Below are positions 1 through 64,000 of a stretch of 64,000 bases of DNA, piece after piece (positions within the stretch are counted from its first letter, which is position 1; every line of letters starts with the position of its first letter). The stretch is from the NCBI RefSeq assembly GCF_900089955.1, contig NZ_FLQX01000101.1:1-64000 (forward strand), written 5' to 3'. The position numbers were made by a program, and so were the translations under genes. The notes under the pieces were generated by a model. The model saw only the letters and a list, made by a program, of their open reading frames with translations. It ran no database searches and was not told where the DNA came from. The DNA is from Candidatus Accumulibacter aalborgensis (GTDB lineage: Bacteria; Pseudomonadota; Gammaproteobacteria; Burkholderiales; Rhodocyclaceae).

Positions 1-90
1 TATCGCGAGAATCGCCGCATCGCCCGCCTGTTGCGCGAGGCCAGGCTCAAGTCCTCGCAGGCGAGTAAAGCATCGCGGGGTCAGTTCTAA
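1..90 (+). pseudogene. Possible 3' remnant of an IS3-type transposase (orfB)
   Basis: An open frame enters from the window edge and stops at 88-90. It starts with a basic segment (YRENRRIARLLREARL) that resembles the helix-turn-helix region near the N-terminus of IS3-family OrfB. The frame then runs straight into the GGGGTCAG repeats and ends, so the catalytic DDE part is absent. It looks like a transposase fragment cut by the repeat array. Only 29 residues are visible, so the family assignment is weak. Confidence 0.3.
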
Positions 91-170
91 AAAGCATCGC
101 GGGGTCAGTTCTAACATTCGAACAGTCAAGAAAGCATCGCGGGGTCAGTTCTAACATTCGAACAGTCAAG
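67..170. repeat. Tandem 40-bp direct repeats with a GGGGTCAGTTCTAA core
   Basis: Two identical 40-bp units lie head to tail at 91-130 and 131-170. A third copy of the first 24 bp precedes them at 67-90. Each unit begins AAAGCATCGCGGGGTCAG and ends AACAGTCAAG. The core GGGGTCAG also opens each of the 206-bp repeats further on, so the two repeat sets appear related. From memory, GGGGTCAG-type motifs often flank small transposase genes in betaproteobacteria, but no intact transposase lies here. Confidence 0.85.
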
Positions 171-297
171 CAATTTCGCAGGCAGCTCGCACGCAATATC
201 TTGATCGAGACCCTGAGCACGAGCAACGGCCTGGCGCGGTTTGCTGTGTACTTCAGCGGTTTGGTCAGAGCACACACACAAGCGACGCACGCAGCTT

Positions 298-703
298 CGG
301 GGTCAGGTCTTTCATTTTGCCCGCTCCGTAGCATCTCAACCCGCCATTTTCCAGCGCCTGACGGCTGGGTCAAGTCTTGAAATCACGCATTCGAAGAGAC
401 CAACCGCCGGGGACCTCCGTTGCGCTCGATTGATCAGCCCAGTAATCGGTTCAAGAGTTCGTCACGACTGACGCCTTGGTGAGCCGCAATCGCCGCACAC
501 TTGCGGGGTCAGGTCTTTCCTTTTGCCCGCTCCGTAGCATCTCAACCCGCCATTTTCCTGCGCCTGACGGCGGGGACAAGTCTTGAAATCACGCATTCGA
601 AGAGACCAGAGGCCGGCGACTTCCGTTAGGCTCGATTGATCAACGCAGCAATCGGTTCAACAGTTCGTCACGACTGACGCCTTGGTGAGCCGCCATCGCC
701 GCA
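298..703. repeat. Tandem duplication, about 200 bp with a 206-bp period, covering the 3' end of hicA
   Basis: Copy A runs from 298 to about 497 and copy B from 504 to about 703, with a constant offset of 206 bp. Both begin CGGGGTCAGGTCTTTC and contain the same run CCCGCTCCGTAGCATCTCAA. Both end with the reverse complement of the last codons of hicA, reading HQGVSRDELLNRLL. Copy B holds the true 3' end of hicA and copy A is a duplicate tail with no gene attached. The copies differ by scattered substitutions, so the duplication is not very recent. Confidence 0.85.
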
Positions 704-877
704 AGTATGGTCGCCAGTGTGCCGATGCGCAACGGGCCGTGAGTGGGGATCGTGATGTGATGTTCGCCAGGTTCCAGCGTTGTCAGTCGAAGGTGGCTGC
801 TGTCGCGTCACGGCATAGCCAAGCTTTGCCAACTGTCGGATCAGGACCGGCCCGGACAGGTCGCGCGGCAGCTTCAT
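640..877 (-). pseudogene. hicA: HicA-type mRNA interferase toxin, frameshifted
   Basis: HicA toxins are small double-stranded-RNA-binding-fold ribonucleases that cut mRNA and are neutralised by HicB. The first frame from 877 reads MKLPRDLSGPVLIRQLAKLG, a classic HicA N-terminus, up to VTRQ. The rest of the family sequence (SSHLRLTT, HHITIP, PLRIGTLATILAAMAAHQG) is in another frame, ending at 640. One indel near 795-810 therefore separates the two halves. The catalytic-His region is in the displaced half, so the toxin is probably inactive. The start codon overlaps the hicB stop (ATGA). Its 3' end is duplicated upstream in the 206-bp repeat. Confidence 0.75.
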
Positions 878-1080
878 GCCGCCAGCGATTCTTCCCGCGT
901 GATGTGCAGGCGGATCACGCTTGGCCTCTTGTCGTCGTCAAAATGGCAACGCACGGCATCGCGCACTTGCGTGTGCAAGCCGGGCAGGTCGTCAGCTTCG
1001 GTAAGTATATCCGCCCCAACCGCGCGGGCCATGAAGCCGCCTTCGGGGGCTTCTTCGACGATGAAGTGAATTTCGGTCAT
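874..1080 (-). CDS. hicB: HicB-like antitoxin
   Basis: This 68-aa protein starts MTEIHFIVEEAPEGGFMARA and has the partial RNase-H-like fold sequence of short HicB antitoxins (YTEADDLPGL-type motif, here LTEADDLPGL, then QVRDAVRCHFDD). HicB binds and blocks HicA and usually represses its own operon. The longer reading frame upstream has no typical HicB content, so the ATG at 1080 is chosen. The gene order hicB-hicA with ATGA overlap fits translational coupling. It is intact while its toxin is frameshifted, so it is now probably an orphan antitoxin. Confidence 0.75.
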   Translation of the reverse strand: MTEIHFIVEEAPEGGFMARAVGADILTEADDLPGLHTQVRDAVRCHFDDDKRPSVIRLHITREESLAA

Positions 1081-1168
1081 GGCTAATAGCCCCTTGATAA
1101 TTGATGACTGTACGCCCGTCTGCGAGCAGATGGGGGCGGGTTCTTCCTCTTGCCGGTCGGGCAAGATC

Positions 1169-1408
1169 TCAACCAGCGATTTCCAGCCGTCTTTCAATCC
1201 GGTCGATTCGCGCCTTGATCTGGTCGATGCTCGATTGTTGCCGGATGATTTCTTCGTAGTTATGAGCGCCATCGCGTCGGCCGGCGGTGCAGGCTTCGAG
1301 GCTGGTGAGCCGGGCGCCGATCTCGCGCAACTCGCCTTCGATGCGGTCCTGTCCGCCCCGCAACGCGCGCAAGTGTTCGAGAACCAGATTGTCAACGTTG
1401 TCGCTCAT
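1169..1408 (-). CDS. Small conserved hypothetical coiled-coil protein
   Basis: The protein has 79 residues from the ATG at 1408, which is preceded by a strong AAGGAGG ribosome binding site 7 nt upstream. A longer in-frame extension exists but lacks such a site. The sequence is highly charged and rich in heptad-like spacing (LEHLRALRGGQDRIEGELRE, then IDQIKARIDRIERRLE), predicting one or two short coiled-coil helices separated by an Arg/Asp-rich turn. There is no signal peptide or membrane segment. Similar short proteins occur next to TA genes and mobile DNA in proteobacteria as far as I recall, but no function is known to me. Confidence 0.65.
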   Translation of the reverse strand: MSDNVDNLVLEHLRALRGGQDRIEGELREIGARLTSLEACTAGRRDGAHNYEEIIRQQSSIDQIKARIDRIERRLEIAG

Positions 1409-1558
1409 GGTCAAACCTCCTTGACCCAAGTCTATCGCCAAGCGGCCGAATTTCCAATCTGAACCAGCCGCTAAAATCACGCACCACACAGCGCTCGCCC
1501 GCAACGCACTTGATGCCAGTGGGAGCAGGAGCGCGGCACGCGCTCCTGCTCCCACTGA

Positions 1559-4456
1559 TCACCCACAACTCCCCACCGCCCCGCAAGCCGTACAGAAATC
1601 ACAGCCATCCTTCCTGATCATCGTCAGGTTCCCGCACTCGCCACACAGTTTGCCGGCGGTCGGCTTCGGCGAAGTGCTGCTGCCCGGTGTCTGCAGAATT
1701 CCCATCTGCTGCAGCGGCAGGCCGCTCTCGTCGAGGATGCCGAGCATCGCATAGCGGTGAATGATCAACTGCGCGAGGTAGGCGACGGTCGACGGGTAGT
1801 TGGTCTGCCGGCGCGTGCCGGGGATGAAGGCCATGAAGTCGCCGAGCGGTTCCGGGTAGTCGAGAAGCTTCCTCAGCTTGACGCCGATCCACGCCGGGTC
1901 AAGGACGCGCATGTCGAGTGACAGGAGCTTGGTCAGTCCGTCAAGCGCGCGCGGGTAATTGCCGGAGAGCCACACCGAGTACGGCCGCGTGACCCCGTCG
2001 GGTAGCGTGATTTCCTTCAGCCCGAGGACGAAGTCTTCGCCGGTCGCCGGGTTCAGGACGTCGACGGTCCACGAGAGCGTGCCGTCGGTGCCGGTCTTCG
2101 GCTCCTTGAGGCTGAACATCGCGTCGAGAACCGGCGTCGGGCCTGCGTGTTTGAAAGCGCCGAGACGTTCGACGTGGAACTGGATCAGCCGGGCCATCGC
2201 CGAGACGACCGAGGGCATGCGCTGGCGCTCGCCGTGCGGCGGGAAAGGCATCTCGAAGCCTTCGTCGCCGGGCGTTTTGGCCAGCGATTCGAGCTTCAGC
2301 GCCAGCCAGCCGTGGTCGTTGGCGCGCATGTCCATCGACAGTGTCTTGGCCACCGCGCCGAGGCCGCGCGGCTGCTCGGGGCCGTTGACCCACACTTCGA
2401 ACGGCCAACTGCGGTCGTCCTGGTCGACGTGGCCGACGAAGAGCGCAAACTTGCCGTGCGTGCTCTCGATCATGTAGGTCCACGCCATGTTGCCTTCCGG
2501 CAGGTTGGGGCGGTTCGGCCAGCGCAGGCTGGCGAGCACCGGCGCTGGCAGCGTCTTGATCGTCAGCCGGCGGTTGGCGTCGCCCAGCTCGAAGTCCTGC
2601 GGCTGCTTGCGGTCTTCGGCCTGCTTCTGCGCGATGGACTGTGACCCGACCGACAGCACCGATCCAAGAATGGTGTTCGGGCGGTAGGTGGCGAGGCCCT
2701 TGAGGCCGGCCTTCCAGGCACTCAGGTAGAGGTCCTGGAAGTCTTCGTAGGGGTAGTCGGCGGGAACGTTGACCGTCTTCGAGATCGAGGTGTCGATGTA
2801 CGGCGCGACGGCGGCGACCATGTCCTTGTGCGCCTTGGCCGAGATTTCGAGCGCGGTGACGAAGTAGTCGGGCAGCCGTTCGACGTCGCCGCCGCGGTGC
2901 TTGTAGAGGCGCCAGGCGTAGTCCTCGACGGCGTATTCCTTCAGCGTGCCGTCGGCCATGCGTTTCTTGCGGTTGTAGGTCCATGAGAACGGCGGCTCGA
3001 TGCCGTTCGAGGCGTTGTCGGCGAAGGCCAGCGAAATCGTCCCGGTTGGCGCGATCGACAGCAGGTGCGAGTTGCGCAGGCCGTGCTTGCGGATTTCGCT
3101 CTTGATGTCGGCCGGCAGGCGTGAAGCGAAGTTGCCGCCCGAGAGGTAGAGTTCGGCGTTGAACAACGGGAAGGCGCCGCGCTCCTTGGCCAGTTCGACC
3201 GAGGCGAGGTAAGCGGTGTCGCGCATGAATTCGGAGAGGCGCGCGCCCATCGCGGTCGCTTCCGGGCGGTCGTAGCGCAGGCAGAGCATGCACAGCGTGT
3301 CGCCGAGGCCGGTGAAACCGAGGCCGACGCGGCGCTTGTTGGCGGCTTCCGCGCGCTGTCGATCGAGCGGCCAGGCGGTGACGTCGAGGACGTTGTCGAG
3401 CATGCGGGTGGAGACCTTGATCACTTCGCCAAAGGCGTCGAAGTCGAACTCGGCACGCGCGCTGAAGGCGTCCCTGACGAACAGCGTCAGGTTGATCGAC
3501 CCCAGGCAGCAGCAGCCGTACGGCGGCAGCGGTTGTTCGGCGCAGGGATTGGTGGCCTCGATGACTTCACAGTAGTAGAGGTTGTTGTCCTTGTTCATCC
3601 GGTCGAGGAAGAGGATTCCCGGCTCGGCGTGGTCGTAGGTGGACTTCATCACCTGGTCCCACAGGTCGCGGGCACGCACGCGGCGATAGACCCAGATGCC
3701 GTCTTCACGCTGGAAAGCGCTGCTGCGTTTCATGTCGGCGTTGGGTTCGGCGCGGTGCGTCAGTTCGACTTCGGCGTCGGCTTCGACGGCTTTCATGAAG
3801 GCGTCGGTGACGGCGATCGAGACGTTGAAGTTGGAGAGGTCGCCGTGGTCCTTGGCGTGGATGAAGACCTCGATGTCCGGGTGGTCGCAGCGCAGCACGC
3901 CCATCTGCGCGCCACGGCGGGCGCCGGCCGATTCGACGGTCTCGCACGAGCGGTCGAAGACGCGCATGTACGACACCGGGCCGGAAGCGCGCGACTGCGT
4001 TCCCTTGACGATCGCACCGATCGGCCGGATCGACGAGAAGTCGTAACCGACGCCGCCGCCACGACGCATCGTTTCGGCAGCCTCGGCGAGTGCGCTGTAG
4101 ATGCCGGGCTTGCCATCGACGATTTCAACCACCGAATCGCCGATCGGCTGCACGAAGCAGTTGATCAAGGTCGCCGCGAGCGTCGTTCCGGCGGCCGAGT
4201 TGATGCGGCCGGCGGGGACGAAGCCGTTTTCCTGCGCCCACAGGAAGCGGGCTTCCCAGTGGCCGCGCTGCTTCTCGTCCTCGTGGGCGGCGAGCGCGCG
4301 GGCGACGCGGCGGCGCACGTCGTGCACCGAGGTTTCGTTGCCCTTGGCGTACTTTTCGACCAGCACCTCGCCCGCGATTTCCTGTTCAGCCAGCGGAGCG
4401 ACCGCGGGGGCTTCGGCGACTGCCGACAGGGGTAACTGATGTACGAGCTGATTCAT
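1559..4456 (-). CDS. nrdJ: Adenosylcobalamin-dependent (class II) ribonucleotide reductase
   Basis: NrdJ reduces ribonucleotides to deoxyribonucleotides using an adenosylcobalamin radical, with or without oxygen. The 965-aa protein has an N-terminal redox Cys around residue 100 (LINCFVQP), the NPCAE motif at about 303-307 followed by CCCLGSINL, and the phosphate-binding APTGTIS region. After the barrel come two tandem TSCPD-type domains (about 690-830 and 850-930). The tail is zinc-finger-like (CGECG and CDFCTACG). The start at 4456 is preferred over a longer frame because GAGGGACA sits just upstream and the N-terminus then reads [10 protein letters not shown]. No nrdAB is in the window. Upstream lie NrdR-box-like sites and a cobalamin-riboswitch-like leader. 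Confidence 0.93.
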
Positions 4457-4494
4457 GGGCTGTCCCTCGGATGATTGATTTGATGGCAAAAAGG

Positions 4495-4605
4495 CCGCTG
4501 CAGCCGGGCGCGGGAGGCGTCCGTAGCGCCTTCCTGCCGACCGCGGTGAGTGGCCATGAACGCCTGTCCGGGGCGCGGCAGCGACGCTGACTTCATGGCC
4601 TGACA
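4495..4605 (-). promoter_or_regulatory. Candidate cobalamin riboswitch / structured leader of nrdJ
   Basis: Read on the minus strand, the leader contains GGCCACT followed by CGGCAGGAAGGCG, then GACGCC and GGCTGC. This resembles the conserved core of cobalamin riboswitches (GCCACTG, then GGGAAGGC). It also has a GC-rich stem upstream (GCTGCCGCGCCCCGG). A B12 sensor in front of a B12-dependent enzyme would make sense. The match is incomplete and I could not fold it, so this remains tentative. Confidence 0.35.
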
Positions 4606-4614
4606 GACGCAAAG

Positions 4615-4661
4615 CTACTACATGTAGTGGGTCAAGGCAATAACTTGACTAAATGTAGTTT
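4615..4661. promoter_or_regulatory. Pair of NrdR-box-like palindromes between nrdJ and the luxR-type gene
   Basis: Two palindromes, ACTACATGTAGT at 4617-4628 and ACTAAATGTAGT at 4648-4659, have centres exactly 31 bp apart. NrdR, the ATP/dATP-sensing repressor of ribonucleotide reductase genes, binds paired 16-bp boxes (consensus ACACTATATATAGTGT-like) spaced by about three helical turns. On the nrdJ strand the second palindrome overlaps a TTGAAA-N17-TTATTG element that could be the promoter. Position, spacing and target gene all agree. Confidence 0.7.
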
Positions 4662-4840
4662 TTCAAGTGCTATCGGTCGAGTGACCGGAAAGACCGTCAA
4701 ATCACTGCCTTGCGTCAGTTGCGCGGGATCAGGATGGCGAGAAAATTTTTGGCCGACAGGCATGCGGCGTCCCTACAGGTCATCAGGAATTCTCGTGGGG
4801 GGTGGCATGGCGGTGGTGTAAGATGTTCCCCTCCAATCTC

Positions 4841-4850
4841 GGGGGGGGGG
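4841..4850 (+). repeat. G10 homopolymer tract just upstream of a regulator start codon
   Basis: Ten consecutive G residues end 9 nt before the ATG at 4860 and occupy the place of the ribosome binding site. Such tracts are prone to slipped-strand change in length. Here it would alter the spacing or strength of translation initiation rather than the reading frame. It could also be a sequencing-sensitive site. Confidence 0.8.
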
Positions 4851-4859
4851 CAAGATGCC

Positions 4860-6014
4860 ATGAATGACATCGTCGATGACATTGTCGCCGGATTCTACAA
4901 GGCTGCCAGCGGCCAACTGGGTTGGGGCGAGGCGCTCAAGTCCTTCCAGCAACTCACCGACGCCTGGCTCGTGCAGGTTCAGGGGATCGATTATTCTCAG
5001 GTGGCCGTGACCTTCAGCTACGAGGCGGGTCCCTGCCCAGCCGAAGCGGTCTTCGACTACCTGCGCCATTGGCATAAGTACGACCCGCGGGCCAGGCTGG
5101 TCATGGCACTGGGCGAAGGGGAATGGGCCAACTGTCATGAGCATTTCGACGATGCCTTCGTTGCGCGCAGCGCTTTCTACCAGGATTTTCTGATTCCCTA
5201 CGGCGGTCGCTATGTCAGCGGCACGCAACTCTTCTGCCAGGGCAACGAAGTGGTGATGCTCGGCGTACACCGAGGTCGGCATTCACTGCCGCTGAGCGGC
5301 GACGAGATCACCTGCTGTCGACGCCTCGCCAGGCATCTGGCCGAGGCCATGCGTCTATACCGTGCTCAGCGAGAAAAGAAGGCACCGCGGGTGAATCTGG
5401 GCGCCGAGCTGGTGAGCCGCGTGCGAGCGCCGATCGTACTCATCGATGAGCACCGCTATCTGCACCACGCCAACCCCGCCGCGCGCGCGATTCTGGCCAC
5501 CGGCGACACGCTCGTCGAACGCGACGGCCTGCTCGGTTGCCGATCGTCCGGCGACGAGCTGAAGCTCACCATGGCATTGCGCGGACTCGCCCTGGCTAGC
5601 GATTCGTATATCACCGCCAGGCCGGACACGGACAACGCCTTCCTCCACATCGGTCGACCATTGGGCAGACCGATAGGCCTGTTCCTCTATGCCATCCGCC
5701 CCCAGGCCACCATGGGCAGCTTCGGGGGGCAGCCACTGGCCATGGGAATCATTCACGACCCTTCCTCTGCCCGACCCGAGCTGGACCCCTTCGTGGTGGC
5801 CGTCAGTTTCGACCTCACCCCTGCCGAGGCGCGCGTGGCCGTCGCTCTGGCGCGGGGCGCTTCGGTCGCCGACATCGCCGCCGAGCACGCGGTTTCCGCG
5901 CATACCGTACGCAGCCAGGTCAAGGCCGTGCTGGCTAAGACAGGCACCGGCCGGCAGGCCGAACTGGTCAGTCTGCTCGCCGCATTGCCGATGACCGCGC
6001 TTGGCTTGCAGTGA
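4860..6014 (+). CDS. LuxR-family transcriptional regulator
   Basis: The 384-aa protein ends in a LuxR-type helix-turn-helix (about 318-384; LTPAEARVAVALARGASVAD and VSAHTVRSQVKAVLAKTG). The N-terminal 300 residues are a sensor region without transmembrane segments; the middle (VLIDEHRYLHHANPAARAIL) looks PAS-like. The ATG at 4860 is chosen because it follows the purine-rich G tract and gives MNDIVDDIVAGFYKAA, a start typical of this regulator group. It is divergent from nrdJ, with the NrdR-like boxes between, but nothing shows that it controls nrdJ. The ligand is unknown. Confidence 0.8.
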   Translation: MNDIVDDIVAGFYKAASGQLGWGEALKSFQQLTDAWLVQVQGIDYSQVAVTFSYEAGPCPAEAVFDYLRHWHKYDPRARLVMALGEGEWANCHEHFDDAFVARSAFYQDFLIPYGGRYVSGTQLFCQGNEVVMLGVHRGRHSLPLSGDEITCCRRLARHLAEAMRLYRAQREKKAPRVNLGAELVSRVRAPIVLIDEHRYLHHANPAARAILATGDTLVERDGLLGCRSSGDELKLTMALRGLALASDSYITARPDTDNAFLHIGRPLGRPIGLFLYAIRPQATMGSFGGQPLAMGIIHDPSSARPELDPFVVAVSFDLTPAEARVAVALARGASVADIAAEHAVSAHTVRSQVKAVLAKTGTGRQAELVSLLAALPMTALGLQ

Positions 6015-6045
6015 TCGGCAACGCCCACGTGCCCGGACTTCGACC

Positions 6046-9000
6046 CTAGCGCCTCTCCAGGAAGAAGTCACCCCCTGGCTCATATCCCGACGAGAGCAAG
6101 GCAGAATACTGAGGCGTCTGGGGAAATTTCTCGGCATGGATGCGGGCCCTGACGGCAGTGAAGAGATCGTTGCCTTCGACCAGTTTGTCATGCTGAACCG
6201 ACGCGTTGAGTTGCTCGATCAGGCTCCACGCAAAGATGGAGTGGTCCCCTTTGCCTGCGTCATCCACTTCCTCGAAATTGCCGGAGGACATCACCGTGAC
6301 GGCCCGTTTCGCCAGCAACTGGGCGCGACGCGTCTCGACATCGCCCTTCTCGATCTTCCGCTCAACCGCCAGCCGGCCGGAGAAACAGCTATCCGAGACC
6401 AGCATGACCTGCTTGGCGGGAAGCAGTTGCATGAATTTGCCGATATCCGCGTTCGAAACCCAGGTCCGTGGATCACGCGCATTGGCGTCCACGGGGAGCC
6501 AGTAGCCCATCATGTCGCCCGACTGTCGTTCGCGCAGCTCGATCCCGTGCCCAGCATAGTAAAGGAATATGCTTTCATCACGGGCGTGCGCTTCCGCCGC
6601 CTTCTTGAGCGTCAGGATCAGGTCCCTGCGGGTCGCATCACGGACGATGTTGACCTCATAGCCATAGTCGTCCTGCAGGATCTTGCCGATCGCCTCGGTA
6701 TCCGAATACGGCGTGCTCAGGGGATCGACGCCCTTTTTCGGGTCATAGGCCTGATTGGCAAAAAGGTAGGCGACCTTGCGCTGAATCTCGGCCGCCGGGT
6801 TCGCTCCGAACTGCGGTGTTCCCACCGCCGGGATGCACAGCGTCTCCGGGGCGTCTCCTGGTTTGCACTGCGCCAGGTCGGCGAGCGACGGGTTGGTCTC
6901 GAGCATGCTGATCGCGCTGGAAAAACGCTCCTGCCGGTCGGCATAACGCGCGCCGACATAGTTCACAAACGCCGCCCCATTGCCCGCCAAGCTCGAAACA
7001 TTGACCGATTCCGGGCTCACGAAGCGGGCGTTGTTGGTTTTGTCCGCGACGAAAGTCGCGGCCACCTGGGCCGCTTCGGCTGAACTTGCGTCCCTCAATG
7101 CGGTGTCAGACTGGCTACGAACCGTGTAGGCGAGCGCCGCACCGGGGAACACATCCACCACCGCGTTGGACCGACCAATGACGTATTCGTAATTCGTCGC
7201 CGACAGGGTGCCGGCGTCGGTCATCAGCAGCGGTTGAGCGGCGCCCGCACGTAGCGACCCGCTATCCAGGCTGAAGGTCGGCGTACCGTTGACGACCTGT
7301 TCCGCTGTCTCGGCGTTCTTGAAACCCGTGAAGGAGTACTGGAAGGGATCCTTCTGGTCTTCGACTCGGCACTGCGTTTCGGCCAGATTGACCGTCAGCC
7401 TGGCCTTGTCGATGGTGCTGGTCGTGTTGGGGCGGTAGATGTCCTTATTGTTGAAACCTTGGTAGTTGTGACCGCCGTTGCCGTCGTCCACGGTCACGCG
7501 GCCAACGATCACCACCTCTTTGCCCATACCGGCATTCTTGTCCCCGTAGGCAAAGTTGCCTTCGACACGCAACTGGTCGGGGGAATACAGTTGGCCTTCC
7601 ACCACGACTGCCTTCGCCCCCGGCGCCTCCACCGTGCCGTCGTAGGTCTTGACGACGTTGTCCGTGCTGATCTGCAATGGGGCCGGCGTGATGGTCACTG
7701 GCACTATTCCCTTGACATCGCCTGAGGTTCCCGTGTCCACGAGGTAACCGGTCGGAGCAGCGTGGACATCGCCACCGGAAGCGGAATAACTAATGTCATA
7801 GGGAATCACATTTCCATCTTTCATTAGAACATTTCGCAACTTTCCTTCAGTAAGCAACTTTCCCTCAAAAACGATCGCCGGCTTGTTCTTCTCTGCAATT
7901 TCCAGCACTTCATCCACGGTGGTTTCCTTGTATGCAGGCTGGCCCTTGAGCCATTGCTTCGTTAATTGATCTTCTATAGCAGTTCGGCTTGAGGAGAGTT
8001 GGCCTTCGCCTTTCAAGATGTTTTCCACAGGATGCCAAATACCGTCGTACGGTTGGGAAGCGCCACCGACCGTCGGAACATAGGCGACCCGCACAGTGGG
8101 CGTATCCTTGAACAGGTAACGATTACCTGTCTCGGTAACAACCGTAGGTGGAGGGCTGTAACTTCTGTTCCAGAGCGGCTGCTGGTCACTGATCAAGTTG
8201 CCGAAAGTGTTCTTCGCCGGGTCGGCGCTGGCGCTGTATACCAGCCAGCGGCCGGGGGTCGTCGTCACGCTCGCGCCCTTATTGACGAAGTAGCCACCAC
8301 TGGCAGCAGCCAGCACCAGCGCATCGCCGCTGCCGCTGGCAGTCAATTTGGCGTTGTTCAGCAGGACGATGTTGCCACCCGAAGGCCCTTCGTTCACCGC
8401 CGTGATCCGGCCCGCCGTAATGGTGCCCAGGGTGATGTCACCGCTCGAGGCAGCATTGCCGGTACGCCCCTCGCCGCTGGCGATGGTCATGCTGACTGTG
8501 CCGGTTCCAGCGTCGATCGTGCCGTTCATGGTAACCACGGCCGGTCCGGGGCCACGATTGGCCGGAAAGACGCCATTATTGGCGTTGGTCTCATTGGCGT
8601 TGGCCTCGTTGGCCACGACTTTCAGATTGCCATTGTCGGTGGTAATGGAAGCGTTCACGAGCACGCTGCGGCCGGCCTGCAAGGTCAGGTCGCCGCCATT
8701 GCCGGATGGGTTATTGACCGTGACAGGGGCCTTGACCGTAAGGTCGTTGTTGGCCTGCAGGGTGAGTTGGGCGCCGGTCGCCAGAAGATTACGCACAGCG
8801 GTGGCCGAGATGGTATTCGTCTCGGATGGATTGTCTCTGAAACGCTGACTGGTCACTGATGGAGGGATTTCACCCGTGCCCGGATAAAGACGGAACAGCG
8901 ATACTACATTCCCACCGTAGGCATCGCTGCGTGGATTGCTCCAACCAACAACGAAGAGTGGGCTATCCCCTTCACCCACGGCAACTCCGGTGATCTGGGA

Positions 9001-11625
9001 ATAATCGGCAACGCCCTTCGGAATCAGATGCGGTACGTCTACCCAGTTTCCAAGGCCAAAATGGATTCCTCCCTTCAATGGAAGGCCTGAGGAGTCCATC
9101 TCGTCGAGAGATGCGAAGGAATCGAGGTTAATGCTGTTGCGATAACGGCTGCTGAATAAAAGGAATTTCCCGTCGGCAGAGATACCCACAGGTCCGCACA
9201 AATTATCAATATGGCAGCCTGTGACACTGGAGCGTGGGCCGTCGTAGGGCGGAGAAATTCGGGCGATCTCTTCACCCTGATTAAGGTACTCAAAATTGTA
9301 GAAGAGATTGCCGCTAGAATCGGCTGCGACATACGGGCCGATTCTGTCGTTGCCGATTGGCAACGCAGTAATAATTCTCTTTAGTGAGAGGGGGACTGCG
9401 CTATTGGGTTGTTCGTCAAATTGATAGATTTGACCTCTTCCTTCTGAACTGCTGACAAAAAGCCGGTGAGATTGCTCCTCGCCGGAAAGGGCGACGCCCA
9501 AGCCAAAGTTCCCAGCCGAGGCATTGCTGCCATTTGCGTAAAGTTGTTGGACTGGTTTGAAGTCTTTGCACACGACTCCAACCAATGCAATACAAGGATC
9601 ACTCACGCTCTTGTACACGTAAGCCGTGCCCCGCACACCGTTCTTGCCAGCGGAACTAGGCGCACCTACTGCCACGTACTGTCCGGGTCTGTCGATGGCC
9701 ACAGACTCACCAAAGCGTGAACCGCTCTCAATGACTCCGTCCGTGGTTGGAAAAAGACGTTTCAGCAGAGCAGCCCCCCCGGCGACACTCGGGTTATCCG
9801 GATCGATGTGGTAAATATATGCCGTATCCTCCTTCGGACTGCCGATCACCAGTGTTCCGGTCGGTTGGCTCAACGCGACACTGGGCTGGGCATCTGCCGT
9901 TCCGCCCCAGGCGAGGCCGTTGATATTGCGCACGACGGTTTGAGCGGGATTGTCTCCTTCGACGCGGAACGCCAGATCGTACTGGGTAGCCGTAGTCGTT
10001 GGCTGTGTGGCAATGTCGTCGATAATCAGATCCTTGGGATCGAGCAGAACCTGCCCCCCCGACCCGGCATTCAGCCTGGCCGTGGTGGTAAGCTCACCGG
10101 CCGACGAGACTTCGATTCGCCCCCCTTTTCCGACGGTGCCGCTCGCCTCCGCCTGACCGAGCATCGTCGTTCGCTGATCCGACCAGACCACGACCTCGCC
10201 GCCCGTTCCCGAATTCGCTTTGGCGGACAGCCGAGTGGTGTCGTTGATCGCGACGACCTGGGCATTGCGTACTTCATCGACTGCAGCACCCTTGCCGCCC
10301 TGCCATTCTCCGCCCACCCGCAGCTGTCCGCCGGCGGTTTCGCCGTTGGCTTGCACATTGGCCGACAGCAACTGCACGAAATCAGCCGTGACGCTGATAG
10401 CGCCGCCCGCGCCGGCGCTCCCGTCGGACTGGATACTGGCGGACGAAACCAGTTGTTGCCCGCCATCGATGGTCACCGTGCCACCCGAAACGCCGGAAGC
10501 ATTGATCTGCGTCGACTGGGTCTGCCAGAGATCCTTTGCTGCCGCGACCAGCACCTGGCCACCGGAGCCGCTGGAGCCGACCGCCGAGAGAAGGCCGCCG
10601 GTGGTGATGTCGTTGCCGGTGACGCGAATGTCGCCCCCCTTGCTGCCGTCCGCCGAAATCCGGCCAGCCGTGTAGATCGAGTCACCGGCAATCTCGATGC
10701 GCCCACCTGGCCCGGCGCCATCGGCCCGGACTTCGCCGATGTTGCGGACGAGGTCCCCCCGCAGGACAATCCGCCCGCCCTCGGCAGTCAGGCTGCTGGC
10801 GCTGACGATGCCCTCGTTGTTCACCGTCGCACCGAGCAACTGGTTGGCCGCAGCGGTGCTGATGATCACCTGGCCACCGCCGACGTCAACGAGGTTCTTG
10901 TTGTCGATCAGCGCGGCCATGGTGGCCGGATCGACAGTCAGGCTGGTCAGCCGGCTACCCGAAAATTCAAGCGTCACCTTGTCCCCGGCGGCCATCGCCA
11001 CGGTACCCATCCTGGCAATCAGCGCGCCCTCGTTGCGAACTTCGGGTGCCAGCAGCGCCAGATAGCCTCCGTCGGCCGCTGTCAGCGTGCCAAGATTCTC
11101 GACCTTGCCCTTGGCGCCGTTGCGCTCGAACAGATAGCGACCGGCGAGGAAATTCTCGTCGGTGATGTTGAGTGTCGAGGCGGTCAGACCGCCGACATTG
11201 ACCGAGGCGCTGCGACCAAACAGGACGCCATTGGGGTTCACCAGAAAGACCTGCCCGTTGGCATTGAGCCGGCCGTAAATCTGGGTGGCATCCTGCCCGA
11301 CGATGCGGTTGAGGGCGGTGGCGCTGGCCCCGGGCTGAACGAAATTGACCGTTCCCTGGCTGCCGATGTTGAAGCTTTGCCAGTTGGCGATCAGCTTCTG
11401 TGATTGCTGCCGAATGTCCATGGTATTGCCGGAGGCGCTGATGGCCCCTTTTCCCGCCGTGATCTGCCCGCCTTGGGGCAGTTCCGTGGGTCCGACGGGT
11501 CGCAGGTCGACCGCCGCCGTCGTCAGGCTGCCAAAGGCAGACAACACCGCCAGCGCTGTCTGGCTGAGCGGGAAGCCTTGCCGGCTTGATGGGGTCGTGT
11601 GACGGTGGTCTGAGAAAGTAGGCAT
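6046..11625 (-). CDS. Two-partner secretion exoprotein with C-terminal caspase-like peptidase
   Basis: This 1859-aa protein has a TpsA/filamentous-hemagglutinin secretion domain near the N-terminus (about 35-300) with the hallmark NPNGVLFG at 130-137. A long beta-helical, Gly/Ala-rich stretch follows. Next is a region with repeated GSP/GAP-type blades (VIGSPKEDTAYIY, AVGAPSSAG) suggesting a propeller, then MBG/YDG-like domains. The C-terminus (about 1617-1859) is a peptidase C14 caspase-like domain with the dyad His1693 (YYAGHG) and Cys1747 (SDSCFSG). The start at 11625 follows CGGAG; the upstream TTG lacks a good site. The tpsB partner lies immediately upstream on the same strand. An exported caspase is unusual. 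Confidence 0.9.
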   Translation of the reverse strand: MPTFSDHRHTTPSSRQGFPLSQTALAVLSAFGSLTTAAVDLRPVGPTELPQGGQITAGKGAISASGNTMDIRQQSQKLIANWQSFNIGSQGTVNFVQPGASATALNRIVGQDATQIYGRLNANGQVFLVNPNGVLFGRSASVNVGGLTASTLNITDENFLAGRYLFERNGAKGKVENLGTLTAADGGYLALLAPEVRNEGALIARMGTVAMAAGDKVTLEFSGSRLTSLTVDPATMAALIDNKNLVDVGGGQVIISTAAANQLLGATVNNEGIVSASSLTAEGGRIVLRGDLVRNIGEVRADGAGPGGRIEIAGDSIYTAGRISADGSKGGDIRVTGNDITTGGLLSAVGSSGSGGQVLVAAAKDLWQTQSTQINASGVSGGTVTIDGGQQLVSSASIQSDGSAGAGGAISVTADFVQLLSANVQANGETAGGQLRVGGEWQGGKGAAVDEVRNAQVVAINDTTRLSAKANSGTGGEVVVWSDQRTTMLGQAEASGTVGKGGRIEVSSAGELTTTARLNAGSGGQVLLDPKDLIIDDIATQPTTTATQYDLAFRVEGDNPAQTVVRNINGLAWGGTADAQPSVALSQPTGTLVIGSPKEDTAYIYHIDPDNPSVAGGAALLKRLFPTTDGVIESGSRFGESVAIDRPGQYVAVGAPSSAGKNGVRGTAYVYKSVSDPCIALVGVVCKDFKPVQQLYANGSNASAGNFGLGVALSGEEQSHRLFVSSSEGRGQIYQFDEQPNSAVPLSLKRIITALPIGNDRIGPYVAADSSGNLFYNFEYLNQGEEIARISPPYDGPRSSVTGCHIDNLCGPVGISADGKFLLFSSRYRNSINLDSFASLDEMDSSGLPLKGGIHFGLGNWVDVPHLIPKGVADYSQITGVAVGEGDSPLFVVGWSNPRSDAYGGNVVSLFRLYPGTGEIPPSVTSQRFRDNPSETNTISATAVRNLLATGAQLTLQANNDLTVKAPVTVNNPSGNGGDLTLQAGRSVLVNASITTDNGNLKVVANEANANETNANNGVFPANRGPGPAVVTMNGTIDAGTGTVSMTIASGEGRTGNAASSGDITLGTITAGRITAVNEGPSGGNIVLLNNAKLTASGSGDALVLAAASGGYFVNKGASVTTTPGRWLVYSASADPAKNTFGNLISDQQPLWNRSYSPPPTVVTETGNRYLFKDTPTVRVAYVPTVGGASQPYDGIWHPVENILKGEGQLSSSRTAIEDQLTKQWLKGQPAYKETTVDEVLEIAEKNKPAIVFEGKLLTEGKLRNVLMKDGNVIPYDISYSASGGDVHAAPTGYLVDTGTSGDVKGIVPVTITPAPLQISTDNVVKTYDGTVEAPGAKAVVVEGQLYSPDQLRVEGNFAYGDKNAGMGKEVVIVGRVTVDDGNGGHNYQGFNNKDIYRPNTTSTIDKARLTVNLAETQCRVEDQKDPFQYSFTGFKNAETAEQVVNGTPTFSLDSGSLRAGAAQPLLMTDAGTLSATNYEYVIGRSNAVVDVFPGAALAYTVRSQSDTALRDASSAEAAQVAATFVADKTNNARFVSPESVNVSSLAGNGAAFVNYVGARYADRQERFSSAISMLETNPSLADLAQCKPGDAPETLCIPAVGTPQFGANPAAEIQRKVAYLFANQAYDPKKGVDPLSTPYSDTEAIGKILQDDYGYEVNIVRDATRRDLILTLKKAAEAHARDESIFLYYAGHGIELRERQSGDMMGYWLPVDANARDPRTWVSNADIGKFMQLLPAKQVMLVSDSCFSGRLAVERKIEKGDVETRRAQLLAKRAVTVMSSGNFEEVDDAGKGDHSIFAWSLIEQLNASVQHDKLVEGNDLFTAVRARIHAEKFPQTPQYSALLSSGYEPGGDFFLERR

Positions 11626-11682
11626 GGCGAACTCCGTGGCGGACAAGGGATTGAAGACGCTGACCGGAAAATGACCGGCTAA

Positions 11683-13485
11683 TCAGAAGAAATACGAGAG
11701 GTTGGCCCAGAAGCGCGGGTCGCGCTTGAGTCCGTCGGAATCGGTCCCGTTCACGTTGCGCAAGGGGTTCTCGCCGATCCGCCAGGCCACCGCCGCGGCA
11801 AGGTTGAAACGGCCCGGTTGCGTGTAATAAAGGCCAAAACCGGCGCCGTACAGACTGACATCGTTATGCGTGGAAGGAACGCCGGAAGGCACTTCGTGCA
11901 GTCTGTGGATGTGTCCCCCATCGACGAAAGCCGAGCCCACCACCCCTCCGAACATGCGGTAGCGCAGCTCGATATTGGCCAGGATGCCTTGATCACCGGC
12001 AGCCTCGCTGACGGGGTAGGCGCGCACGCCGAAGGGTCCTCCGAGGGTCATCTGCTGCGAGGTATCCAGGTTCGTGAAGGCGTACTGGCCGCTGCCCGAC
12101 AACGACCAGGTCAGGTTTTCGGTGAGCCGCCGCTGATAGCTGGCGGCGGCGCTGATCTTGGTGAAATTGCCCTCGACCCCGGACGGATCGACCTGGACGA
12201 AACCCACCGAGTTTCCACAGCCGGGAAAGCTGAAAGTCTGTCCGGGACCAAAGCGGACGGAACCGCTGGTCAACTGCCCGCTACCGGTCAGGAAAGAATC
12301 CGAGACACCGTCGAGCCGGTCGAAAGCCAGGCCGATCTGCATGAGGTCGACGTCCTTGTCAGTCAGTGGAACACAATCGCTGGTCGCCGTTGCCTTTAGT
12401 TTCAGGTGCTCGTAGCGTGCCGAAGCGTACAGATTCTGGTTTCCCGAGCGCACGATCGGATAGCTCAGGCCGGCAAAATAGGTGGTCGACGTTCCTTTTA
12501 CATTGAGCGAAGCGAACTGTTCACCCAATCGGTAGTCAAGTTCGGACGCTCCGAGCTGCAGACTCAGGCCATCGTAGCCGATGGGCGTCGCATAAATGAG
12601 GCTGCCATAGGTGTTGACGCGTGAGTCGACGAACATTCCCATCGCATTGAGCGTCGCCGAGCCGCCTCGGCCGTCGACGTTGTTTAGCCTGATGAGCGCA
12701 CTCAATTGGTTCTGGCCCACAGAGCGGGTGCCAAAGTTGTCGGCATTGATGCTGCCCGCTACGAAAGGCAATGGCCGAACGTAGATGTTCTCATCAGTCA
12801 ACCCGGGATCGGCGCCCGGCTGCAACGCAGAGCGAACGTCTATGCCGCCGAAGTCATTGAGCAGGAGCATGCTCCGCTCCAGTTCGGGAATCCGGATAGG
12901 CTCTCCCTCTTGTTGCCGAGCCAGGAGGGTGTTGCGGACCCTTTCGGGTGGAAAGCGTACGTCGTCGCCAAGTTGAATGTTGATCACACCAAGCCTTCCC
13001 TCCAGGACAACCAGCCGAACGACACCGTCCGTGATGTCCTGCTCGGGAATAAGGGTTCGCGCGACGTAGCCCTGGCGAGCGTAGCTGGCGGTAACGACCT
13101 GAACCTGGCGAATGAGTTCGGGCAGGGTCAAGGATCGCCCGATCATGGGCCTGAGCAACTCCTGGAGTTCCTCTTGCGGCAATAGCGTGACGCCATCCAA
13201 GCGAAAACCCTGCACGAGAATTGAAGCCTCCAGGTGCTCGGGGCCCAGTTTGTCTGGCGGTGGCTGGGTGGTCACCGGGGGTGGAGCTTTGGTGCTCTCG
13301 CGTTGCTGCTCACGCTGCTCGCGCTGTTCCGTCTCCTGGATATTCCTCAACACCGCCCCAGGGTCCGGGGCAATGACCCTGGGCAATTGTTGTGCTGACG
13401 CAGGCGGAACGACCGACAATGCCAAGCCAGCCAGCACAACAGTCCGAGCCGTCCGGGAAGTCCGGATTTCTTTCTTGATTTTCAT
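11683..13485 (-). CDS. TpsB outer-membrane transporter (ShlB/FhaC family)
   Basis: TpsB proteins are 16-stranded outer-membrane barrels that recognise the TPS domain of their partner and thread it to the cell surface. This 600-aa protein has a signal peptide (VVLAGLALSVVPPASAQ), a Gln/Arg-rich and proline-rich linker (about 40-85), and POTRA-type domains (about 95-250; VQGFRLDGVTLLP, YARQGYVARTLIPEQDI). The C-terminal barrel ends in an aromatic residue (FWANLSYFF), as usual for outer-membrane proteins. The start at 13485 has AGGGAT upstream. It lies 57 bp before tpsA on the same strand, so they are very likely one operon. Confidence 0.92.
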   Translation of the reverse strand: MKIKKEIRTSRTARTVVLAGLALSVVPPASAQQLPRVIAPDPGAVLRNIQETEQREQREQQRESTKAPPPVTTQPPPDKLGPEHLEASILVQGFRLDGVTLLPQEELQELLRPMIGRSLTLPELIRQVQVVTASYARQGYVARTLIPEQDITDGVVRLVVLEGRLGVINIQLGDDVRFPPERVRNTLLARQQEGEPIRIPELERSMLLLNDFGGIDVRSALQPGADPGLTDENIYVRPLPFVAGSINADNFGTRSVGQNQLSALIRLNNVDGRGGSATLNAMGMFVDSRVNTYGSLIYATPIGYDGLSLQLGASELDYRLGEQFASLNVKGTSTTYFAGLSYPIVRSGNQNLYASARYEHLKLKATATSDCVPLTDKDVDLMQIGLAFDRLDGVSDSFLTGSGQLTSGSVRFGPGQTFSFPGCGNSVGFVQVDPSGVEGNFTKISAAASYQRRLTENLTWSLSGSGQYAFTNLDTSQQMTLGGPFGVRAYPVSEAAGDQGILANIELRYRMFGGVVGSAFVDGGHIHRLHEVPSGVPSTHNDVSLYGAGFGLYYTQPGRFNLAAAVAWRIGENPLRNVNGTDSDGLKRDPRFWANLSYFF

Positions 13486-13540
13486 GGGGATCCCTAGCTT
13501 GATCGCTGACAATCAAGTGTCGATCACCTTGAAAACCGGC

Positions 13541-13562
13541 GCATCACCCAAATGGGTGATGC
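13541..13562. promoter_or_regulatory. Perfect palindrome upstream of tpsB
   Basis: Ten-bp perfect arms (GCATCACCCA and TGGGTGATGC) flank a central AA. The site lies 56 bp upstream of the tpsB start and 58 bp after the stop of the MaoC-PTA gene. It could be an operator for the tps operon. On the minus strand it is followed by a short GGTTTTC, so a weak terminator for the upstream gene is the alternative. Confidence 0.6.
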
Positions 13563-13620
13563 CAGTCCGGGAGAGTGCTTGTGGATGCCGGCGGCAGCCG
13601 GCTTCATCAGGCGGTGCGCT

Positions 13621-15039
13621 TCAACCGGACTTCTGCTTCTCGCGATTGGCGTGGGCGATCAGGGCCGCGATCACGCATGAGGCGATGCGCGTTTCGGCGG
13701 TATCGGCGCGGCTGGTGAGGACGATTGGTACCCTGGCGCCGAGGACGATACCGGCGCTGAGCGCGTTGGCCAGATACTCGAGCTGCTTGGCGATCATGTT
13801 GCCGGACTCGAGGTCGGGAACGACGAGGATGTCGGCACGACCGGCCACCGCCGAGGTGATGCCCTTGGTCTTGGCAGCGACCAGCGACACGGCGTTGTCG
13901 AAGGCGAGCGGGCCGTCGAGCAGGCCACCCTTGATCTGGCCGCGATCGGCCATCTTGCACAGGGCGGCGGCGTCGAGCGTGGACTGAATCTTCGGGTTGA
14001 CGGTTTCGACCGCCGAGAGAATGGCCACCTTGGGTTCGGGGGTGCCGATGATGTGCGCCAGGTCGATCGCGTTCTGGATGATGTCGACCTTCTCTTCGAG
14101 CGTCGGCAGGATGTTGATCGCCGCATCGGTGATCATGATCGGTCGCGGGTAGGTCGGCACGTCCATCAGGAAGACGTGGCTGATTCGGCGCTCGGTGCGC
14201 AGACCGGCGGCGCGCGAGATGACCTCGGCCATCAGTTCGTCGGTGTGCAGGCTACCTTTCATCAGGGCCTCGACGTCGCCGCTGCGGACCAGCGTGACGG
14301 CCATCGCCGCCGCATCGTGACTGTGTTTCACGTTGACGATGCGGTGTGAGCCGAGGTCGAAACCGTTTTCCTCGGCGACGGCCCGGATCTTCGCCTCCGG
14401 GCCGATCAGGAATGGGTCGATCAGATTGGCCTCGGCAGCCAGCAGAGCGCCCCTGAGCGACTCGCGGTCGCAGGGGTGAACGACGGCCATGTCGATCGGC
14501 GCCAGGCCGGCGGCACGTGCGACCAGAACCTGCAGGCGCGCGTACTTGTCGGAAATGGTGATTTCCGGCATCGCTGTGCGCTTGGTCTTGATCTTCTCGG
14601 TCGGCGCCAGGACTTCGGCGCTGCCCGATACGACGAGCAGGTTCTCCTGATTGACGCAGGCGCAGTCGAGGACGATGTGGTGGTTGTGGTCGAACTTCTG
14701 CCGGACCGTCACCGTCACGGTGATCGTGTCGCCTATCGTCACCGGCCGCGCAAAATGCAGCGTCGAGTCGATCAACACGGTTCCCGGCCCTGGGAATTGC
14801 GTGCCGAGGATGGTTGACATCAGCGAGGCGGTCCACATGCCGTGGGCGATGAAATCGCGGAATAGCCCGCTGTGCCTGAATTCGGCGTTGGCCAGGGCGG
14901 GATTCATGTCGCCGGACATCAGCGCGAAGAGCTTGACGTCCTCCGGGCGTAGCGTGCGGACCAGTGACGAGGTGTCGCCGACGTTGATTTCATCGAAGCG
15001 TCGACTTTCGAGAAAATCAGGAGAGGTCTCAAAGTGCAT
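13621..15039 (-). CDS. MaoC-type hydratase / phosphate acetyl- or butyryltransferase fusion
   Basis: The 472-aa protein has an N-terminal MaoC hot-dog domain (about 15-150; VKLFALMSGDMNPAL, FIAHGMWTASLMSTILG). A phosphate acetyl/butyryltransferase domain follows (about 160-465; SHVFLMDVPTYPRPIMITDA, GGLLDGPLAFDNAVS). Such fusions are annotated as bifunctional enoyl-CoA hydratase/phosphate acetyltransferase. They could interconvert acyl-CoA and acyl phosphate and act in acetate or hydroxyacyl-CoA metabolism. The ATG at 15039 has AGGGAG upstream. It is divergent from the hox operon with a 263-bp gap and shares no obvious regulation. Which acyl group is used cannot be told from sequence. Confidence 0.88.
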   Translation of the reverse strand: MHFETSPDFLESRRFDEINVGDTSSLVRTLRPEDVKLFALMSGDMNPALANAEFRHSGLFRDFIAHGMWTASLMSTILGTQFPGPGTVLIDSTLHFARPVTIGDTITVTVTVRQKFDHNHHIVLDCACVNQENLLVVSGSAEVLAPTEKIKTKRTAMPEITISDKYARLQVLVARAAGLAPIDMAVVHPCDRESLRGALLAAEANLIDPFLIGPEAKIRAVAEENGFDLGSHRIVNVKHSHDAAAMAVTLVRSGDVEALMKGSLHTDELMAEVISRAAGLRTERRISHVFLMDVPTYPRPIMITDAAINILPTLEEKVDIIQNAIDLAHIIGTPEPKVAILSAVETVNPKIQSTLDAAALCKMADRGQIKGGLLDGPLAFDNAVSLVAAKTKGITSAVAGRADILVVPDLESGNMIAKQLEYLANALSAGIVLGARVPIVLTSRADTAETRIASCVIAALIAHANREKQKSG

Positions 15040-15302
15040 GATGGTACTCCCTGGGGTACTCAGTACTCAGAAGGTGGTAGCCGGAATGGTAACCCCATTG
15101 ATCATTATGCTGCAATGCACCACGAAATGGTAGGGGAGCGGGTGGAGGAGCCGGGATGGGAGCGGAACGTCGGAGGAACGCCGCCGGGCGTTTCCACGGC
15201 ATGGCTTTCCCACTTCCCGTTGACCTGGATCAGCACGCGCCCCGATCGTCGGACTAAGCTGCGGTACAGCGTATCGGAAACTGCCTTGAGCAGCGGGAGG
15301 TC

Positions 15303-17147
15303 ATGGTGACGAACGAGTGCATTGAAACACGACGGCTTGAGGCCTTGCTGCTGCCGATCGTCGACGGTCATCGTCGTGACCCCGGCCTTCTGCTCCAGAT
15401 CCTGCGCGCGGTGCAGGATGCCTTGGGCTATCTGCCGGCCGCCGCGCTGACGGTCATCGCGCGGGCGCTCAATCTGCCGCGCGCGCGCGTCGAAGGCGTT
15501 GCAGGCTTTTACTCTTTTCTTCATCTGGCCCCCGTTGGGCGCTACCGCGTGCTGTTCTCGGACAACATCACCGACCGCATGCTGGGCAGCGTCGAGCTGA
15601 TGGATCGCCTGTGCAACAGGTTGTGGATCGAACGTGGCAAGGTCTCCGAAGACGGGCTGGTCAGCGTCGATACGACGTCCTGCACCGGCATGTGCGATCA
15701 GGGGCCGGCGCTGCTGGTCAATGGCCAGGCGCTGACCCGCATGTCGGCCGAACGGATCGACCGTATCAGCGAATTGATCAGGGCGGAGACCCCGCTGGCC
15801 GACTGGCCGAGCGAGTATTTTGTCGTCGAAGACAACATCAGGCGCCGCGACGCGGTGCTGACTGCCCAATCGCCAGCGGGAGAAGCACTGCAGGCGGCCA
15901 TTGCACGCGGTGCCGATGCGATGCTGGCGGAAATGAAGATCTCCAACTTGCGCGGCCGCGGCGGCGCGGGGTTTACCACGTACATCAAATGGGAGTCGGC
16001 ACGCCGGGCGACCTGCCGCCATGAACCCCCGGCGCGTTACGTGGTCTGCAACGCCGACGAGGGCGAACCGGGGACCTTCAAGGATCGCATCCTGCTCTCG
16101 AGCTATGCCGACCTGCTGTTCGATGGCATGAGCGTCGCCGGCGTAACGATCGGGGCGAGCAAGGGTCTGGTCTACCTGCGTGGCGAGTACGCCTATCTGC
16201 TGCCGGCACTGCACGAGAACCTGGAGCGCCGCCGCCGTAGTGGCCTGCTCGGACCGGCGCTGTGCGGCCACGCCGATCTCGCTTTTGACATCGACATCCA
16301 TCTCGGCGCTGGCGCTTACGTCTGTGGCGAGGAAACGGCCCTGCTCGAGTCGCTAGAAGGCAAGCGCGGCGTGCCGCGGATTCGCCCGCCTTTCCCGGTC
16401 AGCGAAGGTTATCTTGGCCAACCGACGGTGGTGAACAACGTCGAGACGCTGTGCAAGGCGGCGCTGATCGCGGTCAACGGCGGCGCCTGGTTCGCTGCTC
16501 TGGGGACCAAGCAATCGACGGGGACCAAGCTCTTGTCGATCTCGGGCGACGTCGAGACTCCCGGGATTTACGAGTACCCCCTCGGAGTTTCGGTGGCACA
16601 GGTGCTCAACGACTGCGGCGCCGGCAACGCGCAGGCGGTGCAGATCAGCGGCCCCTCGGGAACCTGCCTGGCGATGCACGAGTTCTCTCGCCGCATCGCT
16701 TTTGAAGACGTGTCGACGGCGGGTGCGTTCATGGTTTTCGGAGCGCACCGCGACATGTTCGAGGTGGCGCGCAACTTCGCGCATTTCTTCGCGCACGAAA
16801 GCTGCGGTTTCTGTACGCCGTGCCGCGTCGGCACGGCGTTGGTTGCCAACTGCATGGACAAGATCTCCAACGGCCTGGGTTCGCAATACGACATCCGCGA
16901 GATTTTCAAGATCCACCGTCTGTTGCACGCGGCCAGCCATTGCGGGCTGGGACAGTCGGCCTGCAATCCGCTCTTCGACACGCTGAACAAGTTTCGCCCG
17001 GCGTATGAGCGACGCCTACGGTCGCTCGACTTCGAGCCGGCCTTCGACCTCGACCAGGCGCTGGCCAGCGCGCGCCAGATGACCGGGCGCGACGACCCCG
17101 CGGCGCACTTCGGTCTGGCCGCCAGAGTTCCGGGAGTTGAATCATGA
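15303..17147 (+). CDS. hoxF: NAD-reducing hydrogenase, diaphorase large subunit HoxF
   Basis: HoxF carries the FMN and NAD(H) site of the soluble bidirectional [NiFe] hydrogenase. The 614-aa protein begins with a NuoE/HoxE-like 2Fe-2S domain (about 1-160; SCTGMCDQGPALLVNG). The flavin/NADH-binding NuoF-like domain follows (about 200-570), with GRGGAGF, CNADEGEPGTFKDR, and the 4Fe-4S motif ESCGFCTPCRVG. Because the HoxE-like domain is built in, absence of a separate hoxE is normal for the Ralstonia-type enzyme. The start has GGGAGG a few nt upstream. It overlaps hoxU by 4 nt (ATGA), showing one transcript. Confidence 0.95.
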   Translation: MVTNECIETRRLEALLLPIVDGHRRDPGLLLQILRAVQDALGYLPAAALTVIARALNLPRARVEGVAGFYSFLHLAPVGRYRVLFSDNITDRMLGSVELMDRLCNRLWIERGKVSEDGLVSVDTTSCTGMCDQGPALLVNGQALTRMSAERIDRISELIRAETPLADWPSEYFVVEDNIRRRDAVLTAQSPAGEALQAAIARGADAMLAEMKISNLRGRGGAGFTTYIKWESARRATCRHEPPARYVVCNADEGEPGTFKDRILLSSYADLLFDGMSVAGVTIGASKGLVYLRGEYAYLLPALHENLERRRRSGLLGPALCGHADLAFDIDIHLGAGAYVCGEETALLESLEGKRGVPRIRPPFPVSEGYLGQPTVVNNVETLCKAALIAVNGGAWFAALGTKQSTGTKLLSISGDVETPGIYEYPLGVSVAQVLNDCGAGNAQAVQISGPSGTCLAMHEFSRRIAFEDVSTAGAFMVFGAHRDMFEVARNFAHFFAHESCGFCTPCRVGTALVANCMDKISNGLGSQYDIREIFKIHRLLHAASHCGLGQSACNPLFDTLNKFRPAYERRLRSLDFEPAFDLDQALASARQMTGRDDPAAHFGLAARVPGVES

Positions 17148-17899
17148 ATGGAGTCACGAATGGAGTCATCAAGCAGCAAAGCCTCCTGCTCGATGGCATG
17201 CCGGTGCCTTTCGACGACGGACAAACGATCATGGACGCCGCGATGGCCGCCGAGATCTTCATTCCGCACCTCTGCCACCACCCCGAGTTCAAGCCGCAGG
17301 GGAGTTGCAAGCTGTGCACGGTGAAGGCCAATGGCCGCTACGTTTCGTCGTGCACGATGCCGGCCAAGGACGGCATGGAGGTCGAGAACAACTCTCCCGA
17401 CTTGAACGACAAGCGCCGGACGATGCTGCAGATGCTGTTCGTCGAGGGCAATCACTTCTGTCCCTCGTGCGAAAAGAGCGGCAACTGCATGCTCCAGGCG
17501 CTGGCCTACGAACTCGAGATGCTGTCGCCGCACTTCGAACAGTTCTATCCCGACCGGCCGGTCGATGCTTCGCACCCCGACGTCCTGCTCGACTTCAACC
17601 GCTGCATTCTGTGCGAACTGTGCGTACGCGCCAGTCGCGATGTCGACGGCAAGAACGTCTTCGCGCTGTCCGGGCGAGGCATCAGCAAGCATCTGATCGT
17701 CAACGCCGAGTCCGGCCGCCTGGCCGATACCGACTTTTCGCTCGCTGACCACGCGGCCCACGTCTGCCCGGTCGGCGTCATCCTCGAAAAGCGCCAGGGT
17801 TTCGCGGTGCCGATCGGTCGCCGTCGCTACGATGTCGACCCGATCGGCATGCAGGTCGAACGGCTGGCGGCGCGCAGCGCGACCGACGAGGAGAGTTGA
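17144..17899 (+). CDS. hoxU: NAD-reducing hydrogenase, diaphorase small subunit HoxU
   Basis: HoxU passes electrons between HoxF and the hydrogenase dimer. The 251-aa protein resembles the N-terminal part of NuoG. It has a 2Fe-2S ferredoxin domain (about 10-95; HLCHHPEFKPQGSCKLCTV), the Cys/His cluster motif HFCPSCEKSGNCMLQ (about 105-120), and a 4Fe-4S domain with CILCELCVRASRDV. The further distal Cys is in HVCPVGVI. All expected cluster ligands are present. It overlaps hoxF by 4 nt and hoxY starts 2 nt after its stop. Confidence 0.95.
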   Translation: MNGVTNGVIKQQSLLLDGMPVPFDDGQTIMDAAMAAEIFIPHLCHHPEFKPQGSCKLCTVKANGRYVSSCTMPAKDGMEVENNSPDLNDKRRTMLQMLFVEGNHFCPSCEKSGNCMLQALAYELEMLSPHFEQFYPDRPVDASHPDVLLDFNRCILCELCVRASRDVDGKNVFALSGRGISKHLIVNAESGRLADTDFSLADHAAHVCPVGVILEKRQGFAVPIGRRRYDVDPIGMQVERLAARSATDEES

Positions 17900-17900
17900 G

Positions 17901-18464
17901 ATGAATGCCGTTGTCCCGAGCAGGAAACTGCCGAAAGTGCGTCTGGCCACCACCTCGCTGGCTGGCTGCTTCGGCTGCCACATGTCGTTTCTCGATATCG
18001 ACGAGCGCCTGTTCGCCCTCATCGAGCGCGTCGAATTCGACCGCTCGCCGCTGACCGACATCAAGCATTGCGGCCCGTGCGACATCGGCCTGATCGAAGG
18101 CGGCATCTGCAATGCCGAGAACATCCACGTCCTGCACGAGTTCCGCCGCAACTGCAAGGTCCTGATCGCCATCGGCGCCTGCGCGGTCAATGGCGGTCTG
18201 CCGGCGCAGCGCAACCACCTCGACCTCGGCCTGTGCCTGCAGGAGGTTTACCTGACCGGTCTGGGTGTCGTCGGCGGCCAGATCCCCAACGATCCCGAAC
18301 TGCCGCTGCCGCTCGACAAGGTGTACCCGATCCATGAACTCGTTCGCATCGACTACTTCATCCCCGGTTGCCCGCCGTCGGGCGACGCGATCTGGAAGTT
18401 TCTGACCGACCTGCTCGACGGGCGGACGCCGCGCCTCGGGCACCCCTTGCTTCATTTCGATTGA
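17901..18464 (+). CDS. hoxY: NAD-reducing hydrogenase, small subunit HoxY
   Basis: HoxY is the iron-sulfur small subunit that carries electrons to the [NiFe] site in HoxH. The 187-aa protein shows the proximal-cluster motif GCFGCHMSFLDIDE near residue 23, with further Cys ligands in IGACAVNGG and YFIPGCPPSGD. Its short length, with only one cluster, matches the group 3d hydrogenases. The ATG at 17901 lies 2 nt after the hoxU stop. A longer frame upstream overlaps hoxU and is not needed. Confidence 0.95.
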   Translation: MNAVVPSRKLPKVRLATTSLAGCFGCHMSFLDIDERLFALIERVEFDRSPLTDIKHCGPCDIGLIEGGICNAENIHVLHEFRRNCKVLIAIGACAVNGGLPAQRNHLDLGLCLQEVYLTGLGVVGGQIPNDPELPLPLDKVYPIHELVRIDYFIPGCPPSGDAIWKFLTDLLDGRTPRLGHPLLHFD

Positions 18465-18472
18465 GAGAGACC

Positions 18473-19966
18473 ATGGCCAGCGAGACTTTCGAACTCGAGA
18501 CCGCATCCGCCGACGCCGCGACGCTGCGCCGGGTCGCCATCGACCCGGTATCACGCGTCGAGGGCCACGGCAAGGTGACGCTGCTGCTCGACGAGAACGA
18601 TCAGGTGCAGCAGGTGCGCCTGCACATCGTCGAATTCCGCGGCTTCGAGCGCTTCATCCAGGGGCGCCCGTACTGGGAGGTGCCGGTGATGGTGCAGCGC
18701 CTGTGCGGCATCTGCCCGGTGTCGCACCACCTGGCAGCCGCCAAGGCGCTCGATCACGTGGTCGGCGCCGACCGCCTGACGCCGAGCGCCGAAAAGCTGC
18801 GCCGCCTGATGCACTACGGCCAGATCCTGCAGTCACATGCGCTGCACTTCTTTCATCTCTCGTCGCCCGATCTGCTCTTCGGTTTCGACAGCGAGGCCGG
18901 CCGGCGCAACATCGTCGGCGTTGCCGCCGCGCATCCCGAGATCGCCAGACAAGGCGTGCTGCTGCGCAAGTTTGGTCAGGAAGTGATCCGCCTGACCGCC
19001 GGCAAACGCGTCCATGGCACCGGCGCGATTCCCGGCGGTGTCAATCGCGCGCTCTCGCGCGAAGAGCGCGACGGGTTGCTGGCCGATATCTATCAGATCG
19101 TCGGCTGGAGTCGGTCGGCGGTGCGACTCGTCAAACGCCTGTACACCGCCGATCCCGCGCTCTACGAAGTTTTCGGCACCTTCCGCTCGAACATCCTGTC
19201 GCTGGTCGGCGCCAACGGCGCGCTCGACTTCTACGACGGCCGCCTGCGCGCGCGCGACGCCGACGGCAGGATCATCGTCGATGGCGCCCACGTCAAGGAC
19301 TACCACCAATTGATCCGCGAGGAAGTCAAGCCGTGGAGCTACATGAAATTCCCCTTCCTGTCCGCGCTCGGGCCCCAAAATGGCTGGTACAAGGTCGGCC
19401 CGCTGGCGCGCGTGCAGAACTGCGACTCGATCCCGACGCCGCTCGCCGAAGCCGAGCGGCGCGAGTTCATCGACCACGGTGAGGGCAAGCTGATCCACGC
19501 ACCGCTGGCCTACCACTGGGCGCGGATGATCGAGATGCTGCACGCCGCCGAGACGATCAAGGATCTGCTGCACGACGACGATCTTTCCGGTAGCGAACTG
19601 ACCACCAGCGGCGCCCGCAACCGCGAGGGCGTCGGCGTCATCGAAGCACCGCGCGGGACCTTGATCCACCACTATCGCGTCGGCGACGACGACCTGGTGA
19701 CGATGTGCAACCTGATCGTGTCGACGACGCACAACAATCAACCGATGAACGAAGCGATCCGCCGCGTCGCCCAGCGCTACCTGAACCGACGCCAACTGAC
19801 CGAGGGCCTCTTGAACCACATCGAAGTCGCCATCCGCTGCTTCGACCCCTGCCTGTCGTGCGCCACGCATGCGCTCGGCAAGATGCCGCTGCAACTCGAA
19901 TTGCTCGATGCCGCCGGGCGCGTCATCGAGCAGATCAGTTCAGACCAGTTGAACTCCCGCAGTTGA
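18473..19966 (+). CDS. hoxH: NAD-reducing hydrogenase, large catalytic subunit HoxH
   Basis: HoxH holds the [NiFe] active site that oxidises or evolves H2. The 497-aa protein has the N-terminal ligand pair RLCGICPVSHH (Cys78 and Cys81) and the C-terminal pair DPCLSCATHA (Cys460 and Cys463). About 30 residues follow the last ligand motif, the peptide that HoxW removes after Ni insertion, so the enzyme is made as a proenzyme. The start at 18473 is 8 nt after hoxY with GAGAGA upstream. Accessory hyp genes are absent here and must lie elsewhere. Confidence 0.95.
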   Translation: MASETFELETASADAATLRRVAIDPVSRVEGHGKVTLLLDENDQVQQVRLHIVEFRGFERFIQGRPYWEVPVMVQRLCGICPVSHHLAAAKALDHVVGADRLTPSAEKLRRLMHYGQILQSHALHFFHLSSPDLLFGFDSEAGRRNIVGVAAAHPEIARQGVLLRKFGQEVIRLTAGKRVHGTGAIPGGVNRALSREERDGLLADIYQIVGWSRSAVRLVKRLYTADPALYEVFGTFRSNILSLVGANGALDFYDGRLRARDADGRIIVDGAHVKDYHQLIREEVKPWSYMKFPFLSALGPQNGWYKVGPLARVQNCDSIPTPLAEAERREFIDHGEGKLIHAPLAYHWARMIEMLHAAETIKDLLHDDDLSGSELTTSGARNREGVGVIEAPRGTLIHHYRVGDDDLVTMCNLIVSTTHNNQPMNEAIRRVAQRYLNRRQLTEGLLNHIEVAIRCFDPCLSCATHALGKMPLQLELLDAAGRVIEQISSDQLNSRS

Positions 19967-20005
19967 ACTTCCGGACTCCGAGATGCGCCCAGTCGTGGTT
20001 GTAGC

Positions 20006-20033
20006 TTGGGTTAGCCCGCAGGGCGTAACCCAA
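20006..20033. repeat. REP-like palindrome between hoxH and hoxW
   Basis: Arms TTGGGTTA and TAACCCAA enclose GCCCGCAGGGCG, which itself can pair. A related partial unit (GTCGGGTTATGCC) follows within 40 bp. Such GGGTTA-GCCC-type palindromes occur in many copies in Rhodocyclales genomes as I recall, but only this one is in the window. Its place inside the hox operon could stabilise or attenuate the transcript before hoxW. Confidence 0.6.
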
Positions 20034-20116
20034 CATCCTGCGGCCGAAGTGTCGGGTTATGCCAGTCCTGAGCAACGCCGAAGAGCGACGCCAACCCGAC
20101 CTGCGAATCCGAGAAA

Positions 20117-20641
20117 TTGAAAGCGCCGGAAACGTCCCTCGCGCCGGTCGTGGTTCTCGCCTGCGGCAACCCCAGCCGCGGAGACGACGCACTCGGACCG
20201 ATCCTCCTCGATCGCCTGCAGGCCTGGCTCGAGTCCGCTGACTTCGCCGGTCTGGCCGACGACTTCGAGTTGATCGGCGACTTCCAGTTGCAGGTCGAGC
20301 ATGCGCTGGACCTCGTCGGACGGCGCCTGGCGCTCTTCATCGACGCCGGACAGCAGACGCCGGCGCCATTTGTCTTTCGTCGGGCGCAGGTCATCGACTC
20401 CGCCAGCCCCAGCACACATTCGCTGCCTCCCGAATCGGTGCTCGCCGTCCTCGCGCGCATCAGTCAGGAAGCGCCGCCGCCAGCTTTCGTGCTCTGTGTG
20501 CGCGGTGAGCGCTTCGAGTTGGGTGAGGGTCTGAGCCCCGCCGCGACGAGCCACGCCGAGGCCGCGTTTGAACTACTGCAGGAGTTGTGTCGTGCCGCTG
20601 ATGTGGGCGCCTGGCAGGCTCGCGTGATCGCGGGGGAGTAG
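20117..20641 (+). CDS. hoxW: Hydrogenase maturation endopeptidase HoxW
   Basis: HoxW belongs to the HyaD/HybD-type peptidases that clip the C-terminus of the large subunit after nickel insertion. The sequence has the signature VLACGNPSRGDDALGP (about residues 13-28) with the metal-binding Asp, and a second metal-binding Asp region at LFIDAG. Length (174 aa) is typical. The start is uncertain: TTG at 20117 gives MKAPETS, while a GTG about 30 nt later would leave a core start just before VLACGN. It is the last hox gene, 150 bp after hoxH across the REP-like element. Confidence 0.85.
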   Translation: MKAPETSLAPVVVLACGNPSRGDDALGPILLDRLQAWLESADFAGLADDFELIGDFQLQVEHALDLVGRRLALFIDAGQQTPAPFVFRRAQVIDSASPSTHSLPPESVLAVLARISQEAPPPAFVLCVRGERFELGEGLSPAATSHAEAAFELLQELCRAADVGAWQARVIAGE

Positions 20642-20837
20642 GGTATTGGCCAGTCGGGGCGTGCTGCGAGTAGCCAGCAACAACCCCATCGTCATGACTT
20701 GAGCACGGTCTGTTGGCGTATAGGCATGACCTTGACACGTTAGCGCTGAGGGTGAAGACGAGAATACCAACTGCAGCGATGGTAGCCGCCTGTTGCATTG
20801 CTTTACAACGCCCATCACTGTTGTTAGCATTTACAAC

Positions 20838-21119
20838 ATGCCAGCCATGCTGATCCTCGATGACCGCTACCCTCAAGGGGGACCATGCTTTTGTCGCTGT
20901 GCGTGTATTCCGGGTGCCGGCCGAGGTGCCCGGCAGCATGCACGACCTGAAGTACAGTCTGGCTTACGTGGTGGATGGGGTGTGTGTGCTCCGCTTTGAT
21001 AACGAGGCTGGCAAGGGCGACCACTTCCACCGCGGCGAAGCGGAGGCACCTACCTCTTCACCTCGCTGGAACAGCTTTTGGTGGACTTCTGGACCGCCGT
21101 CGATGATTGGAGAAAATGA
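20838..21119 (+). pseudogene. TumE-type toxin (DUF6516), broken by two frameshifts
   Basis: The three pieces, read in turn, give a normal DUF6516 protein: MPAMLILDDRY (from 20838), then GDHAFVAVRVFRVPAEVPGS through KYSLAYVVDGVCVLRFDNEA to HRGEAEAP, then FTSLEQLLVDFWTAVDDWRK ending at 21119. An extra base (or a 2-nt loss) sits near 20869-20873. A lost base near 21049-21053 throws the middle piece into a frame that continues straight into the next gene. TumE proteins are toxins paired with the winged-helix TumA antitoxin. This copy cannot give a normal toxin. Confidence 0.7.
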
Positions 21120-21120
21120 G

Positions 21121-21465
21121 ATGACAAACACCGTAACCATCGGCGTCGCGTCGCGCGAAGAGATCAACGCTCGCTTCATACGCGCAATGACCACCGGCAA
21201 GCGCATGGCGCCCTTCATCGGCTTTGTCGATGAGCGCGCGCTATGGCGCACGCTGACGCCGCTACGCTGGGACATCCTCAAGGTGATGACGGGTGCGGGG
21301 CCGCTCGCACTGCGGGAAATTGCGCGTCGCGTGGCGCGCGACGTGCGCGGCGTGCATGCCGACGTGCATTCGTTGCTGGCCATTGGGCTGATCGAGCGCG
21401 ACCAGGCGGGGTTTCGTTTTCCTTACGATGCAGTGCATGTGGATTTCATTCTGACGGCGGCGTGA
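21121..21465 (+). CDS. TumA-like winged-helix antitoxin (HVO_A0114 family)
   Basis: The 114-aa protein starts MTNTVTIGVASREEINARFI with an ATG 2 nt after the natural tumE stop. It has a winged-helix core (about 45-105: RWDILKVMTGAGPLALREIA, ARRVARDVRGVHADVHSLLA) of the HVO_A0114 putative DNA-binding family. Such proteins follow DUF6516 toxins and are taken as antitoxins and autorepressors. Because of the upstream frameshift, the reading frame of the toxin middle part runs directly into this gene without a stop, so a toxin-antitoxin fusion protein could also be made. Confidence 0.7.
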   Translation: MTNTVTIGVASREEINARFIRAMTTGKRMAPFIGFVDERALWRTLTPLRWDILKVMTGAGPLALREIARRVARDVRGVHADVHSLLAIGLIERDQAGFRFPYDAVHVDFILTAA

Positions 21466-21858
21466 TTTTCGAGAACGCTGACGCTTCAGGCAAAAGATGG
21501 AAAACCTGCTCTCTGTCCCCTCTCGGCCAATACCTGCCGATCGATGTTGGCATTCCATTGGCCTGGTGGCACGATGCAATCATGCATAGACTTCTTCTAC
21601 AGTGTCGTTATCCTCGCTTCTCTTGCTTGGAGCCCTGGGGGGGCAGTTCCGCAAATGTGGCCGGCTTTCCTACAAAGAGCCTTCTATGGAAGCACGTTGC
21701 GTTCAAGCGCACAGCATAGCTGTGCTCGACGAAAGCATAGGATATGCTATACAAGTAGCAGTTTTGGACGAAACAGCGCGTGGGTCACCCTTTAGCAAGA
21801 TGTCTGAAATACTGCCCCTTGCCCAATACAATGCCCGTTCTATCAAGTGAGGCACCCC
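21466..21858. promoter_or_regulatory. Gene-free stretch with two inverted repeats upstream of the ATPase operon
   Basis: No convincing gene is seen in these 393 bp; short frames lack family content. Two neighbouring inverted repeats, GCACAG-CATAG-CTGTGC (21709-21725) and AGCATA-GGA-TATGCT (21734-21748), lie about 110-150 bp before the ATPase start. TATGCTATACA overlaps the second and could serve as a -10 region. They may be operators for the following two-gene operon. Confidence 0.4.
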
Positions 21859-23040
21859 ATGAAGCCGGCAGCATTCGAGGAAGCTCCTGCGTCAAATAGA
21901 CCCCTTAGGCTACTTGTCCGAAACTTCGCGCACATGAAGCAGGTGGACCTCACTTTCGGCGACCTAACCGTGCTGGTCGGACCACAGGGAGCAGGTAAGA
22001 GCCTAGCGCTGCAGTGGCTCAAGGTGGCGATGGACGGCCGACAACTCGTCGATGCTCTGAAGGCTGCCGGACATCCCACTGATCGGCCTGACGTGCTTAT
22101 CGACTTGATCTTCGGCAGCGGCATGGCTCCAGCCTGGAGAGATGGTGAGACTCAAGTTAGGCTCGATAAGAAAGAAATCTCCCCCAAGAACCTTGCCAGG
22201 ATCGGAAACGGAAGCGAACGCCTCTTCTTCGTCCCGGCGCACCGTTCAATGCTGATCAGCGATGGCTGGGCCTCACCATTCCAGAAGCTCACATCAGACA
22301 CTCCCGCTGTGGCACGCATGTTCAGCCAGAACCTCTTTGATCGATTCAGCGGCAAGGATGCGGGCACGCTTTTTCCCGTCGAAAAGAGGCTGAAGCGAGA
22401 GATCCGTAAGAAGATCGATGAGGCAGTATTTCACGGCGGCACGATCGGCATCGAAGAGGACAGCCAGCACGCGCAGCGCCTTCGCTTGGTGCACGGCGCG
22501 ATGCACTTGCCCTTCATGACATGGACCGCTGGGCAGCGCGAATTCACGCCTCTTATGCTCGGTCTCTACCACTTACTCCCGTCAGTGCAACTGCGCAAGC
22601 GGATGGGAACAGAATGGGTTGTTATTGAAGAGCCCGAGATGGGTCTTCACCCTCAAGCGGTGACCGCTGTGATGCTCCTCGTTCTTGATCTCTTATGGCG
22701 CGGGTACCGGGTAGTGCTCTCGACGCACTCACCACATGTATTGACGATGCTATGGATGATGCGCCAATTGAAGGAGCAAAACGCGCGCTGGCAACTAGTC
22801 TGCGACGCATTCGACGTGGCGCGGGCTCCTATGAGGCGCGTAGCTGAAGAGGCGATTGGCAAGGATTTCCGTGCGTATCTAATGCAGTTCGACGACGGTG
22901 GAAAAGTCACGTCAGTGGACATCTCTGAACTCGATCCAAGCGCAGAGGAAGAGCGTATCGCAGGGTGGGGCGGTCTGACGGAGTTCTCTTCCCGCTTTGG
23001 TGATGCTGTGCGCAAGGCTGTGAACGAGGCAGAGTTGTGA
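21859..23040 (+). CDS. ABC/SMC-type ATPase (AAA_21-like), candidate defence protein
   Basis: The 393-aa soluble protein has Walker A GPQGAGKS (41-48), a signature-like TAGQREFTPL (223-232), Walker B with D-loop (VVIEEPEMGLHP, about 254-265) and the switch histidine in LSTHSP (about 287-292). This is the layout of standalone ABC-type ATPases found in OLD, Septu (PtuA), PARIS (AriA) and similar anti-phage systems. The ATG at 21859 is chosen over GTG 21847 because GTGAGG then serves as ribosome binding site. It overlaps the next gene by 4 nt. No nuclease domain is fused, so effector function, if any, must come from the partner. Confidence 0.8.
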   Translation: MKPAAFEEAPASNRPLRLLVRNFAHMKQVDLTFGDLTVLVGPQGAGKSLALQWLKVAMDGRQLVDALKAAGHPTDRPDVLIDLIFGSGMAPAWRDGETQVRLDKKEISPKNLARIGNGSERLFFVPAHRSMLISDGWASPFQKLTSDTPAVARMFSQNLFDRFSGKDAGTLFPVEKRLKREIRKKIDEAVFHGGTIGIEEDSQHAQRLRLVHGAMHLPFMTWTAGQREFTPLMLGLYHLLPSVQLRKRMGTEWVVIEEPEMGLHPQAVTAVMLLVLDLLWRGYRVVLSTHSPHVLTMLWMMRQLKEQNARWQLVCDAFDVARAPMRRVAEEAIGKDFRAYLMQFDDGGKVTSVDISELDPSAEEERIAGWGGLTEFSSRFGDAVRKAVNEAEL

Positions 23041-23510
23041 ACAAAGGTGCTAAGAAGACGCCAGTTAGGAGTGCTCTGCGGGGGGATTCGATGCTTCTGC
23101 CCTTGGTAGCCAATGGATTGGGCGCGTTGAAGAACGCGCACCGAGGCTACTTCGACGCTGCGATTCGACAGACGTTTGCTGATAGCCTTGACTTGGACGA
23201 GGCCATGCAACCTGACCATGAACAGGCGAACCGATGGGACTACTTGCTGGGCCATGCTCCGAGCGGTAACGTTGTGGCCGTTGAGCCTCACTCGGCCAAG
23301 CAGGACGAGATCACCACGTTGATCAATAAGCGCGTCGCCGCGCGCGAACAGATGAGGGGCCACCTGCGCGACGGTGCGCGCGTGGCGAAATGGCTCTGGG
23401 TTGCATCGGGAAAGGTCCACTTCGCGAACACCGAGAAGACTAGACTGCGTCTCGACCAGAACGGCATCGAGTTCGTGGGCACGAAGGTCACTGCCAAGCA
23501 TCTGCCTTAG
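23037..23510 (+). CDS. Unknown 157-aa partner of the ATPase, possible nuclease-like effector
   Basis: I do not recognise a named family. The GTG start at 23037 overlaps the ATPase stop (GTGA), so the two are translationally coupled. After a short N-terminal region, the core reads WDYLLG (about 67-72), VVAVEPHSAKQDEI (about 79-92) and, near the end, KWLWVASGKVHF (about 118-129). The pattern of an acidic residue, a strand, Glu83 and Lys88 is loosely like a PD-(D/E)xK nuclease core, but the spacing does not fit the strict motif. No signal peptide or membrane segment is present. The tight pairing with an ABC ATPase suggests a two-protein complex. Confidence 0.65.
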   Translation: MNKGAKKTPVRSALRGDSMLLPLVANGLGALKNAHRGYFDAAIRQTFADSLDLDEAMQPDHEQANRWDYLLGHAPSGNVVAVEPHSAKQDEITTLINKRVAAREQMRGHLRDGARVAKWLWVASGKVHFANTEKTRLRLDQNGIEFVGTKVTAKHLP

Positions 23511-23726
23511 CCGCCTATGCGCAACCCGTCAATGCACTAGACCTGCGCGGCAGGCCGCTGATTTCGAGCTTTGGACGGCCGGTTCGGAGACACCTGACTG
23601 GCTCCTGAGGGTCGGAAGCGGACGAGAGCCAAAAGGGCGAAGCTCAGATCATATTCCTTGAAAATAAATGGTGTGGGCCCGGATTGAATTTCGAGAGTCG
23701 TAGCCAATTAGCGAGGGCGTAGTTGA

Positions 23727-24221
23727 ATGTTTTACCTTGACCTGTTTCGTGCCCTTGACGGTGAGAATGTCCGCTATGTCTTGATTGGCGGGTTGGCGCT
23801 GAATATTCATGGTGTCGAGCGGGCAACGATGGATATCGACTTGATGCTCGCCATGGATGCAGAGAATCTTGCTGCCTTTCGTCGTGCCGCCGAAGGTCTG
23901 GGGATGACGCCGGTGCTGCCCGTGTCGATGAAGGATTTTTCTGATCCAGAAACCCTTCAACAGTGGATCAGCGAGAAACATATGCTGGCGTTTGCCTTAC
24001 GCTCACAGGAATTGAGTGCGCCGACGGTCGATATCCTTGTGCAGCCGAAAGTGGCTTTTGATATCGCTTGGGCGCGGCATGTGGAAAAGAATTTGGGGGA
24101 CATCCGTGTTCGCCTTGTCCATATCGACGACCTGATAGCACTGAAGACGGGAACCGGCAGGCAGCGCGATGTGGCAGATGTCAACGCACTGGAACGTTTG
24201 AAGGACCTGGGGCGGGGATGA
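23727..24221 (+). CDS. Nucleotidyltransferase-fold protein (AbiEii/DUF6036-like)
   Basis: The 164-aa protein has the minimal nucleotidyltransferase signature GGLALNIHGVERATMDIDLM (about 22-41), where the two Asp of DIDLM would bind metal. A third acidic strand reads TVDILV. Such proteins are found in TA-like and abortive-infection gene pairs, where they can modify tRNA or the partner protein. It overlaps the next short gene by 4 nt (ATGA). Which molecule it modifies is unknown. Confidence 0.7.
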   Translation: MFYLDLFRALDGENVRYVLIGGLALNIHGVERATMDIDLMLAMDAENLAAFRRAAEGLGMTPVLPVSMKDFSDPETLQQWISEKHMLAFALRSQELSAPTVDILVQPKVAFDIAWARHVEKNLGDIRVRLVHIDDLIALKTGTGRQRDVADVNALERLKDLGRG

Positions 24222-24391
24222 ACGTGGAACGTATGGATTTCAGCTATGAAATATCGGACGAGCGGCTGCTGGCCTACAGCCAGTTGCCCCTTCTGGATCG
24301 CCTGCGCTGGCTGGACGAGGTGCGCCAGTTCACGCTGATGGTACGGCAGGCGCCGATTGTAGATAGGGAACAGACGATCGCCAAGTCCTGA
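24218..24391 (+). CDS. Small 57-aa partner of the nucleotidyltransferase
   Basis: The ATG at 24218 overlaps the stop of the preceding nucleotidyltransferase, so both are coupled. The product is short and mostly helical (YEISDERLLAYSQLPLLDRL, RWLDEVRQFTLMVRQAP), with no Cys, signal peptide or membrane segment. Similar short helical proteins commonly sit beside DUF6036-like nucleotidyltransferases as I recall, probably as the partner of a TA-like module. Function is not known. Confidence 0.6.
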   Translation: MNVERMDFSYEISDERLLAYSQLPLLDRLRWLDEVRQFTLMVRQAPIVDREQTIAKS

Positions 24392-24534
24392 CGACAGATC
24401 CACGGAGAGTTGACAAGCAAACGGCGCCGCGCCTTGGATGTATGCTATCGTATTCCACTCGTATCACATGACGGCTCCTGGTAGCCGTGGCCCATGTAAC
24501 CGGTCTCGTCCCAACCCGAAAGGTGCCGCAAGCC

Positions 24535-25077
24535 ATGAACCATCGAATCGCTCCAGTGACACTGGCATTCTTTTCCGCGATCGCCGTTGCTCAGGACAGG
24601 CCGCGCTCGGCAGATGAACAATTGATACGCATGGTCAACGCGTACCGAGTCGAACAGGGTCTCAACCCAGTCGCAAGCTCACCTTCGCTGACCCAAGTGG
24701 CTGTGGACCATGTCAAGGATCTGGAGCGCATGCCACCAAACGGGCAATGCAACAACCACAGTTGGTCGTCGGCAGGGGACTGGACTTCCTGCTGTTACAC
24801 CGCCGATCACGCTCAGGCCAGGTGCATGTGGGACAAACCTCGCGAAATCACTGGCGGGGTGTACCGCGGCAATGGCTACGAAATCGCCCATCACGGCTCG
24901 GGCGTTACCCCTGAAACGGCTCTCCGAGGCTGGCAAAGCAGCTCAGGGCATAACAGTGTGATAGTCAACAACGGTAAGTGGGCAGATGTTCACTGGAAGG
25001 CAATTGGAGCTGCGGTATCAGAACACTATGCCGTCGTATGGTTTGGCAAGGAGGCCGACCCGGCGATCGGCCGATAA
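24535..25077 (+). CDS. Secreted CAP-domain protein
   Basis: The 180-aa protein has a signal peptide (VTLAFFSAIAVAQ) and a CAP/SCP domain over the rest of its length (ADEQLIRMVNAYRVEQGLNP at its start, SGHNSVIVNNGKW near its end). The CAP sandwich usually has two His and two acidic residues; candidates are His in VAVDHVKD and SSGHN. Six or more Cys in the middle suggest disulfides, fitting export. Bacterial CAP proteins have few known functions, so the role is open. The ATG at 24535 follows AAAGGTG. A GTG at 24487 would spoil the signal peptide. Confidence 0.75.
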   Translation: MNHRIAPVTLAFFSAIAVAQDRPRSADEQLIRMVNAYRVEQGLNPVASSPSLTQVAVDHVKDLERMPPNGQCNNHSWSSAGDWTSCCYTADHAQARCMWDKPREITGGVYRGNGYEIAHHGSGVTPETALRGWQSSSGHNSVIVNNGKWADVHWKAIGAAVSEHYAVVWFGKEADPAIGR

Positions 25078-25082
25078 GTATT

Positions 25083-25112
25083 CGCGCTGGCCGTTGAACG
25101 GCGTCCAGCGCG
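25083..25112. terminator. Possible shared terminator between convergent genes
   Basis: Arms CGCGCTGG (25083-25090) and CCAGCGCG (25105-25112) flank a 14-nt loop between the CAP gene and the prc gene, which point at each other. There is no clear T run on either side, so a Rho-independent function is doubtful. Confidence 0.35.
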
Positions 25113-25125
25113 GTGAGCAGCGAGT

Positions 25126-27276
25126 TCAGCGCATCTGGGTTTCCAGCGCGCTGGCTGCCGGCAGAATCTGCGCTGCTAGCCGCGGATCGGCTTTGAGCAG
25201 GCCGATCTCGTCGCTCAGAATATGGGCACTCTCGGTCAAGAGCACATCCTTGGCCTTCTTCTGCTCTTGTTCTTCAGCCAGATCGGCGCTCAGGGCGCGT
25301 TCGTTGGCCAGCAGGCCGTCGTCCTGGTGGGCCGCTTTCTGTGCGGTGGACTCGTTTTTGCCGGCACGCGATTTCTGTTTTGCCTCCTGCTTGTCGCGGT
25401 CGGCACGACGTTCCGTTTCGTTGAGCGAAATCTGGTTCTTCTTGCGCAGAGCCTTGAACTCGGCGATATCTTCGAGCAGGTATTGAAAGTCCTTGTCTTT
25501 TGCCACGCGCGCATCGTGGCGGGAGCGCAGGACCGGAAGCACCGTCGTCACGCGGCCGGAGGGGGCAAAGTCAACGGCCTTGATCTGTGTCCAGGGCAGC
25601 GCGTTTTCGGAGCTTGCCTCGCGAAATTCGTCGGCTTCGCTCGTGCTCGGGAAAACGATGTCGGGGCTGACTCCGCGCAGTTGGGTGCTGCCCCCATTGA
25701 CGCGAAAGAACTGGGCGATGGTCATCTTCAGCTCGCCCAGTGGCGATTTTTCCTCCTTGGCGACTTCGTTGAGGTGGATCACCGTCTGCACGGTGCCCTT
25801 GCCATAACTCTTTTCGCCGATGACCAGGCCGCGACCGTAGTCCTGGATCGCCGCAGCGACGATTTCCGATGCCGACGCCGAGCCACGATTGATCAGCACG
25901 GCGAGCGGACCGGCCCAGACGAAACCGCTGTGCTTGTCGTTTTCGATCCGCACTTGTCCTTGCGCATTGCGTTGCTGGACCACGGGCCCCTTGTCGATGA
26001 ACAGGCCAGTCAAGTCGACCGCTTCGCTCAGCGAGCCGCCGCCGTTGTTGCGCAGATCGATCAGGACGCCGTCGACTTTCTCCTTTTTCAACTCGCCCAG
26101 CAGGCGCTCGACGTCACGGGTGGCGCTCTTGTAGTTCGGGTCGCCTTTTCGGCGCGCGTCGAAATCTTCATAGAAAGTGGGCAGGGAAATGACGCCGATC
26201 CGGCGGGTGATCATTCCGTCTCTGGTCTCGATGATCGACTTCTTCGCCGCTTGAGCTTCGATGCTGATCTTTGCGCGGCCCAGGGGAATCAGCGTCGGCT
26301 TGCCGTCGGGGCTGGCATCGGCCGGCAGGACCGAGAGCATCACGGTGGTGTCCTTTTCGCCGCGAATCAGTGCGACGACGTCGTCGATACGCCAGCCGAG
26401 TACATCCGTGACCGGTGCCTGTGTTCCTTGCCCGACGCCGACGATCCTGTCGCCGACCTTGAGCTTTCCCGACAGAGCCGCCGGGCCGCCCGGAACGAGT
26501 TCACGAATCGTGGTGTACTCGTCGCGTTCCTGCAGCACAGCGCCGATGCCGACCAGCGACAGGCGCATCGAGATGTCAAAATCGTTTGCCGCGCGCGGCC
26601 CGAGGTAGTTGGTGTGCGGGTCCATGGCTGTCGCGTAGGCGTTCAGGAAGATCTGGAAAGCGTCCTCGCTCTTGATTCTGGCGTTGCGCGTCAGGTAGTT
26701 CTCATAGCGCTTGTCCAGGGTGGTGCGGATCGCCGCGTCGTCTTTCCCGGCCAGCTTCAGCCGCAGCCAATCGTTCTTGACGCGTTTGCGCCACAACTCC
26801 CGGATCTCGTCTTCGTTCTTCGCCCAGGGCACTTTATCGCGCACGTAGGGGTAGCTCTCTTTCAACGTGAAGTCAGGTTGTTGCTTGAGGAGCTGGCGTG
26901 CATAGGAGACCCTCTCGGCAAGACGCTGCCGCTGAAGGTTGAACATCGCAAACGGGATGCTCAGGTCCTGCTTGAGGATCGCGTCATCCAGTTGCGTCCG
27001 TGCGCTGGCAAAACGGTCGATATCGGACTGCAGAAAGAAGTTCTTTTCCTTATCCAGCGATTCCACATAGTGGGCGAAGATCTTTTCCGACATGGCGTCG
27101 TCAAGCGGCGCGGCCTTGTAGTGGTAGCGCGTGAGGATCTGCGCGGACCACAGGGCGGCTTGCGCTTGCTGCGGCTGCGGAAGGAGCAGCGCCAGCTCGG
27201 AACCTTGGGGATCGAGTGCCCACGCCGGGGCTGTGAGCAGCCAGGCGAGCAGAATCCATAACATCTTCTTCGTCAT
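25126..27276 (-). CDS. prc: Tail-specific periplasmic protease Prc (CtpA family)
   Basis: Prc is a periplasmic protease that cleaves proteins from their C-terminal tails and controls peptidoglycan hydrolases. The 716-aa protein has a signal peptide (LWILLAWLLTAPAWA), an N-terminal helical domain (about 40-230), a PDZ domain (about 235-320; GIGAVLQERDEY, KLKVGDRIVGVGQG), and the S41 peptidase domain (about 350-560). The catalytic Ser468 (GSASASE) and Lys493 (YGKGTVQ) are 25 residues apart, as in E. coli Prc. A DUF3340-like charged tail follows (about 580-716). The start has GGAGAGAG just upstream. It is convergent with the CAP gene. Confidence 0.93.
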   Translation of the reverse strand: MTKKMLWILLAWLLTAPAWALDPQGSELALLLPQPQQAQAALWSAQILTRYHYKAAPLDDAMSEKIFAHYVESLDKEKNFFLQSDIDRFASARTQLDDAILKQDLSIPFAMFNLQRQRLAERVSYARQLLKQQPDFTLKESYPYVRDKVPWAKNEDEIRELWRKRVKNDWLRLKLAGKDDAAIRTTLDKRYENYLTRNARIKSEDAFQIFLNAYATAMDPHTNYLGPRAANDFDISMRLSLVGIGAVLQERDEYTTIRELVPGGPAALSGKLKVGDRIVGVGQGTQAPVTDVLGWRIDDVVALIRGEKDTTVMLSVLPADASPDGKPTLIPLGRAKISIEAQAAKKSIIETRDGMITRRIGVISLPTFYEDFDARRKGDPNYKSATRDVERLLGELKKEKVDGVLIDLRNNGGGSLSEAVDLTGLFIDKGPVVQQRNAQGQVRIENDKHSGFVWAGPLAVLINRGSASASEIVAAAIQDYGRGLVIGEKSYGKGTVQTVIHLNEVAKEEKSPLGELKMTIAQFFRVNGGSTQLRGVSPDIVFPSTSEADEFREASSENALPWTQIKAVDFAPSGRVTTVLPVLRSRHDARVAKDKDFQYLLEDIAEFKALRKKNQISLNETERRADRDKQEAKQKSRAGKNESTAQKAAHQDDGLLANERALSADLAEEQEQKKAKDVLLTESAHILSDEIGLLKADPRLAAQILPAASALETQMR

Positions 27277-27376
27277 TCACTCTCTCCGGAATTTTTCAGC
27301 GCGACGCGCCAACGCGAGTTTCCCACATCTGGCGAACACCGTCGTATAGAATTCCCGGGTCACCTGGAGTTAGCGC

Positions 27377-28429
27377 ATGCATGTCCTGCCCATCGATAAA
27401 CTCGCCGACGCGCTGCTCAAGCGCTGGTTGATCGGGCTTGGCCTGAGCTGTGTACTGTGGGTACTTGCCTACAGTCAATTGACCGCGTTTGCCGATGCGC
27501 TGGTCAGCGTGCTGGGTCTTTCGCGGCAAACGCACTTCGGCGAAGCGGTGCATTTTTTCTTCTATGATACCCCCAAGGTGCTCCTGCTACTGACGGGGAT
27601 CGTCTTCGTCATGGGAATCATCCAGACCTTCTTTTCGCCTGAGCGCACCCGGGCGCTGCTGTCCGGCAAACGCGAAGGCGTCGGCAATGTGCTGGCCGCA
27701 ACGCTGGGCATCGTGACGCCGTTCTGCTCGTGCTCGGCGGTTCCTCTGTTCATCGGTTTCCTCTCCGCCGGCGTGCCGCTCGGGGTCACTTTCTCGTTCC
27801 TGATCGCGGCGCCGATGGTCAATGAAATAGCCCTGGCGCTCCTTTTCGGCATGTTCGGCTGGAAAGTGGCTGGCCTCTACCTCGGCCTGGGGCTGGTGGT
27901 GGCCATCGTCGCCGGTCTGGTGATCGGCAAGCTGAAGATGGAACGTCACCTCGAGGATTGGGTCCAGAAAATCCTTGCCGCTCCGCCTGCTCAGGTGCCC
28001 GGCGAGCGGATTTCCTGGCTGGAACGCTTCGCAGCGGGCGGTGCGCACGTGCGGGAAATCGTCGGCAAGGTCTGGCCGTACATTCTGGCGGGAATTGCTC
28101 TGGGTGCTGGCATTCACGGTTACGTGCCGGAGGATTTCATGGCCTCGTTCATGGGCCGGGATGTCTGGTGGGCGGTGCCGGCAGCGGTTCTGCTCGGGGT
28201 ACCGATGTATACCAATGCCGCGGGGATCATTCCCATTGTCGAAGCGCTGATCGGCAAAGGCGCTGCGCTGGGTACGGTCCTGGCTTTCATGATGGCGGTG
28301 ATCGCTCTTTCTGCGCCGGAGATGATCATTCTGAGGAAAGCACTGAAGCCGACCTTGATCGCCACCTTTGCCGGTGTCGTGGCGAGTGGCATTCTTGCTG
28401 TCGGCTACATTTTCAACTGGCTGTTATGA
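27377..28429 (+). CDS. ArsP/DUF318-family permease
   Basis: The 350-aa integral membrane protein has about 8-9 hydrophobic segments in two halves. A Cys-rich signature TPFCSCSAVPLFIGF lies at the end of the first half (about 115-130), and a matching turn VLLGVPMYTNAAGI in the second. This is the Pfam ArsP_1/DUF318 (YraQ-like) family, some members of which export organoarsenicals. The conserved Cys pair probably binds a thiophilic substrate. A small CxxC protein follows 23 bp downstream, and the pairing is common. The true substrate here is not known. Confidence 0.85.
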   Translation: MHVLPIDKLADALLKRWLIGLGLSCVLWVLAYSQLTAFADALVSVLGLSRQTHFGEAVHFFFYDTPKVLLLLTGIVFVMGIIQTFFSPERTRALLSGKREGVGNVLAATLGIVTPFCSCSAVPLFIGFLSAGVPLGVTFSFLIAAPMVNEIALALLFGMFGWKVAGLYLGLGLVVAIVAGLVIGKLKMERHLEDWVQKILAAPPAQVPGERISWLERFAAGGAHVREIVGKVWPYILAGIALGAGIHGYVPEDFMASFMGRDVWWAVPAAVLLGVPMYTNAAGIIPIVEALIGKGAALGTVLAFMMAVIALSAPEMIILRKALKPTLIATFAGVVASGILAVGYIFNWLL

Positions 28430-28452
28430 TTCGTGCTGAAAAAGGATAATCC

Positions 28453-28683
28453 ATGAAAAACATCAAGGTTCTCGGCACCGGCTGTGCCAACTGTCGCTCG
28501 ACGGTTGCCCTGGTCGAGGCGGTGGCCAGGGAAAAGGGTGCCGAGGTGACGATCGAGAAGGTCGAGAGCCTGCCCGATATAATGCGTTATGGCGTTATAT
28601 CCACCCCCGGCGTGGTGCTCGACGGGAAGGTCGTGCATGCCGGAGGCGTGCCCACGCGCAGCAAGGTCGAAGGTTGGTTCTGA
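28453..28683 (+). CDS. Small CxxC thioredoxin-fold protein
   Basis: The 76-aa protein has a thioredoxin-like fold with GTGCANCRST (Cys11 and Cys14) at the start of helix 1 and a cis-Pro-like loop ISTPGVVLDGKVVHAGG. It belongs to the small redox-active disulfide proteins that accompany DUF318/ArsP permeases. It may reduce or deliver the substrate of the permease, or receive metal from it. No signal peptide; probably cytoplasmic. Confidence 0.85.
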   Translation: MKNIKVLGTGCANCRSTVALVEAVAREKGAEVTIEKVESLPDIMRYGVISTPGVVLDGKVVHAGGVPTRSKVEGWF

Positions 28684-28691
28684 ACAGGGTA

Positions 28692-28719
28692 AACGGCGAG
28701 AGCCGCGGTTCTTGCCGTT
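28692..28719. terminator. Inverted repeat between convergent genes
   Basis: Arms AACGGC (28692-28697) and GCCGTT (28714-28719) enclose a partly pairing AGA-GCCGCGG-TTCT centre. It lies between the CxxC gene and the CoA-transferase, which end facing each other. A T-rich tail is missing, so it is only a likely transcription boundary. Confidence 0.4.
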
Positions 28720-28772
28720 CTGCCATGGGCCAGCCGGGTCCAATTCACACCTTCCCGTGAGCCAGTCCGGAC

Positions 28773-30776
28773 TTATCCTTCCCTGACGTGCGCTTCGGCC
28801 TCGGCCGCCGTTTCATAGCTGCGCGCGGCGATCTTCCGCTTCTCCAGCGCCTCGCCCAGCTTGGCGCGCAGGAAGGTATTGGAGGTAAACCGCGTCACGT
28901 TATGGTAGTGGGTTTCGACTACCTCCTTGACCATCTCGATGTAGTCGTCGACGAGTTCGGGAAGGATGGAAAAGCGGTCATAATTGACGATCGCATAGAC
29001 CTTGTGGCCGACCGGCGCGAGCTTGTCCCGGACCGCATGCTGAACGCGTTGGATGTCACTCTGGTTGCGAATGCTCAGACCCTCGAAGTTGAGGAAGAAG
29101 AGGTTCTTGGCGGCATCGTACGAGAGGCGATCGGCCATCGGAATGGCGAGCATTTCCGACCGGAGTTTCATCGGCTCTTCGCAGAAAATCCGGCCGTCCA
29201 TCAGCGCGGGTTCGCAGTGCATTACCGGAACGAAATCCATGCGGTCGAGGATGTCCTTCTGTAGATCGACACCGGGGGCGATCTCGATCAGTTCCAGCCC
29301 TTCGGAGCAGAGCCGGAAGACACAGCGCTCGGTCACGTAGAGGACGGTCATGCCACTCTTCAGCGCCTGCGGGCCGCTGAAAGTCCGGTGCTCGACCTGG
29401 TCGACAAACTTTACGGCCTTGCCGTCCTCGAGGATGCGCAGTTTGCCGTCCTCGAGCGCAACTTCGAGGCTGCCGGCAGTGAATGTACCGACAAAGACCA
29501 CTTTCTTGGCGTTCTGGGAAATGTTGATGAAGCCGCCGGCACCGGCCAGGCGCGGGCCGAATTTGGAGACATTGAGGTTGCCCTCCTTGTCCGCCTGCGC
29601 GAGGCCAAGAAACGCAATGTCCAGGCCGCCACCGTCGTAGAAGTCGAACTGGCTCGGCTGATCGATGATCGCTGCGGCATTGGTCGATGCCCCGAAGTTG
29701 AGGCCGCCGGCCGGGATGCCGCCGATCACGCCGGGTTCGGCGGTCATCGTCATCAGGTCGGAGATTTGCTCCTCGGCGGCGATATTGGCCACTCCTTCCG
29801 GCATGCCGATGCCGAGATTGACGACGGCATTGGCCTTGAGCTCAAACGCCGCCCGACGACAGATGATCTTGCGCTCGCTCATCGGCATCGCGGCAATGGC
29901 CGACAGCGGCACCCTGATCTCGCCGGCAAAAGCCGCACTATACTGTTCGGCGAAGGTCTGCATGTGGTATTCGGGTTTTTCGGCGACCACCACGCAATCG
30001 ACCAGAATGCCCGGTATCTTGACCTGCCGCGGATTGAGAGTGCCACGTTCGGCAATGCGCTCGACCTGGACGATGACGATACCGCCCGAGTTCCTGGCGG
30101 CCATCGCAATGGCTTGCGCTTCCAGGGTCAACGCTTCCTTTTCCATGGTTACGTTGCCATCAGGGTCGGCCGTCGTGCCGCGGATGATGCCGACATTGAT
30201 CGGGAACGCCTTGTAGAAGAGGTATTCCTCGCCGTCGATCTCCATCACGCGAACGATATCTGCGGTCGTCTTGTCGTTCAGCTTGCCGCCCCCGAAACGC
30301 GGGTCGACAAAGGTTCCCAGGCCGACGCGAGTGATCGTTCCCGGCTTGCCGGCGGCGATATCACGATAGAGGTGGGTGATCACGCCTTGCGGCAGGTTGT
30401 AGGCCTCGATTCGATTCGCCACCGCCAGTTGCTGCAGCGTGGGCACCAGCCCCCAGTGTCCGCCGATGACGCGGCTGACCAGGCCGTCGTGGCCGAAGTG
30501 GTTGAGTCCGCGAGTCTTGCCGTCACCCTGTCCGGCCGCGTACACCAGGGTCAGGTTGCAGGGCCGGCCGAGGCCGTGGACGTCCTCACTCTCACCTTCG
30601 AGAAAAAGCTCTTCCAGGGCAATGGCGATATTCTCGGCGAAGCCGATACCGACGAAACCGCCGGTCGCGACGGTATCGCCATCGCGAATCAAACGCACCG
30701 CGTCGCGCGGGGAGACCACCTTGCCGGTATCGGAAGCGCGTAACGACGAGGCCATGGGATGATTGGCAAGAGGCAT
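28773..30776 (-). CDS. Acyl-CoA:acetate/3-ketoacid CoA-transferase (fused alpha and beta)
   Basis: The 667-aa protein carries both halves of a class I CoA-transferase. The first half (about 15-320) has the [18 protein letters not shown] glycine-rich start. The second half (about 325-540) has [14 protein letters not shown] and a GluPro motif in [15 protein letters not shown], where Glu is the expected covalent CoA carrier. An extra C-terminal domain of about 120 residues follows. The frame can be extended to a TTG at 30821, but ATG 30776 with CTGGAG upstream is better. A GntP-type permease lies immediately upstream on the same strand, suggesting uptake and activation of one organic acid. Confidence 0.88.
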
Positions 30777-30813
30777 GACTTGTCTCCAGTGGAGTGATGG
30801 CTTGCGGATGGAA

Positions 30814-32211
30814 TCAGACAATCCCGGTCGCGTAGTACACGGCGATGATCACGAAAACGGCCATGGTCTTGATGATGGTGATCGCGAAAATGTCCTTGTA
30901 CGACTGTTTGTGCGTCAGGCCGGTGACCGCCAGCAGGGTAATGACCGCGCCGTTGTGCGGCAGCGTGTCCATGCCGCCGGAGGCCATCGCCGCGACGCGG
31001 TGGAAGACTTCCAGCGGGATGCCTGCGGCGTGCGCGTTGGCGATGAAGGTCTCCGACATGGCGGCCAGCGCAATACTCATGCCTCCAGACGCCGAGCCGG
31101 TGATGCCGGCGAGCGAAGTGACGGTGATCGCTTCGTTGATCAACGGGTTCGGAATCGCCCCGAGCGCGTTGGCGATGACCAGGAAGCCTGGCAGGGCGGC
31201 AATGACGGCGCCGAAACCGTACTCCGATGCCGTGTTGATCGACGCCAGCAGGGCGCCGGCGACCGCCGATTTGGAGCCTTCGGCGAACTTGCTGAGCACG
31301 GTCTTGCCGGCGAAAATGAAGACCGTCAGGATGCCGACCAGCAACGCTCCTTCGACGGCCCAGATGGCGGCGATGCTGGAGATGCTCTGCACCACCGGCT
31401 TGACCGTGCCGATGACCGCCGGAAGGAAGGAGACTTCCTTGCCGTAGAGGTCCGGAATGATGTTGGTGAACACCTTGTTCACCACGCCGACCATGACCAG
31501 CGGCAGGATGGCGATCCACGGGTTGGCCAGGTTCTCGTGCTCGAAAGCGACTGGTTCGTTCAGCAGGTCAGTACCGTAGCCTTCATTCGCCGCCAGTGCG
31601 CGGCGGCGCATCCATTCGAGATAGGCCATGCCGCAGGTCATGATGAACACCGCGCCGATCACTCCTAGCCAGGGTGCCGCCCAGGTCGTCGTTTTGAAGA
31701 AGGTCGTCGGGATGATGTTCTGGATCTGCGGCGTGCCAGGCAGGGCGTCCATGGTGATCGTAAACGCCCCGAGGGCGATCGTTCCCGGGATCAACCGTTT
31801 GGGAATTCGGCTCGCCTTGAACATTTCGGCGGCGAACGGATAAACGGCAAAAACCACGACGAACAGCGAGACGCCACCGTAAGTCAGAATCGCGCAGACC
31901 AGGACAATCGACAGCATCGCCCGTTGCGGACCGAGCAGATTGATCACCGAAGCGACGATCGACTTCGAGAAACCGGACAGTTCGATCACCTTGCCGAACA
32001 CCGCGCCGAGCAGGAATACGGGGAAGTAGTTCTTCACAAAGCCGACCATCTTGTCCATGAACAGGCCGGTAAACATCGGCGCGACCATGCCGGGGTCGGT
32101 GAGCAGCACTGCGCCGAGTGCCGCCACTGGCGCAAAAAGGATGACACTGTAGCCGCGGTAAGCGACAAACATGAGGAAGCACAAGGCTGCCAGAACGATC
32201 ACAAAATCCAT
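30814..32211 (-). CDS. GntP-family organic acid permease
   Basis: The 465-aa membrane protein has about 12 hydrophobic segments and family motifs of GntP/CitMHS-like transporters ([35 protein letters not shown]). These carry gluconate, short hydroxy acids or similar carboxylates with protons. It starts at 32211 with GGAGAGG about 10 nt upstream and ends 38 bp before the CoA-transferase ATG, so both probably form one operon. The likely job is import of an acid that the CoA-transferase activates. Confidence 0.85.
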
Positions 32212-32498
32212 TGCTGTTTTTCCTCTCCACCTAATGAATCAAAGGTAGCGGGCTGTCGGAAAACCGTGTTGCCCGCTCGCTGCTTGCTACTGTTTACTGG
32301 TGACCGTTGGTCATTCTGACCCGAGCGTTTTGTGGGCAGCGGCAGTCTGCACCCAGACTGACTGTAAACGCAACCCTGATGTTATTGTCGTTTCGGAAAG
32401 GCGCAGGAACTGCTAGACTCGAACGAGCCTACGGACACCCGTGGAGCGTGGCTATTTTTTCGGCGCAGGCCGGCGCCAACCGACCAGGAGGAGACAGC

Positions 32499-33014
32499 AT
32501 GGGTTTTTTTGATTTTGTCAAGGAAGCAGGCGAGAAGCTCTTTCATGCCAAGGACGCCGAGGCCGCTTCCGACGCAGTGGCCAGCGCGCCCGGTGACGAT
32601 GACGCCAAGGCACGACTCGATGAGATGAACCGCACGGCGGGGGACGCCATCGAGGCCTACATCAATACCCAGGATCTGACGGTGACGGGGCTGACCGTGA
32701 CCTTCGACGGCGCCACCTCGACGGCAACGGTCTTCGGTGTCGCCGGCGACCAGGCGAGCAAGGAGAAAATCCTGCTCTGCTGTGGCAACGTGACCGGCGT
32801 TTCCCAGGTCAACGACATGATGTCGGTTGATCAGAGCGAGCCGGAAGCCACCTTCTACACCGTCGTTTCGGGTGACAACCTGTCGAAGATCGCCAAGCAG
32901 CACTACGACAATGCGAACAAGTACATGGTGATTTTCGAGGCCAACCAGCCGATGCTCAGCCACCCGGACAAGATCTATCCCGGGCAGGTGCTGCGGATTC
33001 CGCCGCTGGAGTAA
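32499..33014 (+). CDS. kbp: Kbp/YgaU-like BON-LysM protein
   Basis: E. coli Kbp (YgaU) is a cytoplasmic potassium-binding protein with BON and LysM domains, used in osmotic stress. The 171-aa protein starts MGFFDFVKEAGEKLF as in that family. It has a BON domain at about 60-110 (LTVTGLTVTFDGAT) and a LysM domain at about 120-170 (YTVVSGDNLSKIAKQHY, KIYPGQVLRIP). The ATG at 32499 has AGGAGGAG 6 nt upstream. There is no signal peptide, so cytoplasmic location fits. Confidence 0.88.
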   Translation: MGFFDFVKEAGEKLFHAKDAEAASDAVASAPGDDDAKARLDEMNRTAGDAIEAYINTQDLTVTGLTVTFDGATSTATVFGVAGDQASKEKILLCCGNVTGVSQVNDMMSVDQSEPEATFYTVVSGDNLSKIAKQHYDNANKYMVIFEANQPMLSHPDKIYPGQVLRIPPLE

Positions 33015-33166
33015 GGTAAGGCTGGCTTTCCAGGCGACGAAGCGGCCCGAAGTGCAAGGGCGGGTCTTCGTGGGTGCTGGCAGGCAGCGTGCTCGCTGCG
33101 CCAGACTGGCAGGTCGCCACCGCGCGACCTGCTTTCGCCTTCCGCCATATTGGTAAGGAGTGGGCA

Positions 33167-33418
33167 ATGGGAATCGTGTGGACGATTGTTCTTGGTTTTG
33201 TCATTGGCGTGATTGCCAAACTGATTCATCCCGGCAAGGAGAACATGGGCTTCATTGTCACTGTGCTGCTCGGCATCGGCGGGTCCTTCCTTGCCGGTGC
33301 GGTCGGTCAGTTCTTCGGCTGGTACCGGGCCGGGGAGGGGGCTGGATTCATCGCCTCGGTGATCATGGCGATCCTGCTGCTGGTCATTTACGGCAAGGTA
33401 CGCGGCGGCTCGTCATAG
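33167..33418 (+). CDS. GlsB/YeaQ/YmgE-family small membrane protein
   Basis: The 83-aa protein has three hydrophobic segments and the family pattern of glycine-rich transglycosylase-associated/GlsB stress proteins (IGVIAKLIHPGKENMGFI, LLGIGGSFLAGAVGQFFG). Such proteins accompany general envelope stress responses. The ATG at 33167 follows AAGGAG. It lies 152 bp after the kbp-like gene. Confidence 0.82.
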   Translation: MGIVWTIVLGFVIGVIAKLIHPGKENMGFIVTVLLGIGGSFLAGAVGQFFGWYRAGEGAGFIASVIMAILLLVIYGKVRGGSS

Positions 33419-33461
33419 TCCTGCCGGACATCGCGGGGGCAGCGGGCTGTCTGATCTCGGG

Positions 33462-34523
33462 CTACTGACCAGAGGCCTGACGAGGCGTCGCCAGACGGCC
33501 GATCATCGCCCGCACGGCGGCGATCTGCCGGCCATCGCGAGTGGCGTAGCCGTCGCCGGAATAGCCCCACCAGTCCCAACAGGCAAACGGGTTGTTCAGC
33601 CACTTCCACGACCCCATCGCCAGGCCGACGCGCGGGACGGTCTGCGGGTAGAGGACGATGATCCGGTTGCTATCCGCCCAGGCGTTGTAGCCGGCGCCAT
33701 CGACGAAACGCCGCCCGATCTGCGCGGCGCTCTGACGACAACCGTGGAATGCGACGTGTATCCGGCAAGGCGAGCTACGGCACGACCGTGGCACATGAAC
33801 ATAGCCTTCGACGGCCAGCCCGGCGTCGATAGCCTTGCCGTCGACGAAGGGGCGCTGGTCGAAGCTCAGCATCTCGCCAGCCGCCGTCGGTGGCTGCAGC
33901 GGGCCAAGCAGATGGGCGAGGATTTCACCCGCCGCATCGAGGTCGCCGCAACGGTTGATGAAAGGCGTTTGCGCGCCGTCGCAGGCGTTGGCTTGCGGAT
34001 CGGCGACCGAGATCATCGCGTGTCCGGCGGCGGGCAGCTTGACGTAGCGAATCGCTGCCGGACTGAGCCAATGGCCGTAGAACTCGGCCAGCCGATCCAT
34101 CACCGGCGTCGTCACCTGGTCATCCTTGCCACCCGAGAAGAGCCACACCCGGTCATCGCGCAGGTTGTCGAGGGGATCGATGCGCCCGGCGCGCGCCAGG
34201 TTTTCGGCGCGCTGCCGCAACTCCGCCAGCGATGGCAGCGGCGCCCAGGACGAAGGCGACATGCAACTGGTCAGCGCGCGCCACGTCGATCCTTCGGCGC
34301 AATCGTACGGTCCGCCGGCAATGACACCGGCGCCGCGCACCAGCTTCGAGTGCGCTACCTGAAACTGGACCGCCATGTAGGCCCCCGACGAGACGCCGGA
34401 GACGGTCAGGCCGCTGAGGTCGGCGCCAAGCCCGGGCAGTGCCGGTGCAGCGACGGCCGTTCCGACCGCCAGGCCGAGGGCGGAAAGGGGTGGCAAAAGG
34501 CTTCGCCAGGCGGGTGCAGTCAT
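33462..34523 (-). CDS. Extracellular type-2 short-chain PHA depolymerase-like esterase
   Basis: The 353-aa protein has a signal peptide (LSALGLAVGTAVAAP) and a catalytic domain of the extracellular type-2 PHA depolymerase family. The lipase box GVSSG puts the nucleophile at Ser46, with the family continuation AYMAVQFQVAHS and GAGVIAGGPYDCA. A conserved His region reads VAFHGCRQS. It may cut polyhydroxyalkanoate oligomers outside the cytoplasm, or other esters. No substrate-binding linker domain is visible. The start has CCGGAG upstream; it faces the YeaQ-like gene. Confidence 0.82.
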   Translation of the reverse strand: MTAPAWRSLLPPLSALGLAVGTAVAAPALPGLGADLSGLTVSGVSSGAYMAVQFQVAHSKLVRGAGVIAGGPYDCAEGSTWRALTSCMSPSSWAPLPSLAELRQRAENLARAGRIDPLDNLRDDRVWLFSGGKDDQVTTPVMDRLAEFYGHWLSPAAIRYVKLPAAGHAMISVADPQANACDGAQTPFINRCGDLDAAGEILAHLLGPLQPPTAAGEMLSFDQRPFVDGKAIDAGLAVEGYVHVPRSCRSSPCRIHVAFHGCRQSAAQIGRRFVDGAGYNAWADSNRIIVLYPQTVPRVGLAMGSWKWLNNPFACWDWWGYSGDGYATRDGRQIAAVRAMIGRLATPRQASGQ

Positions 34524-34657
34524 CGTGGTACTCCGGGCTGATAAACAAACGCTGCGCAGCGAATGCTGGCAGACGGTAGGGATCCTGAGTCGCTGGCGCG
34601 ATTTTCACCTTAAACTGCCGGCTCGACCACTCTTCACCGCGGCCAGCGCGGATCATT

Positions 34658-35815
34658 ATGCAGAAGTCCTCCGTCGCCATCGACTCGAAGCTGCCCTGGG
34701 TCGGAACCACCATCTTCACCGTGATGTCGAAGCTCGCCGCCGATTGCGGGGCGACCAATCTGTCGCAAGGTTTTCCCGATTTTCAGGCCGACCCCGCCTT
34801 GTTCGACGCCACCTTGCGCGCCATGCGCGCGGGACACAACCAATATCCGCCGATGGCCGGCGTTGCCGAGCTGCGGGAGGCGATCGCCGACAAGGTGGCG
34901 AGTCTCTACGGCGCCCGCTACGACGCCGAGCACGAGATCACGGTCACCGCCGGCGCCACGCAGGCGATTTTCACTGCGATTGCCGCCTTTGTGCGTAGCG
35001 GCGACGAGGTGATCGTCTTCGCTCCGGTCTATGACAGCTACCTGCCGGCGATCGAAACCGTGGGTGGCAAGGCGGTGTTCGCGACGCTCGCCTTCCCGGA
35101 CTACCGCCCGGATTGGCAGCAGGTTCGCTCGTTGCTTAGCGCGCGAACGCGAATGATGATCATCAACTCGCCGCACAACCCGACCGGCAGCCTGTTCGAC
35201 GCGGACGACCTGGCCAGCCTGGCAGAACTGACGCGCGACACCAACATCGTGATCCTGTCCGATGAAGTCTACGAGCATATCGTTTTCGACGGTGCGCAGC
35301 ACCACAGCGTCGCCAGTCGTCCTGAACTCGCGGCGCGCAGTATCGTCGTCTCCTCTTTCGGCAAGACGTATCACATCACCGGCTGGAAGATTGGTTACGT
35401 GCTTGGCCCCGGCGAGCTGATGGCCGAGTTCCGCAAGGTCCATCAGTTCAACGTGTTTACGGTCAACACGCCTGGCCAGCTAGGGATCGCCGAGTATATG
35501 CGCGATGCCTCGCGCCATCTAGGACTGGCGGCGTTCTACGAAGGCAAGCGAGAGTATTTTCGCAATCAGTTGCGCGCTTCGCGCTTCGAATTGCTGCCTT
35601 GCCGCGGCACCTATTTTCAACTCGCACGCTACGATGCCATTGCCAATCTGCCCGACCGCGAATTTGCCTGCTGGCTGACGCGTGAGGCGGGCGTGGCGGT
35701 GATTCCGGTATCGGCTTTCTACCCGGATGGTCGTGATGACCGCGTAGTCCGTTTCTGTTTCGCCAAGCAGGAAGCGACGCTGGCCGCTGCCGGCGAAAAA
35801 CTGCGCCGCGTTTGA
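34658..35815 (+). CDS. PLP-dependent aminotransferase (methionine aminotransferase YbdL-like)
   Basis: A fold-type I class I/II aminotransferase of 385 aa. PLP binds Lys236 in SFGKTYHITGWKIGY, with Asp202 and Tyr205 in SDEVYEH and the SPHNPTGS motif at about 171-178. The SFGKTYH and QYPPMAGV patterns match YbdL, which transfers the amino group of methionine and other hydrophobic or aromatic amino acids to keto acids. It is divergent from the depolymerase. A role in methionine salvage or amino acid turnover is likely but not proven. Confidence 0.87.
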   Translation: MQKSSVAIDSKLPWVGTTIFTVMSKLAADCGATNLSQGFPDFQADPALFDATLRAMRAGHNQYPPMAGVAELREAIADKVASLYGARYDAEHEITVTAGATQAIFTAIAAFVRSGDEVIVFAPVYDSYLPAIETVGGKAVFATLAFPDYRPDWQQVRSLLSARTRMMIINSPHNPTGSLFDADDLASLAELTRDTNIVILSDEVYEHIVFDGAQHHSVASRPELAARSIVVSSFGKTYHITGWKIGYVLGPGELMAEFRKVHQFNVFTVNTPGQLGIAEYMRDASRHLGLAAFYEGKREYFRNQLRASRFELLPCRGTYFQLARYDAIANLPDREFACWLTREAGVAVIPVSAFYPDGRDDRVVRFCFAKQEATLAAAGEKLRRV

Positions 35816-35900
35816 CGTGCTTCACCCAAAGCGCGCTTTGCTCCTATAATCGCGCCGATTCGAAGACCGACCATTTGCCAATTGAATTGAAGGAAGCCAC

Positions 35901-36338
35901 ATGAGCATGATGAAGGAGTTCAGGGAATTCGCCATGAAAGGCAACGTCATGGATCTCGCCGTCGGCGTGATCATTGGCGGTGCTTTCGGCAAGATCGTCG
36001 ATTCGGTGGTCGGTGATCTGATCATGCCCTTCATAGCGTGGATCATGGGCGGCAAGCTCGACTTCTCGGGAATGTTCGTGGTTCTGGGTACGATTCCGGA
36101 CGGTACGGCCAGGACGGTCGATGCGCTCAAGAAGGCGCAGGTGCCGATCTTCGCCTATGGCAGCTTCCTGACCATTCTGGTGAATTTCATCATCCTGGCC
36201 TTGATCATTTTCGTCATGGTCAAACAGGTCAATCGGCTGAAGAGGGCCGAGCCGCCAGCCGAAGCACCGGCATCACCGCCCGAGCTGGCCGAGGAAGTGC
36301 TGTTGCTGCGCGAGATTCGTGACAGCCTGAAGAAGTAG
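35901..36338 (+). CDS. mscL: Large-conductance mechanosensitive channel MscL
   Basis: MscL opens under membrane tension to release solutes on hypo-osmotic shock. The 145-aa protein has the conserved N-terminal amphipathic helix ([20 protein letters not shown]), TM1 with the [12 protein letters not shown] gate, a periplasmic loop, TM2 ([18 protein letters not shown]), and a C-terminal bundle helix ([18 protein letters not shown]). The start is well supported (ATG at 35901 with GAAGGAAG upstream). All expected features are intact. Confidence 0.96.
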
Positions 36339-36544
36339 GCCGAGCCGTCTACGAATCGTGTCGTGACGAATCGCTTGATCTCGCCGCCAGAAGGGTCTAT
36401 GGTTGCAACGCAATGCCGGATCGGGAATGGAAAAGTGGCGCCCCGGCTTGCGAATCTGCTACGACACGATGTGTGACCCGTCGCCCGGCGATAGCGAGCG
36501 CTCGATTCTGATGAGGAGGGAGCTCCTTTCGGATTATCGGCTGG

Positions 36545-37465
36545 ATGGTGGTCGCTGCCATGTCCACGCTCCTGTGGGCGGCGACCACCGCGCGTGCGGG
36601 GACCGAGCGCTTCGACTACGACGCTCTCGGCCGACTGGTTCGTCACCTCGACTCGTCCGGAACAGTCACCGAGTACGCCTACGACGGCGTCGGTAACATC
36701 CTGGAGGTGCGCGGGTCGAGCAATGCCGGTCCACCTACCGTCGGCAGCGTCGTGCCGACCGCTGTGCGGCGTGGTCAATCGGTGCGGCTCGAAGTCAACG
36801 GCAACTGGCTGTCCGGTGCCCGCGTCACCACTTCCGACCCCGAACTGAACATCAGCAACGCCCTCACCTCGGCAGTGACCGGTGCCAGCTTCACGCTCAC
36901 GGCGTCTGCCGCCGCTGCACTCGGCGCCAGGGTGTTCACGCTATCGACCTCGCGCGGGAGCGCGATCTTTTCGCTGATGATCGATCCGCAAATGCCAACG
37001 GTGAGCTTTGCACCCTTTCCCGACGCGCTGGCTGCGGGTCAGTCGCAGCAGGTGACGATCATCTTGTCGAATCCCGACCAGGTGGCGCATACGCTCACGC
37101 TCGCCATCGCGAACCCCGCCGTCGCATCGGTTTCACCTGCGAGCGTCACCTTCCCACCCGGCCAGACGCAGGCCAGTGTCAGCGTCTCGGCAATTGCTTC
37201 GGGCACTACTCTCTTGAACGCCCGTTCAGCAACGCTCGCGCCGGCCGAACTCGCTATTTATGTCTCGGCGCCGGTCGCGGGTGCGAGCAGCGCCTACGCG
37301 CCGATGGTGGGAGTCTTGCGACCCGAGGCCCCGGGTGGTGGAGCGAGTTCGATCGGGCCGTTTACGGCGCCGAATGTGGGTCTCTTCCGACCCGAGGCTC
37401 CGGGCGGCGTGGGCAGCCTGATCGGCCCGATCGTCGCGCCAGACGTCGGCGTGAACCGCGAGTGA
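36545..37465 (+). CDS. Exported protein with YD (RHS) repeats, Ig-like region and C-terminal 23-aa repeats
   Basis: The 306-aa protein starts with a short signal-like segment (MVVAAMSTLLWAATTARAG). Two YD/RHS-type repeats follow (FDYDALGRLVRHLDSSG, VTEYAYDGVGNILEV), then a TIG/Ig-like domain (about 65-220). The C-terminus has two 23-residue tandem repeats (LRPEAPGGGASSIGP and FRPEAPGGVGSLIGP). The YD repeats are normally part of far larger RHS proteins, so this looks like a stub. The nearest strong Shine-Dalgarno (GAGGAGGGA) is about 27 nt upstream of the ATG, so the true start is uncertain. The next gene begins 33 bp after its stop. Confidence 0.65.
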   Translation: MVVAAMSTLLWAATTARAGTERFDYDALGRLVRHLDSSGTVTEYAYDGVGNILEVRGSSNAGPPTVGSVVPTAVRRGQSVRLEVNGNWLSGARVTTSDPELNISNALTSAVTGASFTLTASAAAALGARVFTLSTSRGSAIFSLMIDPQMPTVSFAPFPDALAAGQSQQVTIILSNPDQVAHTLTLAIANPAVASVSPASVTFPPGQTQASVSVSAIASGTTLLNARSATLAPAELAIYVSAPVAGASSAYAPMVGVLRPEAPGGGASSIGPFTAPNVGLFRPEAPGGVGSLIGPIVAPDVGVNRE

Positions 37466-37498
37466 CAGGGTTCGGCATATTCGAGAGGAGAATTTGAA

Positions 37499-38920
37499 AT
37501 GAAGCGGACCGTCATTGTTCTTGCCGCCATGACAATTGCCTTTGCTCTGCTGCCTTCGACTGCCGCGGCATTCGATAGCGGCAGCACCGGCGCAGATGGC
37601 GACTTCAACCCGCAGCAGAATACGGAGGTCGTTCTGCCGCCGAACGGCATTCTGAACTATCGGAGCGTCAATATTCCGCTTGGCGTGACCGTGACATTCA
37701 AGCGCAATGCGACGAACACACCGGTGACGCTCCTTGTAGGGGGGGACGCAGTGATTACTGGGACCATTAATCTCAATGGCCAGAGTGCCCCAGCGACTGG
37801 TGACGACAATCCGCTGGACGACGGGCTACCAGGAAAAGGGGGGCCGGGTGGGTTCGACGGAGGGTTCGGGGGTCTCACGGCCGGTACCGGTCACGGTAGC
37901 AACGGCTTGGGTCCTGGCGGCGGTGGCGGCGCGGAACCGACATCAAACCTGGACGGACCCTTGTATGGAAGCGGGGGCGGTGCTGGCCACGCGACAACAG
38001 GCCACAACGGGCTGACTAGGACTGGCGCTGCCGGTTGGGGTGCAGGTGGCCCTGCCTATGGATCCGACTTGCTGTTGCCCTTGATTGGGGGTTCCGGTGG
38101 TGGAGGTGGGTCAGGGGGAGGCTGGCAATGTGGAGGGGGAGGCGGCGGCGGTGGTGCATTGTTGATTGCTGCGACGGGGACGGTGACGGTTAGCGGTTCG
38201 ATAACCGCTGGGGGTGGTAATCCGGGACCCGCTAAGACCCCAGGTGGGGCTGGCAGTGGAGGAGCGATTCGAGTTGTTGCCACGACCATCACGGACAGGG
38301 GAATCATCAGTGCCGACGGCGGAACAATACCCCATAGCGGCCCGGGGATGGGCAGTCAAGGTCGCATTCGCCTCGAAGCAGAGAATTTGGTGGGTATCGG
38401 AACGACAAGTCCGACGTTCACTTTCGGCCTTCCGGGATCTCTGTTCGTCACCGGGCAGCCCGCACTACGCTTTGCCACCGTGGCCGGCATTCCGGTTCCG
38501 GCAAGTCCCACCGGCTTCGGCGACGTGACGATTCCGACAACGACGGCCAACCCTGTCACCCTCACGCTCGCCACATCGGGCATCCCGATCGGCAGCACCG
38601 TCAAGGTCAGCGTGATTCCCCGATATGGCGCGCCGGTTACGGTAGATAGTCCGCCAACGGCCGGATCGCCCGACAACGCCACGACGAGCGTCTCGGTCGA
38701 CATCCCATTCGGCAACAACGTGCTCTCGGCGCAGACTACATACACCGTCGTCGCTGCGACCGGCGACGCGCTCTCGCGTTTTGCCCAGGGCGAGCGCGTC
38801 GAGAAGGTAACGCTGACCAGCACCTTCGGCCAAGGCAACAAGACGACCTTGCACACGGTTACCGGCAAGCGGTTCGACGTCGACCCGGCGCTGCTCGCGC
38901 TGGCCGCCATATCGCAATAA
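37499..38920 (+). CDS. Exported glycine-rich protein of unknown function
   Basis: The 473-aa protein has a clear signal peptide (LAAMTIAFALLPSTAAA). It then has a beta-rich region with right-handed-helix character (about 25-100) and a glycine-rich block (about 105-260) with GGGGG runs and a single Cys. The C-terminal part (about 300-470) is Thr/Ser/Val-rich and beta-sheet-like. The shape suits a surface or extracellular protein. It follows the YD-repeat protein by 33 bp and precedes the PEP-CTERM protein by 26 bp, so it is likely co-transcribed. I do not recognise a family. Confidence 0.65.
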   Translation: MKRTVIVLAAMTIAFALLPSTAAAFDSGSTGADGDFNPQQNTEVVLPPNGILNYRSVNIPLGVTVTFKRNATNTPVTLLVGGDAVITGTINLNGQSAPATGDDNPLDDGLPGKGGPGGFDGGFGGLTAGTGHGSNGLGPGGGGGAEPTSNLDGPLYGSGGGAGHATTGHNGLTRTGAAGWGAGGPAYGSDLLLPLIGGSGGGGGSGGGWQCGGGGGGGGALLIAATGTVTVSGSITAGGGNPGPAKTPGGAGSGGAIRVVATTITDRGIISADGGTIPHSGPGMGSQGRIRLEAENLVGIGTTSPTFTFGLPGSLFVTGQPALRFATVAGIPVPASPTGFGDVTIPTTTANPVTLTLATSGIPIGSTVKVSVIPRYGAPVTVDSPPTAGSPDNATTSVSVDIPFGNNVLSAQTTYTVVAATGDALSRFAQGERVEKVTLTSTFGQGNKTTLHTVTGKRFDVDPALLALAAISQ

Positions 38921-38946
38921 TCGAATCAGAACAGGATCCCCATACC

Positions 38947-39555
38947 ATGAAAACTTCCCTCCCCCTCGGCGCAGCAGCCTTCCTCTGCGCCGCCGCACTC
39001 ACCAGCGCCAGCGCTTCGGCGACAACGATCGGCTTCGAATCGCTGGCCGACCTCGACCCGGTGACGACGCAGTTCTCGCCGTCAGGAGTCACTTTCGCAA
39101 ACACCATCGCCCTCAAGGCCGGCTTGTCGCTCAACGACGGCGAGTTTCCGCCGCATTCGGGCAGCGTCGTCATCTCCGACGATGGCGGCCCGATGACGAT
39201 GCTCTTTTCAACTCCGGTGACGCAGGTCGGCGTTTTCTTCACTTACGCGCTGCCGCTGACCTTGACCGCGTGGGACGTGCTTGATCACGTTGTCGGCAGC
39301 CTCCCATCGGCGTTCGCGAACAACACAGCCGCTTCCGGAGATCCCGGCTCGTTGCCCAACGAATGGCTGCAACTCGCGTTCGCTTCGGGGATCGCGAAGC
39401 TCACGGTCGAGGGTGACGCCCTCGGCAGTTCATTCGTCCTCGACGACCTGTCATTCACTCCGACGGGGCTGCCGGCCCCCGAGCCGGGGACGTCCGTTCT
39501 GATGGCGATCGGCCTCACGAGTCTGCTGGCCGGCAGACGGTTCAAGCGGCTGTGA
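38947..39555 (+). CDS. PEP-CTERM sorting-signal protein
   Basis: The 202-aa protein has an N-terminal signal peptide (LGAAAFLCAAALTSASASA) and ends with the PEP-CTERM pattern: a PEP motif (APEPGTS), a hydrophobic helix (VLMAIGLTSLLAG) and an Arg-rich tail (RRFKRL). Such proteins are processed by exosortase and are linked to exopolysaccharide-rich surfaces. The body is a beta-sandwich-type domain of about 150 residues. It lies 33 bp before the giant RHS gene, in the same run of genes. Confidence 0.85.
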   Translation: MKTSLPLGAAAFLCAAALTSASASATTIGFESLADLDPVTTQFSPSGVTFANTIALKAGLSLNDGEFPPHSGSVVISDDGGPMTMLFSTPVTQVGVFFTYALPLTLTAWDVLDHVVGSLPSAFANNTAASGDPGSLPNEWLQLAFASGIAKLTVEGDALGSSFVLDDLSFTPTGLPAPEPGTSVLMAIGLTSLLAGRRFKRL

Positions 39556-39588
39556 GCAACAGGTAAACGCGAAAGCGGGAGGCGAGGA

Positions 39589-42500
39589 ATGAGCAGCCAC
39601 GAGTACGAGTGCGATCGTCTTGCCGCGAGGCGATCATCGGCGTTCGCGCGCGCCCTGCTCGCCACGCTGCTGGCCGCCTGGTGGTCACTTGCCGGCCTGC
39701 TGCTGGCGGCCTGTCCGGCCTGGGCCGCGCCGAGCATCGGCAGCGTGCAGCTCACGCCGACGACGATTGCCGCTGGCACGCCGACGACCGTTCGCGTCAC
39801 CGCCGTGATCACCGATCCGACCGTCATTGCCTCGACGGTCAACCTGCAGCGCCTGAACGACGCCGGCGCAGCGGTCGCGGTGCTCGGCGCGCTGCACGAT
39901 GACGGAGCGAACGGCGACGCCGTCGCCGGTGACCACGTCTACACCCTTGATGTCCAGCTCACCGAGAGCGCGCCAGTGCGGCTGCGCGTATCGGCAGGCT
40001 TCAAGGGAATGTTGAAGCGCCTCTTCTCGGCCGAAATGCTGCTCAACATCAATCGCCCGCCGGTCGCCGACGCCGGGCGCGACCGCGACGTCGCCACCGG
40101 CACCGACGTCGAAGTCGATGGACGCCTGTCCAGCGATCCGGACGGCGACCACCTGGCGTATCTGTGGACGCTCGATGAACGCCCGGCCGGCAGCAGCGCC
40201 GAACTCAACGGCGCCGACCGCGCGCGGCCGGTGTTTTTCGCCGACCAGCCCGGCGACTACCTCCTGAAACTCGTTGTCAACGACGGCAAGGTCGACAGCG
40301 CGCCGGCCTTCGTTCGCGTCCACGCCAGCGCGACCAATGCGCCGCCGACCGCCGATGCCGGACCCGACCAGAACGTTCCCACCGGCGCGTCGATCCGCCT
40401 CGACGGCCGTGCCAGCCGCGACCCGGAGAATGCTCCTCTTGGCTATGCCTGGGAACTCGTCGACAAACCGGCATCGAGCGCTGCCGTGCTCGACGACCCC
40501 ACCTCCGCCACGCCGGGCATCCGCGCCGACCTCGCCGGTCGCTACGTGCTACGCCTGACCGTCAGCGACGGCAACACGACCAGTACGCCCGACGAGATCG
40601 TCGTCACCGCCTACGCCGCCAACACGCCGCCGACCGCCGTGCCGGGGCCCGATCAGAGCGTCGCGCCGGGAACTCGCGTCGACCTCGACGGCTCGGCGAG
40701 TTTCGACCCGGACCCCGGCGACGGAATCGCCCAGTACGCCTGGGGCTTCGTCGCGCTGCCGCGCGGCAGTACGGCCGCCTTGCTGCCGCAGATCCAGGTC
40801 TTCCCCAATCCACCGCTGACTTCCTTCGTCGCGGATCTCGCCGGTGATTATCTGATTGAGCTCGTCGTCACCGACCAGCGGGGCGCGAAGAGCGCGCCCC
40901 GCCGACTGCTGGTCCAGGCCGGGGCGCCAGACGCGCTCAAACCAGCGTTGACGCGTCTCGTTCCCGACCGGGCGGTCGCCGGATCGGCTGCTCTCGTCCT
41001 CGGCGTCGAGGGCTTGCGCTTCGACCCGGCGGCGCAAGTGCTCTTCGGCACGACGCTGCTCAATACCCGCTTCATCAGCGCCACACGCCTCTCGGCCGAC
41101 ATCCCGGTGCCACTGCTCGCGGCGCCGGGTTCACTCGCCGTTCTGGTTCGTAACCCGGCGTCCGCCGGCGGTGATTCCAACAGCCGCAGCTTCAGCATCA
41201 CGCCGGCGACGCCGATTCTGAACGTCGTCACCCCCGCCGTGCTCGAAGTCGGCCAGGCAGAGACGCTGGCGCTGGGCGGCGCCAACTTCACCCCGGCGTC
41301 GAAAGTGCGCTTCGGCGCCACCCTGCTCGCCACGAGCTTCGGCAGTGCAACGAACCTGAGCGCGCTGGTCCCCGCGGCGCTGTTGAGCGCGCCGGGCACC
41401 GTGTCCGTCTCTGTCGTCGATCCGGTGACCGGAACGTCGAACGCGATCGACGTGACCGTTGGCACCCAGCTCAAGATCACCACCATCTCACCCGCCGAGG
41501 GTCCGCCGGGAACGCTGCTGACCATCGACGGATCGGGTTTCGTCCCGACCGCCGGCGGCAATCAGATCAGAATCGGCGCCACGCCGGCAGGCGTCGTCAG
41601 CGCGGCGACGACGCGCCTGACAGCAACGGTTTCGCTCGCTGCCCAGACCGGAGCGGTGACGGTGACGACCGCGCGCGGCACGGTCAGCGGACCGACTTTC
41701 ACCGTCAGGCACGAACAGGATTTCGAGATCGTCGCCAGTCCCGCGGAACTGATCACCCTCTCTGGCGGTGTCGCGTCACTGATGGTCCAGTTGGCCAGCA
41801 GCGGGGTGAAGCCATTTGCCGGTGTGGCGCAACTCTCGGTCGCCGGTCTTCCTGCGGGCGTCGTCCCGACTTTCTCGACCCCGGCGCTCGCCGCCGGCCA
41901 CACAGGGAGCCTCGCGCTGGCCGTCCCCGCGGCGCTCGCCGCCGGCACCTATACCGCGCGCATCGATGGCGCCGCGATGATCGATGGTGCGGCGCAGAGC
42001 AAGAGCGCCACTTTCAGGCTCAAGGTCATCGGTGCCGCCAGCGCCGGCAGCAGTGGCGTGGCGGGGCGCTTCGTCGACCTGCAGGGCCGCGGCATCGCCG
42101 GAATCATCGTCCGCGCCGAGGACCCGAATGCTGCCGGGACGAATCTGGCGCTCACCACCAGCGACGCCGGCGGTAACTTCGTTCTCGCCGGTCTGCCGGC
42201 CGGCAAGATCACGCTGCGCATCGACGCGACGCCAGCCAATCCGGGTTTTCCGATCTGGCCGTTCACCCTCGTCCTTGAAGCCGGCGCGGTGACGCCGCTT
42301 TCCGACTGGGTGGTGCAGCCGCCGCCGCGCGACGACCTGTTCAGGCCGCTGGTCGCCAACGCCAGCGAAGATCAAGTGTTCACCAACCCGGACGTACCGG
42401 GGTTGTCGGTACGCGTGCCGGCCGGCGTCGCGATTCAGGGCTGGGATGGGGTGGTGAAGTCGCGAATGGCGATCGAGCGCGTCGCTCCCGACAAGCTGCC

Positions 42501-45500
42501 GACCGAAGCCGTGCCGAACGGCGCGAAGAACTACTACCGCATCTCTTTCGGAACTCCTATGGGCGGCGTGCCGATCAATTCCGGCAACGGACCTTCGGCG
42601 GTCTTCGTCACCGCGCCCAACGACATGGGCCTGCAGCCCGGCGAGAAGGCCGAGCACTGGTATTACTACGGCACACCGCTGGCCGGCGAGGGTGGCTGGC
42701 GCAAGGCCGGCACCGGTACCGTCTCGGCCGACGGCAAGACGATCAGCGCCGATACGGACTCCGGAATCGACCGCTTCTGCGGCGTCTGCGGCTTGTCGTG
42801 CTTCACGGTTCCCTGGACCAACCCGAGTCCGCCGTGCCCCGATTGCAACGGCAACGGTCCGCCTGCCACGGCCGGCAAGCCGGTGACGCTGGCGATGGGA
42901 ATGGAACTTTCGAGCGCGGTGGACATGGTCATCGACGGTGTGATGCCGATCACCATCGGCCGCAGCTATTACCCGTGGAACGCCTTCATCAGGAACGCGG
43001 CGCTGTCGTCGAGCCTCGGCAATGGCTGGATTTTCAGCTACGACTGGATCGTCTATGTCGATCCGAGCACGGGTGAACTGCGGCTGGTCCTTCCCGGCAA
43101 CGCCCGCGGTGTCGTGTTCACGCCGAGCGGAGCCAACACTTACGAAGCGCCGAATGACCTGCGCTTCGGTGGCGCGAAACTCGTTTCCGGCGACGGCTGG
43201 CAACTCAAGTTCAAGGACGGCCGCGTCTGGCGCTTTCGGCAGATCGGCTTCGTGAGCTGGCTCGTCGAACAGCGCGACGCCAACGGCAACGTGTTGCGCA
43301 TCGAGCGCAATGACTCGGGGCGGCCGACGACGATCACCGCACCGGGCAAGACGGTGGCGATCGGCGTCGACGCGAGCAGCGGACCCATCGAGGTGGTGCG
43401 CGATGCTGCCGGGCGCGAGGTGCGCTACGGCTATGCTGGCGGCCGGCTCGCGTTGGTGACCGCGCCGGATGGCGGCGTGACGAGCTACGGCTACGTCATC
43501 CCGTCGCCACCGCAGGTCACCAGCGTTGGCACGGTGGGCTTCTCGTCGTCGTATCCCAACCGCGCGGACGGGCCGATCTACATTGGCTCGATCTCCCGGC
43601 CCGGGACGACGCAGCCTCTGGCACTCGACTACGGCGAGAGTTTCCGCGTGCTGCGCCAGCACGCGAGCAACTGGGATATCCGCTTCGCCTACGAGCTGAG
43701 CGGCACCTGTGCCGTCCAGGGGCCGCTGGCCGTGGGACACTGCGCCGGGGGCAATGGTCCCACAGTGGACTCCCTCGAAAACCGCGCGGCCGGCTGGCAC
43801 TTCCTCGGCGGGGAAGTGATCGCCACCCGTGTCTATGACGCCAACGGCAACGGCTACACGGTCCGCTTCAACGCCGGCGGGCTGGGCACCGAACTGATCG
43901 ACGCCGATGGCCAGAGCACGAAATTCGAGCGCGACGGGCGCAACCGCATCACCAGGATCACCGACCCCCTCGGCCGTGTCACGCAGTACGCCTACGACGG
44001 CAACAGCAACCGCACCCAGATCGTCGATGCCGCCGGTCGCAGCACCGATCTCGCTTACCATCCGATGTGGAACAAGGTGACCGGCATCACCCGCAAGCTG
44101 GCCGACGGAACTCCGGTCAGCTATCGCTTCGAGTACGAGGACTCGGAGGCGAGCGGCGGCAAGCTGCTGCGCGCCATCGACCCGCTCGGCAATGTCAGCC
44201 AATACAGCTACACCGACGCTGGCGGCGCCAGGGGGCTGCTGCAGAAAGTGACCGACCCGCTGGGCAACGTCACGACGCTGGCCTATAACCCGGCGGCCGA
44301 CCTCGCGGCAGTGACCGACGCGCTCGGCAACTCGGTCGAGTTCCAGCGCGACGTCGTCGGACGCCTGCAGCGCGTGACCGACGCGGTAGGGGCGAGCACC
44401 TTCAGCGAATACAACCGGCTCGACCAGGTGACGACGATCACCGACGCCAACGCCGGCGTCACGCGCTTCAACTACGACGCCAAGCGCGACCCGACCGCGG
44501 TAATCGACCCGCTCGGCCGCGCCGTCGAGTCCTACATTAGCGACGACATGCACCACCTGACGCGCCGCACCGATGCCAAGGGCGGCGTCGAGACCTACGA
44601 CTACGATAGCGCGAGCCGGCTGCTCGCCGCCACCGATCGCAGAGCACAGCGGGTAAGCCTCGAATACGACCGCCAGAACCGCGTCGCGAGCATCACCTAC
44701 GCCGCCGGCGGCAACGAGCGGCGTGACTACGACGCGGCCGGTCGGCTCGTCCGCATCCGCGATCAAGTAGGCACGATCGCCTTCGACTACGACGACGTCG
44801 ATCGACTCAAACGCGAGGCCACCGACGTGGACGGGCTGGTCAACACCATCGACTACGAGTATGACGCCCTCGACCGGCGAATCAAACGGACGGTGAACGG
44901 CATCGACCCGACGACCTACGCCTACGACCTCGCCTCGCGGCTGACGACGATAGTCTACCGCGGCAGAACGGTGAGCTACGAGTGGGACAAGGCCTCGCGC
45001 CTGACCGCCAAGGTCCTGCCCAACGGCATCCGCCAGGAGTACGCCTACGACAAGGCCAGCCGACTCGTCGAAATCCGCTTCCGCAAGTCCGACGGCACGC
45101 TGATCGATTCGATCGCCTACGCCTACGATCCGAACGGGCGCCGCGTCGCACGAACGATGAACCTGCCGACCAACGTCGAGACGCCTATGCAGGGCACGTA
45201 CGACGAAGCGAACCGGATGACCAGCATCACCTTCCCGGCCACCGGGCAGACCTGCGCGCTCGCCTACGACGCCAACGGCAACCTGGCGAGCAAGGCCTGC
45301 CCCGGCGGGACGACGACCTACACCTGGGACGCGCGCGACCGCCTGGTCGCCATCGCTGGTCCGGGCCTGACCGCGAGCTTCAAGTACGACGCGTTGGGCC
45401 GGCGGGTGCAACGCGTGGTCAATGGGCTGAGCACCGGCTATCTCTACGACGGCGTGCAGGCGCTCGCCGAGTTTGGCGCCAACGAGGCCGCGCTGCTCAC

Positions 45501-46329
45501 CGGGCTGGCGATCGACGAAGCGATCGGGCGGTTTGCGGCGAGTGGGGACAGGACGATGCTGACTGATGCGCTGGGCAGCGTGGTGGCCGAGACGCGGGCG
45601 GATCAGAGCATTGCGACGGCGTATGGGTATAGCCCGTATGGGGAGACGGTGCGGAGCGGCGAGGATAGCGGGAACTCGACGCAGTACACCGGGAGGGAGA
45701 ATGATGGGACGGGGATGTATTACTATCGGGCGAGGTATTATGAGCCGGGCTTGAAGCGCTTTGCTTCTGGTGATCCCATTGGAATCGTTGGCGGAGTCAA
45801 TCACTATCAGTATGTCGGTTCCTCTCCTACGAACTTTCGCGACACCCTTGGCTTGACAGCGGATGACAGTTATGAGGTTCATACTCGTAACCCAAGTGCA
45901 AAGCCAAGCGATTCTGCCTATCAAAGCTTTTTCTCATACCTCTTGGAGATGTGGGTCCACGAATCCAATCACTTTGGCGACGGCTCCTACAACCCGGAGC
46001 TTCGAGCCTATTTGAACCAATCTCCCTACATCTGTGATCCAACATCCGATTGGTATGTGGAATTGCATGGGATGCAAAAGATGAACGCGTATTACGTGCT
46101 TCGACTGGGTGCCATTTATTATGCCCAGACGAGACTGTTGTCCGATTTGTTCGGCTATGTGAGGAACAAAACAGGCTCGCAGACAGAGGGACCGTTTGAG
46201 CAAGACCTCGTGGATGATTCTCCACTAGATCTAACATGGTGGCGGCCACCCCGTAAAGATGATCCAGAGTCTCGGGACAAGGCTGGTGGCCAATGCGCTG
46301 TAGTCCAGCCATGTTCGCGTCGCCGGTAG
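39589..46329 (+). CDS. Giant Sec-exported RHS-repeat protein with PKD and TIG domains
   Basis: The 2246-aa protein begins with a signal sequence ending at PAWA-APS. Next are a beta domain (about 50-150), three PKD-type domains (from about 155, 250 and 345: NRPPVADAG, NAPPTADAGPDQ), three TIG/IPT domains (from about 451, 542 and 628), and a carboxypeptidase-regulatory-like domain (about 824-905). A DUF6531-type start lies near 1098, YD repeats at about 1440-1940, and the RHS core at about 1985-2085 (DALGSVVAETRAD, YYYRARYYEPGLKRF, DTLGL). About 157 unique residues follow the core. Most RHS toxins lack a signal peptide, so export route and role may differ. No immunity gene follows directly. Confidence 0.9.
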   Translation: MSSHEYECDRLAARRSSAFARALLATLLAAWWSLAGLLLAACPAWAAPSIGSVQLTPTTIAAGTPTTVRVTAVITDPTVIASTVNLQRLNDAGAAVAVLGALHDDGANGDAVAGDHVYTLDVQLTESAPVRLRVSAGFKGMLKRLFSAEMLLNINRPPVADAGRDRDVATGTDVEVDGRLSSDPDGDHLAYLWTLDERPAGSSAELNGADRARPVFFADQPGDYLLKLVVNDGKVDSAPAFVRVHASATNAPPTADAGPDQNVPTGASIRLDGRASRDPENAPLGYAWELVDKPASSAAVLDDPTSATPGIRADLAGRYVLRLTVSDGNTTSTPDEIVVTAYAANTPPTAVPGPDQSVAPGTRVDLDGSASFDPDPGDGIAQYAWGFVALPRGSTAALLPQIQVFPNPPLTSFVADLAGDYLIELVVTDQRGAKSAPRRLLVQAGAPDALKPALTRLVPDRAVAGSAALVLGVEGLRFDPAAQVLFGTTLLNTRFISATRLSADIPVPLLAAPGSLAVLVRNPASAGGDSNSRSFSITPATPILNVVTPAVLEVGQAETLALGGANFTPASKVRFGATLLATSFGSATNLSALVPAALLSAPGTVSVSVVDPVTGTSNAIDVTVGTQLKITTISPAEGPPGTLLTIDGSGFVPTAGGNQIRIGATPAGVVSAATTRLTATVSLAAQTGAVTVTTARGTVSGPTFTVRHEQDFEIVASPAELITLSGGVASLMVQLASSGVKPFAGVAQLSVAGLPAGVVPTFSTPALAAGHTGSLALAVPAALAAGTYTARIDGAAMIDGAAQSKSATFRLKVIGAASAGSSGVAGRFVDLQGRGIAGIIVRAEDPNAAGTNLALTTSDAGGNFVLAGLPAGKITLRIDATPANPGFPIWPFTLVLEAGAVTPLSDWVVQPPPRDDLFRPLVANASEDQVFTNPDVPGLSVRVPAGVAIQGWDGVVKSRMAIERVAPDKLPTEAVPNGAKNYYRISFGTPMGGVPINSGNGPSAVFVTAPNDMGLQPGEKAEHWYYYGTPLAGEGGWRKAGTGTVSADGKTISADTDSGIDRFCGVCGLSCFTVPWTNPSPPCPDCNGNGPPATAGKPVTLAMGMELSSAVDMVIDGVMPITIGRSYYPWNAFIRNAALSSSLGNGWIFSYDWIVYVDPSTGELRLVLPGNARGVVFTPSGANTYEAPNDLRFGGAKLVSGDGWQLKFKDGRVWRFRQIGFVSWLVEQRDANGNVLRIERNDSGRPTTITAPGKTVAIGVDASSGPIEVVRDAAGREVRYGYAGGRLALVTAPDGGVTSYGYVIPSPPQVTSVGTVGFSSSYPNRADGPIYIGSISRPGTTQPLALDYGESFRVLRQHASNWDIRFAYELSGTCAVQGPLAVGHCAGGNGPTVDSLENRAAGWHFLGGEVIATRVYDANGNGYTVRFNAGGLGTELIDADGQSTKFERDGRNRITRITDPLGRVTQYAYDGNSNRTQIVDAAGRSTDLAYHPMWNKVTGITRKLADGTPVSYRFEYEDSEASGGKLLRAIDPLGNVSQYSYTDAGGARGLLQKVTDPLGNVTTLAYNPAADLAAVTDALGNSVEFQRDVVGRLQRVTDAVGASTFSEYNRLDQVTTITDANAGVTRFNYDAKRDPTAVIDPLGRAVESYISDDMHHLTRRTDAKGGVETYDYDSASRLLAATDRRAQRVSLEYDRQNRVASITYAAGGNERRDYDAAGRLVRIRDQVGTIAFDYDDVDRLKREATDVDGLVNTIDYEYDALDRRIKRTVNGIDPTTYAYDLASRLTTIVYRGRTVSYEWDKASRLTAKVLPNGIRQEYAYDKASRLVEIRFRKSDGTLIDSIAYAYDPNGRRVARTMNLPTNVETPMQGTYDEANRMTSITFPATGQTCALAYDANGNLASKACPGGTTTYTWDARDRLVAIAGPGLTASFKYDALGRRVQRVVNGLSTGYLYDGVQALAEFGANEAALLTGLAIDEAIGRFAASGDRTMLTDALGSVVAETRADQSIATAYGYSPYGETVRSGEDSGNSTQYTGRENDGTGMYYYRARYYEPGLKRFASGDPIGIVGGVNHYQYVGSSPTNFRDTLGLTADDSYEVHTRNPSAKPSDSAYQSFFSYLLEMWVHESNHFGDGSYNPELRAYLNQSPYICDPTSDWYVELHGMQKMNAYYVLRLGAIYYAQTRLLSDLFGYVRNKTGSQTEGPFEQDLVDDSPLDLTWWRPPRKDDPESRDKAGGQCAVVQPCSRRR
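39633..40080 (+). repeat. Diverged duplicate of the RHS N-terminal region, shared with 46605-47040
   Basis: From about 39633 to 40080 the sequence matches 46605 to 47040 with an offset of roughly 6961 to 6972 bp. Shared runs include GACCGTCCGCGTGACCGCC-type codons, and the encoded proteins share APSIGSVQ and VSAGFKGMLKR. The two RHS genes therefore use the same export and N-terminal module, with different C-terminal ends. Confidence 0.8.
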
Positions 46330-46338
46330 CTCGTAGGT

Positions 46339-46374
46339 TGGCGCCAATCGGGGACGTGGCGCCAATCGGGGACG
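46339..46374. repeat. Tandem 18-bp repeat, two copies
   Basis: The unit TGGCGCCAATCGGGGACG occurs exactly twice in tandem (46339-46356 and 46357-46374), just after the stop of the giant RHS gene. The element may mark a recombination or slippage point between the two RHS genes. Confidence 0.75.
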
Positions 46375-46501
46375 GACCACGATTTCTTGCGCGAACACGC
46401 ATTGATAGCGCCGACTCTCGGCGCAATACGCTTCGCTTATCGCACTCTACGCCGCTGTTCGGCACGCTGGCTGTCGTTCATTAGGATAGGGGGGAGAGAT
46501 C

Positions 46502-48082
46502 ATGCCAAGCCACTGCCAAAGCCTGCTCCGCCTCGCTGTCTTCCGGCTGCTCGCTCTGATCGGTATCGTCCAGGCCACAGCGGCGGTGAGTCTCACCGTG
46601 CCTGCGTCATCGGCGTTCGGGCGGGCGTTGCTCGCCAGGGTGCTGGCGCTTGCCGGCGTGTTGCTGCCGGTGTTCCCAGCCTGGGCTGCCCCGAGCATCG
46701 GGTCGGTGCAGATCACACCGAACTCGATCACTGCCGGCGCGCCGACGACCGTCCGCGTGACCGCCGTGATTGCCGATCCGACACTCATCCCCGCCACCGT
46801 CAACCTGCAGCGCGTCAATGACGCCGGGGCAGCCGTCGCGGTGCTCGGCAGCCTGCACGATGACGGACTGAACGGTGACGCCGTTGCGGGCGACCAGGTC
46901 TACACCCTCGACGTGGTATTGACCGAGACCGCACCGCTGCGGCTGCGGGTGTCGGCGGGTTTCAAGGGCATGTTGAAGCGAGTGTTCTCGGCAGAAGTCC
47001 TGCTCCCGATCAATCGCCCGCCGCTGGCCGACGCCGGTTCCGACCAGAGCGTCGGCGTCGGCAAGCTGGTCAGCCTCGACGGCAGTGCTTCGCGGGATCC
47101 CGAAGGAGCGACGCTCAGTCACGCCTGGTTGTTAATCGGCCGACCTGCGGGAAGCGCTGCCGCCCTCACCGCAGCCAACAGCGTGCGTCCGACCTTTACC
47201 GCCGACGTTCCTGGTCAGTACGTCGCGCAGTTGATCGTCAGTGACGGCCAACTCGCCAGCGGACCGGACACGGTGAGGATCACGGCCACCGACACCCGGC
47301 TGACGATCCTCTATCTGCACGCGGATCATCTCGGCACGCCGAGAGTGGCGACCAACGAAGCCAACGTCGTCGTCTGGCGCAACCCGCCGACGACCGAGCC
47401 TTTCGGGATGGCACTGCCCGAGGAAGATCCGGACGGCGATGGGAAGCCGACGACCATCAACCTGCGCTTTCCCGGGCAGTACTTCGATCGGGAGACGCAA
47501 CTGCACTACAACTACTACCGGGATTACGATCCAGGGGTGGGGAGGTATGTGCAGCCAGATCCGATCGGGTTGGCCGGAGGCTTGAACCTGTACACCTATG
47601 TTCGTGGGAATCCACTGACCTACGTCGACCCGGATGGTCTTACCCCTTTGCTTGGCCTCGGGCTGCGCTTGCTTGCCATGGGGATTACAGCTCAGGGCGT
47701 AGCAGAAAATCCCGAGTTGGGTCTTGCCGGTGGTCTCGGCAGCGCGGCAAAGGTTGGCGGGCAATGCCTGGCGGCAAAGGGAATAGTGGCCGAAGGCAGG
47801 ACCGTTCTCGGTCACCACCCCGAGTACGTGCAGCTTGCCGAAACTCTCGCGGCTCGTCGCTTCAACATTCCGGGGGAGGTGTGGAACAGGATGTCCGAGG
47901 CCGAACGGTGGACGGCGAATCAGAAGTTTCTTGATCGCATGATCTCCCGAGGGGATGAAATCACGCTCGCCACGCCGCTGGACAAGGTGCGACCCGGAAG
48001 CTACTTTGCCCGTGAGTTAGAGTACTTGGGAAGCAGGGGCTACGTCCCGGGTGCCGATGGAACCCTACTCATCAAGCGGTGA
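46502..48082 (+). CDS. Short Sec-exported RHS protein with toxin-like C-terminal tip
   Basis: The 526-aa protein has a hydrophobic N-terminus, including a segment ending PAWA-APS as in the giant RHS protein, then a matching beta domain and one PKD-type domain (about 165-265). It goes directly to the RHS core (YLHADHLGTPRVATN, YYRDYDPGVGRYVQPDPIGL, then VDPDGL near 380). The YD-repeat shell is missing, so it is an RHS tip module. The last 90 residues (FNIPGEVWNRMSEAERW, then LDRMISRGDEITLATPLD) resemble a recurring polymorphic-toxin tip as I recall. A short gene follows 4 bp later, as expected for immunity. Confidence 0.78.
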   Translation: MPSHCQSLLRLAVFRLLALIGIVQATAAVSLTVPASSAFGRALLARVLALAGVLLPVFPAWAAPSIGSVQITPNSITAGAPTTVRVTAVIADPTLIPATVNLQRVNDAGAAVAVLGSLHDDGLNGDAVAGDQVYTLDVVLTETAPLRLRVSAGFKGMLKRVFSAEVLLPINRPPLADAGSDQSVGVGKLVSLDGSASRDPEGATLSHAWLLIGRPAGSAAALTAANSVRPTFTADVPGQYVAQLIVSDGQLASGPDTVRITATDTRLTILYLHADHLGTPRVATNEANVVVWRNPPTTEPFGMALPEEDPDGDGKPTTINLRFPGQYFDRETQLHYNYYRDYDPGVGRYVQPDPIGLAGGLNLYTYVRGNPLTYVDPDGLTPLLGLGLRLLAMGITAQGVAENPELGLAGGLGSAAKVGGQCLAAKGIVAEGRTVLGHHPEYVQLAETLAARRFNIPGEVWNRMSEAERWTANQKFLDRMISRGDEITLATPLDKVRPGSYFARELEYLGSRGYVPGADGTLLIKR

Positions 48083-48086
48083 CGCG

Positions 48087-48497
48087 GTGATTGATTTGGT
48101 TGATATCGCCCCTGCTTTCGCCTTCGTGGTGAGCGAGGGTCTTGTGCCTGGCGCGAGCAACTATCAGCCGCAGGCGTTTGGCAACGCCGTCGTTGTAATG
48201 GTCGGTGCGCCGTTATCACTCCGATTCGAGCGTGATCGCGGACAGGTCTTCGTGGATGCTGGAAGCAATGCCGTTGGGTGGCACAAGCTTGAATACGCAC
48301 TTGAGTTCGTGGACGACTCCATCACGCCGCAACAGCTTGGCGAGCCGCCAGACGCCACAGCCATGGCGAACCTGCTTCGCGTGCATTGGGACCAGGTGGT
48401 TAACCTGTTTCGCGACGAGCAGAGAACATCGGAGTTCCAAGCGTTCGCCAGGCAGAAATCAGCGGCCTTACTCAGCAAGATATTCAGCAAACCCTGA
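48087..48497 (+). CDS. Probable immunity protein for the RHS2 toxin tip
   Basis: The 136-aa frame starts with GTG at 48087, 4 bp after the RHS2 stop. An ATG at 48051 within the RHS2 gene is possible but would require extensive overlap. The protein is soluble, mixed alpha/beta (VVVMVGAPLSLRFERDRGQV early, ATAMANLLRVHWDQVVNLFR later) and lacks a signal peptide. Position right after a toxin tip, length, and lack of other function suggest immunity. I do not recognise the family. Confidence 0.6.
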   Translation: MIDLVDIAPAFAFVVSEGLVPGASNYQPQAFGNAVVVMVGAPLSLRFERDRGQVFVDAGSNAVGWHKLEYALEFVDDSITPQQLGEPPDATAMANLLRVHWDQVVNLFRDEQRTSEFQAFARQKSAALLSKIFSKP

Positions 48498-48574
48498 TGC
48501 AGCGGAAGCGGAATCAGAATTGGCGTACGCCGGATCGACCATCTGCAATTATCAAAGCGCCTGGCACGGCACGC

Positions 48575-48720
48575 GATCAATCGCCCGCCGCTGGCCGATG
48601 CCGGTTCCGACCAGAGCGTTGCCGTCGGCAAGCTGGTCAGCCTCGACGGCAGTGCTTCACGAAATCCCGAAGGAGCGACGCTCAGCCACTTCTGGGCGTT
48701 GATCGGCAGACCTGCGGGCA
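48575..48720 (+). pseudogene. Displaced fragment of the RHS2 PKD domain
   Basis: This 146-bp segment repeats 47008-47153 with about 90% identity by eye (offset 1567 bp). It encodes INRPPLADAGSDQS-VAVGK and SRNPEGATLSHFWALIGRPA, without a start or the rest of the gene. Fragments like this are typical of RHS loci, where old tips are left behind after recombination replaced them. Confidence 0.75.
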
Positions 48721-48785
48721 GTCCTGTCGAAAACCTGGAGGTTGCTCCACCTCTCGGGTATTTTACAGGGGGATCGGCTGGACGC

Positions 48786-49085
48786 TTACGCCGCCTTCCC
48801 GCTCATCAGTTCCTCGCGGATGGCTTTCCTGATCATCGTTTCAATGTCGGATTGTTGCAGTGACATTTTCAGGGTTTCGTTGATCAGCGTCTGATAGCCG
48901 CGCTCGCCAGCCAGTCCCTTGAAATGCTCAATCAGAGAGGCATCGAGATACAGCGTGATGCGCTTCTTTGCGGGCGTCACTCGACCCTCGACACGCTTGC
49001 GCAAGACCAGTCGGCCAGCATCGATGTCACCCTGCGTGATTGGGGCGTCGTCGTCAGAGGTTGCCAAAGTAGATTTCCTGTTCAT
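48786..49085 (-). CDS. BrnA-like ribbon-helix-helix antitoxin, orphan
   Basis: The 99-aa protein starts at 49085 (MNRKSTLATSDDDAPITQGD) and has a short RHH-like DNA-binding core (KKRITLYLDASLIEHFKGLA, RGYQTLINETLKMSL) typical of BrnA/COG3514 antitoxins. These repress their operon and neutralise the RNase BrnT. The normal partner brnT, expected just upstream, is reduced to a short C-terminal fragment, so this antitoxin is likely orphaned. The longer upstream reading frame is not used because it overlaps the brnT remnant. Confidence 0.7.
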   Translation of the reverse strand: MNRKSTLATSDDDAPITQGDIDAGRLVLRKRVEGRVTPAKKRITLYLDASLIEHFKGLAGERGYQTLINETLKMSLQQSDIETMIRKAIREELMSGKAA

Positions 49086-49146
49086 TTCGCTCCGCCTTGC
49101 GCGTCGCTGGAGATAAACACCGCTTGTTCCAGCTTTCGCTTGGTGT
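49054..49146 (-). pseudogene. Possible 3' remnant of brnT
   Basis: On the minus strand, in another frame overlapping the brnA start, 30 codons read ...CLSPATRKAERNEQEIYFGN and stop at 49054. The KAERNEQEIY run looks like a BrnT C-terminus and overlaps the antitoxin start, as is common in this pair. A stop lies directly before the fragment, and the catalytic part is missing. Confidence 0.35.
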
Positions 49147-49157
49147 TCATAAGCCAT

Positions 49158-49218
49158 CGTTGTAGACTTTTTTCAGGATCCGAACGCAAGTCAGTCATTC
49201 CGAAAAAAGTCTACAACG
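49158..49218. repeat. Perfect 17-bp inverted repeat at the lost-toxin junction
   Basis: The arm CGTTGTAGACTTTTTTC (49158-49174) is exactly repeated inverted at 49202-49218, with 27 bp between. It sits between the orphan antitoxin and the haloperoxidase gene. T6 and A6 tracts at the loop side allow a hairpin; outer ends could instead be the remains of a mobile element or a bidirectional terminator. Confidence 0.8.
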
Positions 49219-49256
49219 TTGGTCCTTACGTTGGAGTTCCTTGCTTACCTCGACCC

Positions 49257-50642
49257 ATGCCCTACCGCCGGAACCTGAGTCACGCTCTTCCGCGCTTTCT
49301 TGGCGCGCTGCTGTTCTGCGCTGCTGGCCTGGCAGCGGAGGTGCCGCATGCGCCGGCATCGGACCCGAGCCACTGGGTGAAGTGGTTGCCGCAAGGCGAT
49401 CCTCGCGACGAGGCCACGATGCCGGAGAATTTCGCATCACCGCCGCTGACGATGGCGGCTGGCGAGTCGACTCGACAGCGCTTCGCGACCGAGGTGCTCG
49501 CCCGGAAGTGGGCGACCGGGCCGGCATCGCTGCCATGGAACGGTCTCGCCCTGGAACTGATCGTCAAGTATCAGCAGAACCCGCTGCGCGCGGTGCGCGT
49601 GCTGGCGCACGTGCACGCGGCAGCTCATGACGCGGTCGTTCGCTTGGCGACGACGACGAGCAGCGAGGCGGCGCAGGCGGTGGCGGTGCAGGCTGCGTCG
49701 GCCGCGGTCCTGGCGCATTTCTACCCGCGCGAGTCGCCGGGAAGAATCGAGGCCATCGGCGTTGGCGCGATGCTCGCGGTCGCTGCCAGGGCGGGCGTGT
49801 CGCCGGAAGATCTCACTTTTGCCCGCGCAGCGGGCCGTCGCGCCGCGGCCGATGCGATCCGTCGCGTGCTCGACGATGGAGCCGGCGCGAGCTGGAACCC
49901 GGCCGATCGTCCGGCAGCCGGTCCCTCCGTGTGGCGCGCCGCGCCGCCGCTCAATCTCTACAATCCGACCGAGCCGCTGGCCGGGAAATGGCGCACCTGG
50001 GCGCTTGCCGACGGCAGCGAGATCCAGCCACCACCGCCGCCGGAGTTTGCCAGCGAGCGCTACCGCGACGAAGTGCGCGAGGTGCTGCAGGTGTCGCGCG
50101 CCCTGACGGCCGAGCAGAAGCGAATCGCCGACGACTGGAACCTCGACAAGGGGTCGGTGACGCCGCCGGGAGTCTGGAACCGCAAGGCGATGGCCCTGGT
50201 CGCTCAGCATGGCCTGGATACGGCGCAGGCGGCGCGCGTGTTGGCGGCGCTGAATGTGGCGATGTCGGATGCGCTGGTCGCCTGCTGGCAGGCGAAGTTC
50301 GCCCACTGGACGGTGCGACCGGTGACCGTGATCCGCGAGCAACTCGATGCGGACTTTCTGCCGTACCTGTTCACGCCGCCATTCCCGAGCTATGTCTCGG
50401 GGCATGCGGCGGCTTCTGGCGCGGCTGCGGAAGTGCTCGCGGCGTTCTTTCCGGAGGATGCCGGCGAACTGCGAGCGTCGGCCGACGAAGCGGCGTTGTC
50501 GCGCCTGTACGGCGGGATCCACTTGCGCAGCGACAACGAAGAGGGGCTGAGACTCGGCCGCGCGGTCGGGCGACGCGTGCTCGAGCGCAGCCGGCGTACC
50601 GACGGTGCGCCGGCCAGCGGCACGCCCTCAGGCGCTCAATAG
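49257..50642 (+). CDS. Secreted vanadium-haloperoxidase/PAP2-family protein
   Basis: The 461-aa protein has a signal peptide (LPRFLGALLFCAAGLAA) and a C-terminal PAP2/vanadium haloperoxidase-type domain. Conserved sites appear in order: Lys and Arg in KFAHWTVRPVTVIRE, the central His in FPSYVSGHAAASG, and Arg/His in LYGGIHLRSDNEEG. These bind phosphate or vanadate and catalyse dephosphorylation or halide oxidation. The choice between the two cannot be made from sequence alone. The ATG at 49257 is taken because the longer frame upstream crosses the inverted repeat and has no signal sequence. Confidence 0.83.
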   Translation: MPYRRNLSHALPRFLGALLFCAAGLAAEVPHAPASDPSHWVKWLPQGDPRDEATMPENFASPPLTMAAGESTRQRFATEVLARKWATGPASLPWNGLALELIVKYQQNPLRAVRVLAHVHAAAHDAVVRLATTTSSEAAQAVAVQAASAAVLAHFYPRESPGRIEAIGVGAMLAVAARAGVSPEDLTFARAAGRRAAADAIRRVLDDGAGASWNPADRPAAGPSVWRAAPPLNLYNPTEPLAGKWRTWALADGSEIQPPPPPEFASERYRDEVREVLQVSRALTAEQKRIADDWNLDKGSVTPPGVWNRKAMALVAQHGLDTAQAARVLAALNVAMSDALVACWQAKFAHWTVRPVTVIREQLDADFLPYLFTPPFPSYVSGHAAASGAAAEVLAAFFPEDAGELRASADEAALSRLYGGIHLRSDNEEGLRLGRAVGRRVLERSRRTDGAPASGTPSGAQ

Positions 50643-51280
50643 ACTGCGTAGCCGATCTGTCCGAACATGTCGCCGCAGTGGGCGCGAACGGCGAGGATGA
50701 CGGAGTTGGCGGTGGGGGAGGGCGGCACGGCAGCGGGCTCCCTCGTTTCGAGCTTGAACAGCAAGCGGCCGTCCGTCGCCTCGTAGCCAAAGACTTCGTA
50801 GCCATCAGCACCCGTCGTCGCTTGCCAGTGGATACGCCTTTCGCTGGTGTCAACACTCAGTCCGTTGACCGGACAGGCAGACCGGGAGTCAATCAGGAAG
50901 CGATGCTCGCTGCCTGGCGCCGGCAGCGATGGGTCCGCCGTCGGGCACTGGCTCGTGACGCTGACCTCGACGAGCGCGAAGCCGTCGCTCAACGCCTGCG
51001 GCGCAACGAAGTGTGTTTCCTTGACCATGGTGTCGATCGTGGCGAATGTTCGCCCTTCCGGTTCGCGGCTGACGAGTCTGATCCGATAACTCGACGCGGC
51101 GGCAACCGGGCGCCACGAAATCGTCGGGCGCAGTGAGGATTTGGTCGATTGCGGCGCCGGCGAGACGATCGTCGGATTCAGGCACGGTTGCGCGGCAAGC
51201 GCAGGCAGCGCCGAACCGACGCTGGCGAGACCAGTCGCCACCTGTGCCAGCGACCAGGCGCGCGGGGACCTGGACGTCAT
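50636..51280 (-). CDS. Exported hypothetical protein, fibronectin-like fold
   Basis: The 214-aa protein has an N-terminal signal peptide (VATGLASVGSALPALAAQ) and two regions with beta-sandwich/FnIII-like character (SSLRPTISWRPVAAASSYRI, then HWQATTGADGYEVFGYEA). Four Cys suggest disulfides in the periplasm or outside. Its stop overlaps the end of the haloperoxidase gene by 7 nt in convergent orientation. It lies 19 bp downstream of the M16 peptidase gene on the same strand, and may be co-transcribed. No family assignment. Confidence 0.6.
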   Translation of the reverse strand: MTSRSPRAWSLAQVATGLASVGSALPALAAQPCLNPTIVSPAPQSTKSSLRPTISWRPVAAASSYRIRLVSREPEGRTFATIDTMVKETHFVAPQALSDGFALVEVSVTSQCPTADPSLPAPGSEHRFLIDSRSACPVNGLSVDTSERRIHWQATTGADGYEVFGYEATDGRLLFKLETREPAAVPPSPTANSVILAVRAHCGDMFGQIGYAVY

Positions 51281-51299
51281 CCTGAGTGACGACGACTCG

Positions 51300-54041
<2,742 letters not shown>

Positions 54042-54505
54042 CACGATGACTCCAGGAGAAAAGCAGTATTTTTTCAAACAGGCAGGCTCCCGTTCGGCGC
54101 TACAGCTGCCGGCGGCGGGAGGGCGAATTATAGGCTGCCAGGAAAAGAAACGGCCCGCACAGAGGGAGGGCTGGGCGGGCCGGGTGAAACAATCGCTGTC
54201 ACGCGGGGGGAGGGGGAGGGGGAGGGGTGCGTGGCAGCGACAGGACGAAGAGTACCGAATCGGCAGCGGGTGATCTGTTGTCCCTCTGTTCCTGATGTGT
54301 AACGGAGTGTGATCTGTGCGCCGGAGAACACCGGGCATTGCTGCTTTCATCGGGCTCGGTCACCGCTGCGGATGTCTATTGCCTTTAGTCCGGGAGAACT
54401 GGCATTATCCTCGACTCAAGTCGCCGCATGGGTTCCTGCAGAGCGTTGCTGGCAATTTGCGCGGTGGGTTCCCGTTGAAGCAATGACAGAATCAAGGAGC
54501 GAACA
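54042..54505. other. Gene-free 464-bp region with a G4-forming tract
   Basis: No gene is seen here. The plus strand has four G runs in a row at 54205-54227 (G6, G5, G5, G4 with single A between), which strongly favours a G-quadruplex. It lies about 165-185 bp upstream of the M16 peptidase start (on its antisense side) and before the 95-aa gene. The stretch presumably holds both divergent promoters, but no clear -35/-10 pair was found. Confidence 0.6.
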
Positions 54506-54793
54506 ATGAGCCGAGAATCGGATGACCTGGGTGTGGCGACCGTCGTGCTGGAGCGCCTCCAAAAAGAGCGCTTGCCCCGAGCGCTCGATCTGAAGGCGAA
54601 GGTCGATGGCGGCGAGCGGCTCGATGACATGGATATTTCCTTGCTGGAACGGGTATTTGCCGACATCGAGGACGCCAAGTCCTTTCTCGCTCGTCACCCG
54701 GAATACAACGAGTTGGCGGCCAAGATGGCCACACTGTACGAAGAGATCACGGCCAGGGCGCTGGAGAACGAGAAGGCAGCGCCTCAGGCCTGA
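54506..54793 (+). CDS. Conserved hypothetical protein, 95 aa
   Basis: A short, charged, mainly helical cytoplasmic protein (VLERLQKERLPRALDLKAKV, then LLERVFADIEDAKSFLARHP). It has no signal peptide, membrane segment or Cys. The ATG at 54506 has AAGGAG about 9 nt upstream. It is followed 36 bp later by the ParB-like gene on the same strand, so both may be co-transcribed. The pattern looks like a small regulatory or stress protein; function unknown. Confidence 0.65.
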   Translation: MSRESDDLGVATVVLERLQKERLPRALDLKAKVDGGERLDDMDISLLERVFADIEDAKSFLARHPEYNELAAKMATLYEEITARALENEKAAPQA

Positions 54794-54828
54794 GATCGGA
54801 TCAGACCCTACGCGGGGAAGGAAAGATC

Positions 54829-55560
54829 ATGGATTTCAACTATGAAGAATGTACCGCAAGGTCGCACCGCGGGGGGCAATTCTACCAACTGCGGGTGGCG
54901 GACCTGCATCCGACGCAGAGTGGTGTCGGGCTCGACGAGGTGAACGCCAAGGCCGAAGCCATGCGCACGAAGAGCAAGGATGACCTCGCCGCCTATCTGA
55001 TTACCCATCCCGTTCCTATCGTCATCGGCAATGGCGACAAGTTCTATCTCACCGATCACCATCATCTGGCGCGTGCCGTGTGGGATGTTGCGCAGGGAAA
55101 AAATCAGGCGGGAATCGATCAAGGCAATGCCCGCGTGGTCGTCGAGGTGATGTACAACTGGAGCATCCTGAAGGACTACAACTTCTGGAAAGCGATGCAT
55201 GACAATCGCTGGGTCTATCTGTTCGATCCCATGGGCGGTGGCCCCGTGCAACCGGACGCACTGCCCAAGCACATCAAGGATCTCCGCAACGACCCCTATC
55301 GTGGTCTCGCCTGGTACGTGCGTACGCACTTCGGCTATGACAAGATGGCGGCCGACTTCGCCGAGTTTCAGTGGGCGCAGTTCTTTCGCATGCGCATGAT
55401 TCTCGACAACCGCCTGCTACGGAACGCCATCGAGGACGTGGACATTCTGATTTCGAAGATGAAGGCAGAGGATCAGCAGGCAATCATCGAGCAGGCCATC
55501 CATCTGGCAAGTTCCGGTGAAGCCGCCGGTCTGCCGGGTTATGTCGGGCATGGTGGCTGA
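54829..55560 (+). CDS. ParB-like nuclease-domain protein (ParBc_2 type)
   Basis: The 243-aa protein carries a ParB-like (ParBc_2) domain in its N-terminal half (YQLRVADLHPTQSGVGLDEV, YLITHPVPIVIGNGDKFYLT, DHHHLARAV). The His-rich DHHHLARA turn is typical of this small group. The C-terminal half is helical and unlike plasmid partition ParB, and no HTH was seen. A true partition role is therefore unlikely; such proteins often have catalytic or regulatory functions that are not defined. Confidence 0.65.
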   Translation: MDFNYEECTARSHRGGQFYQLRVADLHPTQSGVGLDEVNAKAEAMRTKSKDDLAAYLITHPVPIVIGNGDKFYLTDHHHLARAVWDVAQGKNQAGIDQGNARVVVEVMYNWSILKDYNFWKAMHDNRWVYLFDPMGGGPVQPDALPKHIKDLRNDPYRGLAWYVRTHFGYDKMAADFAEFQWAQFFRMRMILDNRLLRNAIEDVDILISKMKAEDQQAIIEQAIHLASSGEAAGLPGYVGHGG

Positions 55561-55763
55561 GATCATCTGTCGGAATTTTTTACACTGGCGCCACGATAAG
55601 GTAGGTCTATATTTGTAGGTATCTTGTTTAATGTAATAATTCTTTTTCGGCATGAATGTTGCTTCTTTGTCTTGGCTGAGGTGAGCGTCGGGGCGAGCCC
55701 CGGGCCAGCGCTTGGCACCCGTGCCAAGGCACATTTTTCCTCTCACTTTTCGGGAGCAGCCTC
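55561..55763 (+). promoter_or_regulatory. Leader region of the second PEP-CTERM gene
   Basis: Contains TGTCGGAATTTTTTACACTG at 55569-55588, which resembles conserved boxes upstream of PEP-CTERM genes as I recall. It also contains a palindrome TTGGCACCCGTGCCAA (55712-55727) followed by a T run, 37 bp before the ATG. The first may be a binding site or promoter part and the second a leader hairpin. Confidence 0.4.
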
Positions 55764-56336
55764 ATGAAGATAAGCAAAACGATTGCACCACTCGCTCTTG
55801 CGGTCGCGCTACTCTCTGGCTCTGCAGGTGTATTCGCGTATGAAGATCTGACGACGTGGAACACGAGTCTGGGCACGAATGGCTCGGCATCGGTCGCCAG
55901 TAACTTTGCAACGCTTACAGGAACAGCGTTGCTTGACAAGAGCTTCAATCTTGCCGCCGGCTATAAGTTCGAGTTCGACTGGTTGTTCGTGGCTGGCGAC
56001 GAACTTCCGTACAACGACTGGGCGACGGTCTTTGTCGGCAACAATTTGTCCACCACCCTGTCCGACGTAGCTACCGTGGGGGATTTTGGCGTCAGCGGCT
56101 GGAAGCATTTCGTGACCACTCTGGCCAACTCCGTCAATGGTCAGATCGCGTTTTCAGTCAACAATCTCCTCGATGATGACCCGCTCTATGCCTCCAGCTT
56201 GAGCGTCACGAATGTGCTCCTTTCAAGCCCCAATGTGCCGGTGCCTGTTCCAGAGCCCGGTATGCTGCTGGTGACCGCAACAGGCCTCGGTCTGCTGGCG
56301 TTCATTCGCCGGCGCAAGCAGATTTCGGCTGTCTGA
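55764..56336 (+). CDS. PEP-CTERM sorting-signal protein
   Basis: The 190-aa protein has a signal peptide (LALAVALLSGSAGVFAY), a beta-rich body (FEFDWLFVAGDELPYNDWAT) and a C-terminal PEP-CTERM tail: VPEPGMLLV, a hydrophobic helix (TATGLGLLAFI) and RRRKQISAV. Such proteins are sorted by exosortase and may be part of the matrix. It is a single gene with its own leader region and strong terminator hairpin, unlike the other PEP-CTERM gene in the RHS block. Confidence 0.88.
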   Translation: MKISKTIAPLALAVALLSGSAGVFAYEDLTTWNTSLGTNGSASVASNFATLTGTALLDKSFNLAAGYKFEFDWLFVAGDELPYNDWATVFVGNNLSTTLSDVATVGDFGVSGWKHFVTTLANSVNGQIAFSVNNLLDDDPLYASSLSVTNVLLSSPNVPVPVPEPGMLLVTATGLGLLAFIRRRKQISAV

Positions 56337-56350
56337 AGCGAGCGCTGGCA

Positions 56351-56386
56351 GTACAAAGGAACCCGCGTCGGCGGGTTCCTTTGTAC
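56351..56386. terminator. Strong terminator hairpin with a perfect 16-bp stem
   Basis: GTACAAAGGAACCCGC and GCGGGTTCCTTTGTAC pair perfectly around a GTCG loop, 14 nt after the stop of the PEP-CTERM gene. The 3' arm includes CCTTT, giving a short T-rich end. The stem is unusually long and exact for a terminator, and would work on both strands. Confidence 0.85.
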
Positions 56387-56478
56387 AATGAGAAGACCGG
56401 GCCGCGCGCCAACGTCGTGCTGAAGGCATCGCAGCGAGGCACACCGCTCGTCGCTTGAGCCTTTTTCGAGGATGCGCC

Positions 56479-57984
56479 ATGAAGATGGAAGGCCCGCTGG
56501 AAGGCGCGATTGTCGAGCGCAGTTTCGCCGTTGACCGGCCGACCCTGATTCGGCGCCTGCGCGCGGTGTTGCCGGCGCAGGGCCTGCTCGCCGAGGAAGA
56601 AGACATGCGGCCGTATGACTGCGACGGGCTGACCGCCTATCGCCAGTTGCCGCTCCTGGTCGCCCTGCCGGAGAATGAGTCGCAGGTACAGGCGATCCTC
56701 AGGATCTGCCATCAACTGAGGGTGCCGGTGGTGCCGCGCGGGGCCGCCACCGGTCTGTCGGGCGGCGCCACACCGCATGCCGATGGCGTTCTGGTGTCGC
56801 TCGCCAAGCTCAAACGGATCATCACCGTCGACCCCTTGTCGCGCACGGCGGTGGTTCAGCCGGGGGTGCGCAATCTGGCGGTTTCCGAGGCGGCGGCGCC
56901 TTATGGCCTCTATTACGCGCCCGATCCATCGTCACAGATTGCGTGCACCATCGGCGGCAATGTCGCCGAGAACTCGGGTGGCGTGCACTGCCTCAAATAT
57001 GGGCTGACGGTACACAATGTGCTGTGCGTGCGCGGGCTGACGATCGAGGGCGAGGTCGTCGAGTTCGGCAACGCGGCGCTCGACGCGCCGGGTTACGACC
57101 TGCTGGCACTGCTCAACGGCTCGGAAGGCTTGCTGGCGATGATCACCGAGGTGACTGTCAGGCTGACGCCGAAGCCGGAGTTGGCGCAGGTGGTGATTGC
57201 CTCTTTCGACGATATCAGAAAGGCCGGCGATGCGGTCGCCAGCATCATAGCGGCCGGCATCATTCCGGCCGGTCTCGAAATGATGGACCAGAAGGCGATC
57301 CACGCCGTCGAGCCCTATGTCAACGCCGGTTACGATATGAGTGCTCAGGCGATTCTGCTCTGCGAGTCGGACGGGACGCCGGAAGAGGTCGCCGAGGAGA
57401 TCGCGCGCATGACCGAGGTACTGGCGGATAGCGGTGCAGCCGGGATTCGTGTCTCGCAGAACGAAGCCGAGCGCCTCAAGTTCTGGGCCGGGCGCAAAGC
57501 GGCTTTTCCGGCCGTCGGTCGGGTGACCCCGGACTACCTGTGCATGGACGGTACGATTCCCCGAAAGCGGCTGGCCGAGATGCTCACCGCGATTGCCGAA
57601 CTGTCTCTGAAGTACGGCCTGCGCTGCGCCAATGTTTTCCATGCCGGTGACGGCAATCTGCACCCGCTGATCATGTACGATGCCAACCAGCCGGGGGAAT
57701 TCGATCGCGCCGCTGCCTTCGGTGCCGAGATTCTCCAGTTGTCGGTACGCTTCGGCGGCACGATCACCGGCGAGCATGGAGTGGGTCTCGAGAAGATCGA
57801 TGTCATGGCGGAGCAGTTCACCCAGGCCGAGATCGCCGCTTTCCATCGCATCAAGGCGGCCTTCGACGAGCATGGGTTGCTCAATCCTGGCAAGGGCGTG
57901 CCGACGCTCGCCCGCTGTCGCGAATATACCCTGGCCCGTGGCCATGCCGCAGCGGGTACCGTTCGCTCTTCGCCGGGCGGGTGA
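56479..57984 (+). CDS. glcD: Glycolate oxidase subunit GlcD (FAD-linked)
   Basis: GlcD is the FAD-binding subunit of glycolate dehydrogenase, which oxidises glycolate to glyoxylate in the membrane-bound GlcDEF complex. The 501-aa protein has the PCMH-type FAD-binding domain (VPRGAATGLSGGATPHADGV; CTIGGNVAENSGGVHCLKYG) and the C-terminal FAD-linked oxidase domain (FHAGDGNLHPLIMYD; ITGEHGVGLEK). The ATG at 56479 has CGAGG upstream. glcE starts at the last base of its stop codon. Confidence 0.93.
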   Translation: MKMEGPLEGAIVERSFAVDRPTLIRRLRAVLPAQGLLAEEEDMRPYDCDGLTAYRQLPLLVALPENESQVQAILRICHQLRVPVVPRGAATGLSGGATPHADGVLVSLAKLKRIITVDPLSRTAVVQPGVRNLAVSEAAAPYGLYYAPDPSSQIACTIGGNVAENSGGVHCLKYGLTVHNVLCVRGLTIEGEVVEFGNAALDAPGYDLLALLNGSEGLLAMITEVTVRLTPKPELAQVVIASFDDIRKAGDAVASIIAAGIIPAGLEMMDQKAIHAVEPYVNAGYDMSAQAILLCESDGTPEEVAEEIARMTEVLADSGAAGIRVSQNEAERLKFWAGRKAAFPAVGRVTPDYLCMDGTIPRKRLAEMLTAIAELSLKYGLRCANVFHAGDGNLHPLIMYDANQPGEFDRAAAFGAEILQLSVRFGGTITGEHGVGLEKIDVMAEQFTQAEIAAFHRIKAAFDEHGLLNPGKGVPTLARCREYTLARGHAAAGTVRSSPGG

Positions 57985-59051
57985 TGGATACTTTGATCGA
58001 AGCCTGGGCCGGGCGGATTGTCGACGCTGCCCGGTCGGGCTGCCCACTGGCCATTCGCGGTGGCGGCAGCAAGACCTTCTACGGTGGCCCGGAAGAGGGC
58101 GAGCCGTTTGCGGTGGGTGCCTACAGCGGCATCGTTGCTTACGAACCGACCGAACTGGTGGTCACCGCGCGGGCCGGAACGCCGCTCGTCGAACTGGCCG
58201 CGGTGCTGGCCGAGAAGGGCCAGTGGCTGGCCTTCGAGCCGCCGTACTACGCGCCGTCGGCGACCGTCGGCGGGATGCTGGCCTGCGCTTTGTCCGGACC
58301 TCGCCGGCAGGCGGTGGGTGCGGTGCGTGATTTCGTTCTCGGCGTCAAAGTGCTCAATGGTCTAGGTGATGTGCTGTCCTTCGGCGGCCAGGTGATGAAG
58401 AATGTCGCCGGCTACGACGTTTCTCGGCTGATGGCGGGCAGCCTGGGCACCCTCGGTATCGTGCTCGAGGTTTCGCTGAAAGTGCTTCCCCTGCCGGTCA
58501 GCGAAAAGAGTGTGCGTTTTGCCCTCGACGAGGCGACGGCGTTGACCAAACTCAACCAGTGGGGTGGCCGGCCCTTGCCGATTTCCGCCTCGGCCTGGCA
58601 CGACGGTGTGCTGACGCTACGCCTTACCGGTGCCGCCGCTGCGGTGGCTGCCGCACAGCGCGCGCTTGCCGGTGAGGCGTTGGCCGATGCCGATGGCGAA
58701 GTCTTCTGGCATTCGCTGCGTGAGCAGACGCACGTCTTCTTTGCCGGTGACGCGCCGTTGTGGCGCCTTTCGCTGCCTTCGGTGGCGCCGGCGCAGGCGC
58801 TCGGGTCGACGCTGATCGAATGGGGCGGTGCGCAACGCTGGTTGCGCAATGGTGATTCACGGGTGATTCGCGCCGCCGCGGCCAAGGCCGGCGGACACGC
58901 AACGCTTTTTCGCGGCGACGCCGCGCTGAAGGCGTCGGCTGGCGTTTTCCAGCCGCTCAGTGCGCCGCTGGCACGGATTCACCGCAATCTCAAACAGGCC
59001 TTCGACCCGCAGGGAGTTTTCAACCCCGGCCGGATGTATCCCGGACTTTGA
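57984..59051 (+). CDS. glcE: Glycolate oxidase subunit GlcE
   Basis: The 355-aa protein is the second FAD-binding-type subunit of the complex, shorter than GlcD. It has the PCMH-fold features LAIRGGGSKTFYGG (near 23-36) and YYAPSATVGGMLACALSGP, then VMKNVAGYDVSRLMAGSLGT. The C-terminus (QAFDPQGVFNPGRMYPGL) is typical. The ATG overlaps the glcD stop by 1 nt (TGATG), so translation is coupled. Confidence 0.92.
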   Translation: MDTLIEAWAGRIVDAARSGCPLAIRGGGSKTFYGGPEEGEPFAVGAYSGIVAYEPTELVVTARAGTPLVELAAVLAEKGQWLAFEPPYYAPSATVGGMLACALSGPRRQAVGAVRDFVLGVKVLNGLGDVLSFGGQVMKNVAGYDVSRLMAGSLGTLGIVLEVSLKVLPLPVSEKSVRFALDEATALTKLNQWGGRPLPISASAWHDGVLTLRLTGAAAAVAAAQRALAGEALADADGEVFWHSLREQTHVFFAGDAPLWRLSLPSVAPAQALGSTLIEWGGAQRWLRNGDSRVIRAAAAKAGGHATLFRGDAALKASAGVFQPLSAPLARIHRNLKQAFDPQGVFNPGRMYPGL

Positions 59052-59064
59052 GCGCGCGCCGACC

Positions 59065-60345
59065 ATGCAAACCCATCTCGCCGACTTCATCAGGGACACA
59101 CCGGCCGGACGCGAGGCCGACGCGATCCTGCGCGCCTGCGTGCACTGCGGCTTCTGCAACGCCACCTGTCCGACTTTTCAGTTGCTCGGCGACGAACTCG
59201 ACGGGCCGCGCGGCCGTATCTATCTGATCAAGCAGATGCTCGAAGGGCAGCCGGTCAGCGAGAAAACGCAGCTCCATCTCGATCGCTGTCTGAGTTGCCG
59301 CTCGTGCGAGACGACGTGTCCGTCAGGCGTCAGGTATCACCGCCTGCTCGACATCGGACGCGAGGTGCTCGAGCAGCGTGTGCCGCGCTCCTTCGCCGGC
59401 CGGGCGACGCGTTTCCTGCTCTGCGAGACGCTGCCGCGGGGCGAAATGTTCAAGCCGGCGGTACGCCTCGGCCAACTGATGCGGCCGCTGTTGCCGAGTC
59501 TGCTGGCCGAGCAGGTGCCGCTGGCCACGGCGGAATCGGCGCGACCCTGGCCGCGGAAAGGGCGGCACCCGCGCCGGCTCATTGCTCTCGCCGGCTGCAT
59601 GCAGCCGACGCTGACGCCGAATACCAATTTAGCGACGGCACGTGTGCTCGACCGGCTGGGAATCGAATTGCTGGAGGTGCCCGGTGCCGGCTGTTGCGGG
59701 GCCTTGCGCTACCACCTCACCGACCGGGAAAATGCGTTTGCCGACATGCGACGGGTGATCGACGCCTGGTGGCCGCAGGTCGAGAGCGGGCGCGTCGAGG
59801 GCTTCGTGATGACCGCCTCGGGTTGTGGCGCGCAGGTGCGAGAGTACGGTGAACTGCTCAAACACGATCCAGCCTACGCCGAGAAAGCGGCCCGGATTGC
59901 GGCAATGACGCGCGACGTCTCCGAGGTGCTGGCCGCCGAGCGGCGGCGTCTGGTCGAGCTGCTGGGCCAGGCCGGCGGCGCTGCCGGCCAGCGTGTGGCC
60001 TTCCACTCGCCATGTACCTTGCAGCACGCGCAGAAGATCCGCGGGGTCGTCGAATCGCTGCTCACCGCCGCCGGCTATCAGTTGACCGCGGTGGCTGATG
60101 CGCACCTCTGCTGTGGTTCGGCGGGGACGTATTCGATCAGCCAGCCGGTGCTGGCCAGCCAGTTGCGCGACCACAAGCTGGCCGCCCTGGGTGCCGGTTC
60201 GCCAGCGGTCTTTGCCACCGCCAACGTCGGCTGCCAGAGGCATCTGCAGAGCGGGAGCCCGACGCCGGTGCGGCACTGGATAGAACTGATCGATGAACGC
60301 TTAAGCACTTCGGTGGCAGGCGGCCGTCGGGCGGAGGGCGATTAG
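59065..60345 (+). CDS. glcF: Glycolate oxidase iron-sulfur subunit GlcF
   Basis: GlcF passes electrons from GlcDE to the quinone pool. The 426-aa protein has two 4Fe-4S motifs (CVHCGFCNATCP near 26-37 and CLSCRSCETTCP near 76-87). Two CCG domains follow (ALAGCMQPT... GAGCCGALRYH; FHSPCTLQHAQ... DAHLCCGSAGTYS). It starts 13 nt after the glcE stop. No separate regulator gene (glcC) is in the window. Confidence 0.93.
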   Translation: MQTHLADFIRDTPAGREADAILRACVHCGFCNATCPTFQLLGDELDGPRGRIYLIKQMLEGQPVSEKTQLHLDRCLSCRSCETTCPSGVRYHRLLDIGREVLEQRVPRSFAGRATRFLLCETLPRGEMFKPAVRLGQLMRPLLPSLLAEQVPLATAESARPWPRKGRHPRRLIALAGCMQPTLTPNTNLATARVLDRLGIELLEVPGAGCCGALRYHLTDRENAFADMRRVIDAWWPQVESGRVEGFVMTASGCGAQVREYGELLKHDPAYAEKAARIAAMTRDVSEVLAAERRRLVELLGQAGGAAGQRVAFHSPCTLQHAQKIRGVVESLLTAAGYQLTAVADAHLCCGSAGTYSISQPVLASQLRDHKLAALGAGSPAVFATANVGCQRHLQSGSPTPVRHWIELIDERLSTSVAGGRRAEGD

Positions 60346-60551
60346 TTCGATCGGTCAAGCGCGAAGCGCATCGCTCGTCGAGCATGCGCGCCACCCGAGG
60401 CCGGCTTTGGCCGCTATCTCATACCCTGCGCGACGCCGAAAGCGATAGAATTCGTCGTCGCGTTACCGGTGACGACGGCCGGCAAGGGCAAGCGGCGCGT
60501 CTTGCGCACTCGCAGACAGGAGAATTCAGGAAGTGCACGAAAGGGTATGAG

Positions 60552-60854
60552 ATGAGCGAACAGCGTGAGCACGCGGACCTTCCGGCACTGGAGCGGCGGC
60601 AGAACCTGCCTCTGAGAATGGCTTTCGATGACGCTTTCGTAATGATCGAGCCGTTCTTCGATCCGCAGCAGGGCTGGGGAGGGCAGTCCCTGGAGCACCT
60701 GGCGTACCGCATCGTGCGCGAGAATTTTCCTGACTTGAGTGGCGAAGAGGTGCATGCCCTGGTAGTCGCCGCGCACCGGGTCTACATTGAGCGCAACCCG
60801 GATCGTAGTGGTCATTTGCCGCACCCCAGCGCACTTCGGCGGGGAAGTCCCTAA
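60552..60854 (+). CDS. Hypothetical protein, 100 aa, upstream of the PP2C phosphatase
   Basis: The ATG at 60552 (MSEQREHADLPALERRQNLP) is preferred over a longer upstream frame because the extra N-terminus is low-complexity and Arg-rich. The product is soluble with helices (LEHLAYRIVRENFPDLSGEE, VHALVVAAHRVYIERNPD) and no known motif. It precedes the phosphatase gene on the same strand by about 95 bp, so a shared role is possible but not shown. Confidence 0.5.
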   Translation: MSEQREHADLPALERRQNLPLRMAFDDAFVMIEPFFDPQQGWGGQSLEHLAYRIVRENFPDLSGEEVHALVVAAHRVYIERNPDRSGHLPHPSALRRGSP

Positions 60855-60949
60855 ACCACACAAGATACTGCATCACCCCGGACGGGCTGTGCGCTGGCAA
60901 TGCGCGGCTGGGTTGAAGGTGACGCGCCAGCCGCTGAGAGAGACCATCA

Positions 60950-61732
60950 ATGCCGATTTCAATCGATGCCTGTGTCGCCCAGCATCGGGGTGATCGCCGC
61001 GAGCAGCAGGACCGGGTGGCCATCCTGCCGCATCCCAAAGGGGGGGGAGTGGCGTTGGCCGTGGTTGCCGACGGGATGGGTGGCCATACCGGGGGGGTGA
61101 TTGCCGCTCAGCAGGTGATCCACACGGCGCGCGACAATCTGGAACGCTTTTCGGCGCGTACCGAGTCAGCACGTGTGTTGCTGGAATCGAGCCTCAATGA
61201 AGCGCATACGCTGATCAAGGCTTCGCGCTTCATCAACGAAAAGGATCCGCATAGTACGGCAGTGATGCTGCTGTTACAGCCGGGCAGGGTAAGCTGGGCA
61301 CACTGTGGTGACAGCCGCTTCTACCATTTTCGTGGCGATAGACTGCTCTTTCGCAGCACCGATCATTCCTACGTCGAGCAACTGGTGGTGCAAGGCAAGA
61401 TCACCCCGGAACAGGCACTGGTGCATCCCAACCGGAACATTCTCCTGACTTCGCTGGGCGGCGTTGAAACACCCAAGGTCGCCTTTGGCGAAGCCGAAGG
61501 CCTGCAGGCGGGTGACACCTTTTTGCTCTGCTCCGATGGTCTGTGGGCTTACTTCACCGAACAGGAACTGGCCTGGGCGATCGATGGCGCAGCGTCGGCG
61601 CGGGAAGCCTCAGAATTGCTGATTGGCCGCGCGCGATCAATCTGTAAAGGCGATGGCGACAACATTTCGCTGGCCATCCTGAAACTGGTTGACCTGGCCC
61701 TTCCCGGGCCCGCTGAGCTACTTTCGCCCTAG
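60950..61732 (+). CDS. PP2C-family serine/threonine protein phosphatase
   Basis: The 260-aa protein has the PP2C metal-binding Asp motifs in order: DRVAI near the start, VADGMGGHTGG (about 39-49), AHCGDSRFYHFRGDRL (about 117-132), LCSDGLWAYFT (about 192-202), and DGDNISLAIL near the end. These bind two metal ions for phosphoprotein hydrolysis. No membrane or regulatory domain is attached. No Ser/Thr kinase partner is in the window. Its end overlaps the end of the convergent rhlE gene by 15 bp. Confidence 0.9.
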   Translation: MPISIDACVAQHRGDRREQQDRVAILPHPKGGGVALAVVADGMGGHTGGVIAAQQVIHTARDNLERFSARTESARVLLESSLNEAHTLIKASRFINEKDPHSTAVMLLLQPGRVSWAHCGDSRFYHFRGDRLLFRSTDHSYVEQLVVQGKITPEQALVHPNRNILLTSLGGVETPKVAFGEAEGLQAGDTFLLCSDGLWAYFTEQELAWAIDGAASAREASELLIGRARSICKGDGDNISLAILKLVDLALPGPAELLSP

Positions 61733-63202
61733 TCCGCCCAAGAGTGCTGCCACAGGGCGGCGTGCCTTGTGCGGGTGTTCGGCGAAGCCAGGCGCCTTGC
61801 TGCCTTCGCTACCGACCGGTGCGGCGACCGGATGCGGGTCAGCGCTCTCGTAAGGCTTGCTGAAATCGAAACCGTCGGCGGCGATGTGCTGGGGACGGCG
61901 GCCGCTGCCCGGCCGGCTCGCAGCCGGGCGTTGATCGCCGCGCACCGAGGTGCGCTCGCTGCGTGGTGTCGCCAGGGGGGCTTGCGCCGGTGCTGGCGCC
62001 GGTGCTGGTACCGGCAATCTGCGGCGATGGCGGTCGCCAGGCGGATAAGTGTAGTCGTATTCCGGCTCGAAGCCGGGGACGACGACCTGCTCGACCTGAA
62101 TCCGGATCAGCTTCTCGATGTCGGCCAGATACTGCACCTCGCTCGCCGAGACCAGCGAAATCGCGGTGCCCGGCTTGCCGGCACGGCCTGTGCGGCCGAT
62201 GCGGTGGATGTAGTCTTCCGGTGTGCGCGGTAGGTCAAAGTTGATCACATGCGGTAGTTCGTCGATGTCGAGGCCGCGCGCCGCGACATCGGTGGCCACC
62301 AGCACCAGCACCGAACCGTCCTTGAAGGCTTCAAGTGCCTTCAAGCGCTCCTGCTGGCTTTTGTCGCCATGGATCGAGTCGGCGGCAATACCTGCCCGCT
62401 GCAGGTCGCGCGCCAGTTTGTTGGTTTCAATCTTGGTACGTGTGAACACCAGCACCTGATTGAAGTCGGACGATTTCAACAACTTGACCAGCAGCGCTCG
62501 CTTGGCCTCGGCAGCGACCGGATGCACACGGTGGGTGATCGTCTCGGAAACCGTGTTGCGCTTGGCGACCTCGATCAGCACTGGCGACTTGAGCATCCGG
62601 TCAGCCAGCTTCTTGATCTCTTCCGAGAAAGTCGCCGAGAAGAGAAGGCTTTGGCGCTGCTTTGGCAGCAGGTTGATGATCCGCGTCACGTCAGGCACGA
62701 AACCCATGTCCAGCATGCGATCGGCCTCGTCGAGGACGAGTGCCTGGACGCTGCCGAAGTTGAGGCACTTCTGCTCGAAAAGATCGAGCAGGCGGCCCGG
62801 CGTGGCGACCAGCACCTCGACGCCGAGACGAACCTCGGCAATCTGCGGCTTGATGTCCACGCCGCCATAAACGCAAGCGCTTCTGAGCGGAACGTACTTG
62901 CTGTAAGTCTTCACCGATTCGTGCACCTGGATCGCCAGTTCGCGCGTCGGCGCCAGCATCAGGACGCGTACCGGGTGTCGCGCGGGCGACGGACTCGAGC
63001 TGGCGAAGGGAAGGATGCGCTGCAGCAGCGGCAGCGTGAAGGCGGCCGTCTTGCCGGTGCCCGTTTGGGCGCCGCCCATCAGATCCTGTCCCGCGAGTAC
63101 AATGGGGATGGCTTGCGCCTGGATCGGTGTCGGCTCCGTGTAGCCGTGGTCGGCAAGGGCTCGCAGCAGATCAGGTGCCAGGCCGAGTTCATTGAAACGC
63201 AT
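61718..63202 (-). CDS. rhlE: DEAD-box ATP-dependent RNA helicase RhlE
   Basis: The 494-aa protein has all DEAD-box motifs: Q motif region (FNELGLAPDLLRALADHGY), AQTGTGKTAAFTLPLLQ, PTRELAIQV, VLDEADRMLDMGF, SATFSEEI, ATDVAARGLDIDELP and HRIGRTGRAGKPG. The C-terminal tail (about 390-494) is Pro/Ala/Arg-rich with low complexity, as usual for RhlE. It unwinds RNA, helping ribosome assembly and mRNA turnover. The start at 63202 is preferred over an upstream TTG because MRFNELGL begins the domain. Confidence 0.94.
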   Translation of the reverse strand: MRFNELGLAPDLLRALADHGYTEPTPIQAQAIPIVLAGQDLMGGAQTGTGKTAAFTLPLLQRILPFASSSPSPARHPVRVLMLAPTRELAIQVHESVKTYSKYVPLRSACVYGGVDIKPQIAEVRLGVEVLVATPGRLLDLFEQKCLNFGSVQALVLDEADRMLDMGFVPDVTRIINLLPKQRQSLLFSATFSEEIKKLADRMLKSPVLIEVAKRNTVSETITHRVHPVAAEAKRALLVKLLKSSDFNQVLVFTRTKIETNKLARDLQRAGIAADSIHGDKSQQERLKALEAFKDGSVLVLVATDVAARGLDIDELPHVINFDLPRTPEDYIHRIGRTGRAGKPGTAISLVSASEVQYLADIEKLIRIQVEQVVVPGFEPEYDYTYPPGDRHRRRLPVPAPAPAPAQAPLATPRSERTSVRGDQRPAASRPGSGRRPQHIAADGFDFSKPYESADPHPVAAPVGSEGSKAPGFAEHPHKARRPVAALLGGLGRK

Positions 63203-63354
63203 GGGTGAAGCCCTGAAATCAGTCAAAACAGTCCAGAATCAACGGGATCAAAGCACTATTATACATTGATTGACCGCCCGCGCCGGCCATAGTGCCAACT
63301 CCGGCGGGCCGCAGGTCAGCGTTACCATGAAAGTCGCGCAAGCGACTCGCGAAT

Positions 63355-63396
63355 CTCCCCTCGCCCGCTCGCGGGAGAGGGGGCGGGGGTGAGGGG
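63355..63396. repeat. GC-rich palindromic intergenic repeat
   Basis: The block beginning CTCCCCTCGCCCGCTCGCGG contains complementary arms (CTCCC...CGCTCGCG and GGGAG...) followed by GGCGGGGGTGAGGGG. It can form a stable hairpin. Repeats of this CTCTCCCG/CGGGAGAGG kind are common between genes in GC-rich proteobacteria. It lies between rhlE and the next gene and may act as a terminator or REP element. Confidence 0.6.
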
Positions 63397-63401
63397 AACG
63401 G

Positions 63402-64000
63402 TCATGACCGTTTGTCGAGCCGGTTGAGGGCTTGTTCGGCGGCAGCGTCGAAGATGGCGATACGCGAAGCGATCTGTGCTCGGCCAGCGCGCAGCTGCTC
63501 GTCGAGCACCGCAGGTGATATGGCGACGGCGTGGCCCCAGTCGGGGTTGAACAGAAGGACCGTTCCCGACGACGGGCTTTGCCAGCAGCAGAGGCCGCAC
63601 AGCGGCTCGTGGTCCGACGCATGAAAACGCAGCCAGTCACCGACTTGCCAGCTTTCTTCCGAATCTTCATGGGGCGATGCGGATTCCGTCGCCAGCCGCA
63701 GATAATGGACCCGTTGCCCATCACGCGCCAGCAGGCGGGGTCCGGTTTTCAACGCCGCGCTGCTGCTCGCGTCGGCGGGCGCTTTGTCGCGAGGCTCGCA
63801 CGCTGACGCCGATACGCGGATCTGTGTGGCGCTGCGCAGGGCAGCGGTCTGCAGATCGAACAAGGTGTTGAGGAAGGGGCCTCTTTGCGCGGCTGACACG
63901 CCGATCTCATCAAGGCCGGCGCCGATTCGCCTGACCAGCGACGAGGCCAGGCCGGCAAGGCGCTTTCGTTCCTCGGCGGTCTGCTTGGGCTGAACGCTCC
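63402..64000 (-). CDS. C-terminal part of a DUF1631-like protein (partial)
   Basis: The reading frame continues through the window edge without a stop, giving 199 visible residues. The last part (WLRFHASDHEPLCGLCCWQS, GTVLLFNPDWGHAVAISPAV, LRAGRAQIASRIAIFDAA) resembles the C-terminal part of DUF1631 proteins. These are cytoplasmic proteins with a PilZ-like C-terminus and no firmly known function. A Gln/Glu/Lys/Arg-rich segment lies before it (KQTAEERKRLAGL). An internal GTG could be mistaken for a start but the frame extends beyond it. Confidence 0.55.
   Translation of the reverse strand, partial: SVQPKQTAEERKRLAGLASSLVRRIGAGLDEIGVSAAQRGPFLNTLFDLQTAALRSATQIRVSASACEPRDKAPADASSSAALKTGPRLLARDGQRVHYLRLATESASPHEDSEESWQVGDWLRFHASDHEPLCGLCCWQSPSSGTVLLFNPDWGHAVAISPAVLDEQLRAGRAQIASRIAIFDAAAEQALNRLDKRS

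What the first reader, a model, noticed from the sequence alone, without database searches (positions are those of the whole stretch)
6046..13485. Caspase-like peptidase carried as the C-terminal tip of a two-partner-secreted giant protein
The sequence shows a TpsA-type secretion domain (NPNGVLFG), a long beta-helix, a propeller-like region and MBG domains, then a complete C14 domain with His1693 and Cys1747. Its TpsB transporter lies directly upstream. Caspase-like peptidases in bacteria are mostly cytoplasmic and often in defence or regulated proteolysis. Export to the cell surface would put the protease outside, possibly for contact-dependent attack, self-release of the filament or matrix processing. 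I know no well-described system with this arrangement.
Basis: partly seen in the sequence, partly recalled or inferred. Interest (0 to 1): 0.72.

Follow-up and report, generated by a model that had tools for sequence, protein, structure and literature searches.

The report
Caspase-like protease on surface-export fibre
A bacterium carries a gene for a long export fibre that ends in an intact caspase-like protease; the same fibre-plus-protease build is found in other bacteria and seems to have arisen more than once, so it looks like a real but unstudied type of exported protease.

The parts
11683..13485 (-). tpsB: TpsB/FhaC-type outer-membrane transporter (POTRA_2 + ShlB barrel); ORF open to TTG 13512, ATG at 13485
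6046..11625 (-). tpsA-C14: 1859-aa TpsA with C-terminal caspase domain; ORF open to TTG 11646, ATG at 11625
10741..11478 (-). TPS secretion domain (P0001 residues 57-302) with NPNGVLFG
9613..9729 (-). FG-GAP_2 repeat, weak (P0001 640-678)
7459..7689 (-). YDG domain of the stalk (P0001 1320-1396)
   Evidence: 37.6 bits against cut-off 25
7186..7398 (-). possible MBG_2 domain, below cut-off (P0001 1417-1487)
   Evidence: E 0.035
6835..6999 (-). helical pre-domain (in the model) and Cys pair C1594/C1604, shared with stand-alone exported-looking C14 relatives
6100..6780 (-). Peptidase_C14 caspase domain
   Evidence: His in 61 of 61 aligned rows
   Evidence: Cys in 61 of 61 aligned rows
4710..6014 (+). 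LuxR-type regulator-like gene, convergent with tpsA, inside the same insert (GerE match 22 bits, just below Pfam's cut-off)
4717..13620 (.). insert (tpsB, tpsA-C14, LuxR-like gene) between the ribonucleotide reductase gene and the MaoC-PTA gene; left edge between about 4663 and 4717, right edge between about 13620 and 13640, by relative

Best explanation
TpsB exports TpsA through the outer membrane by two-partner secretion; the beta-rich TpsA forms a stalk that carries an active caspase-type cysteine peptidase at its C-terminal end. Outside the cytoplasm this tethered enzyme cleaves proteins on or next to the cell surface, probably after Arg or Lys. It behaves as an enzyme that is carried on a fibre, not as an exchangeable toxin tail. 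Shown by computation: gene pair, domains, fold, conserved catalytic residues, purifying selection in relatives, recurrence, more than one TPS lineage, insertion in this species. Inferred: export, Arg/Lys preference, activity, action on outside proteins.
For: TPS + C14 in one ORF next to a TpsB gene. Caspase fold. H1700, C1754, D1752, D1649 in 61 of 61 aligned rows; TbMCA2's described S1 pocket includes Asp95 on helix 1 and Asp211 (PMC4357240, passages), and D1649 lies on helix 1 of the model and D1752 in the DSC loop. dN/dS 0.05-0.24 in the C14 domain for 5 of 6 close pairs, the sixth saturated. Fusions in four places of the TPS tree, 5 label changes at least in that tree, 3 forced by well-supported branches, one clade rejected. 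Related C14 also on DUF4347 proteins and in stand-alone proteins with signal-like starts. At least two Cys within 110 aa before the domain in 39 of 40 TPS-type rows and 14 of 15 stand-alone rows, 0 of 6 others, as fits an oxidising compartment. Stalk type varies (YDG repeats, FG-GAP repeats, coiled coil) while TPS and C14 stay. TPS and C14 identities correlate in 28 main-class rows (Spearman 0.586, 0 of 2000 permutations as high).
Against: Nothing here shows secretion or activity. The window copy sits on a long C14 branch (1.37) and departs at near-invariant positions (1641, 1793, 1836, 1848, 1853, 1855), so it may have drifted. All dN/dS pairs are main-class relatives, not the window gene. 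The C terminus of some TpsA proteins is known to stay periplasmic (CdrA tail, PMC5422565 passages), so 'outside' is unproven. The substrate is unknown.
Confidence: 0.5

Rival explanations
1. Self-processing: the caspase tail cuts its own stalk or a neighbour copy to mature or release the fibre, as processing peptidases do in other large exported proteins.
For: Caspase-clan domains are described as processing peptidases of toxins and surface proteins (PMC3482391, section 11); FHA and CdrA are released by proteases (PMC5422565, passages).
Against: In 32 of 32 fused ORFs C14 is the last domain, with 1-21 residues behind its match; described processing versions usually lie just upstream of a toxin domain. 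Stand-alone relatives have no fibre to cut.
Confidence: 0.2
2. CDI-like or polymorphic-toxin effector: the C14 tail is delivered into neighbouring bacteria and kills by proteolysis.
For: C-terminal position; caspase domains proposed as toxins in other secretion routes (PMC3482391); part of the group lies beside T6SS genes. In the window's own TPS class C14 sits among TpsAs without it, as a swapped tail would. Many other loci do have a same-strand gene behind tpsA, and small or fast-changing immunity genes (under 80 aa, or below E 1e-6) would be missed by my clustering.
Against: In the window the next gene is convergent. Behind the fusions I saw no family in 4 or more loci except the T6SS-linked ones and a Big_5 protein in 4 loci; a 165-aa family follows in one kin pair, L073 and L076. 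No pretoxin domain at E 0.01. Main-class tail not seen to be shuffled: of 14 close TPS domains 12 have C14 in frame and 2 have it on another contig; 0 of 23 genomes with weaker TPS matches only have a tail at E 1e-60.
Confidence: 0.12
3. The tail stays in the producer's periplasm and acts there, for example in envelope stress, with the fibre outside as sensor or anchor.
For: Stand-alone relatives have cleavable-looking signal stretches and no surface module; C-terminal retention is known for CdrA; T6SS phosphorylation-pathway genes beside part of the group.
Against: No retention element was tested; the T6SS link is absent for the window locus and the other fusions outside the main class (0 of 4).
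Confidence: 0.12
4. Inactive or decaying fusion in this species.
For: Long branch and changed near-invariant positions; no close copy found in the rest of the genus.
Against: Uninterrupted 1859-aa frame, intact dyad and fold.
Confidence: 0.06

Closest known systems
Two-partner secretion proteases (LepA of Pseudomonas aeruginosa)
   Same: TpsA protein listed as a protease (PMC5422565; PMC6555100; passages seen)
   Different: 'caspase' has 0 hits in both reviews and 'cysteine protease' 0 hits in PMC6555100; that LepA is not of the caspase fold is recalled
Tox-Caspase of polymorphic toxin systems (Zhang et al. 2012, PMC3482391; section 11 and passages read)
   Same: Caspase-fold peptidase as the C-terminal domain of large exported proteins
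   Different: Listed routes are T2SS, T6SS, T7SS, PVC and TcdB/TcaC, not T5SS; its Table 1 lists only HINT as protease for T5SS toxins. Imm36 and Imm57 are listed with Tox-Caspase there; I searched for no named immunity family
Orthocaspases / bacterial metacaspases (C14)
   Same: YYAGHG and DSC dyad motifs, caspase fold, DSC-loop and helix-1 Asp
   Different: Three surveys gave 0 hits for hemagglutinin and MBG terms (PMC3501461, PMC4933709, PMC8283722); common partners in PMC3501461 are WD40, TPR, Sel1, FGE-sulfatase, NACHT (section 8 read). Supplementary tables were not seen
CdiA/CdiB contact-dependent inhibition
   Same: TpsB + giant TpsA with an enzymatic C-terminal domain
   Different: No pretoxin domain found, no gene in the immunity position in the window, no tail shuffling seen in the main class
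CdrA/FHA-type adhesins
   Same: TPS domain and beta-rich stalk
   Different: Their release proteases are separate genes (passages); that they carry no caspase domain is recalled

Membership tests
Two-partner secretion (type Vb) TpsA | N-terminal TPS domain with NPNG motif | tested here: met
   (PF05860 6.7e-41; TIGR01901 1.3e-24)
Two-partner secretion (type Vb) TpsA | Cognate TpsB (POTRA + barrel) encoded next to it | tested here: met
Two-partner secretion (type Vb) TpsA | Sec signal peptide | tested here: inconclusive
   hydrophobic N-terminal stretch seen by eye only
Two-partner secretion (type Vb) TpsA | Secretion by the TpsB partner | not testable with these tools
   needs experiment
Peptidase family C14 (caspase/metacaspase/orthocaspase) | Caspase fold | tested here: met
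Peptidase family C14 (caspase/metacaspase/orthocaspase) | His-Cys dyad in the HG and DSC motifs | tested here: met
Peptidase family C14 (caspase/metacaspase/orthocaspase) | Acidic S1 pocket (metacaspase/orthocaspase type) | tested here: inconclusive
   D1649 and D1752 in 61 of 61 rows, equated with TbMCA2 Asp95/Asp211 by position in the model, without a direct alignment to TbMCA2
Peptidase family C14 (caspase/metacaspase/orthocaspase) | Peptidase activity | not testable with these tools
   needs experiment
CDI / polymorphic toxin (T5SS) | Cognate immunity gene directly downstream | tested here: not met
   window only: the gene behind tpsA is convergent and LuxR-like. In relatives inconclusive: a same-strand gene often follows, without a family common to most
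CDI / polymorphic toxin (T5SS) | Pretoxin domain (PT-VENN, DUF637) before the tail | tested here: not met
   Pfam at E 0.01 finds only TPS, C14 and FG-GAP_2; the pretoxin names are from PMC3482391 Table 1
CDI / polymorphic toxin (T5SS) | Exchangeable tails on one TpsA backbone | tested here: inconclusive
   not seen in the main class; in the window's class C14 sits among TpsAs without it

The most novel reading that the evidence does not exclude
Bacteria have repeatedly mounted an extracytoplasmic caspase on unrelated export stalks (several TpsA lineages, DUF4347 proteins, stand-alone forms) to make a contact-range proteolytic weapon or sensor; in Nitrosomonas, Nitrosospira and kin this works together with the T6SS kinase-phosphatase-Fha pathway, so surface proteolysis and T6SS firing are coupled.
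Probability: 0.12. Interest if true: 0.82.

Novelty: new variant of a known kind. Interest (0 to 1): 0.56.

Why it matters
It would add the type Vb pathway to the routes by which caspase-fold proteases may leave bacterial cells, and places such a protease in ammonia oxidisers and other Betaproteobacteria. Bearers whose records are not marked as metagenome-assembled (Nitrosospira briensis Nsp8, Nitrosomonas sp. Nm84, Paucibacter sp. DJ2R-2 with the whole fusion; Rubrivivax rivuli and Massilia sp. MS-15 open at the 5' end of the stretch) make it testable. It also bears on whether bacterial caspase relatives work mainly in cell death inside the cell.

Tried and rejected
Rejected: a chance fusion or assembly join (open 1859-aa frame, 31 other fused ORFs). 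Rejected: one TPS lineage for all fusions. The first AU test (p 1.8e-6) used labels in which locus L023 (genome G035) was wrongly counted as lacking C14; the error was found, L023 was replaced by L125 in the tree, and the test repeated on that tree rejects one clade again (p 3.4e-7). That tree needs 5 label changes, of which well-supported branches force 3; one of the 5 is L033, a TpsA without C14 inside the main clade. The place of the window among the other TPS rows is an unresolved fork. L044 (genome G030) is labelled 'noC14' but its C-terminal end runs off a contig, and L134, a C14 tail of the same genome, begins at the edge of another contig, so the two may belong together; with L044 unlabelled the count stays 5, as C14 it is 6. 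L052, L053 and L057 also run off their stretch; unlabelled, the count stays 5. Unresolved: whether the window's C14 came from the main fused class or was recruited separately; the C14 tree does not decide (p-AU 0.717).

Led nowhere: single-sequence model of the presumed propeller, residues 534-926 (pLDDT 35); paper searches with narrow phrases (0 hits); direct repeats at the insert ends (longest 8 bases). A T6SS explanation for the window locus: its genome has one T6SS_FHA_C hit, on another contig; the PP2C gene at 60950-61729 is about 47 kb from the operon. The VIA list covers model residues 78-327; the helical pre-domain was not tested alone.

Limits and rows dropped: most 'noC14' rows in the TPS tree are loci cut close to the TPS match; their label rests on no C14 tail at E 1e-30 being listed for those genomes, where at most 5 candidates per genome were scored, or on a read ORF. 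They were picked by likeness to the window's TPS. In the C14 tree I left out L093, one L081 ORF, L059, L054, second C14 ORFs of L049 and L050, and own-genome rows L001-L006. The seven 5'-open loci and L134 are counted as main class by their C14 only.
Full report
Check of the observation. The two genes lie on the minus strand: tpsB 11683-13512 (ATG 13485) and tpsA 6046-11646 (ATG 11625), 57 bases apart. Pfam gives TPS (6.7e-41) and Peptidase_C14 (2.9e-23) on TpsA and ShlB/POTRA_2 on TpsB; YDG passes its cut-off, MBG_2 does not, FG-GAP_2 is borderline.

Relatives. Searching 150 genomes with the whole protein and reading 19 fetched regions gave three further fusions with TpsB directly upstream: L041, L042, L043. 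A scan of genome contigs with their tails gave 35 loci: 22 hold TPS and C14 in one ORF beside TpsB, 7 are open at the 5' end, 6 have no TPS. Of those 6, four were scanned with Pfam: two of four Magnetococcales proteins (DUF4347 + C14), one Myxococcota protein (LpoB + C14), one Afipia protein (WD40 + C14). A profile search of 398 genomes, the window's own among them, found 38 with a close tail (E 1e-30); reading 18 more regions showed 8 further fusions, two with TpsB downstream instead of upstream. In all, 32 distinct ORFs carry both domains, and 9 of the 398 genomes have at least one (G000, G030, G035, G105, G106, G212, G227, G230, G240). Stand-alone C14 proteins, without TPS, were read in 14 other loci and in L129.

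Lineages. In the TPS tree 28 fusions fall in one clade (with one TpsA lacking C14, L033), while the window, the pair L125/L128, and L133 lie apart among TpsAs labelled as lacking C14. The tree needs 5 label changes; 3 are forced by well-supported branches. One clade for all fusions is rejected (p-AU 3.4e-7). In the C14 tree the main class is one clade (90/83) and the window is a long branch outside it, yet a joint clade is not rejected (p 0.717 on an earlier tree). In 199 relatives of G105 the 14 best TPS matches (58% identity or more) are in 14 of the 15 genomes with a C14 tail at E 1e-60; the fifteenth, G045, has a stand-alone copy. Twelve are in the same frame; in G421 and G452 TPS and C14 lie on separate contigs. 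None of the 23 genomes with weaker TPS matches only is listed with a tail. So in the main class head and protease appear to be inherited together (also Spearman 0.586).

Constraint. His, Cys, Asp1752 and Asp1649 are in 61 of 61 aligned rows. C14 dN/dS is 0.05-0.24 in 5 of 6 close main-class pairs; one pair was saturated. At least two Cys lie within 110 aa before the domain in 39 of 40 TPS-type rows and 14 of 15 stand-alone rows, but 0 of 6 others. The window copy departs at several near-invariant positions.

The window locus. The MaoC-PTA neighbour is matched at 81-94% identity in 25 of the 27 other same-genus genomes searched, and at about 54% in the other two. TpsB has no match above 37% there, and no other same-genus genome is listed among the 38 with a close tail. 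Of six relatives fetched, four (L153, L154, L155, L157) have the ribonucleotide reductase and PTA genes next to each other, 22 to about 360 bases between the matches; the other two (L156, L158) match only the PTA side, so the reductase gene is not next to it there. Window 4717-13620, with edges uncertain by tens of bases, is thus an insert with tpsB, tpsA-C14 and a LuxR-like gene; GC is 0.607 for 4700-13620 against 0.626 for the window.

T6SS neighbours. Genes for Fha (T6SS_FHA_C), PP2C phosphatase, Ser/Thr kinase, TagF, IcmF or TssA lie within the fetched flanks of 10 of 36 main-class loci (L042, L064, L066, L067, L068, L074, L078, L083, L094, L132), 0 of 4 fused loci outside it, 1 of 10 TpsA loci without fused C14 (L058), and 0 of 14 stand-alone C14 loci. 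Query proteins came from some of these loci and flank lengths differ. Five of the ten (L042, L064, L067, L068, L094) are close kin, L074 and L078 are another kin pair, and L074, L078 and L083 rest on a single T6SS gene each, so the count is not ten independent events. Five of nine genomes with the fusion have no T6SS_FHA_C match, so the fusion does not need that T6SS gene.

Mechanism. I commit to a tethered, exported cysteine protease acting on proteins at the surface (0.5). Arguments for and against a CDI toxin are in the rival list. The place of the C terminus is the main gap.

Novelty. Zhang et al. 2012 (PMC3482391; section 11 and table passages) list caspase toxins for T2SS, T6SS, T7SS, PVC and TcdB/TcaC, not T5SS, and only HINT as protease of T5SS toxins. 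Two type V reviews have 0 hits for 'caspase' and name LepA as a TpsA protease; a T5SS-T6SS review has 0 hits for 'caspase' either. Three surveys of bacterial caspase homologues have 0 hits for hemagglutinin terms. The library holds open-access papers only, listings were capped and supplements were not seen, so prior description elsewhere is possible. I rate it a new variant of a known kind.

Noticed in passing
L042, L064, L066, L067, L068, L074, L078, L083, L094, L132: T6SS genes (Fha, PP2C, kinase, TagF, IcmF or TssA) lie beside TPS-C14 genes, in several gene orders.
   Followed up: partly
L087, L088, L089, L090: Magnetococcales proteins of 1265-1581 aa with a related C14 tail; L087 and L090 scanned: DUF4347 at the head, Big_5 repeats in L087.
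   Followed up: partly
L047-L051, L131, L135-L142: Stand-alone C14 proteins, 322-457 aa except L131 (691 aa); L047-L051, read in full, have signal-like starts and a shared R..L..NP.AADVP.C stretch.
   Followed up: partly
G212 (L126, L127, L128, L135): One genome with three TPS-C14 fusions, two in the main TPS clade and one outside it, plus a stand-alone C14.
   Followed up: no
L060 (=L041), 5021-10921: Much of the stalk is a KAEAEAKKAEAE-type coiled coil instead of beta repeats, with TPS head and C14 tail kept.
   Followed up: no
L044 and L134 (both genome G030): A TpsA that runs off one contig edge and a C14 tail that starts at another contig edge: possibly one split gene. Left unjoined.
   Followed up: partly
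window 39589-46326: 2246-aa RHS protein with PKD and TIG domains, with RHS pieces at 36545-37462 and 46502-48079.
   Followed up: no
L059 2519-4129: A more distant exported-looking C14 gene directly downstream of a TpsA gene without fused C14.
   Followed up: no
own genome G000: Nine C14 matches in one 4.7 Mb genome; six of seven non-window ones read begin with a signal-like stretch, by eye.
   Followed up: partly
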